Origin: Labyrinthula sp. Ha
Taxonomy: Eukaryota; Sar; Bigyra; Labyrinthulida; Labyrinthulaceae
Length of the DNA stretch: 64,000 nt
Direction: 5' to 3'
Assembly: GCA_015227615.1 (NCBI GenBank)
Contig: JAALGZ010000055.1
Coordinates: 166,756 to 230,755, forward strand
Shown here: positions 1 through 64,000 of the stretch, piece by piece
How positions within the stretch are numbered: position 1 is the stretch's first letter
Layout: the number at the start of each line of letters is the position of its first letter
Program-made: the position numbers and the translations under genes
Notes under the pieces: model-generated
The model's input: the letters and a program-made list of their open reading frames with translations, nothing else
Databases searched by the model: none
Told to the model about the DNA's origin: nothing

Positions 1-648
1 CCAGTCAGCTTCATATAACTTGTATTCGGAACAAAGGGAACGTAGATACTTTAATATGGTTGAGTTCACATTCTCCACAAATCCATTTATCCATGGGGAG
101 TAAGCTATAGAAAAATTATGCTGGAAACCAATTCTTTTTTCCAGTCCTTTCATAAGTGCATTTGCGAAGTGAGAAGCATTATCAGTTATTATGATAAAAT
201 CTTTAGCGAATTCAAAATATCCTCGCCACTCCAACAAAGCTTCTACCATTGTGTTTGATGTTGGACCTGCATAATATTTTAATAATGTCTTCCTAGTGCA
301 AGAATCCATGAGAACAAGTATATATCCAGCTTTATTTACATATAAATAGTCAGCGTGGAGTATATCTCTTTCCCTTCTTGCTAAAGAAATAATTTTGTAA
401 GGTCTTCTAATGATTTTTGGAATACGATTACAATGAAGGCAATGATTCCTATATGAGGTAACGAGCGTATTCAATTGATTTCTATTTATTCCCTCGAAGT
501 AATATTTTTTCAAATAGTTTGTCTCTTCTGATTTAGATGGATGACACTTGGATATATGTAGAGATACAATCATCTTTGTAATATACTTCTTAGGAATGAC
601 CAGTTTGTTTGAAAGGTATAGAAGGTTATCCTTCCATTTTTCATTCTT
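1..648 (-). pseudogene. Element A integrase (zinc-binding and DDE core), frameshifted and cut by the window edge
   Basis: Reading the minus strand from about 648 to 1 gives an open integrase frame. A zinc-binding region is visible with His residues near the start and CLHC at its end. The retroviral-type DDE core follows: Asp in HADYLYV, Asp in IITDNASHFANAL, and Glu in NGFVENVN. The same landmarks are in element B Pol (ADFLYI, VTDRGSHFANSL, NGEVEVVN). This frame is one base off that of the RNase H segment, whose ORF stops at 647-649; the switch falls at an A-run near 651-660, typical of an indel. Core catalytic residues survive, but the frameshift would block synthesis as part of Pol unless frameshifting is programmed. 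It runs off the window edge before the C-terminal module. Confidence 0.85.
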
Positions 649-1627
649 AATATTTTTTATCCATCTTCTTTTGTTCTTCTAAAAGGCTGATATCTTTTAT
701 AAGATCCCATGGAGCGTTGTCATAGAAAGGGCTTAAAAAAGATATATGTTCTTTTAATAACTTCGCATATGCCGATTTAATATCTAAATCCACTTGAGTC
801 TCTACTGCTGGGCTTCTTAGATATTTATTTATATCACCATCTATATAAGATAAGTCAACACTGGGTCCATGGTCCTCGATTGAAATCAACGTCGATAACT
901 TTATCCCCCTCTTCAATGAATATAACTCCTCTTCCGAAAAATGAATAAAATCAGCTACATCAACTTCTTCAAATCTGCCTTTTTCGAAGTCGATTTCTTT
1001 TTCAACTTCGAGCATATCGTCTTCTAGCATCCAGCTTAATAATTCCTTTTCATCAGCTTCTACATTACTCTTGTTTCTGCATAATCTTATCACACTTAAT
1101 ACCGTGTTTGGAGTGCTTTTCCTTGCCCATCTTGTTAATAAGTCTGAAATAAAATTATCTTTTGACGGAATATGAAAAACTGTAGTTTTAACTGAGTGTA
1201 GAAGGAGGGACCAGCGATAAAGACGATCCCAAAATATCCTCTTTTCATTATCTTTCGTCCCAAGGATACTAAGTAAAGCTCGGTGTTCCGTGTAGATGTA
1301 AATGTTACCTATGTGTGATCGGAGAAGGAAATCTAATCTTTGAAAAGAGAATATGATCGGGAATAACTCCTTTGATGCTATATGCCATCTAACCTCCGAG
1401 TTACTAAAGCTTCTAGACAAGAATATAAGCGGCTTTGGTTGCAACGTTCGAACATCATTTGATACGTGCTCCTCATCGTCCTGAAATACCGCTAAACTCC
1501 AGTAATCTTCTGAAGAATCTGTAAACAATAAGAGTGGTTCATTCACACCATATACCGCCAAGTACCTCTGACTGGCTTCAACAATAGCTTGTTTCAAAAG
1601 TTCATAAGTTTCACTTTATTCAGGAGT
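647..1627 (-). pseudogene. Element A RNase H segment of Pol
   Basis: This segment encodes the Ty3-type RNase H that would remove RNA from the RNA-DNA hybrid in reverse transcription. Visible motifs: FTDSSEDYW with the first catalytic Asp, SKELFPIIFSF with the catalytic Glu, and a region ending DLLTRW. The third acidic site reads YTEH where element B has YTDH, an Asp-to-Glu change. The segment is in frame with the RT upstream, from which TAG (1628-1630) and TAA (about 1613-1615) separate it. Aligned with element B, the TAG stands where B has Trp (…RILWND…) and the TAA where B has Leu, so both look like nonsense mutations rather than a natural gene boundary. Downstream it ends at 647-649 and the integrase continues in another frame. 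Confidence 0.8.
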
Positions 1628-3394
1628 CTAGATGACTTCTTCTTTCATCCTCTCTATCTGCTGTAGCTTTTTTCCTTTTAAGTTTGCGTATTGAGCAAAG
1701 GGAAGGCGTAGATTCGCCAATTTTGGTATATTTGGTGCTAACCAGTTACTAATAAATACAAGCTGCACGACCTCATGACGATAAACAGGTTTTGCCATAT
1801 CCAATATCTCCTGAAAAAAACCTGGGTCAAAGTTCCATCCTTTTTCACTTATCTCCCTTCCGCACCATATGGTAGGTTTTTCTAAAGGGGTGCACTTTCT
1901 TAAATTGAATCTTACTCTCCTGCGCGCTGCTCTTTTCAGAATATTTTCTAGCATACTATATAGAGCTTCTATTGTATCTGAATACAGCAGCAGATCGTCG
2001 AGCCAAGCCGCGATTCCAGTCGTCTGTTTGCAAAAGTATCGTGGTTCCTCTTCGTCCACTATCTGGTTAACAATTATGTCTGCGAATAAAGCGGGTGTAT
2101 TGCACCATCCCATAGGTGCACCGTTCATCCGATAAGCCAAACGTCGGGTGACTAACGTAAAAATATCTTTATACTTGTCATGTGTAGGTAAAAAGTCGAA
2201 TCCACTCAAAACGTCTAAGGTAATAAAAAACCCTGACCCCTTAAGTCCCAGTAATTGTCTCTCAAGGTTGGGAAGATTCAATGACGTCTTTACAGTGATG
2301 TGGTTTAATCTAACCATATTGGCCACCATCCTGAATCTGTTCAGGATGTTTTCTTCTTTCCACTTCTTTTTCTGATCTGCCGTAAAAGCGTTCCAGTCCT
2401 TGGGAACCGCCATCTTTTTGGGAACCACAAAGACAGGGTGGCCCCATATTGGGTTAGGACTTCTTTCTACTATTCCTGCTTTCCTTAAAGCTTCCAGCTT
2501 TAGCTCAAGAAAATCTTCTGTTTCCGGAGGCTGGTGATAGCCGTCGCTTCTTAATATTTGATGGTCTTTTTTTAGAGTTACTTCTATAGGGGTGAGCTGC
2601 GACATTTGCGCATTGCTCTGCTTTAACCCCCAAGCATCTCTGTTTTGTAAAATAAGCTTCTCAAGAGAATCTACCTCTTCATCCTGAATAACAGCCTTGC
2701 TTAACTTCTCCTTTGTCATTTCTTTTATGAGAATTTCTTCTTCCTCCTCTTTCATGTTGTCCTCGCCAATCCCGACTTCTTCAAAGGTATCCGGAACATT
2801 ATCCAGTATATTGGACAATAAAATTGGAGTGACCTCGTTAGGATCTGTGGTAGGACCTATCCTTTCGAAATGCGAAGAAGTTATGCTTTCAGCCTTTATA
2901 ACTTCAACTTTTCCTAAAGAAATGGTCTTATCTCTTTCATGTTGAAATTCTTTGATGTTTTCTATTAAATAATCATGAGGGCTAGTTAGATCTATGATGA
3001 TCTTATTTATAGTTTCTTCAGTGTCTACCCCACTAAAAACATCCTTATTTGCTTGCATGTTAAACTCAGTGGACTTGTAGTTAGTATTGAAGAAAATATA
3101 ATATTTTTTCTCTGAATGTAAGAAAACTTTCAAGTTAAATCTATCTACCTCATTTTCTCTGTCGTGTACTACTAATGAATCAGCCATCCGATATCTAGAT
3201 AATTGAAGTTGATTAAAATACTTTGTGACTGTATTGTAATTTAGTTCCAAAAATATAAAAGCAAAGCCTGAGAGATAGATAGGCTTGAGACACTCATCCT
3301 GTACCTGATTGTCGTAGCAATTTATAAGAAGGACTCTAAACTGTATTTGATCATCTTCACCCGAGGTTGCTTCCTTCTTTAAAAAGGATGGTCT
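1628..3394 (-). pseudogene. Element A reverse transcriptase segment of Pol
   Basis: A Ty3/Gypsy-type reverse transcriptase. The palm starts around VFVVPKK, continues through ITLDVLSGFDFL and GAPMGWCNTPALF, and has the catalytic pair in WLDDLLLY (usual form YxDD, here WLDD, as in element B WIDD). About 200 residues upstream of the palm correspond to the N-terminal Pol region of element B. The open frame begins after TAA at 3395-3397; no clear ATG stands at its head (the first start-like codon is TTG at 3248-3250), so it was probably made as a Gag-Pol fusion. It ends in TAG at 1628-1630, where element B reads through with Trp. The ORF is long and well conserved, so inactivation is not ancient. 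Confidence 0.85.
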
Positions 3395-3457
3395 TTATCC
3401 TGCTCTTAAGTAATATACTTCTGGCACAGGAAGGCTTGTAACTTCCCTGCCTATTTC

Positions 3458-4009
3458 TTATTTTCTTCTCTCAGCCTTCTTTGAGTTTACTAACTCCAGT
3501 TTTATTCTGAACCTGTCCAAAGTTTTCTTTTCTATAATAATATCATCCCACTTGAGGGCCTTCACGCAAAAAAATATGCACTTACCTAGATCTACTTGAA
3601 GATCTTTCTGCACTAACATAACATATGCCTTAGCAACTTTATGGACCGGGTGAACTGTTTTGTCAGGGAACTCCACTTCTAGAACATATCTGGGGTCCTC
3701 AACTTCCATGACAAACTTACCCAATACCTCTAGCGTGGACATGTTCCTTTCTGCTCCTGTATCCGCGATTCCTTTAACTTTCTGAAAGGAACCACTGCCG
3801 GGGTCTTTCATTAAAAGTTCTATGTCTCTTAGTTTTCCTGCTCCAACCGCGCTGAGACTAACTCTCTCAACTGGGGTCTTATTCAGGCTTCCTTGCTCAT
3901 AAGAATGTGCTTCTTTTTTAGGCTTTGTTGAAACTTTCGATTTTCTCAAGATTGTCTTCACATTTTCTGTCTTCTTCTTGATCTTAAGTCCCTCTAAAAC
4001 GAATTGCCT
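3458..4009 (-). pseudogene. Element A aspartic protease segment
   Basis: A retropepsin-like aspartic protease that would cut the Gag-Pol polyprotein. The active-site motif is IADTGAERN; element B has ILDSGADES at the same place. The frame is continuous with Gag upstream apart from the TGA at 4010-4012, and a GTG near 3959-3961 is the first start-like codon, so independent initiation is unlikely. In element B, Gag and protease are one ORF; the element A TGA falls inside the region that aligns to the B capsid C-terminus and therefore looks like a nonsense mutation. The segment ends at TAA 3458-3460, close to where element B has its TAG between protease and Pol. A protease/Pol stop therefore occurs in both elements. 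Confidence 0.75.
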
Positions 4010-5263
4010 TCATAACAGTTTTCTTTTCAGGGTTTCTATGCTATAGCTTTTATCTTCGTAATCCACATTATCTTTGTTAAGGTTAAATTCTGGAGGCAAT
4101 TTATCCAACAGGATCTTTAATACTTTCTTCCTTCGCTTCTTTAAATCGTGCTTATCATAGTATTTCAATATACCATATACAGTGCCAAAGAAAAAGTAAA
4201 TTTGTTCTGCTGGTAAAAGACCCTCGTGCTTCCATGTCAATTCCTGTTGCAGGGTCACTAGGCTATTCTCCTTCTTTTTTGCTTCGTGTTTAATAAGATG
4301 GCTCTGGAGAGACGCCAGGATCTTTAAGTCGCTCTTTACATCCACTTTTCTGAACTGCAGCACACTATAAACTTGCCTCGAAAGTAACCCCTGTATTCTA
4401 AGATTTGGTACATTAGTACGCACCGAGAAATATTCATATAAGAAATTCTCGATGCTCCTTTCTTTCAGGTCATTTAACTTTTTTGGAAGAGAAAACTGAA
4501 CGAAAGGCACTCCACTTTCCACTTGATGTTGTGCTACTGGGGGTCTTGGAAATCTAAGATGTGGTACATCCGAAGAATAAGCTGTTCCATTGAAAGTGCT
4601 GCCCGTAACGCTCCAGCTTGCTTTAGTACTTCTTGTAGATGCCGAGGTATTATCATCTCCTCCATCGTCCGGTGCTCCTGGTGCTGCACGAGTATTATCT
4701 TCAACTGGATCTCCCACTTGATCTGGAACTGGAGCATTAGCATTTTCTCTTTCCGGTGCAACATCTTCATCAGAAGCTCCTGGGAATGTATATTTTCCTG
4801 AAGTCTCCATATTCATCTGACCTAAAGCAATAGCTAAACGTTTGTCCACTTCCTTCTCTATTCTTCTGCTCAAAACCATTTGGAATATATTTTCTGTCTT
4901 TTCACTTACCTTATCTGCTAATACCTTTCTTTTTTCTTTATTTCTTCGACGAAGCAGACTCAACTCGTCATATCCGAGTAGTGAAGAGGTGTCTTGTTCC
5001 TTTCTCCTGTTTCTAGTATATGGAGTCATTTGCGTGGCCTTCTGTGCGAGTTCTACATCCTTTAGACTCTTCTCCAAGTCTTTCTGGGCCTTTGTCACGC
5101 CAGTATTTGCGTGTTCTTCCAGGGACGCAAGTTTTGCTTTTTCGGTTTCGTCTTTTGGGGACGTTTCAGAAAGCTTCGGTAATAGGTTCTGAATAAAAGA
5201 CTTTCCTGGAGAATATTGTGATTTGTTCTTATCTGAGTGATTATCCGACTTGTCGCTGTTCAT
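4010..5263 (-). pseudogene. Element A Gag
   Basis: A 417-residue Gag-like protein starting at a genuine ATG (5261-5263). The N-terminal 160 residues are charged and probably partly coiled-coil; the middle (about 165-240) is low-complexity, rich in Asp, Gly and Pro. Residues of about 250-417 form a helical region resembling the capsid-like part of element B Gag: both contain a segment near SIENFLYEY or KNNLVAYLEKY and a later LPPEFNL or LPLQLRL. No CCHC zinc knuckle is present in either. TGA at 4010-4012 ends it, with the protease following in the same frame. The family call rests on position upstream of protease and similarity to element B Gag; by itself the sequence would be hard to recognise. 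Confidence 0.7.
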
Positions 5264-5421
5264 TTTTTGCTCTCTAACAACGTCAATCGATTGGTGTCTT
5301 TCTCTGTACAGTATTTGAGTTCAAAAACGAATTCTTGGTTATTGGTGTTAACGATTAAGTCTATAACAATTATAACGGCTATATCAATGTGTATTTGGGA
5401 ATCGCCCTCGTAAAGATAACA
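5264..5421 (-). other. Element A leader and possible outer LTR boundary
   Basis: Non-coding DNA upstream of element A Gag. On the minus strand TGTTATAACC begins at 5421, resembling the TGTTATAAGG start of the candidate LTR of element B at 5320 bases from the window's right-hand boundary region (position 55320). Only 158 bases separate it from the Gag ATG, which is short for an LTR plus leader, and I see no convincing tRNA-complementary primer-binding site beginning TGG. The boundary is tentative. Confidence 0.25.
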
Positions 5422-8400
5422 GGGTTATAACAATGGTCAACTATGGGTTGACAAGACAAAATGATGGAAAAAACTCACTGAGTAAAATATGTTTCCAACT
5501 CTTGTTTAAATGATAAAAGATCAAGTTGTTTGTGGTTACTGCTTCTTATATTCTTTTTAGATTTATATCTAAATCGTTCACTGTGCGGGGAAAAATTTTC
5601 GTTTTTAAGATTTAAGGAAGCTGCGGGGGATGAAGCTTTTAAAGAAGCAAATAAACTAAAGCTTCAGCCCTGAAAATAGAGGCAAGCTTCTAGCTTCTGG
5701 GTTCATGTTTAGCACACAGGTTAAAACTGCGAGCTTACTCATTTAAATAAATAGTTCTTGATTAAAAAAACTTGCTCAAAGTAAAGAAGAAGAGTGAAAA
5801 ATTTTATTTCAGGTAAACTTGGCACCTGGTTAGTCCCTTTCGCAACGTGTCGGCTAACACTTTGGAGAAAGGAACAACATTCACAAAACTTTTTTTGACA
5901 GTGGGTTTGTCACTTACAGGAACTTTTGATATAGCTGATGTTTGATTGTATTCTGTTAAAAAAATAACACAGCTGTCATCATGCAACAGAGAAAGCAACA
6001 CATTTCCCTAGGTTTTCTGACATTGTGTTTCATCAGAGTAAATAGTCTTACTTTATAGTCGAAAATATAATTATAAAATTAACTAATCTAAAGAGGTTGC
6101 AACATCATATCTATCAGGGAATAACAAATGTGGGTATTTCAAGGCAAAATAAAACACATAACATCATTCATGTAAGCCACTTTCTTCTGAGAAAAGCTGG
6201 AAAATATCCTATTGTCGATCTTACAGAAGGAGGAACGAGTTGTCCATAACATCTTCTACCAACCTGTTCTTGAGGTTAAAGAATCTGCTATTGGTAATAC
6301 CACGAGTGTTTAAGAAAGGGCACGTCAGTCAAGTATGATACAGTAACATAACTGGGTTATAGATTGTACCGAGGTTAAGAAAATATACATTCAATATCTA
6401 TGTTATATTTGCTTATTTTTTCTTTAACAATCGAGCATTTATGATCAGCAGCATAAGAGGTTTATGTATTGTTTCCAAAGCAAAATTCCTGGAGCCATTT
6501 AACTTCAACTGTGCAATAACATTAATCAATATAAATACCAAAGGAAACTGTGTGGAGCTACATGAGAAGAATAATGCACCTGGAACAAACTTAAGCAACG
6601 AATATGTCGTTAGCAAAAGAATTTTTTAAAACAATTAATATAATTAATCCGTAAGATAACCCCAAGATTCTGGATGAAAAATCTGCTCTGGAGAAAACTC
6701 AAGGAATCATTAGCAGCACATATTCTTGTCGAATGCAACGTAAGTGAATTCAGATCTTTGAAGTTGAAGAAATCAAGACGAAATTAAAATAAATCACCTA
6801 TATACGTGACAAATTCTTCTTGAAAAAAATATTTTCTAAGACAGTTCCCAATCAATTTAGAAAACATACCCTGTTTATATTTATGAATTATCGTGCGGCT
6901 GAGTTACCTACTATCGGGATAATTAACACAGTACCTTAAGAGAAAGTTTAGTTTTCACAGTTTGGTAATATTAAACCCAACAAACGAACATATGTACAAA
7001 TAGAAAAAGTACCGTAATACCCTTTTTTCTGAATCAGTGCTTCTGAGGCGAGGGAGGCCAAGTATTATAATTAGAGATGTACGTCTCGAATCTGGAATTC
7101 TTATAATTGGGATAATCTTCATTCTCTAGATTCAAGACGACCATCGCAATTCGTGACTGGACTCTGAACCAGCAATATATGAGCTGCGAGTTACTTAAAT
7201 TAATAATATTTTGATGAAACATTTTGAAAATAAAAAAAAAGCGCGAATCATTCAACCACAGAAGCAAGCGTAGGATTTCACTTCTTCGAGCATATCTCCA
7301 CTGACCTCACTGAAACTACACAGCTGAGAAATGTAATATATGCATTATCTGAAATGGACATTGCCTTGCTCCGAATAAGGAAAACAACTCTAGATAGTTT
7401 AATGTATATTTATTGGTGCTATCAGAATTTTCTTATGATTAAGTAGTGTTTCTTCTGTTGTAGATCCGGTTTGTAGTTGATAGCAGCCTTGGCTCTTGAG
7501 TCATTTCTGTAAACGACATTTTTTCTTGGGAAGATTGGTTATCCAATAGTCTGTATTTAGCATGTAAACAAGTCTCGTCCGAAAGAAGTTGTGTAGGGCT
7601 GAGTTTAAAATTTGATAAGGGAGAATATTAATTAAACTCAAATCATATAAAAACAAAGCCATTGCACTATATGTTTGCCGTTCTGCACTGTGTGATACAT
7701 CGAAAATGATATTTGAAGTAAAGCAAACTATAATTACATGAGAATAGAGGAATATTCAAATATTTACCTTACAAGTATTTCAATCCGACAGAGTCTTGAA
7801 GTCTAGTATATTTCCGGCAATTGAAGCTTAATATATTTAATTGATCAAAACCCTTTTTTAAATATCTATTTACAAACTATGTCATATTTAGAAATACATA
7901 CCCTTGACCCACACAGGTGGGGTTCTCTTTAGATTATACTGGCATTTTTATTTGATATTCAGAAGAGCTAAAGAAAGTTGAATTAAAGTTTTTTTATCAT
8001 TTTTCTTCAATTCTAAGCCTATACCTGGTTGATAGACCCAAATCTTTGGTGTTTTCTCGTGAAATTATTTCCGGAAATAGAATAGCCCATGAATCCGCTG
8101 TTTCCGCAACAGTTCTTGTATTTCTTTGAAAGGATATAAATGATCTAGAACTTCTCAACTGGAGTGATTTTCATAGACTTTCTTTATTGATAATTACTTA
8201 GTTTACATTTCTCAAACTAACGTTATCACACGCATATATATACCTATCAGACTCTTAGCAAAAAAACATGCTTTTAATGTGATTGCTTAAAGAATTATCA
8301 AGTAAATTTACAGGGTGAATATGATTTGTGGTTTATATGCGCTGGTCTCAAGCGCTTAAGCTTTGTTTATGAATATTTATATTCTAAAATCCCTGTCTCA

Positions 8401-10738
8401 AAGGAATTTGAACTTTATACCTTCATTGTAATTTAAGTATGTATAAAGCTCAAGCTTTGTAGCAGTGATAAATCACTAAGATTTAGCAACTATGCATCAC
8501 ATAATCATTGTAACTGATGTCTATTACGAGTGTATAGTATGTTGACTAATTTTTGGGAATTAATCTTACTGTCTCTTAATAAATTTTCAACATAACCCTT
8601 TGAAGACGATTCTTTGTCCATTTCATGGTTCTAATCTAGTCAATTTCTTTTATAGAAGCTCTTTTCCTCTAGTTAATACACATTAGTTCTTAATCTAAAT
8701 AGCTTATAAGTTGATTTTCAAAACATTATGGATTCCCATCCAACCTGAATAAAACTTACGATTAGTCCTCAAGCTAAAGAAAAATCAAGCAAACGGTCTG
8801 TGATATACGTTCGTTCTCATCTAATTGTATGCAGTCATTAATTTTTCTCTTAGTGAGACAAAATTATAGCTCTAACATACTTATTCAGTTTATGGTAAAT
8901 TGAACTGGAGCTTCTTATATGCTACCAGTACAAGAAACTTTGCCTATAAGTGTGTCACGGGTCCACTAAGTTATTTTATGGTATTACTTTATCAGCGGTA
9001 AGAATTATTTTTTATTAGCTACATTTAGCCCTAGATCACACGTAGCTTTGATAAATGTGTTCTTTGGTCACTCAAGTAATATGTATGAGTGGGAAGTTGA
9101 GCATCCCGTATATATATGAAATTTAATATACCTAGCTTTTATAGTTTGTTAAATAGTTGGACGTACTTGCAATTATTCAGGGCAAATCTTTTAGGTATCA
9201 ATCACCTCTCCGATAATTTAATTCTCTAAATACAATAAGTATAAAGTTCTCTGTTCGAACCCAGGAACCCAATTGAAATTATAACATACAACTCAAGAAC
9301 GATAACTATCCGCGAGTAATTTAAGACCTTCAAAACACATAAACAGTGAAAGAAACTATGTTAAGTCAACATGTAGGTAAAGAGTAACAAAGCTAGTTGG
9401 CTTAAGGCATGTCTATATAAGATAGAAGAGATGATATCTATTAATTCACTATGCTAAGATAATGAAATAAAGTAAAAATTGACTTTAAAGCTTAGTTAGC
9501 ACTTTACTTTAGGTTAATTGACTTCTTATCTATTTATCTCACAGGGGATTTTGTTAAATTCAGTTTCCGTAGTCTCCAGCTGCTAGACAGCTCCTGATAA
9601 AATTAAGACAGCACCAACTGGGAAACATTCATACAAAAAAGAGTCCAGCTATCACATCAGAACAGAATATAAACCCAGCGATACAAGGCACATAGAGGCT
9701 CCATATAAGGGCAAGGAACCAACTCTTGGTTCTCTAAAGTGCTAGTATTACTGAAGAAGGAACCTTAATAAATCCTACAGCTTCAATCACCTAAATTTTC
9801 AACTCTTGTTGTCTGGTTATAATTGTTTTATTCCAAAGAACCAAGTAGCTTTATGAACTAATTCTAACAAAGCTATATCGCATTGTGTGAGCTATTCCAT
9901 AGCAGACAAGGCAACTTAGTTGGAATCAAGGCTTACATCTTGACCTCAATCACTTAGATTATCTAGTTTCATCTAGAACTTATGCATTTTCTACAATTTT
10001 TTAGAATTTTTTGGCAGCATAACATAGGAAACTAACTGCAGTAGAGTTTGATAGCAACTGCCACTTTGTTAATATATAGGGCCATTACAAACGGTTCAAG
10101 ATAAAACATCATAGCACACAATTAAAGTTTATCTAGTTCATATGAATAGGTGGAAATGCTAATCTTTAATCAGTTTAGAAGCAGTTTTACTAAAACTGAA
10201 TCATCAGTACCAAGAAGAGTTTCTTTAAGTGCAACTCTAGTTCGCTGAAATTCTACTGAATGAACCCAGATTAAAGAGTCTTATACTTGGTCGAATATGA
10301 ATTATACGGGCCAAATTAAATTCATGCATAGCATTATCTAAGCAAAGGGATTTAAATTGTCATGAAGCATATCCTTTAAGTAATATATGTAATAGACTAC
10401 ATCACCTTATGATTTGCAGGACTCATCACCACACTTTCCTTCTAGTTTCTCGGGATGTCAGTAAGGAATATTCTATAAAACTTTCGTACTATTGCGGATC
10501 ACTATTACTACTACTACGTAGGGTTGAACCTAAGATACTTGATCGTATACCACATGTATGAAGAAAATGTTGGGCGCTGAGGCAAGGCAGACTTCTAAAT
10601 GTGCTAAGTTTTACTGAAATAATATCCTGTCAAAGGTAATCTTATTTTATTCATGTATTAATCAAGTCACTTACTTTAAAAAATCTATAACTTTTTGACT
10701 AACATTTCAACACTTCAAAGATTCAGAGTAGACTCGTA
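5422..10738. other. Gene-poor AT-rich DNA
   Basis: I see no recognisable gene here on either strand. Open frames are short, biased in composition and without recognisable motifs. A small perfect palindrome (6-base arms, 5-base loop) lies at 5426-5442. The stretch just right of element A (5422-5780) may include more of its 5' LTR, which cannot be tested because the other LTR is outside the window. Several repeats of AAGCTT-containing words occur at 5630-5700. Confidence 0.6.
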
Positions 10739-11686
10739 TTAGAACTCAGGAACACTCTGGTCATTTAATTGTTTTTTAAGTTTTGCAACTTTTGCACTAT
10801 CCCCACGACCATAGGTTTCATATGCTTCAATAATTGTTGTAACTTTTTCTTCTTTCTGTCTATGAAATGGTAGTAGGTTAACTGGTGTTTGTGATTGAAC
10901 ATGTGAATCGTATACTGTCAAATTTAACTCATTCATTCTTCTAGGTCCCAAAAAAAGTTTTCCAAGAAAACTCTTCTTATGCCCAGATACTCCGGGGAGC
11001 GTACTTTCATTAGAAGATTTCATAGGATTTCTACTAGAAACTTCATCAATACTATTCACTGTTCCATTTCTCTCTGAACTTATGGGCGGAGATTCTTTAT
11101 CTTGTATTTGGATTTTAGATCTACTTCCTTGTTTTCCAAGACAGTACGCAAAACAAAAGATGGCTAATATTAATATTCCTGTGATAACAAAAATAAGATA
11201 TTCTTGTATATAATTTCGCATATCTTCTGTTTGTAAGTCTCTGTCTTGAAATATATTGGGCTTTACACTCGGAAGATATACTTCTTCCATACCATAAGAA
11301 AACTCTTGTATCTCCTGAACCGAGTTTCCATTATTCAAATCTACATGAATCTTTAGTGAATCATATTTAAAATCTGTTTCAGATGGTATAACATTAACCT
11401 TTTGAGAATGCGAACCGGCCGGTTCTTCGTCCAGATGTTTTGAAAGCAAGATATAATTTCTCATGTCTGTTGTTGCTTTATCACTTGATATTGTTGCTTG
11501 CGAATGAATACCAATTTTTACAGTTTCGGAATTTGAAGAATCCCCACGCAAAAGTTGTTTGTACTTTAAGGTTTCCGAGCACCATACAAGTTCCCCGTCG
11601 ATCTGGGCCAAGTACGCTGTTCCTGCGTGTTGCACTATCATGTTTTCTTCATTCTCACCTGTTTTCCTGCAAAGTAACTTCTTCAT
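10739..11686 (-). CDS. Single-pass membrane protein of unknown function
   Basis: A 315-residue ORF starting at ATG (11684-11686). One hydrophobic segment (about residues 164-187, rich in Ile, Leu and Phe) splits it into an N-terminal part of about 160 residues and a C-terminal, Ser- and Lys-rich tail of about 125 residues with basic patches (KKSFLGKLFLGPRRM). No signal peptide and no catalytic motif are visible. A signal peptide could lie on an upstream exon: just inside the ORF the minus strand has CTTTGCAG, a plausible splice acceptor, and CAGGTGAGA, a plausible donor, so the annotated start is not certain. It lies downstream of, and in the same direction as, the OSCA/CSC1-like gene, about 690 bases away. 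I do not recognise the family. Confidence 0.55.
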   Translation of the reverse strand: MKKLLCRKTGENEENMIVQHAGTAYLAQIDGELVWCSETLKYKQLLRGDSSNSETVKIGIHSQATISSDKATTDMRNYILLSKHLDEEPAGSHSQKVNVIPSETDFKYDSLKIHVDLNNGNSVQEIQEFSYGMEEVYLPSVKPNIFQDRDLQTEDMRNYIQEYLIFVITGILILAIFCFAYCLGKQGSRSKIQIQDKESPPISSERNGTVNSIDEVSSRNPMKSSNESTLPGVSGHKKSFLGKLFLGPRRMNELNLTVYDSHVQSQTPVNLLPFHRQKEEKVTTIIEAYETYGRGDSAKVAKLKKQLNDQSVPEF

Positions 11687-12378
11687 ATTCTTGTAAGCTT
11701 ATAAAATAAACTAAGAGTATCTATCTTTTTCTATTTATTTTTTGTTCTTCAATCACCAGTTTTTACCAAGAGAAGATTGGGACGTTTCTCTAGTTCCAGT
11801 TTTACCTTGACTCTTAAACTCCGGGCCAAACAGGATTGAGCATGAGACTCAAATTAATATCTCATCTCCGTTTCTCATTAAATACTTAAGGAAGTTTCTT
11901 ACAAAAAATCTGTAAAATTAGAATACGAGACAAGACATAAAAATTTGACAGATTGGGTTATCTCGGGATCTTACTAGACTTTTGGTATTGTTTGCGGATA
12001 TGTGAGTGGCGTACTTTCTAGTACATCGCACTGGGGATAAACTTACAATATCGGTGGAGAGTATTAATTAACAGGACAATCCTCAGTTTTAGAGCTGTCT
12101 TTCGTTTGTATATCATTCTTAACTTTGTTTTTTCTTTCTTTTGTTGTTTCACCCATGGGTTGTTTGCTCTGTATACTTTTCAACTTTACCTAGTTGCCGT
12201 TTTGAAGGGTGTTCAAGTTCGAATTAGTAAATAAACGCAAATGAAAAGAAGCTGGGCGCTGGACAGGGGTTGGTGATATCTGTTCACCATAGGTGAAGTC
12301 TTTGATTTTTACACGTATTCTGAACCAACAGGTAGCTATCGACAAAAATTAATTAAGGTTTAGAAAAAAAACTCAACA
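11687..12378. other. Intergenic spacer between two minus-strand genes
   Basis: AT-rich DNA with no open frame of note. It would hold the 3' end of the OSCA/CSC1-like transcript and the promoter, or upstream exons, of the gene at 10739-11686. I see nothing else in it. Confidence 0.5.
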
Positions 12379-15168
12379 CTATATATTCTCTACTGTCTTT
12401 TCTTTCAGAGTTGGGTGAAGATAGTTTCCATGAAAGATTTGGAATTCTCCTTTACCAATATCAGAACCTTCCACTTCTGATATATTGACTTCCAGGTCTA
12501 CTGTTTTCGTCAACGTGTGATCGATGTCAAATAATCTAGTAGACGCCAAAGGCAACCCATTCAGTTGGTTCGAGTATACTTTATCGAAATAGATATAAAC
12601 TAGAACAATAAAGACTAGCAGCGGAAGACAAGCAGTAGCCAATCCCGGTCTTGCAAAAATACCATACATTCCCATCATAGTTAGAATAAGCAGCACCAGC
12701 GAAAATATCCAGCTATTCATAATATTCCTAAAGTTACTTCCTAGCGAGTCTATTGGCTTTAAAACCCCAGTTGTTCCATACACATGATAGAGCTGGAATC
12801 GACCTAAGAAGAGATTTACAGTAGCGTACCCAAGGGCTACGACAACAACTAAGGGTGATAGTATACTATAGGTTATTCCAATGGTATACAGTAACATGCT
12901 AGAGGCGTTCCAAGAGGCTAGGAAAGGTTGGTCTATCTTATCAATATGCTTGCAAACAAAGCAGTGAACATATTTTCTTTCACGTTCAGAGTGTGATTCA
13001 CCATAGAATGCTTTTCTTAGTCCATAAAAAATAATTTCTGTGACTCTAAAATATTGGAGTGGAAGCATTAGTAGAGCCCGTATCATAATATATTGCATGA
13101 AAAATACTGCGTTATTTGGTATAAACTGCGCAAAGATGTTAACAATTTCTGTTGGATTCGCCAAGTTATCTCCTACAATTCCAGTTAATGACCCTGATAT
13201 TTGGTAAAATATGAATAACTGCAAAACAGAGAAAGCGTAATAGGTGTTGTAAAAAGAGGAATGGAGATCAGAGGTGGCTAAGGGTTTTGAAATATTTTGT
13301 ACAGCCATAATAAATGTCGGAAGAAGTGCAAACACCGCAACCAAGAGGAAAGGTGATATCTGCTCTGCAACATCCACTAGATATTCATTGTCCGCTAAGA
13401 ATTCATCAAGTTGTTCATTGTCTTGGCGCAAGTTTTCTAGATTTGAAGAAATAGCAATTGAAGAAACAAAAGTTCCAAATCCAATAAGTAGAGCCAAGTT
13501 TGCGAAAAATATAACAAACCTCACCATAATTTTATACAGCGAAGAAACACCGAGGTTATCATAAATTACATCATCAGGTTTCTTAGCCGCAGTAACAAGC
13601 ATAGAGTCCAACACTTGGGACAGCTTAACCTGGGATGAGACCTCAGAGTCAAATCTTTTTTTAAAAGTGACAAAAGCCGCTGACTTAAGCATCCTCTTTC
13701 GAACTACTAGCAAATCAGTGCTTGCTTTATCTTTTTTGCTTTGCTCGCGCCTTAGAACCAACTCCTCAGCAAGTTTCTTACCTCTTTGTAAGAGGCCGCC
13801 AGTAATTTTCAAAGGCGCTTTCATCATATTGGCACCAGTAGCAGTTTTGGGAGCCGCAACTTTTTCAGTTTTTCTCAATAAAGTTTCCCCTTCATCGGTA
13901 ATATCAGCACTCTGTTCAAACTCATCAAGTGTGGATTGAGTTGTATTTTCAACGATAGGTTCTGCCTTCGATTCAGTCAAATCAAGCTCAACTATTTTAT
14001 ACATTCGTTGTTCTTGCAATAAGATGAAGTCGTTCAAGAAACTCAAACTTTTGTCATAAAACTCTTCATCCGTCATTTCTGAAGCCAGGTTCTTATTTAT
14101 AAACACATTTTTCAATAATCCACACGTTAAGGCTGAGACAAGAGAAATTAATCTTGACTTAAAAGGTGTAGATGTAGCCATTCCAAATACTTTCTTCAGC
14201 TCCTCTTCTTCTGCAACAGAATACTGAAAGTTAGAGCCTTCAACTTTGAATACATCGAACTCTCTATTAAAAAGTTGGGAGTTTGCTACATGGTTAAAAT
14301 CGACCATTTTTTTGGCTCCCTTTCTCTTCGCCTTTTCAAGAGCCAAAAGCACAGATGTTCTTTTCGCTTTAAGTGTTTGAATATTCTTTGTAAAATTGGA
14401 GCTGGGAACAAACTCAATATCAATAATTTCTCCCAATAAAATTTCAAAATATTTTTTAAGCTTATCTTTAGCCATCAGAAAAGGGGGAATTCTCTCTAAG
14501 ATTACTGTGAGAGACTCTTCTCCATGTGTCACTAAGTACTGCAACTTCTTGTCAATAAAATTTTCATATTCCAACTTAATCAATACCAAAATCAGTACAC
14601 AAAGAATGTAAATACAAGAAAGCGATAGACGAAAAGCATAATCTGCATTTTGTGCTCCTTCCAAATTTGTCATAGATATTTTTTGAATATTTTCAGTTTC
14701 CTGGTCTTGATCTACAGTTGCGTAAGATGATGCTAGGACAATTAATCCAATGGGAGCCCATATAGAAAAAACTATACATGCCAGTCGATTTAATCGTACT
14801 GTAAGATAAGCGTCTAAACCAGCTACTCGTAGAATATCATCATCCTTGGGAAAGAAGCTTCGTACATTTTTGGGATCTTCAGGGATGGCATCCTCTTTTA
14901 GTTTAGAGTTAGCTTTGGTGAAAATAGATGGAAAATAGGTTCTTGTGGAGAACGATTGTCTAAATTTAAGCAGAAGGAAAAAGACAAGTAGCAATACGAT
15001 AAAAAGTGCCAAGTATGCTTGGAAGGACGTGCTGAGATCTTGAGAAGATACTCTTGTATCAACAGAGGTAGGATAGCCTGTAGGTATTGATGGAGAAGCC
15101 GTAGGAAGAGTAGGGCTCTGAGAAGGAATTAATGTGGGTGCATTTGAAGGTGATAATGTATCAGCCAT
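12379..15168 (-). CDS. OSCA/CSC1/TMEM63-family mechanosensitive cation channel
   Basis: A 929-residue polytopic membrane protein with the full layout of the OSCA/CSC1/TMEM63 family (DUF221), hyperosmolality- or stretch-gated cation channels of the plasma membrane or endomembranes. After a Pro/Ser/Thr-rich N-terminus (residues 4-33, repeats such as SPTLPT) come a TM segment near 48-70, two more near 128-150 and 178-197, a long cytosolic domain (about 200-545) and the multi-helix pore domain (about 560-890). Family features include the ERIPPFLMAKDKLKKYF region followed by a segment like the family's YF...I..V...., AAFVTFKKRF, and the PDDVIYDNLGVSSLYK stretch (family form: P.DV.W.NL) before the first pore helix. 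It ends at TAG. Length matches the family, with no sign of truncation. Whether it conducts Ca2+ cannot be read from the sequence. The Pro-Thr tract is the first of three in the window. Confidence 0.9.
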   Translation of the reverse strand: MADTLSPSNAPTLIPSQSPTLPTASPSIPTGYPTSVDTRVSSQDLSTSFQAYLALFIVLLLVFFLLLKFRQSFSTRTYFPSIFTKANSKLKEDAIPEDPKNVRSFFPKDDDILRVAGLDAYLTVRLNRLACIVFSIWAPIGLIVLASSYATVDQDQETENIQKISMTNLEGAQNADYAFRLSLSCIYILCVLILVLIKLEYENFIDKKLQYLVTHGEESLTVILERIPPFLMAKDKLKKYFEILLGEIIDIEFVPSSNFTKNIQTLKAKRTSVLLALEKAKRKGAKKMVDFNHVANSQLFNREFDVFKVEGSNFQYSVAEEEELKKVFGMATSTPFKSRLISLVSALTCGLLKNVFINKNLASEMTDEEFYDKSLSFLNDFILLQEQRMYKIVELDLTESKAEPIVENTTQSTLDEFEQSADITDEGETLLRKTEKVAAPKTATGANMMKAPLKITGGLLQRGKKLAEELVLRREQSKKDKASTDLLVVRKRMLKSAAFVTFKKRFDSEVSSQVKLSQVLDSMLVTAAKKPDDVIYDNLGVSSLYKIMVRFVIFFANLALLIGFGTFVSSIAISSNLENLRQDNEQLDEFLADNEYLVDVAEQISPFLLVAVFALLPTFIMAVQNISKPLATSDLHSSFYNTYYAFSVLQLFIFYQISGSLTGIVGDNLANPTEIVNIFAQFIPNNAVFFMQYIMIRALLMLPLQYFRVTEIIFYGLRKAFYGESHSERERKYVHCFVCKHIDKIDQPFLASWNASSMLLYTIGITYSILSPLVVVVALGYATVNLFLGRFQLYHVYGTTGVLKPIDSLGSNFRNIMNSWIFSLVLLILTMMGMYGIFARPGLATACLPLLVFIVLVYIYFDKVYSNQLNGLPLASTRLFDIDHTLTKTVDLEVNISEVEGSDIGKGEFQIFHGNYLHPTLKEKTVENI

Positions 15169-18100
15169 TTGGTAATGTGTTTAATATTTGTTTTCGATAA
15201 CTTTTTAGGGATATCTTTTTTGTGCAGACATTTCTCTGTGGGGATAGTTGCATACAGATATAATTTACGACAAAATTTCAGATGACACTACCATTATGAA
15301 CCGTAAGTTACGCCTATAGAGCCAAAGTAGTTACTTTATGATAAAGCATGTCTACCAGACTTTGTAGAAAAGAAAATACCCTACTGTTTTAGAGCCTTGA
15401 GAAAAACACTGTTCTCAAGCTATAGTTGAGAGTGTTCTTGCATGAGACAATGTTTAAGCCAACACCTAAGTAAGCTTGAAAAGTAACCAGCCGCACACAC
15501 CGGAAAAAAGACGTTCATCTTGTAATATACTACCTGCACTAAAAAAATGGTAAAAAATGATTGAACTTGTGCCTGATTTGAATTATATACTAGCTTATGT
15601 GTTGGTAAATCTTCAAGAACAATAGAGATATTGCACAAAATTGAATGACTGAACGATTTAGCCATTTATGGTTTCGCCAGTTGTGCCTTCGTAAAACAGT
15701 TTTTTTTTACAGATTAACAATACTAGTATGATATCAAAAGAGCTTTAAGAAAATTAACAGTAGTATCCTGCATCTTGGGTACAGTAACACCACCAAGTTT
15801 ATAAAAAAAGTAGTTCATGAATTTTATGTTTTTGGTCCTTCCCCTCGCCAGAAATGCTCGATGTTTCTTGATAAGTAGATTAGTTATAGTTAATAACCAA
15901 ATAATTTGCAGTACGACTTTCTTGTTTCAAATTTTTTCACATAAAGATTATTTTTGACAATACCGCAAGTAGAAGAACAAACTGAGACCTTGTCAACTTA
16001 AAATGATGTTTATGATCCAGCTTCTCGGTATACTTAATTACATTAAGTTTTTGCTTGACAATAACTCTGAGCTTTGAGCTTCTTGTATTACCTCGCCAAA
16101 GCTCCTGGAAGTTACAAAAACTTGAGCAATACTTTTCTTTATAATCAGGAAAGTTACTCTTAGCCAAAGATCAATAACTACTCGCAGCATGTTATATAGT
16201 TAGATTAGAAACCATACAAATATATTTTTAGTCATTTTGTTTGAGGTCTTAACCAAATTGGTTCACATCATTCCCTCTGATTATGAACTAACGTTTAATT
16301 GTTTTAGAAATTTCTAAAAGAAGTAATAATGAAATCTATCAACAGTTTATACATATGTTTCTCTGCATTGATCTACATATGATAGACTGAACAGTTTTGC
16401 GATAAGAATTTTAATTTAGATCTGCTTTGCTCTCATTTTTATGTAATAAGAAATCCTGAATACCAATGATTAACCTCAGAGAGTAGTAAACTTTGCAAAT
16501 GTTTGTATGTGAAACAGGGATTTCTTTCTTATTTTCAATACCATTTTCCAAATTTATATGAAAAAGCTCTCTTCAGATTAACATTATGTTGAGAAACTAA
16601 TAATGCCATAGCTGAAGATCTTGACCAAGCATTCAAACCCATTAAAACTAAAATAAAACTTTGGGACCCCCATTTCAAGTATTTCTGAGATCATACCTCA
16701 GCTAATCTCATAATAATATGAAAAATAAATTACATTTCTTAAGTGTATGTTAGCTCTAGCTTTAGCTACAAGAGATAATGTGGTTTCCTGGTGAGTAAAT
16801 CGTTCATATTCCGTCATATCACCCAGGTTACAATTTGGGCTTAATATTTCCAGCGAACTAGCCTTGACCTGAGCTTAGCTACTTTAACAATTAGACATAG
16901 GAATAAGTGTTTACGTCCAGCCATGCAGAGTTCTAATAAGCTAATTCACTAGAGAATAAAACTAGTTTTTAAAGTAGCTCTGAAAGAGCTCACCTTGACC
17001 ACGAGCAGGGTAATGTAAACCTCATATGCCAGCATTTTCGTTGAAGTATTCGGTACTAAATATTTTGAATAGTGTATCTGCCTCTTAAGACTAGCATTTT
17101 GTTATATTTGGTGAGTTTAAATCTTGATCTGTAGCTTTTTCCTGATGGATAAGTTAGCTTTGAAATTTTGAAGTCATCTTGGTCCTAGTTCCTAATTCAA
17201 AAATAATTGAAGATACACGACAACTAACATCGTCTTATATTGTAATTAACAGTTTAATTATTCTAATTATGCTGATGGTCATAACTATAAACAAGTATAT
17301 AGTTTTGTTCTATACTATAAATAGTAATGGAAGTAGTCGGTTAATCAGAGACAAGGAACTCAAGCGGCTAGATAAGTACTTACTAACCAATAAGTATTTA
17401 CTGAGACATGAAAAAAAACATTAGCAACTTGTACTATGGTGAATCTGTTCATATACACCGCTGTTAAGTTAAGTTATTTAATGGATAAACTGGGTCCTTT
17501 AATCTAATCTTATCCCCAGTCCCCCTATTACTACTATTTTACTAGTAATTTTGATTATGCTATAATACGGATTTCTCGGATTTCATTTTTGCGATCATAA
17601 TCTGAAATGAAAACCAAACGAAAAACACAAATCACAGGATGAAGACCGAGCCCGCTCCGTCCAGATGATACGAATTTCTAAGATGATATACAGCTCTCTG
17701 AAGATGGATCTAAAGATCTATTGAGGGGATGTGGACAACTTCTGACCCTTCTGCATATATTCTACACTATTTTCTATCATTTGCTGTCCTTTTGCTCAAC
17801 CCAGACAATTTGCAGTTTAGAAGAAGCAGCTAAAGGGTTCATATTGTTAATTTTTGACTTAAGAGATTAATACAGTGCATATGGTGGAGAACGTTGATGG
17901 TTTTGGGTGGATTTAGGTCTTGGTGAAGTTTTCTTTTATTTATAATTATCGTAAGGGCCATTTTCCCTTGTACGACTTTTTTTTGGAGTTTTCATTGTTT
18001 TATTATGTGGTGTCGGATATTGTGTTCTTTCAGGTAGATGTAGCTTATGATTTTGACCGGTTCTTTGTTTTTCTCAGAATTTTATTGAACTTAATTCATT

Positions 18101-18256
18101 TTTGATGCATTTTGAGCAGATAAAACTGAACTGATGCTTATTGTACAGTACGTTTCCTTAACTTTTGTCGTGTGGTATTGCTTTTATATATCCTAAAGTT
18201 AAATACCTTGCGCTTTACATATGTCTTATAATCTAGCTTTGGCATAAGTTCGAGTA
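15169..18256. other. AT-rich intergenic DNA without clear genes
   Basis: Short AT-driven open frames only (for instance near 15420-15665, 15937-16167 and 17179-17424); none shows a motif or convincing amino-acid composition. The stretch 17513-17545 (TCCCCAGTCCCCCTAT) resembles 24707-24725 (TCCCCAGCCCCCTATC), a hint of a dispersed repeat. The left part should contain the promoter of the OSCA/CSC1-like gene, which runs leftwards from 15168. Confidence 0.5.
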
Positions 18257-18409
18257 TCATGCTTCTTCTTCCTTCACCTCAATAAAATCCTCGGTAGGTT
18301 CTTCAGAGAGTAATGTTACAACGCCCTCGGTTTTGTTCGGTACTTTTGTGAAAACCCGCTTTCCTTTGGGCGGACTGAATCCCACCCTTTCCCGTTGTTT
18401 TCGTAACCA
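18257..18409 (-). CDS. Probable 3'-terminal exon of an unidentified gene
   Basis: On the minus strand an in-frame stretch of 50 codons ends at TGA (18257-18259). Its composition is protein-like and unlike the surrounding AT-driven frames: it starts WLRKQRERVGFSPP, is rich in Lys, Arg and Glu, and ends in an acidic tail (EVKEEEA). It is preceded by a good splice acceptor (TTGTAG, 18410-18412). About 130 bases upstream a possible donor (GTAAGC at 18540) follows a short open frame containing ATG and the residues APRGILGI; joined there, the phase matches. Local GC is higher than in the flanks. The product is not recognisable and upstream exons are unknown; it could also be a relic. Confidence 0.4.
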   Translation of the reverse strand, partial: WLRKQRERVGFSPPKGKRVFTKVPNKTEGVVTLLSEEPTEDFIEVKEEEA

Positions 18410-21400
18410 CTACAATGGATTTTTTGTAGCATATAAATATTCATGATTTTTGAAATAGGGAACAATTAGTTGATTTAAGTATAAAGGAGACTAAAAAAGT
18501 TAACATAAATGAGAAGACGTCTTTGCTGCATTTGGCTTACGATGCCTAAGATTCCACGAGGAGCTATAGTTAGCATACTACACTCACAGTTTTGTCAGAA
18601 AAATGTCTTCCCGGCATTTTGAGATGGCCAAATATATATATATTAGTAGGGGAATCAATGTAAATAATGTCCATAGAAGCCAAATATCTCATAACCAACA
18701 AGATTTTGGGATTATAGAAATGCTATAAAGATAAGACGAGCTGTCAGCTACTCTATGCAAATGAGATCCTGCACCTTGTAGCAAAATACCAGGGCATGTG
18801 CAACAGTTTTCAGAGAGATTAAAGTCAGCATTCATTGATACATGTTATGTTGGTGTTATAATAGTTGTCCACAGTAACTAGCTCTAAAAGATAGTTTTTA
18901 AAGGAACAAGAACCGTACAGCGGTGGCCCCTCACACTGAATGAAAAAGAAACTGCTAATCCAACTATGAGTAGAATACTTTCTAAAAGTATTATCCCAAA
19001 ATTCTAACTGTAGCTACCTTATTAGTCGAATATCTTAATTCAGAAGCTTTTAATGGCGAGGTTTTGGACTTATATCATCCTAGCACCTACCCTCGTTAGA
19101 CGACAAAATGCAATGATAATCGACCCAAACTTAATACTTACGGCAGTATAAGTATTAGCTAAACTAAAAACAAAACAAGTAGAATAAAGCAGCAAGATTC
19201 ACGTTAACAAAATTCTTTGTAAAAAAATCAGGACAACAATAATTTCAGAAAAATTATAATACATACAATATACATCAACCCGATATCCAATTTTGAGTAA
19301 TAACAAAAAAAGCGCGTGATATATCACCTCCTCAAGCCATAAAATAAGTAAAATTCTCAGTTCATATTGCGCTCAATCATGGAAAATAATATCCAGACCA
19401 TGGGAAGTACCCAGTATCTGTAACCTTTCACAAGAAATTGTACTCATTCTCTAGATGACCATCGTACTTCCCCTTAATCCACATTCAGGTGAGCTATATG
19501 GTTTTGAGTACGTGAACTATAGAACACTGCATTCATTTGCACAATTTGTATTCTTTCTCCCTGTTATTTTTGGCATGGATTTTGGGTAGCCAACAAATAC
19601 TTATTAATGGAACTGCGAATCACAAGGTGTTCTAGATTCCTGATAACGGAACAAGCGAAAAGAAGTATAGTGGAAATAAATAGATAGGCACTAGATCTGG
19701 GGTTCTCATATCAGGATGGGTTAGCGCGATTAATTAATTCCTTAAATGTAATGCGATTCACAATTGCTATGAAAGAACAAAGCAGCCACAAATAAATGAA
19801 TAATCAGGAAAATAACATATTCCCTTGAAAAGCTATTTTGTAATATCAAGATGAGTGGGGATTTCATGTAAAGATAATAAGGTTAAGCTGAAGACAGTGA
19901 TATTAAATAAAAGCTTCTATTAGAGAACAGATTGGATATATTTTAACCTAATCAAATATACCATGTATTAAACGTCATGTAATACCACAATCTCAGAAAT
20001 AATTCTTATTTTTAAAGGAGATTGCTTGAGAAAAAATAAAGAATAAATAATATTTCATTGGTTAATTTATATTAAGGGACAAAAATGTTTCATTCTTAAA
20101 CGCCTTTTGGGATTTATTTAATGTTTAAAATAAGTACATCTAAACATTCCGTGTGATATTGCTCACTGATTGTTGCTATCGTAAAAGAACTACTTATATT
20201 GAAGCTACCCATACCTCCTACTTAGGCAAACCTTTCCATGTGTATTTAATTATTGCTTACAATTAACAAGCTCAATGGGTTAACCTTTTTAAAATAAGAA
20301 GAATTCATACAAGATGAAAGTCAAGAATCGTGTAAATGAGCAGGTGAATTTTTTCAGTTTGACTAAACATCTACTGAGAGATAATAATTATCAAAGTTTA
20401 TTACAGGCTAACTGACATAATATTATAATTATTTTCGCTCTAACTTAACCTGGTAGAGATTTATTAACAAGTAGAGATACATTGCGCATATTTATCACCC
20501 CTATCGAGAGACATAAGGTATCAACTGGAACTATCAAAAGTAAAAAAGTGATAAAAAACGCAGGTAATATTCGGCTCTTAATATCATTAAGCCGTTTCTT
20601 TTTATATATAATTCGTCGTTTCACTGCTATACAACCTTAGATATTGTAAAAATTTGTCATTTAGACTAGGAGCACATGCAAAAAATTAGAGAAAATAGAA
20701 GTATCTATTTTACGTTTTACTTCATCAACCACAAATTATATTTAAAATGTTTACATTTCAGCAAAAAATATAATTATAGGATGAAAGTTTTTAAAAATTG
20801 TTTTAGTTATTATATAACATAAGACCAGAATGCTGGTAGTGGGAAATTCCTGTATGAATATTGTATTTATTTTAGGAAGTAACGAGTTAAGAGCTAAAGA
20901 TATTTTTCGAAACAGTTTTCGAAGAACAGTTCGGAGCTAACTTAAAATAAAAGCATAGTCATCTTAATACCAAAAAATGTCGCTTAATTTGGTTAGAATA
21001 TTTGAAATGTTACCTTTTACTTGGTAATGTCAGAACTTTGTCGTTGGCATGTGAGAGTAGTTATATTATAGGATAATGTATGGGCAGAAAATGTATATCT
21101 ATTCTTTCGTCATTTTAATTCAGCGATTAGAAAAATGTACATAACTAAAGAATTGTAACTCTGTGGATTTAGTTTTAATATACCATTCTATTTTTTTATT
21201 CTGCATGAAGTGTAATTTTTTACACTTCTTTCTCTATTTTGTTTACTCTTTCAATTTGATTTCAGTGAACCTCTCGAAACTTAATATTCTTTTTCAGTTT
21301 GATGATACAATTTTTAAGGGAAATTTGGTGGATTATATTCTATTTCCCTTTTTAAAGACAAAAAAGTTGAGTTTATTTTTATTTTAACGCCATTCAATTA

Positions 21401-22670
21401 GTATGCAACAAAAACAAAAAGAACTAAGAAAACTTGTTTACTGTATTATTAAGCTGATATTTAGTGAGTTGACATTATAGGTGAAATACAATCAACTACA
21501 GAGAAAGTTCGTTGAAAAATGCAACCATATCTTAATTTTCAATTAATTTCAACATAAAAATTCAAATTAGACCTAGGTTGAGATAAAATAGCAATTTTGC
21601 TGTCGTTTCTACCTTTTTTTTCTTCTTTTGAATGAATTTATGGGCTACTGTAGACAATATTAATTCTATCAACACTCTCTTCCTGGTCTAATACACCTAC
21701 TTTGATGCAGCTTTTCAATGGAACTCAAACGTCGTGGCTATATGTGAAGAATATCAGTTATGAAATATAACTTATATGAATATGGGTAGCTCTGACAAAT
21801 GCAGTCTTCCAACTGTTACAAACTGTATGAATACAATTTCATTCTTGAGTGCTTCAATTATTTAAGAAATTAACACAAAGGGCGCTAAAATTTTATGGAA
21901 AAATCATAATTGATAATTTAAAATCAATAGTATGACATAGCTAAGACAGAGATTTGCTTGCAACCACACGATGTATGGATTATTACAAAATTTTATGCTC
22001 TCAGCACTCTGTCAAAGTTTTCCCATACAGAACATTTGGAAAATTAATTTTAATATTAACAGAGCCAAAAACATAATTTTGCGCCATTGTTTTTTTATAC
22101 TTCCTAAAATTGTACACTAATTGCTTTAAAGACACTTATTAGGTATCATATTTATTAAATAATACGCTATCGTAAGCAATTCCCTTCCCTCCAGGTCTAT
22201 AACCTGGTCAATGGGCTTAAGGTAAGTGATTTTAGGTACAAATGGGTGGTAATTATACTGCGAAGTATGTGCAAACATTTAGATGTTATTATTTTGAGAA
22301 AAAAACTAAGAAGTTTACTGAAAAAGTACATAAAAATTTTAGACAACGCTGATAAAAGTTACAATAAAATGGGTTTACTTCAATTAGATAGCTTGTAACT
22401 GCAGCTTAAAGAAAGAAAATGTTTCTTCATCTTGGGGTAAAACATATTATAAACAATAGATTTTCAGCACAGCCATCCCATCATAGGAGAAAACTACAAA
22501 CTTAGATGAATAAAATTTAAGAGGAAGATTAACTAAAAGAAATCAGAGATAATTTTTATTCATATCTTTCCCCGAGCCTAAAATTTTCTTACTATTGCTT
22601 AGATACAATTTTCAGAACCAATTTTAAATGTATTCTAGAACTGGTGTTTAGCAGCATATTCACACACTAA
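18410..22670. other. AT-rich DNA, nothing recognisable
   Basis: The right edge of 18410-18600 holds a possible intron and a small upstream exon of the gene ending at 18257. Beyond that I see low-complexity AT-rich DNA, a short TA repeat near 18630, and one AT-driven frame of 74 codons (21163-21387) made mostly of Phe, Leu and Ile, which I do not believe is a gene. Confidence 0.5.
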
Positions 22671-23234
22671 TCATATGGAAAATGTAAAGAAGAACATTTT
22701 CAATATTGCAGAAAAGAAACATACAAAAATTAAAACTTGAGATTTAACTTTTTTTAAATCTCTCAATGTCGGCAACGATTTTAAACAGTGCGTTTGGTAA
22801 TTATCGTCTTTTTCGTTACGCAAAACATCTCCATAGATAACAAAAAATGCTGTTAACAAATTGTTATGCACATCATCACCAGCTGCCAAAATAAAATGAT
22901 ACACGCTGTTAGGGTCATACATTCATACCAATCTTTTTAAAATAATCGTTACCAGCAGCATGTATAGGTGGCCTAGCACTTGTTATAATATAAATGCACA
23001 TATTGATAGCTTTCTCTTGAGTCTCGTTTTTTTGTTTTAAAACAGATTTTCAAATAGATTCTGTTACTACTTTTGCATTATTTTTTAGTAAATTCTTATG
23101 TTTTTTTCTTTCATAATTCCAATTAAGAATGAATTGATGGAGGTAATGACCTCATTCAACCGTGCAAGAAAGCCCGCATAACGAGTACCATAAGAAATCT
23201 GGGAGAAAATATTCTTGGACGTAAATGTAGCCAT
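22671..23234 (-). pseudogene. Decayed gene of unknown family
   Basis: On the minus strand a protein-like reading starts at ATG 23232-23234 (MATFTSKNIFSQISYGTRY) and can be followed for about 180 residues to 22671, changing frame twice (at an A-run near 23105 and near 22920) with one in-frame TGA between. The three pieces are each protein-like: a helical start, a middle piece containing ARPPIHAAGNDYFKKIG, and a final piece beginning MYDPNSVYHFILAAGDD. The co-linear pieces make a mutated gene more likely than chance. I do not recognise the protein. Very short introns could in principle explain the breaks, but no GT-AG pairs fit well. Confidence 0.4.
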
Positions 23235-24033
23235 ATCACGACATATAGTGATACAAAGGAAAATATTATATGATTGGAAATGAAAAATTATAATGTTCTA
23301 GGAGTATATTCAAAAATAAATAGAGATACACCAACCCAGACGTGAATAACATCTTTATAGGGCTATTAGAGAGTTACCTTATAGTCAAAGTGTTGAAGCT
23401 TAGCACTGGCGGAATAAACAACAAGGAAAATACAATATTGTAAAAACAAGAATAAGAAAATTTAATAAAAGAGAAGCTATTCAAGACTTTATGGCAACTA
23501 AAAAATATTCAGTGTCATGTGAAGATAAGGCTCTGCGTGAAGTTCGAAAGAATTCAATGGAGCTCCATAAATATCGTATCCACATTGGACAAAATTTCAC
23601 CAGAGAAGAAAATGTTGTATAGAAAGACGAGGCCAGCTTCATCAATTCGTAAGAATATCTCTATCTATGAATAAGGGCATTATGTGAAGAATACAGAAGA
23701 TCGCATGCCAATAATCTATCATAATGATTCAATCAATGTAACAACGAAAATATATATATATATAAGATGATCACCTACATATTGTAGCAGCTAACTTGAG
23801 ACCAAGATGACTTGAAATTCATGGAACCAATCCTAATTATCGTAGAAATCCAAAAGATAATACCGGAGAAATTTATTACAGAAGAAAGTTGCGAATAAGA
23901 TTTTTTGACTCCGGAATCAGATACTCCTAAATCTCATTGGCCGAATTTTTAGTTGCCCAAATCTTTTTTTTGAAAAAATCAAACCAACAAAATCAAAATA
24001 AAAAATTTGAAATCATGACAGTTACATGATAAA

Positions 24034-24053
24034 AGACAGGACAGGACAGGACA
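24034..24053. repeat. Pentanucleotide microsatellite (GACAG)n
   Basis: About four consecutive copies of GACAG/ACAGG, inside the foldback structure. Confidence 0.85.
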
Positions 24054-24080
24054 AAGCTAGGACCCCGAAAACACAATAAT

Positions 24081-24172
24081 TTACAAGATTTAATAAGAGC
24101 TTACAAGATTTAACAAGATTTTACAAGATCTAAGAAGATTTAGGAATATTTAAAACATGTTACAAGATTTAA
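24081..24172. repeat. Degenerate 20-base tandem repeat around TTACAAGATTTA
   Basis: Copies begin at 24081, 24101 and 24121 with a 20-base period, and a further copy begins near 24160 after a diverged stretch. Each starts TTACAAGAT. Confidence 0.75.
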
Positions 24173-24179
24173 AAAAAAT

Positions 24180-24290
24180 GAACAAATTTGAGTGCAAGAA
24201 GAGAGCCAGGAAAAACAAAAGGTAAATTTTGAACAAAATTGAGGTCAAGAAGCGAGTCAGTAAAACCAAAAGGTAGAAATTGAATAAGAT
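24180..24290. repeat. 51-base direct tandem repeat
   Basis: Two full units, 24180-24230 and 24231-24281, both starting GAACAAA and sharing most positions (for example CAAGAAG, GAG.CAG, ACAAAAGGTA/CCAAAAGGTA), plus the start of a third at 24282. Confidence 0.75.
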
Positions 24291-24858
24291 ATAGTGTTGC
24301 TCAGAGGGTTGAAAAAGCAGAATTTGGTCAAGGAAAAGGTTAAAGTTCAGGATTATTCAGAGCAACCTAGATTAGATGACGAATCCACTTAAGTTTTAAA
24401 TTTTAATTTTAACAAAAATCTAAATCTTCCGAATTTCAGTTTTCAAAATTATTTGTCTTAAACTTCTAATTAAGTCACTTCATATATTTACTTATGAACA
24501 TCTACACATATTTGCAAGTTTCTGTATTCAAGCTATGGAAAAAGATTTAAATCCATCCTCATCTTCATCGAGGGCCGAGTCACGGGGACTATTATTAAAG
24601 ACACAAGGAGCATGAAAGGCTCTCGGCTATGCTAGGGTCAAGTAACTTTAAATTCTAATGTTTTTTAACTCTTAATATATATTTTCTATCTTCTAGTACA
24701 CTTCACTTTGTCCCCAGCCCCCTATCTTTTTTGTCTAAGTATTGGAAATTATTGTTCTGCGCATCGATTATTCAGACGAAGTATGATGAAAAAAAATTGG
24801 GAAATCTATCTGACCAACGAGATCGCGAGAAGTATTTGAGTCCGGAGTCAAAAAATCC

Positions 24859-27800
24859 GAGCCCAGTAAATTGTAATATAATTCTTTTCAGTTGCTCTAT
24901 GTGGTATTTTCCCTTGCTCTTCACCAGTTTATAACGTCCTCGCTGAATTATCACAAAGCTTAAAAATAGTTTAACTAAGAATTAGCTAGTTTCATAACCG
25001 AAAAAATATAAAAGTATCTGAAGATAAAGATAGATTTAATGAATCGAATATATAGAGAGACAGCTGTCATATACGGACATGATATATCTAATATTTTAAT
25101 TCTTGTTCCTCCAAAAGTATCATAGAATTAACAAGGGAAAACACACCACTAAAACTCGCTAAATAGTATTTACATCCAATTTATAACCTTTGCCGATGAT
25201 TCAATAACCTTTCAAGAATCCATATCCAGGTCTTGACTTAATCCTGAGCCTAGTAAATATAAGTAGCAATTGGACTAAGAATAAATAAAAACCTAGCTAT
25301 GGAAATAAAGGTATCCATGTAAGTAAATGATGAGATTCCCAGAGAGGCATCCTATAAGACTCTAAGCAACTTTAACTGTGTGCTATATGATTGGTATTTC
25401 ACAAATTTCGCATAATATTAGCGCCATAGAAGGACGAGATAACGTGGGATATTCTACAGCATATTCGAAAATATAACAATGGCCCCTCTTATCCCTAAAT
25501 AGGTAGTAATTCAAGTGGTCACGAAGAAGAAGAGAGATATGGTGGTATAGTGAGAAAGAATCATCTGAGTAATAGAATTCAAATATATTGAAATCAAATT
25601 CAAGCACCTCAGGTACTAGCATGATAATGATTTTCTTAAAGGCAGAAAATCTTTGGTCAGCTCACCGCCACCTAGGTCATATATATATATTGTGTGTTAT
25701 TTCTTAAGCTAGAAAGCGAAATATATTAATGTATGCTACTTAGTTAATGCAATAAAGCTCCATTATATATATCAAATGTTTGAATATAAGCAGAAGATCA
25801 AAGAAAAAACTAAACATTCTTTTCAGCAAAATTAAATGGCACACAGAACGTATAAGCGAAAGCAAGACCACATTAAAATGAACTAAGGGACATGACTTGA
25901 AAAAAGTGTAGCGAGAAATAGATAAACGAACTTTATGCATTGATGAGAAGTTACAGACATCACGAGTTTCCACTATACTCAGTTCAAATAGCATCATAAC
26001 CTCAACCAGAATATTGGAGATGGAATTATTCTCATATCCAAAAACAATTGAGTTTGCAAAGGTAACTGGGGATGCCATACCTCTAGAAAAATCTGTCAGG
26101 TGTTAGATGAGCAGTCGTCCAACCACCTAGAAGTAATCAGAACATCCAACCCGCACATAATATCTTTAAATTATAACATAAGGAATGAGAGTACCAATGC
26201 ATGGTTAGGTATGCCGACTGGGCTCATGATACCTAGGTCGCAGTTGGAACACAGACAAAATCGCATATAATGAGTGAGAAGCAAATGTAACAGTAACAGC
26301 TGCAGTTATATTTCATTTTAGTGTCGCTGAAGATACAGAAACTCGAGTATACTAAAAAGAGACTGTACCAAATAGAAATATGCAAATATACCCTTTCTTC
26401 ATCCCAAACTTTAAACTATTGCAACAAGATAAAAAATAAAAAAATTAGCTGCAAACTAACTTTTAAGGCTAATGGGACAAATAGAAATAAACTCAAATAC
26501 ACCCGCAATACTGTAGCAGCTCATAAATAGCATGAGCAGTAAGAAGGGTACGATCAGAAGCTGCTAGGATTATATTACAAGGCCTAAGTCATACGTAACA
26601 ATTTTACTCTTATTAATTCTAGCCCTATGTACATATTGTATGATTCTACTGCTCAATGTCAATTACGACCAATTTATCATTAGTACATGGTTTAACTTAC
26701 CTTTGTTTGAATAATAAATTCTCACATTATGATGAATTAGTTCAGAAATCTTCGTCAAATATAACACCACTTCCCAGAAGATTTGATAATTTCTATAGAT
26801 GTTTTAAAAGGTTGTGCATGAGTGTTTTATCGTATCTACTCTTGAAGGATTTAATAAGGGACTACATGGGAATCCAGATACCTCTTTACCGGAACTTAAT
26901 AAAAAGCTGAACAGGGAGCCTAGTGTTACATGATGTAGAAAGTAATTTTAAAACTTACTAGTGAAAAACTTACAGCACGACAAAAAACCTGTTTATACCC
27001 CTTGAAAAAGTTAGTAGACTATATTCTCTTTACTGATGAAAGGATAAACGTTGAAGCTTTCTGCTTATAATTTCGTTTGCAAACTTAGTTTTTTGCTTGA
27101 TACACCCTTCTCAGGTTAATTGCTTCTTTATAATTTGCATTCTATAGTTTTAAGTCTGCCCTGCGGCAATCGTATTGGAAATCAAAATAAATCTTTATGA
27201 GAACCATCGACTTGAATTTTCTCCATTTCCTTCGAGATGTACAAAAACTAGGCAGCTGACTTTCGAGATCTCAAGGTCACGCTGCTTGTGGTATTTCGCC
27301 TAATAACCAAAAAGTGTACTTTTACATAACACCTAAAAATATTTTGGACATTTCTTTTAGAGTTCCATTTCATTTTTACAACTTTATTCGAGCCAATGAG
27401 AGCTTCTAAATGACATTTATTTAAGCTTTCTGAAAGGAACTAACCCCAGCAAGTAGGCTTTATATTTGTATATGTACTGTTGGCACTTGTAACTCTTGTA
27501 ATGCTAAGAATATGGTTAACATCAATAATCGGTCTACTACGTTTACTGGCAATTTCTCGCTTGATAGTTTTATTCCCTAAGGAATAATTTGTTTCTTGTT
27601 TTATATTATAATTTTGAAATTTGCTCTAAGAGGCATTGGTTTTATAACTTTAAGGAACTCTATAGGTTTAGTCAACTTTAGATCTTTAAATTCTTGGATA
27701 TATATTGTTATCCCGTAATAACTTTGCAACAACAACTCTTTGTAAGTTAATTATCTCTTAATTTAAAATCCCAACTATTCTTAATATACACATAATTTTC

Positions 27801-27934
27801 ATCACCTTATTTAGCATTATGTTGAAGTCCTATCTGTACAGTTCCTGTTTTCTACACAGTTTATATTCACCGAAGATGTTTCTCCTTAAGCAGTTCAAAC
27901 CCAGAACAGAATAAAAGCTGGGTTAAAATCGAAC
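24859..27934. other. AT-rich DNA without convincing genes
   Basis: An ATG-started minus-strand frame of 112 codons (25740-26078) and another of 79 codons (25383-25622) are the longest; neither has motifs, and both are rich in Phe, Leu and Ser as expected from composition. A TA repeat sits at about 25679-25692. The right end (27840-27934) is upstream of the plus-strand gene at 27935 and may contain its first exon: the frame is open back to 27890 and AG dinucleotides there could serve as acceptor. Confidence 0.45.
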
Positions 27935-28414
27935 ATGAGCTTAACATTGAATACTTGTAGAGATCGTGTAGAAACTGGCTTTGAAGAAAGATGTTGCATA
28001 TCGTGCTGCACACAGACTTTCCCTGATCGTCTCTCTCGCAACCAATGCATTGACGGCTGTGATAGAGCATGCACTACAAGCGATCCTTGCCGATATTTTG
28101 CTTTTCATTTCGTGTTTGGAATTTCTGCGAGTATAGATGATATCAATAAATGCTGTGTGATACATCCAGAGGATTCAGACGACTTTTACCTTGTACCTTT
28201 AGGTGATGTGGACAATTGTGCTAGTATACCTGTCACAGCTTTAGATCCGACTTCATCACCTACTATGAATCCAACAGTCTTGCCTACTCAATTTCCTACC
28301 GAGCCAAATCCCCTTCTTTCAAGTTATGAAAAAGGCGTTTTGCTTTTATATCTTGTATTTGTTTTTGCTCTGTTCAATTTATATTCGTTTTTCCAGGTAC
28401 GAAAAAGAAATTGA
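27935..28414 (+). CDS. Cys-rich membrane protein with Pro-Thr stalk and C-terminal TM segment
   Basis: A 159-residue ORF from ATG. Residues 1-100 form a cysteine-rich domain (13 Cys, including CCISCC and CCVIH) that looks extracellular. A Pro-Thr stalk follows (about 104-124, with SPTMNPT and LPTQFPT), then one TM helix (about 131-153) and a short basic tail (VRKRN). This is a type I layout, so a signal peptide is expected but is not at the ORF start; it is probably on an upstream exon, since the frame is open back to 27890. No known enzyme or ligand-binding family is recognisable. The 3' end converges on the paralog pair on the other strand. Confidence 0.65.
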   Translation: MSLTLNTCRDRVETGFEERCCISCCTQTFPDRLSRNQCIDGCDRACTTSDPCRYFAFHFVFGISASIDDINKCCVIHPEDSDDFYLVPLGDVDNCASIPVTALDPTSSPTMNPTVLPTQFPTEPNPLLSSYEKGVLLLYLVFVFALFNLYSFFQVRKRN

Positions 28415-28608
28415 GATGCCAAATCGCTATAAAATCTGTGATCTTTTTCTTGTGACACTAATTTCGTTCCTATTCCAACTTCTTTAAACTCAGATATTAA
28501 AGAGTAAGATTCGTTTCTTATTACAGATAGGCTTCTATATATCAGTGAAAAAAAAAGAAAATGTTTGTTCATTACAAATTAATATCTTCAAATTTCCAAT
28601 TGTAAGTT
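28415..28608 (-). other. Short spacer with a coding-like minus-strand reading
   Basis: On the minus strand a pyrimidine tract ending TATATAG (about 28537) is followed by an open reading (SVIRNESYSLISEFKEVG and on) that runs left past 28414 into the antisense of the neighbouring gene. It could be a terminal exon of the paralog next to it or chance; unresolved. Confidence 0.2.
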
Positions 28609-29571
28609 TTAAAATGTAAGGATAAAATCAAAATAATTTGTTAGAAATATAAGTCTTGTACGAATTCCCGCACTAATACGCTGATATCTTGGTTCTGGAA
28701 GCTTTGGATTTTGAATAAAAGCTATATCCAAAAGTGAACGTGCAGATGGAATAATATTTAAATACAAGTTTGGTAGCGTTTTAATCTTCTCACACCTGCA
28801 AAGAAACTGGGATAAGGATTTACTTCCTGCTTGATTGCATTTTACATGTTTAGCTTGAAAATGAAGTTTCTTGAGATGTAAATTAAGTTGAGTTCCTTGT
28901 ATGTAACATAAAAATATATCTATATCCCTTTCTTCAATAAAACTACCAATAAATTCCAAACTTGTAATCCTTGGTAAAAATATTTTATTTCTAAGAAGTC
29001 TACCAATAAAAATTGATCCACAAAGTTGTTGTGTTTTCTGTATATGAAAGTTTCCCAAGTTCAAAGCTACTTCATTCTGATTTTCATTGTTAAATAAATT
29101 CAATCCATTCCTACAGTCACTAACTGCACAACTAGTTCCAAAATAGTTTAGTTCATAACTCTCAGTTTTAAAATATTTGAAATCCTCAAAATTGCTTATA
29201 TTTACTAAGGTTCCTAAGTCTAGCCTAATAGAATGTATCGTTGAATATAAACTTAACCAGCTAAGCAGCTTGAAGATCTTCATCTCTTCCAGAATACTTT
29301 AGTAAGAAATAAATTTCATTTTTGAAAATGGGTTTATGTTTTTAAAGTTAGTTATTTCTAAGTCAAGCTTGACGAAAATTTTGGACAGTTCTTCTTCTGT
29401 CATATTCTTTTTTATTTTAAAGATCTCAGAGCAAGCTGGCGGGGGTTTTCCATAGTATGTAACTTCTTCTCTTGGTAAACCCTTAATATCCTCAATATTT
29501 TCTACTTGCTTATTTCTTATTATACAATACTCATTTGAAAAGTATATTACTATAATGTCTTCTTTTACCAT
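28609..29571 (-). pseudogene. Paralog of the gene at 30030-30989, with a premature TAA
   Basis: On the minus strand 963 bases from ATG 29571 to the stop at 28609 match the neighbouring gene along its whole length in a single frame, except for TAA at 29299-29301 after codon 90. At that position the paralog has Gln in KFIDHQSFL (here KFISY, stop, SIL), so one C-to-T change (CAA to TAA) explains it. Shared landmarks include VIYF..(D/E)YC(I/V)IR near the start, a Cys-rich spot (SDCRNGLNLFN against GDCRKCLSLFN), LGNFHIQK and LCGSIFIGRLLRN. The rest is intact, so the stop is recent, or the gene makes two products. Function unknown; leucine-rich spacing hints at an LRR-like fold but is not diagnostic. 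Confidence 0.7.
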
Positions 29572-30029
29572 TATTGTTTGGTAATTTTTTGTTTATTTGA
29601 CGCTTGTTCCGTTTTTTTTTCAATATGCCCAAAATAGTATTTTACAGGAAAGAAACTTGGTTAAAATAGGAAAGATATATGAATATTATGATTTAAAGAA
29701 AGAATTTTCTTATTGTTTCAAGAGATAAATAGAAAAAAAGTTTTAAAAACACAACACTGTTAGTGTTGAATACATCTGTTGTCTTCAAGTCAAATCTTTA
29801 ACTAAACACATTTCGCAAATTTTGAGTTCCTTACATACTTCATTTACAGCTTCACTTATTAGCTTAGGGTAGAGAAATACATTTTTCTTTTTCAAAAGTT
29901 CTAAAATTGTATAAGAATATTTTGGAGACTCCAATGAACAAGCAGTAGGAAAATCATGAATAAGCTAGTTTCAATTGTTAAACTCTCATAAGTTCTTGCT
30001 CAATTTCGTTTTTCTGTTTCTATGAAAAT
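29572..30029 (-). other. Spacer between the paralogs with a small coding-like reading
   Basis: Minus strand 29785-29972 is an open frame of about 60 codons with protein-like composition (DFPTACSLESPKYSY, then Lys-, Glu- and Leu-rich) ending at TGA 29785-29787. It starts right after a TAG that could be part of a splice acceptor. It could be a terminal exon of the gene at 30030-30989 or a fragment of a third copy. Not resolved. Confidence 0.25.
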
Positions 30030-30989
30030 TTAAAATTCTGAGGAATCTTTGCCATTTTTAAAAATCTTTAATATACGACTATTTGAATTATAATAGCGTT
30101 CTTTTGGTCTTGGGAGTGTTTCATTTAGAATAAAAGCTCTATCTATCATCGAATGAGAAGATCTATGAATGTTTTGATATAGTTTTGGTAACTCTTCAAT
30201 ATTCAAACACTTGGTTAGCAAGCATCCGAGTAATTTGCCACCAGCTCGACCACATCTTACATGAGCAGTTTGAAAACTAATTTTTCTTAAATACAAATGA
30301 ACTTGAGTTTCATTAAGGTAACATAAAACTTTGTCCACATCACTTTCTTTAACAAGACTACCAGTAAGCTCCAAACTCCTAATCTTCGGCAAAAAATAAT
30401 CATTTCTAAGAAGTTTCCCAATAAATAGTGAACCACATAACTTATTTCTTTTCTGGATATGAAACTTTCCTAAATTCGAAGCAATTTGTCTTCCATTCTC
30501 GTTAAATAAACTCAAGCATTTTCTACAATCTCCAGCAGAGGAACTGGTTGCAAAACAGTTTAATTCAATAATTTCTCCACAAACTTTTTCAAAAGTTTTT
30601 AACTTACAAATACTAAATAATTTCTTCATAGGTAGACTGATATGATTAATTAAAGTAATTTCACTTATCTTCGTGAGCAGAAAGAGGATACTTGTTTCAT
30701 TGAGAAAACTTTGGTGGTCTATAAACTTTACTCGTTCTTTTGGATACTTTCTTCTAAAAGTGTTTATTTGAAGCTGAAGCATGGTGAATAATTTATACAA
30801 AAGATTCTTTGTTATGTATTTTTGAACTTTGAACGTTTTAGATACTTCTGCTTTTCTTCCAAAGAATTCATCAGGTTCAACTTGTGATAAACTCTTGATA
30901 TCTAAAATATTTCTTACACTTTCATCTCTAATTACACAGTAGTCTCTTCCAAAGTATATTACAAGAACGATCTCTGGCGAATCATGCAT
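30030..30989 (-). CDS. Intact member of a tandem gene family of unknown function
   Basis: A 319-residue ORF from ATG 30989. The N-terminal 110 residues (VIYFGRDYCVIRDESV, then a helical part) form one apparent module. The middle contains a Cys-containing patch (GDCRKCLSLFN), LGKFHIQKRNKLCGS and a run with leucine spacing (LPKIRSLELTGSLV, then LYLRKISFQ) that recalls leucine-rich repeats. The C-terminal third contains LYQNIHRSSHSMIDRAFI and a basic tail. There is no signal peptide or TM helix, so it is probably intracellular. I do not recognise the family. The adjacent copy at 28609-29571 shows it arose by tandem duplication and helps confirm that the frame is real. Confidence 0.6.
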   Translation of the reverse strand: MHDSPEIVLVIYFGRDYCVIRDESVRNILDIKSLSQVEPDEFFGRKAEVSKTFKVQKYITKNLLYKLFTMLQLQINTFRRKYPKERVKFIDHQSFLNETSILFLLTKISEITLINHISLPMKKLFSICKLKTFEKVCGEIIELNCFATSSSAGDCRKCLSLFNENGRQIASNLGKFHIQKRNKLCGSLFIGKLLRNDYFLPKIRSLELTGSLVKESDVDKVLCYLNETQVHLYLRKISFQTAHVRCGRAGGKLLGCLLTKCLNIEELPKLYQNIHRSSHSMIDRAFILNETLPRPKERYYNSNSRILKIFKNGKDSSEF

Positions 30990-31391
30990 TTTGGTAAGGT
31001 TGTTTTGGGTTTATTATCTACACTTTACGTGTTTAGTTTTTTACTTTGTCCAAAATGGTATTCTGTTATAATAGACAACTTGTATTAAATAGAACAAAAT
31101 ATATGAAATGAGTGATTTGCAAAGATTCAAACCTTATTTGTTCCCTTAACAATAGTTAAAAAAATAAAGTTTGGGTAGTTTGTTTTCAACTTATCGTGTA
31201 ACAAGCTCATTAGATAATACTATTCTCTTCAAGCTTTCTGCTTCTAGGTACAGAGTTTAGAAGCAAATAGTTATTTGGTTTAGCATAATGATACAGAAGA
31301 CTTAAAGATTAAGACACAAAAGTGAGAAACATGGACTCTTGGGTAAGTGAGAATTTCCTTTTCACGAGGTTACATATTAACTTTGAAGAAC
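30990..31391. other. Short AT-rich intergenic spacer
   Basis: I see nothing coding in it. It separates the 3' end of the spliced gene at 31392-32338 from the 5' end of the gene at 30030-30989, both on the minus strand. Confidence 0.5.
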
Positions 31392-32338
31392 TTACAACGA
31401 GGGAGTAAGATTTACTACATCACAGTTTTCTATATGAGATTGGGCATCCCCTTCACAAGGTCTTGAATCAAAGACCATAGTGAAAACTGGACAGGGGTAG
31501 TTATTTGAAGCCCCAGATCTATCAGAGCACTCTAGTATAGGAGTATCATTTTCCAAAACAACACTTCTGTTGCTGCACCTTGCATAATGCGTACTACTTA
31601 TACATATCCCATTATTTAGTCTCTCATCTCCACCAGCATCGACCAAAGGTTGCTTAGAGCAAAGCTCCTCCAGTCTTGCTATTATTCCTTCTTCCTCTGT
31701 AGTTGGATAAAACGTAGGATTCTGTGTGGGAAACTGAGTCGGATTTGAAGTTGGAACTGCTATTGGAGGAGGAAATGATCCTGAATTATTCGCACCCTGT
31801 TCTGCTGGAACATCACCTCCATCAGAATCCATGACAAGAAACATAGCAAGACCAACACTTCCACTAACCAAGAACACAAGTAAAATAAAAACAAGTCCAG
31901 TTTTCTTCAAGACCTTCCTCCTTTGTTCACGCTTCTCTTCCAAAGCTTTTTGTTTTTTCTGCTCTTCATAGATCCTTTGTGGTTCCTTTGACACAACAAT
32001 GAAAGTTCCATTCCTTTCGTTTTCTTCATCTCTTTGTTGCAGTGCCAGTTTAAACTGCTGAAATTGGTCAGTTGCTCTGTAGCTCATTATGGCCTTTCTT
32101 TTAACGTCCTCCCGTTGAAGAGTATCAACTAAAAATTATACCAAAATAAGATCTTACCTGAATGTAAGGAAGCTCGTTGATTTATCTGATCCGCTTCAAA
32201 CCCAAGAACCCTAGTTGATAAAGTTTCAAGAGAGGAAGGAACAGATTCCAAATCATCTTCACCGACCGCAACTAACGAGGCAGCCTCCAATAAATCAACT
32301 TGGTTTGGTTTTGGGGCACGGGGTCCGGGATATCTCAT
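31392..32338 (-). CDS. Spliced type II membrane protein with Pro-Thr stalk and Cys-containing ectodomain
   Basis: Two exons on the minus strand, 32158-32338 and 31392-32128, joined across a 29-base intron, give about 305 residues in one frame from ATG 32338. The first exon is acidic and cytosolic (RYPGPRAPKPNQVDLLEAA). The second continues with a charged coiled-coil-like part (about 90-140), one TM helix (about 146-170, core GLVFILLVFLVSGS), a Pro-Thr stalk (VPTSNPTQFPTQNPTFYPT) and a C-terminal domain of about 95 residues with 7 Cys. Basic residues before the TM helix and no signal peptide indicate type II topology with the Cys domain outside. The splice keeps the frame and removes a stop at 32129-32131; without splicing, exon 1 would end after 69 codons. 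No family recognised. Confidence 0.75.
32129..32157 (-). other. 29-base spliceosomal intron
   Basis: On the minus strand the donor reads CAG|GTAAGA and the acceptor TTTTTAG|TTG, both close to consensus. The intron interrupts a codon after its first base, and the joined reading continues without a stop for more than 240 codons. Inside it the unspliced frame meets a stop, TAG, formed by the acceptor. Confidence 0.75.
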
Positions 32339-32515
32339 TCAGCTCGGGTCTTCGCACAACTATCTTTATGCAAATCTACTTGTAATCCTTTGTTAGTCGT
32401 TTTTTCTATTGTTTTGCTGTAACTTTTTGTACTGGAATATTTCTGTGCAATTTCATGGTGTTTCCTGGTGTGGATAATCCTGGAATCGTTCTAGAACAGT
32501 GGACGCTTTGTAAGT

Positions 32516-32740
32516 TTACTTTTTATCTTCCATTTGCACTAGTTTCTTGATGGTTGCAGTTGGAATAAAGTCGCATATCGGAAGCTGATTAACGTTAGTG
32601 CACGTTCCAGTTCTGCCGGAAAAAGTTAATGTAAAATAGAATGCTGAAGTTACCATTAAACAGAATAAATAGAATAGTAGAATGAGCCATGAGGGGTACC
32701 GGTTAGCTTCCGGAATTTCAAGATAAACCCCAACATACAA
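32516..32740 (-). CDS. Possible exon with one TM helix
   Basis: A minus-strand open frame of about 74-80 codons with protein-like composition: YLEIPEANRYPS, a strong hydrophobic helix (about 17-42, core LILLFYLFCLMVTSAFYF), a Cys-containing piece (TGTCTNVNQLPICDF) and a polar end. The apparent start is TTG with no good ATG near by, so it is more likely an internal or 3' exon. At the end, AAAGTAAAC could act as a donor. It lies 178 bases upstream of, and on the same strand as, the spliced gene at 31392-32338 and might be part of a neighbouring or the same transcription unit. Function unknown. Confidence 0.3.
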   Translation of the reverse strand: MYVGVYLEIPEANRYPSWLILLFYLFCLMVTSAFYFTLTFSGRTGTCTNVNQLPICDFIPTATIKKLVQMEDKK

Positions 32741-33599
32741 CGTGTTTCGTACAACTTCAAGACATTACCCAAAAATCAAACCATACGTAACAAAATTAGT
32801 TTTAGAGAACTATTTTGTTATATCCAAAATGAATGTAGAAGGATCGCAAAAGTGGATAACTGTAATTTCGTGAGTAAGAACTTTAATACTGTTGTTTTCT
32901 ACTTGTCCATGCCTTTGAACACCTGAGGAATATAACTACTGTGGCTGTTCTTGAATAGAAGGCTGGTTTTGATCTCTAGTCACGAATATATAGGGAAAAC
33001 TAAAGAGATGATGATCTCTTATGTCACCGTTTTCAAAAGAGTAACATATTGAATTTTTTTATGTAGCTCAAAAAATTAAGGTGCTTGTGTTTTGTTGTTG
33101 TTAGTTTTATGATCCGGTAAGGGCTTACTAACAGAAAAAACGGTAAGCAAAATCAAAAAGATTCAGAGCATGATAGTTAATATTGAACAGCAAAAGAGAT
33201 CCCATATTGAATGAGGTTTATAATTCAGAACTGGACTTAAAAAACTATATGGGCGTCAAATTTAAGACGAAAATAAAGGAGACACAAGCACCCTCTCAGA
33301 CTGAGTTTGTTTCCACTTAGCGTCTCCGACAGCTCCCAGACACCGCAAGTCATTACAAGGTAAGAGAAAAAGTACACTCGTGGAGTTTTAGTGATCTTGC
33401 TTGATACAAACTTTCTAGAACAGCACGAATGCCGTTTGAACTTTCATTCTTCTTGATTTGGCACGAAGAACTAAAAAAAGGACTCAATAAATAGCAAAGA
33501 GTAAACTAAAATGTCAACCGGAGTCAAAAAAAAATGATTTGTCTCAAAACCTATGTCCTTCTTCATTTAGGTAATATTTTTCTGTGATAGAGGCTCGTA
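32741..33599. other. Intergenic DNA, nothing recognisable
   Basis: AT-rich except for a slightly GC-richer patch at about 33290-33365. No motif found. Confidence 0.45.
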
Positions 33600-35780
33600 A
33601 AGGAAGTAACAGACACTTGGAGAGCCAGTGCCAGGGATCTAGCCGTAACTTCAGGTCAAGAGGTAAACTCACGATACTTCTACTAAGCAACTACTTACTC
33701 CACACTGTAAATTCACCACAAGATAGGAAAAAACCAATTCAAATTCTACAAGAGAAGATACTGCGTGAGGTTAACAAAATGTAGTTAATAGTTTTTGGCC
33801 GGGATCAGAGTACCCGCATCAAGATACTATGAAAACATGCAAGTAACACATTTGAACTATAAAGAAGAAGTCGTTTGGAACGTAGCATTTTGGAATTATT
33901 TCCAGTAGAAAAGAAGGTGAACATTATAAATCAGATACAAAAGACAAGAAAAAAAATCTGGATGACAGGTAACTCGACAAATATTAGAGTCTGTGCGATC
34001 AATTTCTTTGTAGTATCAACAAAGTTATAGCGGTTAAGTGATCCAATGTAGACAACAAAGTCAGCAAGAATATCTAGGGAAACCAGGAATACTGAAATTT
34101 AGAATTGGGGGTGTACTTGGACTAAATTTGTACTAAAGTAAGAGTAAAGCTAATACTAAGAGCTCTCAAGAAGCTTGTATCAGACTGAGGAGGTACCAGA
34201 AAAGGGAGATAAACTTCAGGAAAATAATTCAAGATAGAAAATGAAGCATAAAAACTTGAATAGAGCGATTGAAAGTATTGTGTAAACATGCTCATGAAAC
34301 TCAGCGTTATTTAACTGTACTATCAGAGAATTTGACTGAAGAAGAAGTTAGACATTAACGCACACAAGTTCACTTGAACGATCAGATCGGCTCAGCAGTT
34401 TCTTGTAAAATTTATTCTAACGCAAGAATCTATCAAATTTAGTAAAAATTAAGAACAAGAAATGTAGTAGATAAGGTAGAATAGTTCATGAAGTGCCGAA
34501 GTCTTATAATAAAATAAAATCGCATCTGAAACGTTCATCCAAAGATTACTCAAAATATGTAGATTAAAGAAAACTTAATTAACTACATCTTGTACAGGCA
34601 AAGTCAATTTCATGTACAGGGGAAAATGTAAAATGCAAAAATCCCCATCTTATATATGTCAGCAACGCTGCGTAGAACATTCTCTAAGGTGTTAATAAAC
34701 CTCTTCAATAAAGCCCTGTCACGAGTACTTAAGTAACTACAATCGCATAAGGCTTGTTTTAGCAAGTTTCATATCGCTACCCACAAAATGGAGACATTGA
34801 ATCGAAACATTATGCAAAACTTTACGAAAAATTTTGGATGAAAGATGTGTTTCATTGAGTTTAGAAAGGTATTTTACTCAGTTGCGTACAGTTATGCCCA
34901 GTTTTCATTCAGAGAAGATGAAATATATAAGTAACTGATAAGAAATATTATGTGCTGGCATAACTTAGCAAGAAATAAGGTAGCTAAAAGAGGAAAAGTT
35001 CAAATCTAAAAAATCCGGTAAGAGGTTATATAAAATGATAGCTTCACAACAACTTTATTCATAGCGACAATATATTTCATGATCCATCACCAAAAGATGA
35101 CCCGTGAGAAAAAATAATTTTGGAAATGGACAGGTCAGATCGTGGCAGTTTCTGATGACCTAATAGATTTTATGAAGAACCAGCTTCAAGCAGTAAATTT
35201 TGTGGGACAGCATCCTAAAATAGAGCATAGAATAAGATTTAGAATCAGTTACACTGGAGCAAAAATTGCATGAACAAGATACCTTAATTTCAAGATAAAA
35301 CTACCGAAAACATGATAAATAGACTTCTCTGGAAGTATTATTGTGAAAAATGTGGCACACTTTTCCAATGTCTAGGATATTTCAACAGTCACCGGGATTC
35401 TTATAAAGTCTATGGTACAAGAAACGAAAAAATTAATCATAGTTGCTGTTACATGCGAAGAAGACACAATCAACAATTTCTTAGAAGTAAAGCCCATGAT
35501 ATATTTTTCAGCATCAAAGAACTAAAGAGAGTAAAAAATATGAAGTATTTGGGAGCCATCTTCAATGCTGCCTGACTGGGTAAATTGACATTAATGGTGA
35601 AAGTAACACAGATGAGAAGAGACTTTAACCAGCTCCTCAATTCCCATAAACTGACTCTCTAGAAAAAAAATCCAAATGAGCAAATATCAATACCACTGGT
35701 ATTGTTACCGTTACTATATAAAAGCCAAAACTGAAAAATGAGCATCTCCATCATCAAGGCCCTAAGATAAATTATTTAAA
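33600..35780 (+). mobile_element. Fossil LINE (non-LTR retrotransposon)
   Basis: Plus-strand readings in changing frames contain, in the right order, short motifs of LINE reverse transcriptase. VPEKGDKLQENNSR at 34193-34234 resembles the conserved stretch (form: PI.KKGD...C.NYRGI) at the start of the RT. EKFWMKDVFH at about 34825-34855 resembles the segment before the first catalytic Asp. NMKYLGAIFN near 35540-35570 resembles the thumb motif (FKYLG..). NQLLNSHKLTL near 35618 and IPLVLLPLLYKSQN near 35690 resemble the following ..AF..L....L and SLVLP.LLYGSE stretches. Many stops and frameshifts lie between, so it is long dead. A piece near 33640 (RNFRSRGKLTILLLSN) might be endonuclease. Limits are approximate. 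Confidence 0.5.
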
Positions 35781-38700
35781 TATTTAAAAAGAAAACAAGT
35801 AACCTGGAAAGCAAGGAAACCACCTCTACAAGGAAGATATGGATGTATACAAATTCGGTAACTATATAAAAAACGACTCAGTATAATATAGTAAAAATGA
35901 TGACACCTGCAAGATTATTAAACTTTCTCATATTATATTATTTCCTCTCAGTATAGATTTTAGATAAAAAAAATCTAGGTATCTTGACTCAGCTGTAATA
36001 TGTGTTTCTTGAAAAAATACTATCTGAAAAGTTTTATTTCTTAGTATTTATATTTACCTGAACAATTAATGTGAACAATAAACTCTAAAGTATCTATTTC
36101 TCTAGCATTTTCAGACAATCACAATGTTTCTGGATTTTATTTGTAACACCTTAAGTGGTACCCAAAAACTTCTAGAAGCTCTAGAAGTAGACTTTTGCAG
36201 ACTTCATGGTATGTTTTGGAGCCCGAAGCTGCTTCAAGATTTGGTCATTAAACTTTGTTCTCTTTTTAACATAGTTTTTCTCTATATCTTATCATCATAT
36301 TGCTATAGACAACGTGTCTCACATAAATATATCGAGCAACTGTGGTGGTTATCCTTATCATATCAATCACTAATAGATCGTTCGTATTAAAAGGAAATTG
36401 CCCAGTTGCGACTCACTGTGCTCCAAACCAAGGGTTTGTAACATAGAAATGGTAAATTGAATGGAATTTCCATTAAATATGTTTTTTAGAGAAGTCACAT
36501 ACCTTGGGAGAATGGTTGTAGCAGGCATATGGAAGTCCAAAGCCTTGGCGGCCTCGATTGCCCCATATTAAAAATCTATCAAATTTAGAATCTTTAGAGA
36601 TTCAAGCGTTCCTTTAAAATAAAAATATCAAACGCCCAACAAAAAAATGGGAAAAAATATTTTTTGGAAGACTTAACATTGTTCTTAGTATAAACTTCTT
36701 GAAATAACATCTCTCATTATCTGATTAACATCTGAAACTTCGTCCAAGAAGGTATATATATATATGTCAGAAACTATGGTAGTTAAAAAGTTCCTATAGA
36801 GAATTTGCATTTTTCTATGATTTTACTCAATTTCATAGTAATAATAAGATTGATTTCTTGGTCAAACCATAAGACAGGCTCAGAGGTTACCTTCCTGGAA
36901 AACATTCTTGTCGCAACATGTCTCTCGCATAAACAGTAAGTATTTCTTTTTCTTCATCTGCTCACAATATTCAGTGGTTCAATTTTTGTGCGTTCATGTT
37001 TTCTCATACCCATATAATTTTGCATCCAAAATAAATTCTCTTTGCATATGATTACAAAGATAATTAAATAGAATGACCAGATTTTGAATTCTGGAACACA
37101 TCATCTCATCATTTAGCTGAGAATGATGACTTTTAAACATTCCTTAATTAACCGTGTCTTTTCCGATATGTGCTTAGAGATTAATATCATCAAGTACAAT
37201 GCAATAGCTATGGCATAAACTATAAAACAAGTCAGTATTTCATGCTCTTGCATGAGAGTGTTTCCAATATTTTCATTAATTTTTACTTAATAACTCAAAT
37301 ACACTTCGTTGTTTTTTAAAAGCAAGAGTAACTTCAATATTGCATGTAATTTCAGGATTTATTTAGTTATCTTACTTTATTTTGCTATTGACTTTCTCCG
37401 AAATGACTCATTTCTCCTTGAACATACCGATAAACGTGTAATTCTTGTAAATTGATGCTTATATTTTCATAATTCTTCATAGTTACATTCTCTTTATTGT
37501 TTTAATTACATCTTAGGATCCGTTTTTTAATGGAGTTATATGCTCATAATTTCTGATTGTCTCAATTTCAACTACACCAAAAGATCAGAAATATATAAGA
37601 TATAGTCTAACTAATAACTTTATCCTTATATCTTCCTATGGAAGATACGCTATATTTAGGAAAGAGACTTAAGCAGATCAGAAGTAGTTACTAATCTTTT
37701 TCTTAATATCCTGTGGGATATTTAACCAACTTCAATACTATTTATAATATATGCTGAAATTTTGCCAATATTCTGTTGCTTAACTAAGGAAAAAGGGGAA
37801 ATGTCAATTTATATCATTTAAGTGTGTAAAAGAAGCAAGGAACACTGAACTAAAATGAATATGTTATTGAAGTTACCTATATATTATATGCATGGGTTGC
37901 CAAACAAAGTTTCAAGAAACCAATGAGAGGTTCAATAGACTTAGGACCCTAATTGAAATATGGGTAAAGAATAGCTTCTAGATAGTTCATAGAATAAAAC
38001 AAAAATGAACAATATGATTTTATTCATGATGCTATTGATCTTATCTATATACTATATTTGACTCACCCAATGATATTTTAAATATAGGGACGAGAAATTT
38101 TATTAATATAGCTACCCCGATAGAAGTAAAACAAATTGATATATAGCTTGAGGAAACTATTCAAGGTATATAAGGATTATAAAAACATAGGGAAAACAAA
38201 TACCTATTATTCACATAAAACTGAAATCCAACTGAAAATCTTTTATTTGAAAAATAAAAAACGAAAAACTAAGAAACTTATTTAAACGGGCTAATTGTTA
38301 GTTTACATGTATTCTTTGAATCAGAAAGAGTCAAAATATGATATAAAGAGAAAAATAAAGACCTCTGGTTTAAGAGATAGTTTAAGAAGGGTAAAAATTA
38401 TGGTACTTAGTTTTGTAAACTCTGGGGTATAGTATTAAGGTGTGTAACAGAATTTAACAAAAAAATTATTTGAACAATATATTTTTATCGAATACTGTAA
38501 GAATGAGTCTATGATTTTCGTCAGTAGCAATATTTGACCCTACAATATTTTCATCTATTCAAGATATATGATTCAATTATAGTTGATTATTCTATAATAA
38601 ACCATTCAATAACCGTTTACCTTATATGGAGACTTAATATTCAAATTGGATTTGTATATTGAGGTCATATGTTTCTCATCTTTTTCACAAAAAAAATTTG

Positions 38701-41640
38701 TATTAGTATACATTAGAATAGATATTGATTAAGTCTTTGCAAAAGTTTCTCATGTTTTCAACTATATGGGTTATTTCCCTCCATCAAAACTTATTTTAAG
38801 CCACCAATTTGAGAATGTAGCTATGTGCCTTAATCGGTGCTTTCAAAACTTTAAGATTATAAACCCCTATGCTCCGCTACATTGTCGCTGATTCTATCTT
38901 TGGGATCCTAAACAATGTTACCAGAACTCTCTTATGCAATGGAGACTTAGAATAATTACATCCAGGTCATAAATACTTAGAAGAAAAAATTTAACTTTAT
39001 GCATATTCTTTCAATGTACCAAAGGGATAGATATATTCTTGTATACACCAATCATACACATAATTAAGTTTGAGGCCTTTGTTTCTAACTAGGTTAATAT
39101 TAAGAGTTATCCCATGGGGTTTTTCTAATACGTAGAACTTAACATGGAGCTTATAAGTGTTCATGAGGCTGGAATATGTATCTCTCTTTCTATATATATA
39201 TATATATATATATTATTTCAATTTTTGAAAAACCTATCAAGTTTGTCTAAAAGTTTCGCAGCATGATTAATTTTTGCTTAGAATTCCAGATACTTGAAGT
39301 AACTTATTATCAAATGAGGCTACTGCAATAATGGAAAGTTAATCCAAACTACATTTTATTAAAAATTATTAAAGAAAGCTTTTCCTATTCCACTTTTATT
39401 CGTTTGATTTTGTTCTCTATACAGCTTTGCTCAAAATTACTAAGCTTTCCCGTATGATTTTCAGGTTAACAATAAGTTTCACCCTTATTTATTTTCTAAA
39501 AAATTATATTGCACATGATTTGGATAGTGTCAGAGATAAATTTCGGTAAATAGTACATGTATTGACACTGGAATAAACGTTTCACGTAGGATTTTATTGA
39601 CAATTCATGTGGGCTAAGGCAACTATTGGAAAGAATAAGATCTATAAAACTATATTCAGATTGTAAACAAAAGTTTAGTGCACTGGGTATGATTAACGTG
39701 GAGTAATTTATCAATTATTCCTCAAACTTTTGAAACAGTATCAATAATCGCCTTGACACCTATAAGGCCCGAAAACATTAACCATTACAGAATGTTCATA
39801 GCATTTTTTATCTCTTTGAAACTACAGAAAAAAATAAGTGCGACGAAGCAATTGACAATTACAGGTATCATCAGCGATATACTCTGAGCTAAGAAACCAC
39901 GGGTTGTATTCGAACACAATCGCTATACACAGCTGCCAGCTGTCTGTATTTACATTTATGTATAGCTAATCAAAGAGATTGTACATTGTCACGAGAAAAT
40001 CTATTGAGGTGGAGTTTAAGGTTTCCCCTCTAACTATGTATCTATCCCTGCGAAGGGTTAATACCTCCAAAATATTATTTCATGTATCTTTTCTCATTCC
40101 TGTAACATTCTCTATCTAACGTTTTATTGAACATTTGCTGTGCAAAAATCTTGTAAAGATTTTTTATGCAGAAAATTCTACAGAAGTCATTATTATTTTA
40201 TTTTACTAAGAATAAGCAAATACTGTACTTCGTTCTTAGTTATATATAACATGTGTTCACCCCTAAAAAGGTTATAAACTGTTGGCAAAGGAATTCGTGT
40301 TACTTATTTATGAGTATAGTTTTGTTTCCTTTGGATAATTGCAAAATTTCTTTTATTTATAAAACAAGGGGATCGCTAAAATAACTTTGTATCGTAGCAA
40401 CATCACTGGTTCATTGGTATTTGCGGAATCCAAACTAGTGAATATCTAGGGAAACATTTCCAAGCTCTAAGTTATGCTTCTGTGTTTTTTTGTTCTCCCA
40501 ACAAATTATCTACTTAGTTGAAGCTTTGAAGGTCAATGATGCACCAAACTCGTTCTTTTGGTTGCCATTTTTTTTGTGTCTTCTTAGTTCAGCATTTTTT
40601 CGATGATTGTTGTTTTGTGTTGTTTTTACTGCTTTTTGACCCAATATCCTACGTAGCAAAGTTTAGGCTAAGTGAGTGGACTTGTATTCTATGCACCCAG
40701 AATCCAGACGAGGTATTATGATCAAAACCTATCATCTAATTGGAATAAAATGTAGTTAATATCTCGAGAGCAAAAAAAGAAAAGATCCTATATAAAAAAA
40801 AAATTCCAAAAATCTCGCTACTATGAATAGCTGTATAACTTTTTTTGAACACAATGCGGCTTTTTTTTCAACCTTTCTTCATTATTTATATATTGAAGAA
40901 GAGGCCATATACCCGTCTAGATATAAGATCCAGGCAAAGTTTAATGGTCTACAAAGTTCTTAGTATAGGAGATTTAACTACTGACTTCAACTGAGAGTAG
41001 AAGCGATTGTGAGAAACACGCATACTAAAAATATTTATTTTTGATATTGTAAGTCTCGTATTGGACAGAAAGGGTGTTTTGCGCAACAGCTTAATAATCG
41101 AAAGTTATGGTTTGGATATAGGAAGATATTTTAATCTACAAGTTTCAAGTAAATAGGAATAGATATACGGCGTTGCACGAGCCTGTACGAATATCAGTTT
41201 TTCAGTCTTGATAATTTAACCAGAGATATTCTCGGAGTTACAAGGAGCTTGGTCCCAGGCGAAAGAGTTTCTGGTCGCGACAGATGTTAATACAGAGGGG
41301 AAGAAAGAACGAATGATGAGACATTCGGGATAAGGATGAAGTATCTTTCTTGGTCAAAGCGTAGTTAAAGAAAATAAAATTTAAATTACTAGGGTGTTCA
41401 TATCTTACTTCTCTATTACCAAGAGTAAAGAGTCGTAGTGCTTGGGATCTTTTACTTGCAATTGTTGAATGCTTTTTTCTTTTTTTAACATTTTGGGGTC
41501 TTCCTTGAAGTTCTCAACTTAGCCCTAGCCAAATGACCTCCTATATCTACGGATGACCCTAAGGAGAATAAAGTAATACGACAAAAAAAATAAACTCGAA
41601 ACCTTTGTTAACAGTCTTTTGAGTGGGGTAAGAGTCTATC
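35781..41640. other. AT-rich gene desert with a TA microsatellite
   Basis: Only short, AT-driven frames. A (TA)n run lies at about 39190-39213 and another near 36760. A fragment near 36490-36560 reads EVTYLGRMVVAGIWKSKALA on the plus strand and could be a stray LINE piece. Otherwise I see nothing. Confidence 0.5.
39190..39213. repeat. (TA)n microsatellite
   Basis: About twelve uninterrupted TA units inside the gene desert. Shorter TA runs occur near 18635, 23750, 25680 and 36760. Confidence 0.9.
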
Positions 41641-42700
41641 GATCATGCAAAATTATTCAGGAAAAGTGTACTGCCGCAAGGCTCTAGTGGAAATGATGGA
41701 ACGTTCTGAAGGGAAAGCGGAACTTACCTACAAAGAGTTTTGTCCCGGCAAGTATGAAATGAGTTCTTTTTGGTTTTTGTTCTAGCAAGACTGTACCACA
41801 TGTCTAAGGGTAGGATAACCAGACACTTCCTATTCTTGGTACCCGTAAACGTAGATTATTTCTTTCAAAATTCTGTCTAACCCTTCACCTAGAAACAGCT
41901 CACCTCATGCTGAAAAACTCGTTGCGGCATGAAACTGCTCTTTTCAGGTCAAGCCTATCCTCGATCCAATTCATTATTAGCGGGTTCTCTCAATGCATGC
42001 AAAAATGAGGATATAATAGCAGAGGTAAATAAACAACTAACATACACCTCTGGGTAAGTTTCTTGTGTCTACGTCAGTAGCCAGGGCCATTTCTAGTTTC
42101 TACTGAGTGTCTTTGCGTTGGCTTCTTTTAACACAAATATACTTCTGAACTCGACAAGATAATTCCATTTTTAAGCCGCCAGTACTACTAGGAAGTTCGA
42201 GACTGGAAATCCAAGTCTTCGAGCCACGCATATTGCTTCCTGGTTTTGGTTTATATCAAAGTTAATATGTGCTGTCTTTTGATTTTTGGGAAATTCTCTG
42301 CCATTAAGTGAGTTCCCTCTGGCTCATTGCCATGGTAAATCATCACCCTCCGAAATTCCCCCATCGAAGCAAAGTTTATGCAGTTTGGTGAGCAAATCCG
42401 AAGCTCTAAAGAAATCCATTATGGTCATGATCGTCAGATCCACAAACGAGAATTTCACATTGCAGCCCTTTCAGTGGTTTCGGCATCAAGGTCCATAACC
42501 CGTGCCATTGTAATCATTCTTCCTCTAAATTTCTTGCCGCAGAAGAGTCATATTTAGTCCTTTACGACCACTGGGCCATAAATTTATTTTTTCATTTGTT
42601 CCACCGAACGATCTTTCCGGAAAACTTCCGTAAAATGTTCTAAGAATTTCAGTTCCTTGGTTACAGAACGTTTTCATCAGTCGACGAGTGACTAATAGCT
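41641..42700. pseudogene. Less AT-rich patch with broken coding-like readings
   Basis: Composition rises clearly above the flanks and both strands show short protein-like readings. Plus strand: 41645-41783 (from ATG, GKVYCRKALVEMMERSEGK), 41949-42052 bounded by a good acceptor (CTTTTCAG) and donor (GTAAGT), and 42286-42498. Minus strand, 42640 to 42310: SFGGTNEKINLWPSGRKG, LLRQEI and, after a frame change, PLKGLQCEILVCGSDDHDHN, which could be read as a decayed copine-type C2 domain, whose usual pattern has TEV, NP.W and a D.D....HD loop. The evidence is not enough to choose a strand. It could be an intron-rich gene on the plus strand or a pseudogene on the minus strand. Confidence 0.25.
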
Positions 42701-43340
42701 TTCAACACGAAATTGTCCGAGAAAGTGACTCACGAAAGGGTCACAAATCAGACTCAAAGATTCACACAAATACTCTCGAATGAACTTAGAAGAAGCTAAG
42801 TTATCAAGTTCAAGACAATAAACCAAATACCAATAAGTTTTAATGTTTTTATTGATTGTTATCCTAGTACTCGAAGAAACGAGTACAACAATCAAAATGT
42901 TATTATGTTTTATTGATGATTAAAACTTAATCTATGGCTTAAACGGTCACTATCTAAACTACTTACTCTTACTCTAGGATAATACGGGTAATCTAATATT
43001 GTAATATAATATATTTATACTAGCAACGTTAAACGTCACAAACTAGACAAAACAGGGTTCACACACGTTGTACATACCTTCGCTGATTTATCCAGCTTCT
43101 GATTCTTGACTAGAGTAATACAGCACTGAGTTTAGCGAAAATGACCAGGTAATATAGTACGAAATTCAGCGTGCGTTATTTATACCTGCTTTTTCATGAT
43201 AAAAACGAAATTGTTTGCGAAATGAAAATGTTAAATGAGAAGTTACGTTTATGTTGCTGGTTAATACATGGTCATCCGGCACAAAAAACATTTCGGTTAT
43301 AATTGTGCAAAAACAAGAGTAAAACTGTTTCTATATAAGA
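42701..43340. other. Upstream region of the EGF-7TM gene
   Basis: AT-rich and non-coding as far as can be seen. It should hold the promoter of the gene at 43341 and possibly a first exon with a signal peptide; no obvious core promoter element stands out. Confidence 0.4.
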
Positions 43341-44414
43341 ATGTGCCTTGAATTGGAAGTAGGAAGAACTTGTGGACTTCACGGTTTTTGCGACACGGAA
43401 CTAAATAAGTGCATTTGTGACGAAGGTTGGTCACAGTCTTTTGAGATGATATATTTCCCTTTTACAAAGGATAACATAAAAGCCAACGAAACACAGTTAT
43501 TTGACCGATTACCTTGCAACTCGAACAAAACTCTCCTTTTCAACCTCTTTCTCCTAAGTTTCATCAGCTCAACTATAGCTCTACTATACAATCTGCCTTT
43601 CTTGACGACAAAGAGAAGGTTTCTAAGACAGCTTCCTCTACTCTTGAGTTTTTTAGCCTTTGCTTTGTGCAGTCTAGTTAGAGTTATAGATATCAATCGT
43701 ATTTATGAAGAAGACAAGTTTTACACTTTTTCTTTGGCCATTGCAATATTTCTACAAAATACTGGAACTGTTGTTTTTGTCTCCAAATATATCTCATATC
43801 ACCTAAAGAAACTTAAAAAAGCTTTTGGTACAGATTTGAAGGTTTTGGGGGTTCGAATGACACCAGTTCTCAGAAAAACAATCCCTGCATTTTTAACACT
43901 GGACATACTCTTACTTCCGATTTTCATCCTTCCTGCCTATGTGGATAAGGCAACTGCTGGATATTTGTTCTATGTTGAAAATATGGTGCAATCCTTACGC
44001 TGCATTTTATTTGCACTCTTGACTTATGTTACTTCTCGGGGGATAATCAGAGACATGCAAGTAATTGTGAAATCAAATCAAGATGAGTCTAAGAAGGCAT
44101 CTAGTTTTTATTTATACTGTAAAGCAGCTATTCCAAACTTGAGACTTGTTGTTTATATAGTGTTGGGTTATTCTTTTGCCTTTGGACAATCTATGTTTTT
44201 GTATTCGATTTTTGAGTTTCAAGAGTTGATACATAAATATTATTGGGCTATATCAGGTTTTGGATGGGCTTTTATGTCTTCAGTGATCACTTATGCACTC
44301 ATAAAGAACTTAAAACTAGCCAGGACTTTAAAAACAAATACTCAGAACCGTCCAAAATTTAAGACTTCGACATTGGGACCTACAAGTGGAGTACCACGGT
44401 CAACAAGTATTTGA
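43341..44414 (+). CDS. Seven-TM receptor-like protein with N-terminal EGF-like motif
   Basis: A 357-residue ORF from ATG to TGA. Residues 2-30 hold an EGF-like cysteine pattern (CGLHGFCDTELNKCICDEGW: Cys-x5-Cys-x6-Cys-x-Cys then Gly-Trp), followed by an extracellular-looking linker with one N-glycosylation-type site. Seven hydrophobic helices follow at about 65-86, 96-115, 128-150, 181-201, 214-236, 267-290 and 296-318. The C-terminal tail (about 40 residues) is basic and Ser/Thr-rich, as in a cytosolic tail. This is the layout of a G-protein-coupled-receptor-like or other 7TM surface protein. No family motif (such as a DRY-type triplet) is visible. No signal peptide precedes the EGF motif, so the true start may be on an upstream exon. 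Confidence 0.65.
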   Translation: MCLELEVGRTCGLHGFCDTELNKCICDEGWSQSFEMIYFPFTKDNIKANETQLFDRLPCNSNKTLLFNLFLLSFISSTIALLYNLPFLTTKRRFLRQLPLLLSFLAFALCSLVRVIDINRIYEEDKFYTFSLAIAIFLQNTGTVVFVSKYISYHLKKLKKAFGTDLKVLGVRMTPVLRKTIPAFLTLDILLLPIFILPAYVDKATAGYLFYVENMVQSLRCILFALLTYVTSRGIIRDMQVIVKSNQDESKKASSFYLYCKAAIPNLRLVVYIVLGYSFAFGQSMFLYSIFEFQELIHKYYWAISGFGWAFMSSVITYALIKNLKLARTLKTNTQNRPKFKTSTLGPTSGVPRSTSI

Positions 44415-47400
44415 ACTAAGTATTCCTTTATTAACATAACGCTAGTACCTTTAAGCTTAAACACTAAGTATACTAAGTGGGAAAATTCAACAGGCAGTAC
44501 CGTTTCATCAATTTTAGAAAATATATACACCCTGTTCCCTTTTTGGAGATGTTGAGGCTGCAGAAAAGAAAATAATAGATGTACAACTTATATTTCATTC
44601 AATACTTGTAAAGTGCTTCACTTTTTCTTTACAGATACAAAGTACCGTGGTTTATAATTATATTGAGTTCAATTGCACATAGATTATAAATTGCAGCGTA
44701 ATTGACATTGGGTGCTATTCTGGCACAGTTTATGGGTATCTGGCTTAAACCTTAGCAATGTGTGTCTACATAATGAATTCCTGTTGCTTGAATTATAGGT
44801 TAGACTCTTATAAAAACTTTAAAAAAAAATAAGGTACCACAAACATATTTTTCCTATACTTTATTGGCCGCATAATGCATCTCTGAAAAACAACAATATT
44901 GCAAAATAATGCTCAAAGTTTGTTTAAGAGAACACAATGCCTTGAAGAAAAGTACTATTTTTTTATGCTAAGAGAATAGTCATACATATTAACTCACCTT
45001 GTTTATTTTATTGCCATTAGAAGTCTCAAGTAGAATATTTCTGTAGAAGGAATTTTAGTTAGAGTACGACATGTGATCTTCGCTTCGCTGAAATATTGGC
45101 TACCTCTAATTTAAAATTACAGGAACTTGCTAGCTAAGAGTTGTTGCTAGAGTTGAGTTTACTGCCAAACTGTTTTGGTTGTGCAAGTTTCTTCACTTCG
45201 TACAGTAGCAGGTTTCAGCAAACTAACAGGAGCAAGGACTTGTTTTTCTTAAATACCATAAGCACCAGCTTTTACATTCAAGAGAGATTAAATAACTAGC
45301 GTAGGAACAACACTTAAAGTTTGGCTTAACTAGGATGGCCTCCTATATCTAGCCCTTACGTGACACAGACATAGATCTGCCTAGTGTCGCGTTGTCGATT
45401 TGAAATGTAAGAAATTGGACGCGGATCTAACCGGTTCTACTCTTCAGCGTGAGATCGCCCTTTCCCACCTGCTACCGAAGTACTAGGGTGAGCGTAACTG
45501 CTTAGAAAACTTCTCACCTTAGTCTTCACGAATGCAGGTAGTCAGAATTAGAGGTGGAATTTGGTAGAAACTATGAATAATTGTCTAATAATCATTTTGA
45601 TTCTGATTATCAATAAGAGAAGTTGGATTTTGATTATTATCAATTCATTCTGGTTTTATTCTTACCTTAATTGATTATCAGAATAAAGATGGGCTATGCG
45701 ACTCTGTTTTACATTGCTAGAAAATTTTTATTTATTTTCTACATCGTATAAGAAACTATAAGACCACGCCACATGACATGGGAATAATCTTGTATTATGA
45801 TGTCGATGAGTTCTGTAGGCTTTGGCAAACTTTTTGAAGCTTTCTGCACGGTGAAGAAAACGAAAAAAGATTTACTTGACAATTTGACCCAGTGCCCCAT
45901 GAAAAAGTTTTGTATTTATATTCAATTGATCATCAATAATCGATCAAAATGATTTGAGAATTATAAGAATCAATAAATAAGAAAAAAACACAAAAACTTC
46001 TTATTGATAAATTATCAATGAACAAAATCTGAGCCCTAGTCATAATGATGCATTAGTAACCTATTTTCACTTACTCCATAGGTAAAAATTTTTGAAGAGT
46101 CAAGAGCCTCACAAGAGCGGCGCTGACAAGTTGAAGAAAACAGTGCCTGTTAATCGAGTAAAAATGCACAATGCATATAAAGGGTTTTAGATATTCTGTA
46201 CTTATACTTCACAGAAACTATTGTACTAATATTATTAAAATCTATTCTTTCTGATATATTTGATTTTTCATTATTTAAAGAATATGATGCTTAAATCTTT
46301 AAAACCAAAAGCTTTCCTTTTTAATTCTAAACATCACAAAAAAAATTTAACACTCTTTCTTTGATGAAGTTAAGTAAACTCATTTTATTTGTACAGTCTT
46401 CCCCACATAACTATCATATAGACCATATTAGGATCTCCATTTGAAGTTCCCTAATAAAGAAAATAAAATCACATAAAATGAATAATAGCCTAAGTAAATT
46501 AGTAAGTTTCCTTAACCCTGTGAAAGAACAATCACACGGTTATAAAAAATCACTGCTAGAAAAATGAGTACATTGTTGAAGCAATCAAGGTACCTTGCTC
46601 ATAAGACGTTACTTGATGATAGTTTGGTGAATTATAAGGGTGAATATTTATCTCAACGTTTATTCTTTTTTAGTTCACATGATATAATTAATGAAACCAC
46701 TAAGTTATTCTAAAAACAATTATGTAGATGTAGATAATGCGACATACACCTGCAGCAGAGGAAAAAAGACTCCAACAAAGTTCGGGCTTTATTATATTGG
46801 ATGATGATAAACTCAAAATAGGCATCCGCCCGTTGTCAAGATCTATTTTTTGCTACTAGTATTCAGTGAAATAATTTTTGAAACCCAACATGTTACATAT
46901 ATCACACTTTTATACAGACATTCTCAACTCCCTGTCAAGTAGCTCTGCCAGCTAGAGAATTTCAGTTACTGTTTTTATCCCAGAATATGTATTGAATAAA
47001 TAGATACGAGAAACGGGAAAATTATACGTGGTAGAGGCATTTCATTGGGTTTATGAAAAAAACCGTTGCTGTTATTTCCAGAAGAATACATTATGGCGAG
47101 TCTATTTGACTCGTAACTTCAAGCTTTTTCCTCAATATGTGATAAGCTACCTTTCATTTCCAAGGGCATTAAATGAATCCTAATGCACCATGTATATTAC
47201 TTGATACTTTCTGCATCAAGTAAAAATACTTTGTAAAAACTTTTAAATTATAGCTAACCATTATATTGACATAAGCATTACAGACTTTTGAATTCTAAGT
47301 ATTTCTCACAGGACAAAGGTATCATGGAATACGTTATTCTCTAGTTCGGTTATTTATATGCACATATTATCTGTCTTTCCAGCCTTGTGAAACCTTCAAT

Positions 47401-50400
47401 CCGATTTAGTAATAGGGGAAGCCTTAGTCTAATCTCATTTTTATTTGGATGAGGCACGTGATAATAATCTCTTTACCCCTGAATCTTAGAGAACAAAGAT
47501 ACAAACCTATATCGAAATTAGTTGATAAACGACCGTTATTCTATATTTATCATGGCTCTAATCTCCTCTTATACATAATTTTTTCTTCTGTTTATGCCTT
47601 GAACTAGTTCTAGGATATAAAATTACATTCAAGAGGAAAAAATTACTTTGTAGGAAACCCAACCCTCAGTGAATTTTCGTAAATACATCCATCGCCTTCT
47701 TAGTAGTTGAAAGTGACATAAATTTTCTGAGCAAGTCATTAATACTTCAAACATACCCCAACAACATCTATTCTATCAGTTCTCATAAAACTGGCTACAT
47801 AATTTCACCAAGTAACATTTAATAGTAATGGCTTCTATATTTTTCTTGTCTTCTTCCTAGTTTCCAAATTTCAGAATTCTAGATTTAAAATACATCAGTG
47901 CATGTTTTTTATCGCTTTATTATCAGTTAGAGTGACTTATTAAGCTATTTTCATAGTTATTATTGATTGATACCAGTTTTCTACAAAATATCAGCTAGAC
48001 ATGTTGGTCAATACTAATATCTTCGCTCTCCTCACTTATATCACTTTAACAGACATTTGTTTTCCCAGACTTCATCTTCAGGCTTATCCCTAGTGTTGAT
48101 CCATGTGTTTATCTATTTCAGCTTCAAAAATATATTTTCTCTTCTAATAGTATCTATCACTATTTCAGGACTGATTTCTTAGTATCTGTCTAACACTCAT
48201 TTTCCAAAATTTATTTTTATCAATATTTACAGTTCAATGCACCAAAACAAATGAATATTGCAAAACAACATGATATAAAGTTTTAATGTAGCTATTTGGG
48301 TATTTCTGACCTATGAAATATTCCATGCAGTTGATAATGAAGTTTGTTCCATGCATATACATGTGCCAGGCATTTTCTTATAGCTATTGCTCTACCAATC
48401 TTTTTTACGTTTTTTGCTCTAGAACATAGTTTTACAACCAAGTTCCCCAAGGCTAATTTTAATTTATCCTATAATTTTAACTTGTTATTTTTCATTTTAT
48501 AATATATTATTGATGTTTCTAACTTTGTTACAGGTGTTGTTTTGCTGGATGATGTCACTTTTCCAACTCTTCATTTGTCTAGCTATTATTATCATCGCCG
48601 TTGTTTACATTAGATGTTGAAACAAACGGATAACTTGTTTGTGGCTCAATTGAGATGTTATAAATCATTTTCTCCTATTTTAAGGGACTGAGTTTTCAAT
48701 AATAAGCATGTAAATTTGATACTTTTTGGCGCTGTTACTAGATTTCTTCTTTCGATATTGCACGGGGATATTATTTCTTACATTTATCATATTGACTGGG
48801 TGACGGAAATGACTACATTACATAATGTATGGAATATTTCAAACAAGATTATTACCCTGATCTTTTTGGCAAAGGTGTAAGAACTTGCCGGAGGGAATAA
48901 TTTTTTTCAAAAGAAAAACCAATATCATTCTCTTGTAACGAGGCACACTCCCGTAAAAAATATTTGTACCTATTTTACCTTGGGTATGAGCTGAAAATAC
49001 ATGTTGTTAGATAGTTTTCTAAAAGAAAATAACGGTGATTGTTGTTTTTGAAACTCACTGAACTCTAATATACCAAATATTTTTGTTCTAATTTAGTTAA
49101 ATGATTCCTATATTTGGTCGATATGGCCCCTCCTAATACTACGAGAATTTGTTTTTTTGCCTCGAATTTCTTCCAGTTGAGTTCCTAACCTAGTTAATTT
49201 GACTAAAACATCTATATTTGTGGTCAACAGGGGGTTATTGGGGTCTCCGGTAATAGATCTCAGACTAATCCCAGTTTTCTCGTACGTTCAGCTGGCAACA
49301 ATATTTCAAATCGCTTTATTGCCTTTTGTGACCCATCTAGAAGTACTTGCGGCTTAAAGATACATTCTTTCAGAGTTTCTGAGATATTATACGTAGTAAG
49401 TTTTTATTGGAACACTATAGAAAATAATCAAATAATTAAATTACCTTGTTCCTAGATATAAAATCACCAATAATTTTACTTTTCGAGGTCCGTTCATGTA
49501 CTAAGTGAATTTTCTAGACGTATTAGTTGAATTGGAATTGATAAAGAAGAATCTGTTACGAATTATACACATTCCTTGAAAAAGCATTTGAAACCTTTAC
49601 TAGGGCAGTTTGTAGAGGCCTATATCTTTGTTTATCATTTACTACAAACTGAATAGAGAAGGAATTTCTTTCTTATTATCAAGATTATGAACCTTCCTCT
49701 TTTCAGATGTACATACTTTGAACATCCGACATTCTTGAGTAAGGCTTCGATAGGTCAAATTTAGCTAGAAAAAGCTATAACATATAGCTTTAAAAGTAAA
49801 AATTTGCACACTTCTAGGGCAAGTAAGAAATTAGAATCTTTTACAGTTGTTCTTCATAATGGTACTTTTTAATGTATGTTTTATTAGGTCACTAAAGTCA
49901 GTGAAAAAGATCCTTAGAATTAGCGTTTCTTAGAGCTTAGAGTACCCAAAATTATTCTACGCGCTGAAGAAACACATGATTCGAGGGACATCTTTAATTT
50001 AATATACTATTCGGCTAACCAAATGATATTTGAGGAAAATTTTATGAAAAATACTATCCTCGTAACTTTCAGTAATAATGTATTTCTTACCGCTTGTAGA
50101 ATATGAACTTTTTAAAACCTTGAGCAAGACCATACTAGAATAAGCTTGAAGTATAATTCGAGCTATGTAAGAGTTTTCAGTATGCGGTTTACATTATATG
50201 GTCATCTTACTGCACTTTTGAGAAAAATTTTGATACAGTCATGAACACCTCGTAATAGCGATGTACACAATACAATGTGACTTGGTGTGTGTCATAACTA
50301 TAATGAAAACACCACCGGTGAAAATCTATAAAATGAAAGATCCAGCTATTAATTTTTTCTGGCCTATATAATGGTGAAATAAAAATTTCGAGTTACTTTG

Positions 50401-51720
50401 CGCGTGTCATGAGCTTAATTCCACCAAATTCTTTCTTGTCTATTTCTAACTCCAGTACATCATAATAGCTTTCAGAAATTACATCTCATTTTTAACAGCT
50501 CCAAGTAATTTCTGAAAAAAACGATTTCGCAGTTTTGAGTCTGTCTCACCTAGATATGGGTTAGCTAAAAAGTGGGGTATAAAGATCAGCAACAAAATCT
50601 ATACAAGAAGTTAGCCAACATTTCTAAATTTTATTAATGTCAAGTTAAATAGGAAAAAATACTTTTTACACTAAAAAGAAAAAGATATTATGTTAAGTAA
50701 CTTTTATGAAGTAATGTGAAGTTTTGGTTAATACGAAATGGTAATTCTTGAGAACATCTGCTTTGCTGCACTAAATATTGATATTAATATAAGAGCTTCT
50801 CTTTTGTATTTTGTATTTCCAAAAGCATATATCATCCTCTTAACTAAAAGAATTATTCTATGTCACCTGACTTATATAAATTAAAATAACTTTCTAATTA
50901 TATGTTTTAGGCTCTCAAATAAATTTTGAGCCCTGAAACATCTACTTTTAGATCATGATTTTGTATTATTGTTGCTTCTTTATGAACTATTCACCAATCT
51001 TGCTGAAAATTCAAGCAGTATGAAATCTAAATGAATCAGAAAATTAGATCAAGAAGCAAAAGAGCTTTTGAACAATGTGTTGTATAGCTTTTAATTTATA
51101 ACTCCTGGCTGTAGGCTAGTCTTGGTAGGTAAGCTAAATTTGAAACGTTATCTAACGTAAGAGCTAATAGCATTATGGTTAACTCGGTGTCTAAACAGAG
51201 CGATACTTAGTCAAAATGTTTCCCGAGAAGGCTTTATTATCTCGTTAACTATTTTTTTGTCTAACAGAATCATCGTATCGTTACAGCACTAACCTAATCG
51301 GAGACATTCTAACATTAGAGTTATTCCAATTTGTTTCTTTAGGAAAGAATTTAACTATCAGCTTTAGTAGAAGCTTACTAGTTTGACAATACCGATAGTT
51401 ATTTTACAACCATCTATAGAGCTGTATCTGTCATATTTTGGAGTGAAAGACAAAACTACTAGCAAAGTCCGGTCGAACAAGAATAAATGACCAGGTAAAG
51501 AATTCTCTGAGTTACTATTTATTGCAACAAATTCTGAATATATGGCACGTACGAAACTACACAAGGCTGGGAACAACATATTGCTCAGCTCACCGTGTTT
51601 CCGTGCCTTGCTATTTTGTACAAACACAAACTACACCAACATCGTACCTTTTTTTCTTCTCGCGTAAATTGCTTCCTTATTGCACTACACTCGGGAACTA
51701 AAAGACAAAACCCATAAAAT
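44415..51720. other. AT-rich gene desert
   Basis: No gene recognised in 7.3 kb. A GC-richer patch lies at about 45335-45545; its left edge (GGCCTCCTATATCTAG) resembles 41530-41547 (GACCTCCTATATCTAC), which may mark a dispersed repeat. Clustered variants of TGATTATCAATAA occur in both orientations at 45590-45680 and 45930-46020. A minus-strand frame of 87 codons at 51364-51627 is just upstream of the plus-strand 7TM-RGS gene; it has no recognisable motif. Confidence 0.45.
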
Positions 51721-53052
51721 ATGAAGTTTGAGAATGAAACAAGTTGCGACAACCCTTACATTGGACGATTAACTACCGGAGCCATTTTCTATAACAAAGT
51801 GTACATCTGTAGTGGACTCTTGCTAATTCTTCTTACAGCTTTCCTTGCGTTTAAAGGAAGAAAAACTTTTTTTCAAAGAAAAACAGAACGAATGTTCTTC
51901 ATTTTTCAATGTATTTTCGCAGCATTCTACCTTTGTTTCTCTTTAATGTTTGTTATTGACGAAGCTTCTCGTTTAACTTCTTGTTCTGCAAGTATTTTTT
52001 TTCAGATGTGTTATCACATGGTTCCTGTACCAACTGATGCTGGACTTTTTTGTTTAATTGCAAGATCCAAATATAATACAAAACTTATAGAACATTTCAA
52101 GTCACAAGATTTCTTTATTTCACCACTCACTGTATCCAAAGAACAACACCCATTGACATGGGATTCACAATCTACAAGTTCTAGAGAACTTCAGAAGCTC
52201 AAATATTTATCATCTGAAAAATTCTACTGTCTTTTTGCTTTCATTTTTTGGAGTATCAAGGGCTTAATAATTTTCATTTTTGACTTGATTGTTTGTAAAG
52301 GATGGCTTACTGGAAATAAATGTGCTTTTGAAGAAATGGGAATTCTAGTTCTTCAAACATCTCTTTTAATTTTCTCCATCTTAGCTGGTCTTCGAATATT
52401 TTCAGCGCTGTTAAAGCATAATAACTACTTGGAAGTTAAATCAATGCCAAATCACTGGAAAATAGCTCTTTCTCTAGGGATCTTACCAGGTATACTTTTT
52501 CCTGCCTTGCAAATTGTCTATGATATCTTTTTATATGAACCTTCAGATGAAATATATCCTTTTCCATTTATACTTGCTGATATTAATTTTTTCTGTCTTT
52601 TTTTCTGCATGTTTTATCCAATTTTTCTTCTACCATTCAAAAATAAATCTCTTAATTCACGTCTTGTATCTGATGGACTCACTCTTCAAGATATTTTGAA
52701 TAATCCTTCGAGTAGTGCTCTTTTTCAAGCATTCCTGGTTGAAACTTTATGTGTTGAGAATTTGCTTTTTATCCAACACGTCGAAAGATTTCAAAACTTA
52801 GGTTCTTCTCAAACAGCAACTTTTGCGCAAATAATTTTTATGAAATTTGTAGCAGAAGGATCTGTAGGGCAGATTAATCTTCCAAGTCGGGTTCGAAATC
52901 AAATTAAAGAAAGAATAGAATTCAATAATATTTTTAAGGAGATGTTTGATGAAGCTGAGCATGAGGTTATTTTACTTCTCACATATGACTCCCTTCCAAA
53001 GTTTAGAGCTAGTGAGTATTATTCACAAATTATTCACCATTATTTAGGTTAA
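51721..53052 (+). CDS. Seven-TM receptor fused to an RGS domain
   Basis: A 443-residue ORF from ATG to TAA. Seven hydrophobic helices lie at about 25-46, 60-81, 94-114, 167-190, 203-226, 243-265 and 275-298. The C-terminal part (about 325-441) matches the RGS fold (regulator of G-protein signalling), which speeds GTP hydrolysis by heterotrimeric G-alpha subunits. The usual order is seen: LQDILNNPSSSALFQAFLVE, ENLLFIQHVERFQ, INLPSRVRNQIKERI, IFKEMFDEAEHEVILLL, then DSLPKFRASEYY. Such a membrane-anchored RGS protein is known from plant RGS1 and many protists and would act at the plasma membrane. The N-terminus has the short glycosylatable segment expected outside. The RGS domain is complete at the C-terminus, so the stop is plausible; alternative 3' exons downstream cannot be excluded. 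Confidence 0.85.
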   Translation: MKFENETSCDNPYIGRLTTGAIFYNKVYICSGLLLILLTAFLAFKGRKTFFQRKTERMFFIFQCIFAAFYLCFSLMFVIDEASRLTSCSASIFFQMCYHMVPVPTDAGLFCLIARSKYNTKLIEHFKSQDFFISPLTVSKEQHPLTWDSQSTSSRELQKLKYLSSEKFYCLFAFIFWSIKGLIIFIFDLIVCKGWLTGNKCAFEEMGILVLQTSLLIFSILAGLRIFSALLKHNNYLEVKSMPNHWKIALSLGILPGILFPALQIVYDIFLYEPSDEIYPFPFILADINFFCLFFCMFYPIFLLPFKNKSLNSRLVSDGLTLQDILNNPSSSALFQAFLVETLCVENLLFIQHVERFQNLGSSQTATFAQIIFMKFVAEGSVGQINLPSRVRNQIKERIEFNNIFKEMFDEAEHEVILLLTYDSLPKFRASEYYSQIIHHYLG

Positions 53053-55089
53053 ATTCAGCTTTTATATATATTTATTATTTTACACTTCAGTTGATCATTC
53101 TATACACTTGACTAATAAGCAAACTTTTTTAACTTCATTCTTATTTAGATATATCTATGTTTGTGGAAAAAACTCATTAATGACCTGGATATTTCTGAGA
53201 TGGATGAAGAAGAAAATTTTTATTCTGGTAACTCCGCTTTAGATTGTACTGCAGAAATACGGAAACTTAAATTTTTTACATTGTTTGCCTTGAAAACAAG
53301 ATTATAATTGGGGTAGTTGCTCTTTTACAGGTAACCTACATTTTATTTTACATAAACTCTAAAGCTTCATTTGTGATTCTAAGTTTAATATTTCCAAGGT
53401 TAACAAAAATACAGCAAACTAACCTTTTAGTTTAGCCATTTCACTTAAATAAGATCTGTAGATGAGATAACTCCTCCTAACTTATTTCTTGATACTACTT
53501 TGAACATCGTCTTTTGCTAGTCATATCTTTTTTGATTCATCCACTTTGTTTTTTCGCTTTTGTTGTTCAGGAACCTGGAAGAATAACAAGCAGCTTTCCT
53601 AGAACACAAAAACCGAAGCCTGAGAGTTGGCCTTTCTCAATGTATAAACGAATCAAGGACGATAGTAGGAAGAGTTCACTAAGGAACGGTATAGGTAGGA
53701 AGGTGAGAATAAGACACAGCGGGGGGAGATATGAGGAATACGAGAATAAGTAACAGAGTTATCTAATTTTAAGGAATAAGAGATAAAAAAAGAACAAGTA
53801 GAATAAGTTTTTTTCATTCTTAGGGAGCACAAAGGTTAAAACTTTTCAGTTCTAAAATTTATTTATCTTTGGTGATTTATTAAGTATTTCAGAAAAAGCA
53901 GGCCATGATAAGAAAAGTTATTTCCCAACTTATATTAAAAAATATTTATCAGATTTCCAAGTACAAGTTAGAGCAACAGAATCTTCTATAACAGAAAGTT
54001 TAATTAGTTGTTAATGTGATGGATCAACTATATTCTGTTTTCTTAATGTGGCCATAATGTTGGTAACTTCAACTCGCTTCTTTTCATTGATTTCCTTCTA
54101 AGTAATTTTGGATATTTTGAAGTAAATCATGATTCATGAAAAATAATACAAATTATTCAAAGACTCCCTTTGAAAGTTACTTCCGCATATATCACAGTAC
54201 AATATTACTGCATATATGTTGATGAATAAGTAATCTAAGAATCAAAGACAACGAACTTACAATTTATTCATTTCGTCGTATCTCGGAAGCTGCTCCGAGT
54301 TACACAATGACACTAATATCAATTCGCAGCTCTCAGCTTGAACTATACTAACAATGATTTTGTTTTGGGCTTTTCCTGTAATAAATGAAGAGAGCAACCT
54401 TTCATTTCTGTAAATATTTGACCAGTTTGATGAATATATACGCCAGTTTCTCAGAATAGGATATAACTCAATGCACAAACAATTCTCTATCTCATGGTGT
54501 CATTTACCAGATAAAATAAAGCTGGGAAACAACTTAAGCTAAAATTGGATTGATTCATTTAGATTTATCCTTCTACTTTGATACATGATTCTATTTTGCC
54601 CTAAATAGATAGTCCTACTTAAATTTTGCTCTGCTTCCTTACGTTCATAGATATTTCAAAGTTAAAGAATATTTTGTATTAATTGTCAATAGTTAGATAT
54701 GGGAAACCTCATAGAGTTTATCTTCGCTTTCCTCTAAATAGCGTTATATAAATAGAAGTCACAGAGTCGATATATATTGTACTGTTACCCCAAAGGAGGG
54801 AAAACCACCTAAAGTTTAAACAATATAAGAACATATACTTTTCCTCAAAAACAAAGAACATATCAAATAGATAGAAAAAGGTATTCAAACTCTTATTTTA
54901 AAGTAACGTTGGAAGTTAAATCATGTCTTATACAGGTTTTCTTATGAGGGTTACTTTTTTTTATCTGAATAAATATCACATAGTGCTGACAAGAGACTAA
55001 TTGATAAAATACTCTCGATGTAAATAGCCATCTGGATCAAAATCTAGGTATTAATCTTCTAGGTTTTGTGTCTAGCGCTATAAGGGTTA
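53053..55089. other. Intergenic DNA with possible 3' exons of the 7TM-RGS gene
   Basis: Two plus-strand readings follow good acceptor-like sites. One begins after TTATTTAG at about 53149 (LWKKLINDLDISEMDEEENF); the other begins after a pyrimidine tract and CAG at about 53573 (EPGRITSSFPRTQKPKPESW, then basic) and ends at 53753. I could not find a donor that joins the RGS frame to either in phase. The remainder (53760-55089) is AT-rich and shows nothing, apart from the edge of the candidate LTR. Confidence 0.3.
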
Positions 55090-55320
55090 TGTTCTTAATC
55101 TTAAAGTTCAAGCCGAATCTATAGCTATTATCTTCTGGTGCTGTCAAGAGTCTCTAGATATCCCCTTGTTCGTATTCGTTATTCCTTTTTATTATTCTGT
55201 TGGTTTTTCCGATTAATTCTTAGCTATGGCCAAAAGTGGCAATTATTCTATCCAATAGTATTCTACCTTTCTAACCAATCATATCGATATCTACATATGA
55301 AATACAAAAACCTTATAACA
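55090..55320 (-). repeat. Candidate 3' LTR of element B
   Basis: On the minus strand it would start TGTTATAAGG at 55320, six bases after a polypurine tract, and could end ...AAGAACA at 55090, giving TGTT...AACA ends. The start is supported by its neighbour tract and by a similar TGTTATAA near element A; the end is a guess. The second LTR needed for proof is outside the window. Confidence 0.35.
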
Positions 55321-57184
55321 ATACGTCCCCCTCTTCCCATAAATGCTTGACTCCGCTTTGTCTAAGCACTATCTGTATTTCATAACTTCTGCCAAACTCA
55401 CCCGGGCTAACCTGGTCTCCCAACTGCAGCCAGCTCTTGCGCAGTCCGCTCAATCGCGAAAAAACCTCCATGAGTATCGCGCCATCTCCAAATGCGCGCC
55501 TGATCCAGTTCAAGACCACCGGCGGTTTTATTCCTTCATGACTCCGATCAGCGAAGAACAGCTTCTTTTCTCGAATAGCTGCTACTTCAAATTCTCCTGG
55601 TGCGTCACTCCTTTTGAAAAAATACAGCACATCATGTGCTCGCTGGAATAATTGTCCAAGCGATCCCCTTATTTTTCCTCGACAAGTCATCTTTATCCAC
55701 GTCCAAGTATGGAATATTTCATAACCCACTCCTTCCATGAATTGAAAGACGCGCCTTATTTCCTGGCGCGGTATCCATACTGCTATGAACCGCGGTCGTA
55801 AGTCCGTGACTCCAAAGTCTCTGAACTCCCCGCTATTATCCGACTCTACTCCCTTCCGGTGTTCACTTCCCGTCAGGTCAGCTAACAGTAAATCCACCAT
55901 AGCTAGACCTCGCGCTTTCTGGCGCCACTCAGGACTGTAAGGTTTTATCTTATACCACATCTTCTCGGGAGGTAGTATACAACCCCTCATGGATATTCCA
56001 TCTTCGAACTCTATATCAAATATACGCCCTGTTTTTTGGATCATAGTGAACTGTACTTCTCCATCAAAAGACACCAGGTAGCGCCACTTGGCATTCTGCT
56101 CAATCTCTTGCGAGCAACTAGTCAGAGACACGGGTGTCCGCGCAAGTTCCGTGTGGCGTTCATACCTTACTCGGAACCTACCGACTCCCCATTCTGATAC
56201 CTTTCCTTCTTCAAACGCCAGTACCATAGTCCTTATTAACTCCGGGTATTGCTTTAACTTCTCGCATATCTGCGCCGCCTTCCTTATGTAGTCCATCGCC
56301 TTCTTTCTATGTCTTCGTAGAGTCTCCGCAAAGTCTGGCGCAAACTCCTTTACTACTTCCTCATTAGCGAGCGCCAATGCTTGTTCACAATCCGCAAAGC
56401 GCCTAGTACATCTAAAGTCGGTGCGGCTAATCTGTTCGTTAGATTTCCGTGCCTTTTCGATGTCCCAATATTCTCCCCCTATCTCTTCAAGATCCCGCCG
56501 ACTCAGTCGTTGCTGGATATAGTGTTTCATCATCGCTTTGCTTTTGTGCGGCAAGTACAATTGATATTTATCGTACCTACCTATCCCAAACTTCAGGACT
56601 AACTTCCTTAGCTCCTGCTTTTCTTCTCTCGTCCAACCTCTTGCCGACGCGACTTGCCCGCTCTCGGCAATTGGTTGCGCCTCAAATTTATTTAAATGCC
56701 TTCGCCAGGCGCCAAGACCAGGAACACGCCTTATTACTCTGTCCGTTGCGTGGTCCGCAGTAACAAGCGCCTGTTTGGCTCTTTTTCGCATTTTTTTTTG
56801 AGTTGGCCTGCGCGTTTCTTTGTCTAAGTGTTCAAGCAACGTATTTCGCACATCTTCATACATAACATGAACAGGTTCCCAGGTATTATCCTCTGGGCGG
56901 AAACCTCTCCATCTTACCTCCACTACATACTCCGCCAAGTGCGGATCATATTTTACATCTCTAAACTCCGCGACCTCAAGGTGCTTAAAGTTTCCAACGT
57001 AAATTTTTCTAAGCGCCTCTGACGGTACAAAACCGCTTGGTTCATAAAAGTATAGGCGGCTCCCATGAACTTCTGTCGCCTTGCCGTCTAGCGCCTTTAT
57101 TTTATATACATTCTTCGATATTATTTCTGTTATTTGCACCGGGCCCGACCACTCAAGCGCCAACTTATCGCGCTCTCTGAGGGT
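55313..57184 (-). CDS. Element B third segment: integrase C-terminus, chromodomain, SANT-like and MT-A70-like domains
   Basis: About 623 codons follow the TGA at 57185-57187, in frame with Pol. Residues below count from the TTG at 57161-57163. Residues 5-42 (WSGPVQITEII) are the GPF/Y module that ends chromoviral integrases. Residues 64-113 are a chromodomain (YVVEVRWRGF, DNTWEP), which binds methylated histone tails. Residues 176-221 look like a SANT/Myb repeat (GWTREEKQELRKLV, FGIGRYDKY). Residues 419-585 match the MT-A70 family of SAM-dependent adenine methyltransferases: AVWIPRQ, TWTWIK, GSLGQLFQRAHDVLYFFKRS, IKPPVV, LMEVFSR, WLQLGDQ. The catalytic DPPW reads DLTG (429-432), so activity is doubtful, although K546, R570 and Q584, likely SAM-pocket positions, are kept. 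The first ATG is at codon 101, inside the chromodomain, so independent initiation would destroy it; readthrough of the TGA is the likelier route. It ends in the polypurine tract. Confidence 0.88.
   Translation of the reverse strand, partial: TLRERDKLALEWSGPVQITEIISKNVYKIKALDGKATEVHGSRLYFYEPSGFVPSEALRKIYVGNFKHLEVAEFRDVKYDPHLAEYVVEVRWRGFRPEDNTWEPVHVMYEDVRNTLLEHLDKETRRPTQKKMRKRAKQALVTADHATDRVIRRVPGLGAWRRHLNKFEAQPIAESGQVASARGWTREEKQELRKLVLKFGIGRYDKYQLYLPHKSKAMMKHYIQQRLSRRDLEEIGGEYWDIEKARKSNEQISRTDFRCTRRFADCEQALALANEEVVKEFAPDFAETLRRHRKKAMDYIRKAAQICEKLKQYPELIRTMVLAFEEGKVSEWGVGRFRVRYERHTELARTPVSLTSCSQEIEQNAKWRYLVSFDGEVQFTMIQKTGRIFDIEFEDGISMRGCILPPEKMWYKIKPYSPEWRQKARGLAMVDLLLADLTGSEHRKGVESDNSGEFRDFGVTDLRPRFIAVWIPRQEIRRVFQFMEGVGYEIFHTWTWIKMTCRGKIRGSLGQLFQRAHDVLYFFKRSDAPGEFEVAAIREKKLFFADRSHEGIKPPVVLNWIRRAFGDGAILMEVFSRLSGLRKSWLQLGDQVSPGEFGRSYEIQIVLRQSGVKHLWEEGDVLL
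55326..55338 (-). promoter_or_regulatory. Polypurine tract (plus-strand primer) of element B
   Basis: Thirteen purines in a row on the element's sense strand (GGGAAGAGGGGGA), five bases before the TGTTATAA that should begin the 3' LTR. It overlaps the last codons of the third segment. In LTR retroelements such a tract primes plus-strand DNA synthesis. Confidence 0.65.
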
Positions 57185-57187
57185 TCA
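57152..57187 (-). promoter_or_regulatory. In-frame TGA followed by a potential RNA hairpin
   Basis: TGA (57185-57187) separates the integrase core from its C-terminal module. Three bases downstream a hairpin can form: CTCA (57178-57181) with TGAG (57152-57155), then AGCGC (57170-57174) with GCGCT (57156-57160), with a 3-base bulge and a 9-base loop. A structure just after a leaky stop can promote readthrough, but a nonsense mutation is also possible. Confidence 0.35.
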
Positions 57188-60100
57188 CTTAGAGGACAGT
57201 AGACACCAGTCCCCTATGTTACATTGAAGGAGCGCTGGGTCTACTGCGGTCTTCTTTCTTTTGTTGCTTAATACTTTCTGAAACTCCACATACTTCGCAA
57301 CCTGCTTCTCGTAGTCATCCAAGCGCTTCCTAAAAGCCGCACTCAGCTTATACAAGACGTCAGCATCAATACTAACTAGCGTACTTGCGCCCTTTCGAAT
57401 TCTTTCTACCAAAGGCGGAAGTCCCGCTGGTTCAATATATTGGCGTTCCGGGTTCACATATAAGAACAGTTCGTACACCGTCGGCGCATTTTTTCGACCA
57501 GGTATCTTTCGTGAAGGCACCGGCAATTCGTTCATTGCGCCTTGTATCTTATTTAATATCTTTGGCCACTCATCTTCATTGAGCCTGTATTCACTGACCA
57601 GACTCTTTAGAAAATTCAGTACCTTCTTATTCACTACTTCCACTTCTCCGTTCGTCCAGCTCCCGTAAGATACTGCGAAGCTTTGCGAAAATCGAAGTTC
57701 TTTTCTTAGCGCCGCCATTAGAGAATTTGCGAAATGACTTCCGCGATCTGTAACGAGCGTAAAGTCTTTTTCCAACTTATAATTCGCCGCAAATCTCTCA
57801 AGCGCTTCTATAACCGCCTGCGTATCCGGCGTTTTCGCATGCGTTAGCTGCGTAAATCTGCTGAAGACATCCGTCAATACTAGGATATGCCCCATTCGGT
57901 TTATGTACAAAAAATCTGCAACCAAGGTTTCCCGCGGGCGCCTAGCTCTTGCAACTAGGCTATACGTTATTTTTATTGCTTTAGGGAGTCTGCGACAATG
58001 TATGCAATTGTCCCTAAACACCCGTATTAGCTCAACCACCTTTTTCCATGGGGTGTCTCCTCTCAGTGTACGCTCCATAGCGGCGGGAATTCTCCATTCA
58101 AATCTAGCCGCTTCCACCATGTCAGCTTCGAGAGACCCATGCTTGTTCGCTAGGTGTATGTGAACAAGTTGGCGCTCCAAGAGTGAAGCCGGTAAGATGA
58201 TTTTACCCGATAACTTCTTAATCCTAGAAGTCCTAGTAATCATTTCTTTTTTCTGTGCCTCTATAACTTCCGCCTCCGTTAGCGGCGCCCAGTCGCCTTC
58301 AAAATATGGGTTAAATACTGACACCCTATATTTATCCAGTGTCTTTAGCGATGCATAAATCTTTTTATCCATCTGCTGTTTTGGTCTTAGATGGTTTACT
58401 CTCACCGTTATACTCCTTATCTTTGCCGTTGTATCGCCTTCATCTTCCGATGTTGAGTACGTATCCGTTTCGATGTAATGCGCCACTCCCGTGTCGCTAA
58501 CATCCGACGGAACTTGGCTCGGCCATGTTGCAAGATCTTCCGTCAACTTCCTCCACTCTTCCTTAGAGTATTCATTTCGGATCTGGCGCTCCACTTCTCT
58601 CATCAGATCTGTTTTATCCTTCAGCGGAGCCGGTTTTCTAAGGGTTCTTCTAACTATGCGCTTCTGTTGCGCCAGGGATGGCTGCGCGAAGTATTTTGCA
58701 CTTATATCTATGTCTAGTCCTTTTACCCATTGCGCCTTTTTAGGTTGCAAGAGGTCAGGCGTCCATCCTTCGAAATCCCTCTTAACTCTGAAGTACAGGT
58801 CCTCGTCGCCTAGGAGTGAGCCGTCCCTTGCCGTGTATATTGACAGGGCGTCGACTACCGCTTCCTTAAGCCATTTCTTTATTTTGGCGTCAGTATCCTC
58901 CTGGCGCATCTTGGAAATCTTCCTTAAACGCTTCTCTGCGCGCGTCAGAACCGGTACCTCTGCTTCTAAATTCTGCGCCTGCATCCTTACTATGCGGACG
59001 GTCGCCACGTTATTTTCTTCGGTTGGCGCCGCCCATCTTGTAAGCATATCTGCGAAAATATTACTATCTCCGTCGACGTGGTGAATGTCCACCAGCACGT
59101 GTTGAAGAATCACCATCCAGCGCTGTAGGCGGTTAAGATGTCCATGGTTTATCTTTGATCCGCCCTGCAGTATAGCCTTCAGGTTGAGGTGATCTGTGTA
59201 TACTTGCACTGCTGTCGGGTGGAACGGCAACAAGTATGAGAGTTTGTTGAACGTTCGGATTATAGGGTATAGCTCTTTATGACATATACCCCACACTAGT
59301 TGACTAGCGTCAAATTTTCCGCTGAAAAACATCATCGGATAAACTGTCTTTTTTAACAAGTCCTTTCCGCGCTCTTCCTGACGCGCTTGGAATAGGATGG
59401 CACTATGGTATTTATCCGACGCGTCGGTTACTAGGATCAAATCCATGTTCCGATCGTAGTGCTGTAGGCGCGCCTTTGCGGCATCCGCCAACCTTTGCTT
59501 AAAGCGCTTAAATGCCGCTTCCAGATCATCGTTCCATAAAATTCGCTTTTTCTCTTTCAAAAGCTTTTTCTTCTTTCCCTTCATCTCAGGGTAAAATAAC
59601 ATAATCTTATCTCCCAGTTCCGCCATTTCAGGAACCGCCGATGTCAACCATTGCGCCAAGTGTAAGAACTTCGCTAACTCATATACATACTCAGGCTTTG
59701 GGACCAGTAAAATCTTCTCATAATACTTCTTCGAAAAATTCCACCCGCCATTCTGCAGAATTCTTCCGCAATACTCAATACCCGTCGTAAATAATATCGA
59801 TTTTGTCGGGCTAATTCTAACTTTCCACTTCCGCAAATTGCGCAAAACATCTTCTAAAATCCTGATGTATCGCTTAAAATCCTTCGCGTGTATCAACGTA
59901 TCGTCAATCCATTGAACGATTCCGTTGCCTTCTTTATTATAATTAGCCGCCGCAATATGATCCACCATGCGCTGGTGAAAGAATACCGGCGTCGAATGAT
60001 ACCCCATTGGCGCAAACTGTAATTGAAATACGCCATATGTTGTCATAAGATTGAAGTACTTCTTAGCGCGGTCAGTAATTGCTAACTGATCAAATCCGCT

Positions 60101-61069
60101 CACCACATCTAAACATCCGTAGAAACGCGCCGGCGCTGTATTACCTAGCTGCGTTTCTAGTATGGGAAGTATATTCACATCCCTGTGCAGCACCTTGTTG
60201 ACTACAACTAAATCCAACACCATACGCCAAGTATTATTCTTCTTAGGGACTGCAAAGACAACCGATCCATAAATCGCTTGTCGGATTTTCTTTGCCATAC
60301 CCTTCTCGACCATTCCGTCTAGTTTTTCTTTCACAAACTCCGCCTTTCCAGGCCCGAGCGGCCGGGGCGCCGGCATTTTAAATTCTGCGCCTTCCTTTGG
60401 CACAACGTCCATAGGCGGCAAAAGGCTAATTTTTATTTGCGACGCGCTTGTCGCAAAAACATCTTCATACTTGAAGCATAGATCCATCAGCCGCCTGCGC
60501 TGGTCTTCATTAGCGTCGCCAGCGGCTTCTACCATTTTTACTATCGCCTCGCGTATTTCAGCCTTTTCCGCCTGCGCTTGATAGAGCGCATTCCCTTCAG
60601 GAAGCATTAATTGCTCCAGGTTATCTTTGTCAACAACATCCTTGTTTTGCTTCAGGTGTATGGTTTCCCCAAACGGAATCCCATTCGCATTTCCATCGCG
60701 CAGACGTTTACTAAAGTCGATTGACGCCGCCCTGATGGCCGGGGTATCCTTGAGTACTTCCATTTTTCCTCCTCCTAGCTGCCTTATCATTGCCGCCAGG
60801 CGCAATCTAGGTAACCTAAAACCTGTGAGAAACTGCACGTCTTTTGACTTTTGGCGCCGCAGTTTCTTTAGGTCCAGGTTCCTCGTAAAAATAAAGTATG
60901 AATTTATAACTAAATCTCCGTTGGCGTCTTCGTCCAACACCTTTACCGTTTCAGCTAAAGTATATCCATATTTCGCGAAGTTAGAAATTGAAGTAAGCAT
61001 TAATCTTAAGTCCACTTCGACCACAAACAATTGATATACTCTAGAAAGTTGTTCAAGTTCCCTCGACAT
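57185..61069 (-). CDS. Element B Pol: reverse transcriptase, RNase H and integrase core
   Basis: 1294 codons from the first ATG (61067-61069); the frame is open 30 codons further up to the TAG at 61160-61162. It copies the element RNA into DNA and inserts it. RT: about 230-440, with VVFAVPKK, CLDVVSGFDQL, APMGYHSTPVFF and the catalytic WIDD (387-390). RNase H: about 545-680, with Asp549 (VTDAS), Glu599 (HKEL), Asp626 (YTDH) and the HHVDGDSN region. Integrase: zinc-binding His residues around 970-977 (HIHLANKHG) with CIHC at 1022-1025, then catalytic Asp1052 (ADFLYI), Asp1108 (VTDRG) and Glu1144 (NGEVEV). All key residues are present. The frame stops at TGA before the integrase C-terminal module, which continues in frame beyond it. 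A 200-residue linker (about 690-900) between RNase H and integrase is unusually long. Confidence 0.93.
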   Translation of the reverse strand: MSRELEQLSRVYQLFVVEVDLRLMLTSISNFAKYGYTLAETVKVLDEDANGDLVINSYFIFTRNLDLKKLRRQKSKDVQFLTGFRLPRLRLAAMIRQLGGGKMEVLKDTPAIRAASIDFSKRLRDGNANGIPFGETIHLKQNKDVVDKDNLEQLMLPEGNALYQAQAEKAEIREAIVKMVEAAGDANEDQRRRLMDLCFKYEDVFATSASQIKISLLPPMDVVPKEGAEFKMPAPRPLGPGKAEFVKEKLDGMVEKGMAKKIRQAIYGSVVFAVPKKNNTWRMVLDLVVVNKVLHRDVNILPILETQLGNTAPARFYGCLDVVSGFDQLAITDRAKKYFNLMTTYGVFQLQFAPMGYHSTPVFFHQRMVDHIAAANYNKEGNGIVQWIDDTLIHAKDFKRYIRILEDVLRNLRKWKVRISPTKSILFTTGIEYCGRILQNGGWNFSKKYYEKILLVPKPEYVYELAKFLHLAQWLTSAVPEMAELGDKIMLFYPEMKGKKKKLLKEKKRILWNDDLEAAFKRFKQRLADAAKARLQHYDRNMDLILVTDASDKYHSAILFQARQEERGKDLLKKTVYPMMFFSGKFDASQLVWGICHKELYPIIRTFNKLSYLLPFHPTAVQVYTDHLNLKAILQGGSKINHGHLNRLQRWMVILQHVLVDIHHVDGDSNIFADMLTRWAAPTEENNVATVRIVRMQAQNLEAEVPVLTRAEKRLRKISKMRQEDTDAKIKKWLKEAVVDALSIYTARDGSLLGDEDLYFRVKRDFEGWTPDLLQPKKAQWVKGLDIDISAKYFAQPSLAQQKRIVRRTLRKPAPLKDKTDLMREVERQIRNEYSKEEWRKLTEDLATWPSQVPSDVSDTGVAHYIETDTYSTSEDEGDTTAKIRSITVRVNHLRPKQQMDKKIYASLKTLDKYRVSVFNPYFEGDWAPLTEAEVIEAQKKEMITRTSRIKKLSGKIILPASLLERQLVHIHLANKHGSLEADMVEAARFEWRIPAAMERTLRGDTPWKKVVELIRVFRDNCIHCRRLPKAIKITYSLVARARRPRETLVADFLYINRMGHILVLTDVFSRFTQLTHAKTPDTQAVIEALERFAANYKLEKDFTLVTDRGSHFANSLMAALRKELRFSQSFAVSYGSWTNGEVEVVNKKVLNFLKSLVSEYRLNEDEWPKILNKIQGAMNELPVPSRKIPGRKNAPTVYELFLYVNPERQYIEPAGLPPLVERIRKGASTLVSIDADVLYKLSAAFRKRLDDYEKQVAKYVEFQKVLSNKRKKTAVDPALLQCNIGDWCLLSSK

Positions 61070-61122
61070 CAGCGCCTCTACAACCTCGGCGCTATCAGCA
61101 AAACAACTTGAACAAACCTTCA

Positions 61123-61162
61123 GGCACGCGGGACCGCTTTCCGCCCCGCTGCCGACTTCCTA
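61123..61162 (-). promoter_or_regulatory. In-frame TAG with downstream GC-rich hairpin: candidate Gag-Pol readthrough site
   Basis: Gag-protease ends at TAG (61160-61162) and Pol continues in the same frame with no other stop. Six bases after the TAG a strong hairpin can form: GGCAGCGGG (61145-61153) with CCCGCGTGCC (61123-61132), nine pairs with one bulged base and a 12-base loop. A UAG followed closely by structured RNA is the arrangement used for Gag-Pol readthrough in gammaretroviruses. No pseudoknot partner for the loop was found. Confidence 0.5.
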
Positions 61163-64000
61163 GGCGTTCTGGTGCGGCATCAGTCCCGCCTCTTCTAGCG
61201 CGGGAGCTCCTACAAGTAATTCCTTCCACTTCTCATCATCTACCAGGAATACTTTAACTCTACGAAAGTCGTGCTTCCAAATCCCGCCTACGCGCATCTC
61301 AAGATCGGCGTAACCTACCTTAGTCACGCGGAGATCTGTCGTGCCATCGGCTAAGGTGATCTTCTCCTTAATGTCCTTTATGGAGTCCATCATCCATGCA
61401 TGCTTATACAACGAGGCCACGCTTTCATCCGCGCCACTGTCAAGGATCGCGTTCGGAATGCGATCGCCTGAGGCAGTGTGGTGGATGGTAACTCCATTTC
61501 TTGCCGCTCTTCTTACCGACACATTCAGGCGCCTCGTAAATCCGCGCTCCTCATTCCTCTTTCTATCATCTCCCGGCGCCGGCAGCGCTAAAAAGGACCT
61601 GCCGCCTTCGCGCTCGGCCCCTCTATTTCTCCTGAAGGACCTATTTTCGTACGGGGAACGTCTCCTATTACCCTGCGCCCTGTTGTATCTGTGATTCGCC
61701 CGCCTTCCTCTATGTGGGCTGCGCGATCGCGACTTGCGCCTTGAGTACTTCCTACTTCTTCTAACTGATTCTTCTGAAGAAGTCGAATACCTTCTATCCT
61801 TCTTCCTCTTCCCTTTTGGCTTTGGCGCCGTTCTTCTCACATCTGAAGTCCTTGGTATACCATCCGCCACGCTTGGCGGCGCAATCGTGACTTCACCTTC
61901 CATGTTAAGCCTTGCGTCGTAGATGGCCTGGATAAGCTTCTTCCATTCTTGAAGCGAACCCGCCAACTTAGATCCTGGCGCCTCCAGCTTTACCTTAATG
62001 CGGTCATCTTTTAGTCTTAGCTGGAGCGGGAGGCGCTTATTTAGCGTCCTCAGAATCTCAAACCTTTGGCTATTCTCCGTGAGCTGTTCCCATTTTATAC
62101 ACCCGGTCGCGCTGTTCATATAATTATTAAGGCGTTCTAAGAATGCGCCCTCGCTGGGCCAGATCACCTTCTCTATAATCGTACGCAGAGTGTCTTCCCC
62201 TTCATAAGCTTCATGCTCCCTCATATATTTTTCGAGATAAGCTACTAGGTTATTTTTGGTTACCCCGGCGCGCGAAAGGCTTTGCTTCAACTCCGGGTCC
62301 ACGTGAATCCAAAGATTTGGTTCTTTCTCATTCTCGTAGACTTCTAGGTATGCCTCACGCATATCCAGCATCGCCCTGATGTCCTTGACTTTTAGTGAAG
62401 TCAGTGTCTTAAACTTTCCGCCCGTATTTTTCCATTGGCGATCGCGCCTGGCGCTTTCATCACGGCGCGCCTTAAGCTCTTCGAACCTGCGTGACTCTTC
62501 CGAGCCGCGCGCGTTCCTTTCTAAACTTCGGACAGTCGCTTCCGTCAGTTTCTCCAGCAGCGCTGCCATACTATTAAGCTTCGTTTCTAAAGTATGGACG
62601 CTACCTTGCGTCAGCGCCGCAACGGATCCTTCTTCAGTGAACTCAGCGATTGTTCCTTGCTGTGTCAACTGCGACCCTGGATTTGAGTAGCGGCGCTGCG
62701 CTCTCTCAACGGCGCTATCTCTGTCGAAGACTTCCTGCTGAAGGCCTTGGTTCTTCAACTTCTCCGCCTGATATAGGCCCTTGAGATTCTTTACCTCGTC
62801 TAAGAGTCTCTTCATTTCGTCGCTGTGTTTCTTCCTAGCCTCCTTTACTGCCATCTTCATTAGCGCCGTGCTTTTGTCGCGCAGCACATTTTCTGCTGCG
62901 TGCGCCTGCGCCCTAAGTTTGTCGTTTTTATCCGTCAGGCTGTTGATACGGGACTGGAGGGTCTTCTCCTTATCGGTGAGCATATGTTCCGATCTCCTAA
63001 TCTTGCGCTTCGGCGCTATTAACGACTTTTCTATATGAGGGTCGGCTTTGACTAGCCACCTAAACAGCTTCACGCGCCTCGGCCTAGTCGGGTCATCCCT
63101 TATAGCGACGTTAGGTTTAGGCATGTTACCGTTGATCACTGCTAATCCTCTATCCGCCATATACTGGATATTAGGCGCAATGACATCACCGGTTGAGTGA
63201 AAATACCATGTTGGCATATTAGTCGCAAGTAGCCTAATAGGCGCCCTCTTCCTCATACTGACTAGCTGACCGAACGAAACTTCCTTACTCTCGCGGAAGT
63301 TTGGGACGGCCGCCAACATGTGCGCGGCTCTTTCCGTCAGCGGAACATTGTCAACTTCCGCTTCCGCCAGCGCTATCATCAGTATGAGGGGAAAATTCGA
63401 GGATCTGTGGACATTCTTCTTCTCGAGCAACTCAACCGCCCTCCTTCCGTCCATCTTCTTTTGCGCCTCGCGCAGATCGTCCTCACATACCACATATTTA
63501 CTCGGCGTAAAGTATCGCGGAACCTTCGTATAGAATTCACAGTCCCTCTTTGCCAAATTCTTCTTGCGCTTCTTCTTTGGCGCCTTCTTGCCGCCACTCG
63601 TCGGCGCGTCGCCCGTCAAGTCTACTTCAGTGCCTCCTTTGCTTATGGGCGTCCTTTCCTTAGAGGGCACTGCAGGTGGCGCTGTCTTTTTCGCAGGCGC
63701 CCTTCCTCTTGGCGTAGAAGGGGGAAAGATGAGTTCTTGCGCCGTCCCCTTTATTTCCGACCTTTTTGGGGAAGGCGCTAACTTCTTCAGTAGCGATCCC
63801 TTTTGCGCCGCTGCACTACGAGGCGTAGGTTCGCTAACCAGGGTGGATACAAGATCCACCCCTATAGGTGTAATAGACTCAACCCAAGTCGTAGCTCCGC
63901 CGCCGCGCCCCGAAGGCGTGCTTGCTACTTCATCTTCATTCGCAACTACGCTCGCCAGACCGGCCGAGCTCTCGTCATCATCTGCGCCACTCACTTCGGC
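61160..64000 (-). CDS. Element B Gag and aspartic protease (5' end outside the window)
   Basis: The frame is open from the window edge to TAG at 61160-61162; the first start-like codon seen is GTG at 63992-63994, so the true start is probably beyond the window. Residues count from that GTG (944). Residues 1-150 are low-complexity and rich in Pro, Ser and Lys, with basic KKAPKKKRKK. Residues of about 335-435 form a long coiled coil. Residues 525-700 are a helical capsid-like region (KNNLVAYLEKY, LRTLNKRLPLQLRL). Residues 720-800 are an Arg/Ser-rich basic tract (SRRKSRSRSPHRGRR), which probably binds the RNA in place of CCHC zinc knuckles, none of which is present. Residues 848-944 are a retropepsin-like protease with the active site AILDSGADES (Asp852). 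Element A has the same Gag-protease order. Confidence 0.85.
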   Translation of the reverse strand, partial: AEVSGADDDESSAGLASVVANEDEVASTPSGRGGGATTWVESITPIGVDLVSTLVSEPTPRSAAAQKGSLLKKLAPSPKRSEIKGTAQELIFPPSTPRGRAPAKKTAPPAVPSKERTPISKGGTEVDLTGDAPTSGGKKAPKKKRKKNLAKRDCEFYTKVPRYFTPSKYVVCEDDLREAQKKMDGRRAVELLEKKNVHRSSNFPLILMIALAEAEVDNVPLTERAAHMLAAVPNFRESKEVSFGQLVSMRKRAPIRLLATNMPTWYFHSTGDVIAPNIQYMADRGLAVINGNMPKPNVAIRDDPTRPRRVKLFRWLVKADPHIEKSLIAPKRKIRRSEHMLTDKEKTLQSRINSLTDKNDKLRAQAHAAENVLRDKSTALMKMAVKEARKKHSDEMKRLLDEVKNLKGLYQAEKLKNQGLQQEVFDRDSAVERAQRRYSNPGSQLTQQGTIAEFTEEGSVAALTQGSVHTLETKLNSMAALLEKLTEATVRSLERNARGSEESRRFEELKARRDESARRDRQWKNTGGKFKTLTSLKVKDIRAMLDMREAYLEVYENEKEPNLWIHVDPELKQSLSRAGVTKNNLVAYLEKYMREHEAYEGEDTLRTIIEKVIWPSEGAFLERLNNYMNSATGCIKWEQLTENSQRFEILRTLNKRLPLQLRLKDDRIKVKLEAPGSKLAGSLQEWKKLIQAIYDARLNMEGEVTIAPPSVADGIPRTSDVRRTAPKPKGKRKKDRRYSTSSEESVRRSRKYSRRKSRSRSPHRGRRANHRYNRAQGNRRRSPYENRSFRRNRGAEREGGRSFLALPAPGDDRKRNEERGFTRRLNVSVRRAARNGVTIHHTASGDRIPNAILDSGADESVASLYKHAWMMDSIKDIKEKITLADGTTDLRVTKVGYADLEMRVGGIWKHDFRRVKVFLVDDEKWKELLVGAPALEEAGLMPHQNA

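Follow-up and report, generated by a model that had tools for sequence, protein, structure and literature searches.

MT-A70 adenine methyltransferase-related domains in the Pol polyprotein of chromodomain Ty3/Gypsy retrotransposons of Labyrinthula sp. Ha

Organization of the element

The window, i.e. the whole stretch of 64,000 nt that was analysed (contig JAALGZ010000055.1, positions 166,756 to 230,755), ends where its contig ends, and next to this end lies a Ty3/Gypsy element on the minus strand with the following features, given from its 5' side:

61163–64000, minus strand: upstream ORF of 946 aa, presumed gag and protease, with a DSGA motif; extends past the end of the window
59765–60250, minus strand: reverse transcriptase (RVT_1), Pfam E 1.7e-15
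59099–59452, minus strand: RNase H (RT_RNaseH), Pfam E 1e-17
57671–57943, minus strand: integrase core (rve), Pfam E 6.7e-10
57185–57187, minus strand: in-frame stop of the window copy, dividing pol between the integrase core and the integrase C-terminal part
55313–57184, minus strand: ORF of 623 codons, 3' end of pol, with the integrase C-terminal part, chromodomain, Myb-like segment and MT-A70 domain
56819–56977, minus strand: chromodomain, residues 70–122, Pfam 20.1 bits against a cut-off of 25.1
56510–56635, minus strand: Myb-like DNA-binding segment, residues 184–225, below the Pfam cut-off (E 0.0043), over the cut-off in locus L031 (E 2.3e-5)
55412–55912, minus strand: MT-A70 domain, residues 425–591 by alignment; PF05063 aligned over residues 464–591 (55412–55795)
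55868–55879, minus strand: motif IV site, residues 436–439, where D-L-T-G replaces D-P-P-W and the catalytic motif is lost
55326–55338, minus strand: purine-rich tract within the ORF end, with a putative 3' LTR start after it, as read from the letters

The reverse transcriptase, RNase H and integrase recognized by Pfam are in the Ty3/Gypsy order, and the pol ORF at 57185–61159 (minus strand) is in the same frame as the 623-aa ORF with one in-frame stop between them. The 946-aa upstream ORF has no Pfam match, and it is from the DSGA motif that we presume a protease in it. Weak integrase C-terminal/SH3 matches were found in the 623-aa ORF, the chromodomain of which matches MPP8 in a PDB search (E 4.5e-4). 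The chromodomain is over the Pfam cut-off in copies L008 and L009 (26.2 and 26.5 bits), and in these as in the window copy it is located C-terminal to the integrase. The window MT-A70 domain scores 38.8 bits against PF05063 (cut-off 23.9, E 1.2e-9), in a match that covers profile positions 42–172 only, and a significant fold match predicts that it adopts the MT-A70 fold. The initial annotation had proposed an MT-A70 domain within the pol of a chromodomain Ty3/Gypsy element, and both the identity of the domain and its setting are confirmed by these matches.

Past the end of the ORF the similarity to other copies stops at 55195 (L002) or 55033 (L020). The 5' LTR is outside our view, since the window and the contig end on that side. 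In the block from 55299 or 55309 to 55390, identity is 81–84% for six members of the sister group treated below (L011, L013, L014, L024, L029 and L030, with L024 and L030 representing the same place) and 75–76% for L016 and L021, and the longer alignments to other sister copies show 64–69% identity. The high identity of this block is as would be expected of a putative cis-acting tract overlapping the end of the MT-A70 ORF.

Copy number and linkage to integrase and chromodomain

A search of the genome with the 623-aa ORF gave 72 matches, and in 55 of these the aligned part includes 80 or more residues of the domain. A PF05063 profile search of the same genome gave 354 candidates, the best 150 of which were scored (top match E 4.9e-37, 132.3 bits), and the domain of L056 as query gave 430 candidates, of which the best 150 were likewise used. 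The union of the three sets is at least 257 MT-A70 places on 84 of the 153 contigs, a number to which host genes (e.g. L060), dead fragments and perhaps both haplotypes contribute. Identical 173-aa domains are encoded at no fewer than five places, the L056 query included, one of them in an open frame of 2107 aa, which points to recent amplification.

Upstream of the MT-A70 domain and on its strand, 91 of the best 150 PF05063 matches are accompanied by a chromodomain (within 2.5 kb), 36 by an rve match (within 4 kb) and 100 by at least one of the two. The spacings between chromodomain and MT-A70 form clusters at about 0.92, 1.05 and 1.36 kb. No chromodomain or rve match lies downstream of any of the 150, and a single one has an rve match on the opposite strand. 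The other 50, including L060, which encodes the AMT1 of the host, have neither partner upstream; apart from L060 these may be host genes or elements with a chromodomain or integrase outside the scored matches. Conversely, MT-A70 is found downstream of 91 of the 148 listed chromodomain matches and, with MT-A70 on either strand counted, of 82 of the 150 listed rve matches; none was detected for the remaining 68 rve matches, indicating that many LTR elements of the host lack or have lost the domain.

Open frames of at least 1000 aa hold 53 of the best 150 MT-A70 matches. L035, which belongs to another family than the window copy, is open from the reverse transcriptase to MT-A70, with reverse transcriptase, RNase H, rve, a chromodomain below the cut-off and MT-A70 in a single frame of 1511 aa; a Myb-like segment is not listed by Pfam for L035. 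In L031 the integrase, chromodomain, Myb-like segment and MT-A70 follow each other in one frame. The domain thus belongs to the element, as first suggested, because other copies in the genome carry it too.

The catalytic motif and other conserved positions

In an alignment of 15 domains the window copy (L001) has D-L-T-G at residues 436–439 instead of the D-P-P-W of the family and is without the P-T-R-G stretch. DPPW is found in none of the eight copies of the window subfamily that cover the motif IV site, which read DLTG (L001, L002), DPSV (L003), DLSG (L004, L006), DPPG (L005), DLAG (L007) and DLSR (L020). The claim that the MT-A70 pattern extends over the whole core of the window domain is therefore not supported. 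Of the 12 copies in the sister subfamily 9 have DPPW, the exceptions being HPPW (L013), NPTW (L014) and DSPW (L017), and in L031–L050 the motif is present in 19 of 20, L033 having DLPW. Eight further element domains among L051–L059, taken from the PF05063 matches, include six with DPPW, one with DPAW and one with DPPY. Motif states were read for about 50 of the at least 257 places, all in one genome.

The window-group counts of eight subfamily and twelve sister copies, which were also used for the selection analysis, omit copies where the site is not covered (L019, L025, L026), one locus at the same place as L030 (L024), damaged or split copies (L021 with GSPW, L022 with DPRW and L029 with EPPW) and copies without the motif and with many stops (L023, L027, L028). 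L012 (a stop in the stretch) and L016 (one stop) were left out of the protein alignments.

On nine canonical domains of this genome, those of host AMT1 and eight elements, 24 near-invariant positions were defined. The window copy keeps 13 of them, among which the conserved Trp, Lys, Gly and Lys-Pro positions, the sister keeps 16, and L035 and L031 together keep 45 of 48. The PTRG stretch and other near-invariant positions are missing throughout the window group, DPPW-bearing sister copies included, indicating that even the latter may be weak. Most aligned domains outside the window group have retained DPPW as well as the P-T/V/I-R-G stretch.

Selection on the domain

Pooled Nei-Gojobori dN/dS values were calculated with 95% intervals from a codon bootstrap; the copies share ancestry and the pairs are thus not independent. 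The 14-copy family of L035, with all copies within L031–L050, has a dN/dS of 0.103 (0.063–0.152) for MT-A70, and 0.083, 0.089 and 0.040 for RNase H, chromodomain and rve respectively. MT-A70 has 0.227 (0.170–0.295) in the eight-copy window subfamily, where rve has 0.088, and 0.197 (0.146–0.251) in the twelve-copy sister subfamily, where rve has 0.050, so that the ratio of MT-A70 to rve is about 2.6 and 3.9 respectively. Eight pairs in which each copy was used once range from 0.13 to 0.55, with the highest value in the young pair L001/L002; another young pair, L004/L006, has a dN of 0.003 and a dS of 0.026. In pace of evolution the domain that lacks the motif is roughly on a par with the sister that has DPPW, both being slow, and this argues against mere decay. 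The MT-A70/rve ratios of 2.6–3.9 and the value of 0.55 for L001/L002 allow partial relaxation, and the motif-less subfamily may have experienced this, or else neutral change inside dead copies.

Relationship to AMT1/MTA1

AMT1/MTA1 is the eukaryotic DNA 6mA methyltransferase of the MT-A70 family in ciliates, Chlamydomonas and early-diverging fungi. In all seven sequence searches of the PDB, made with five retrotransposon domains (L031, L051, L052, L055 and L059), the window ORF and host AMT1, the top match is ciliate MTA1. METTL3 scores 30–66 bits below it for each of the five retrotransposon domains, and METTL14 and 7cv6, which we take to be a METTL4-family structure, are lower still where listed; the matches listed for the window ORF include no MT-A70 protein other than MTA1. 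METTL3, METTL14 and METTL4 were accordingly rejected as nearest kin, MTA1 being the best among solved structures for the five domains. Host AMT1, a 324-aa frame near which neither an integrase nor a chromodomain is among the scored matches, matches MTA1 with E 3.6e-73 and 249.6 bits, compared to 126.8 bits for METTL3. By sequence comparison the retrotransposon domains are closest to the AMT1/MTA1 DNA-6mA type among solved structures, a set of PDB matches in which AMT2/5 does not occur.

A tree of 16 rows contains a split (100/99) that sets L035, L031 and the window group apart from the other retrotransposon domains, host AMT1 and MTA1; the forks within the latter set are partly weak, and the rows do not include AMT2/5 or AMT6/7. 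One capture or several would both fit. Host AMT1 shares 57% identity with ciliate MTA1 but no more than 40% with any retrotransposon domain in the tree, indicating that the capture is old or was followed by fast change. A scan that detects close matches only gave none in viral contigs for the domains of host AMT1, L031 and L052, and none in contigs of prokaryote genomes for host AMT1. A second structure model, for L031, has a pLDDT of 66 and a pTM of 0.54.

Six eukaryotic families (AMT1, AMT6/7, AMT2/5, METTL3, METTL14 and METTL4) are distinguished in the available text of Romero Charria et al. (PMC12695648), with AMT1 present where 6mA is robust and AMT6/7 as its non-catalytic heterodimer partner; according to the same text AMT1-made 6mA accompanies permissive chromatin in transcribed, H3K4me3-marked regions.

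Other elements and genes

A second Gypsy element (A) with an MT-A70 domain is located at the other end of the window:

1–5320, minus strand: element A, with rve (below the cut-off), RNase H and reverse transcriptase inside the window
C105:166060–166197, just left of the window: chromodomain of element A
C105:164447–164980, just left of the window: MT-A70 domain of element A (L051), with intact DPPW

After the MT-A70 ORF of L031 there are two direct tandem copies of about 1036 bp that are 99.8% identical (L031:4072–5107 and 5104–6139), perhaps an LTR adjoining another LTR. Four integrase matches of equal score (G000; C77:1679164, C99:93998, C99:222351 and C128:69054) are each in an open frame of 1355 aa with no MT-A70 detected downstream, and apparently represent another element family, a young one. 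In the middle of the window, two neighbouring minus-strand ORFs show about 70% DNA identity over 470 columns (28689–29155 and 30104–30567), a pair that reads as a local gene duplication. The ORFs at 27890–28414 and 31392–32135 encode proteins with PTxxPT repeats, a style of protein that occurs in stramenopiles.

Discussion

It is nearly certain that MT-A70 is a fixed part of these elements, with the anatomy described above. The explanation that we consider probable for the data as a whole is that a group of chromodomain Ty3/Gypsy elements captured a eukaryotic, AMT1-type MT-A70 adenine methyltransferase, which is now the C-terminal module of Pol after the integrase and chromodomain and, in the families of the window copy and L031, the Myb-like segment. 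Since integrase, chromodomain, Myb-like segment and methyltransferase follow one another in a single frame of L031, the protein responsible for inserting the DNA of the element would itself carry an adenine methyltransferase. Catalysis, presumably 6mA formation, is likely in the families with DPPW, and DNA rather than RNA is the likely substrate, with slightly less assurance. The DPPW module would then most likely methylate adenine in the element's own DNA, either the cDNA or the freshly inserted copy, on which the neighbouring integrase and chromatin-binding parts would hold it, and the new copy would thereby bear the mark that host AMT1 places on permissive genes. Because the 6mA of AMT1 accompanies transcribed H3K4me3 regions, a self-marking element could gain a permissive state, and self-marking is tentatively suggested as the purpose of the module, at a little under even odds.

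The window subfamily should be different. Its catalytic motif is lost in all eight copies that cover the site, so non-catalytic action is the likeliest for the window copy, and by analogy to METTL14 and MTA9 the module, its fold being under selection, would most likely act as a DNA-binding or heterodimer partner, a role for which we consider the chances even. The initial annotation had left three functions side by side (methylation of the element DNA, marking of its RNA, or binding of nucleic acid without catalysis); the last fits the window copy best, and many of its relatives, having kept DPPW, look capable of catalysis.

Simple decay of the domain in the window subfamily, i.e. that it has lost catalysis, has no function and is on its way out, is a possible reading that we hold to be clearly short of probable. 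The degenerate motif IV, the loss of 11 of the 24 near-invariant positions in the window copy, the stop that divides its pol and the high dN/dS of L001/L002 are what decay would produce; the pooled dN/dS is nevertheless near that of the sister and far from 1, and the fold has been preserved, as have the Trp, Lys, Gly and Lys-Pro positions. A chance resemblance or a one-off insertion of a host gene has no support that we could find and is refuted by the copy number and by the linkage to chromodomain and rve, so that its probability is negligible.

The domain might also act on RNA, placing m6A on the genomic RNA of the element in the manner of METTL3 for export, translation or packaging. This is improbable considering the consistent advantage of MTA1 over METTL3 in bit score, the DNA- and chromatin-related neighbours in Pol (integrase, chromodomain and, in L031, the Myb-like segment) and the fact that Pfam lists no RNA-binding domain in the scanned proteins. 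Somewhat less improbable, and still unlikely, is that MT-A70 in all the families is a nucleic-acid-binding or integration-targeting module in which the chemistry is irrelevant, for instance one that steers the element to 6mA-marked or AMT1-bound chromatin. The position C-terminal to integrase and chromodomain is that of chromatin readers in other Gypsy elements, and in the available text on Ectocarpus elements (PMC12477816) this place is occupied by chromodomains or a Tudor domain. DPPW would however be unnecessary for pure binding, and its retention in 19 of 20 loci of L031–L050, with the low MT-A70 dN/dS of 14 of them, counts against such a role.

AMT1/MTA1 is the closest solved relative of the retrotransposon domains in all searches, and most of these share its DPPW and P-T/V/I-R-G; the differences are that the domain is here joined to integrase and chromodomain in the Pol polyprotein of a retrotransposon, that at least 257 MT-A70 places stand against one identified host AMT1, and that the window subfamily lacks DPPW. 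METTL14 and MTA9 (AMT6/7) resemble the window subfamily by keeping the MT-A70 fold without the catalytic motif, but they are absent among the listed PDB matches of the window ORF, and the nearest relatives of the window copy in the tree carry DPPW. Capture of a host-type DNA methyltransferase by retroelements with hundreds of copies is described in the available text on SymbioLINE-Dnmt and SymbioDIRS-Dnmt3 of Symbiodinium (PMC5890265), where self-methylation is proposed and de novo activity shown; those enzymes make 5mC and belong to LINE and DIRS elements, whereas the present domain is an MT-A70 of putative activity in integrase-bearing Gypsy elements. The same text cites DIRS elements with a Dam-like adenine methyltransferase, likewise an adenine-methyltransferase-type domain in a retroelement but of bacterial type, in contrast to the eukaryotic MT-A70 in integrase elements. 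That cytosine methyltransferases and Dam-like domains were already known from retroelements had been pointed out in the initial annotation. The order of reverse transcriptase, RNase H, integrase and chromodomain is shared with the chromodomain Gypsy elements (chromoviruses; Chronos of oomycetes, PMC5348765; Ectocarpus lineages, PMC12477816), but a methyltransferase is not mentioned in the available portions of these two papers; the latter describes an Ectocarpus Sola element, a DNA transposon whose protein combines a ParB-like domain with a methyltransferase domain of the N4C/N6A type, which is of another kind. A full-text literature search, with most subscription papers and bioRxiv outside its scope, gave no account of the eukaryotic MT-A70/AMT1 type in LTR retrotransposons, and the accessible part of PMC10943562, a paper in which both MT-A70 and Gypsy are mentioned, does not describe such a domain. 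Retroelements that bear cytosine DNMTs or Dam-like enzymes are already on record (PMC5890265).

Many Gypsy copies in one genome have a domain related to adenine methyltransferases fused to their integrase; the window copy has lost the active-site motif and many others keep it. As the 6mA of AMT1 is tied to permissive chromatin and not to silencing, carrying the writer could allow an element to counterfeit the state of an active gene. It is conceivable, if rather doubtful, that a community of Gypsy families with its own 6mA writer of eukaryotic type marks new copies as active genes and far outnumbers the one host AMT1 found, and that in one subfamily the writer has become a pseudoenzyme under selection, which would pair with the active writers of the host or of competing elements or else interfere with them. 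This genome, in which copies with DPPW coexist with motif-less ones, would offer a natural setting for testing what 6mA does in eukaryotes, a matter under debate.
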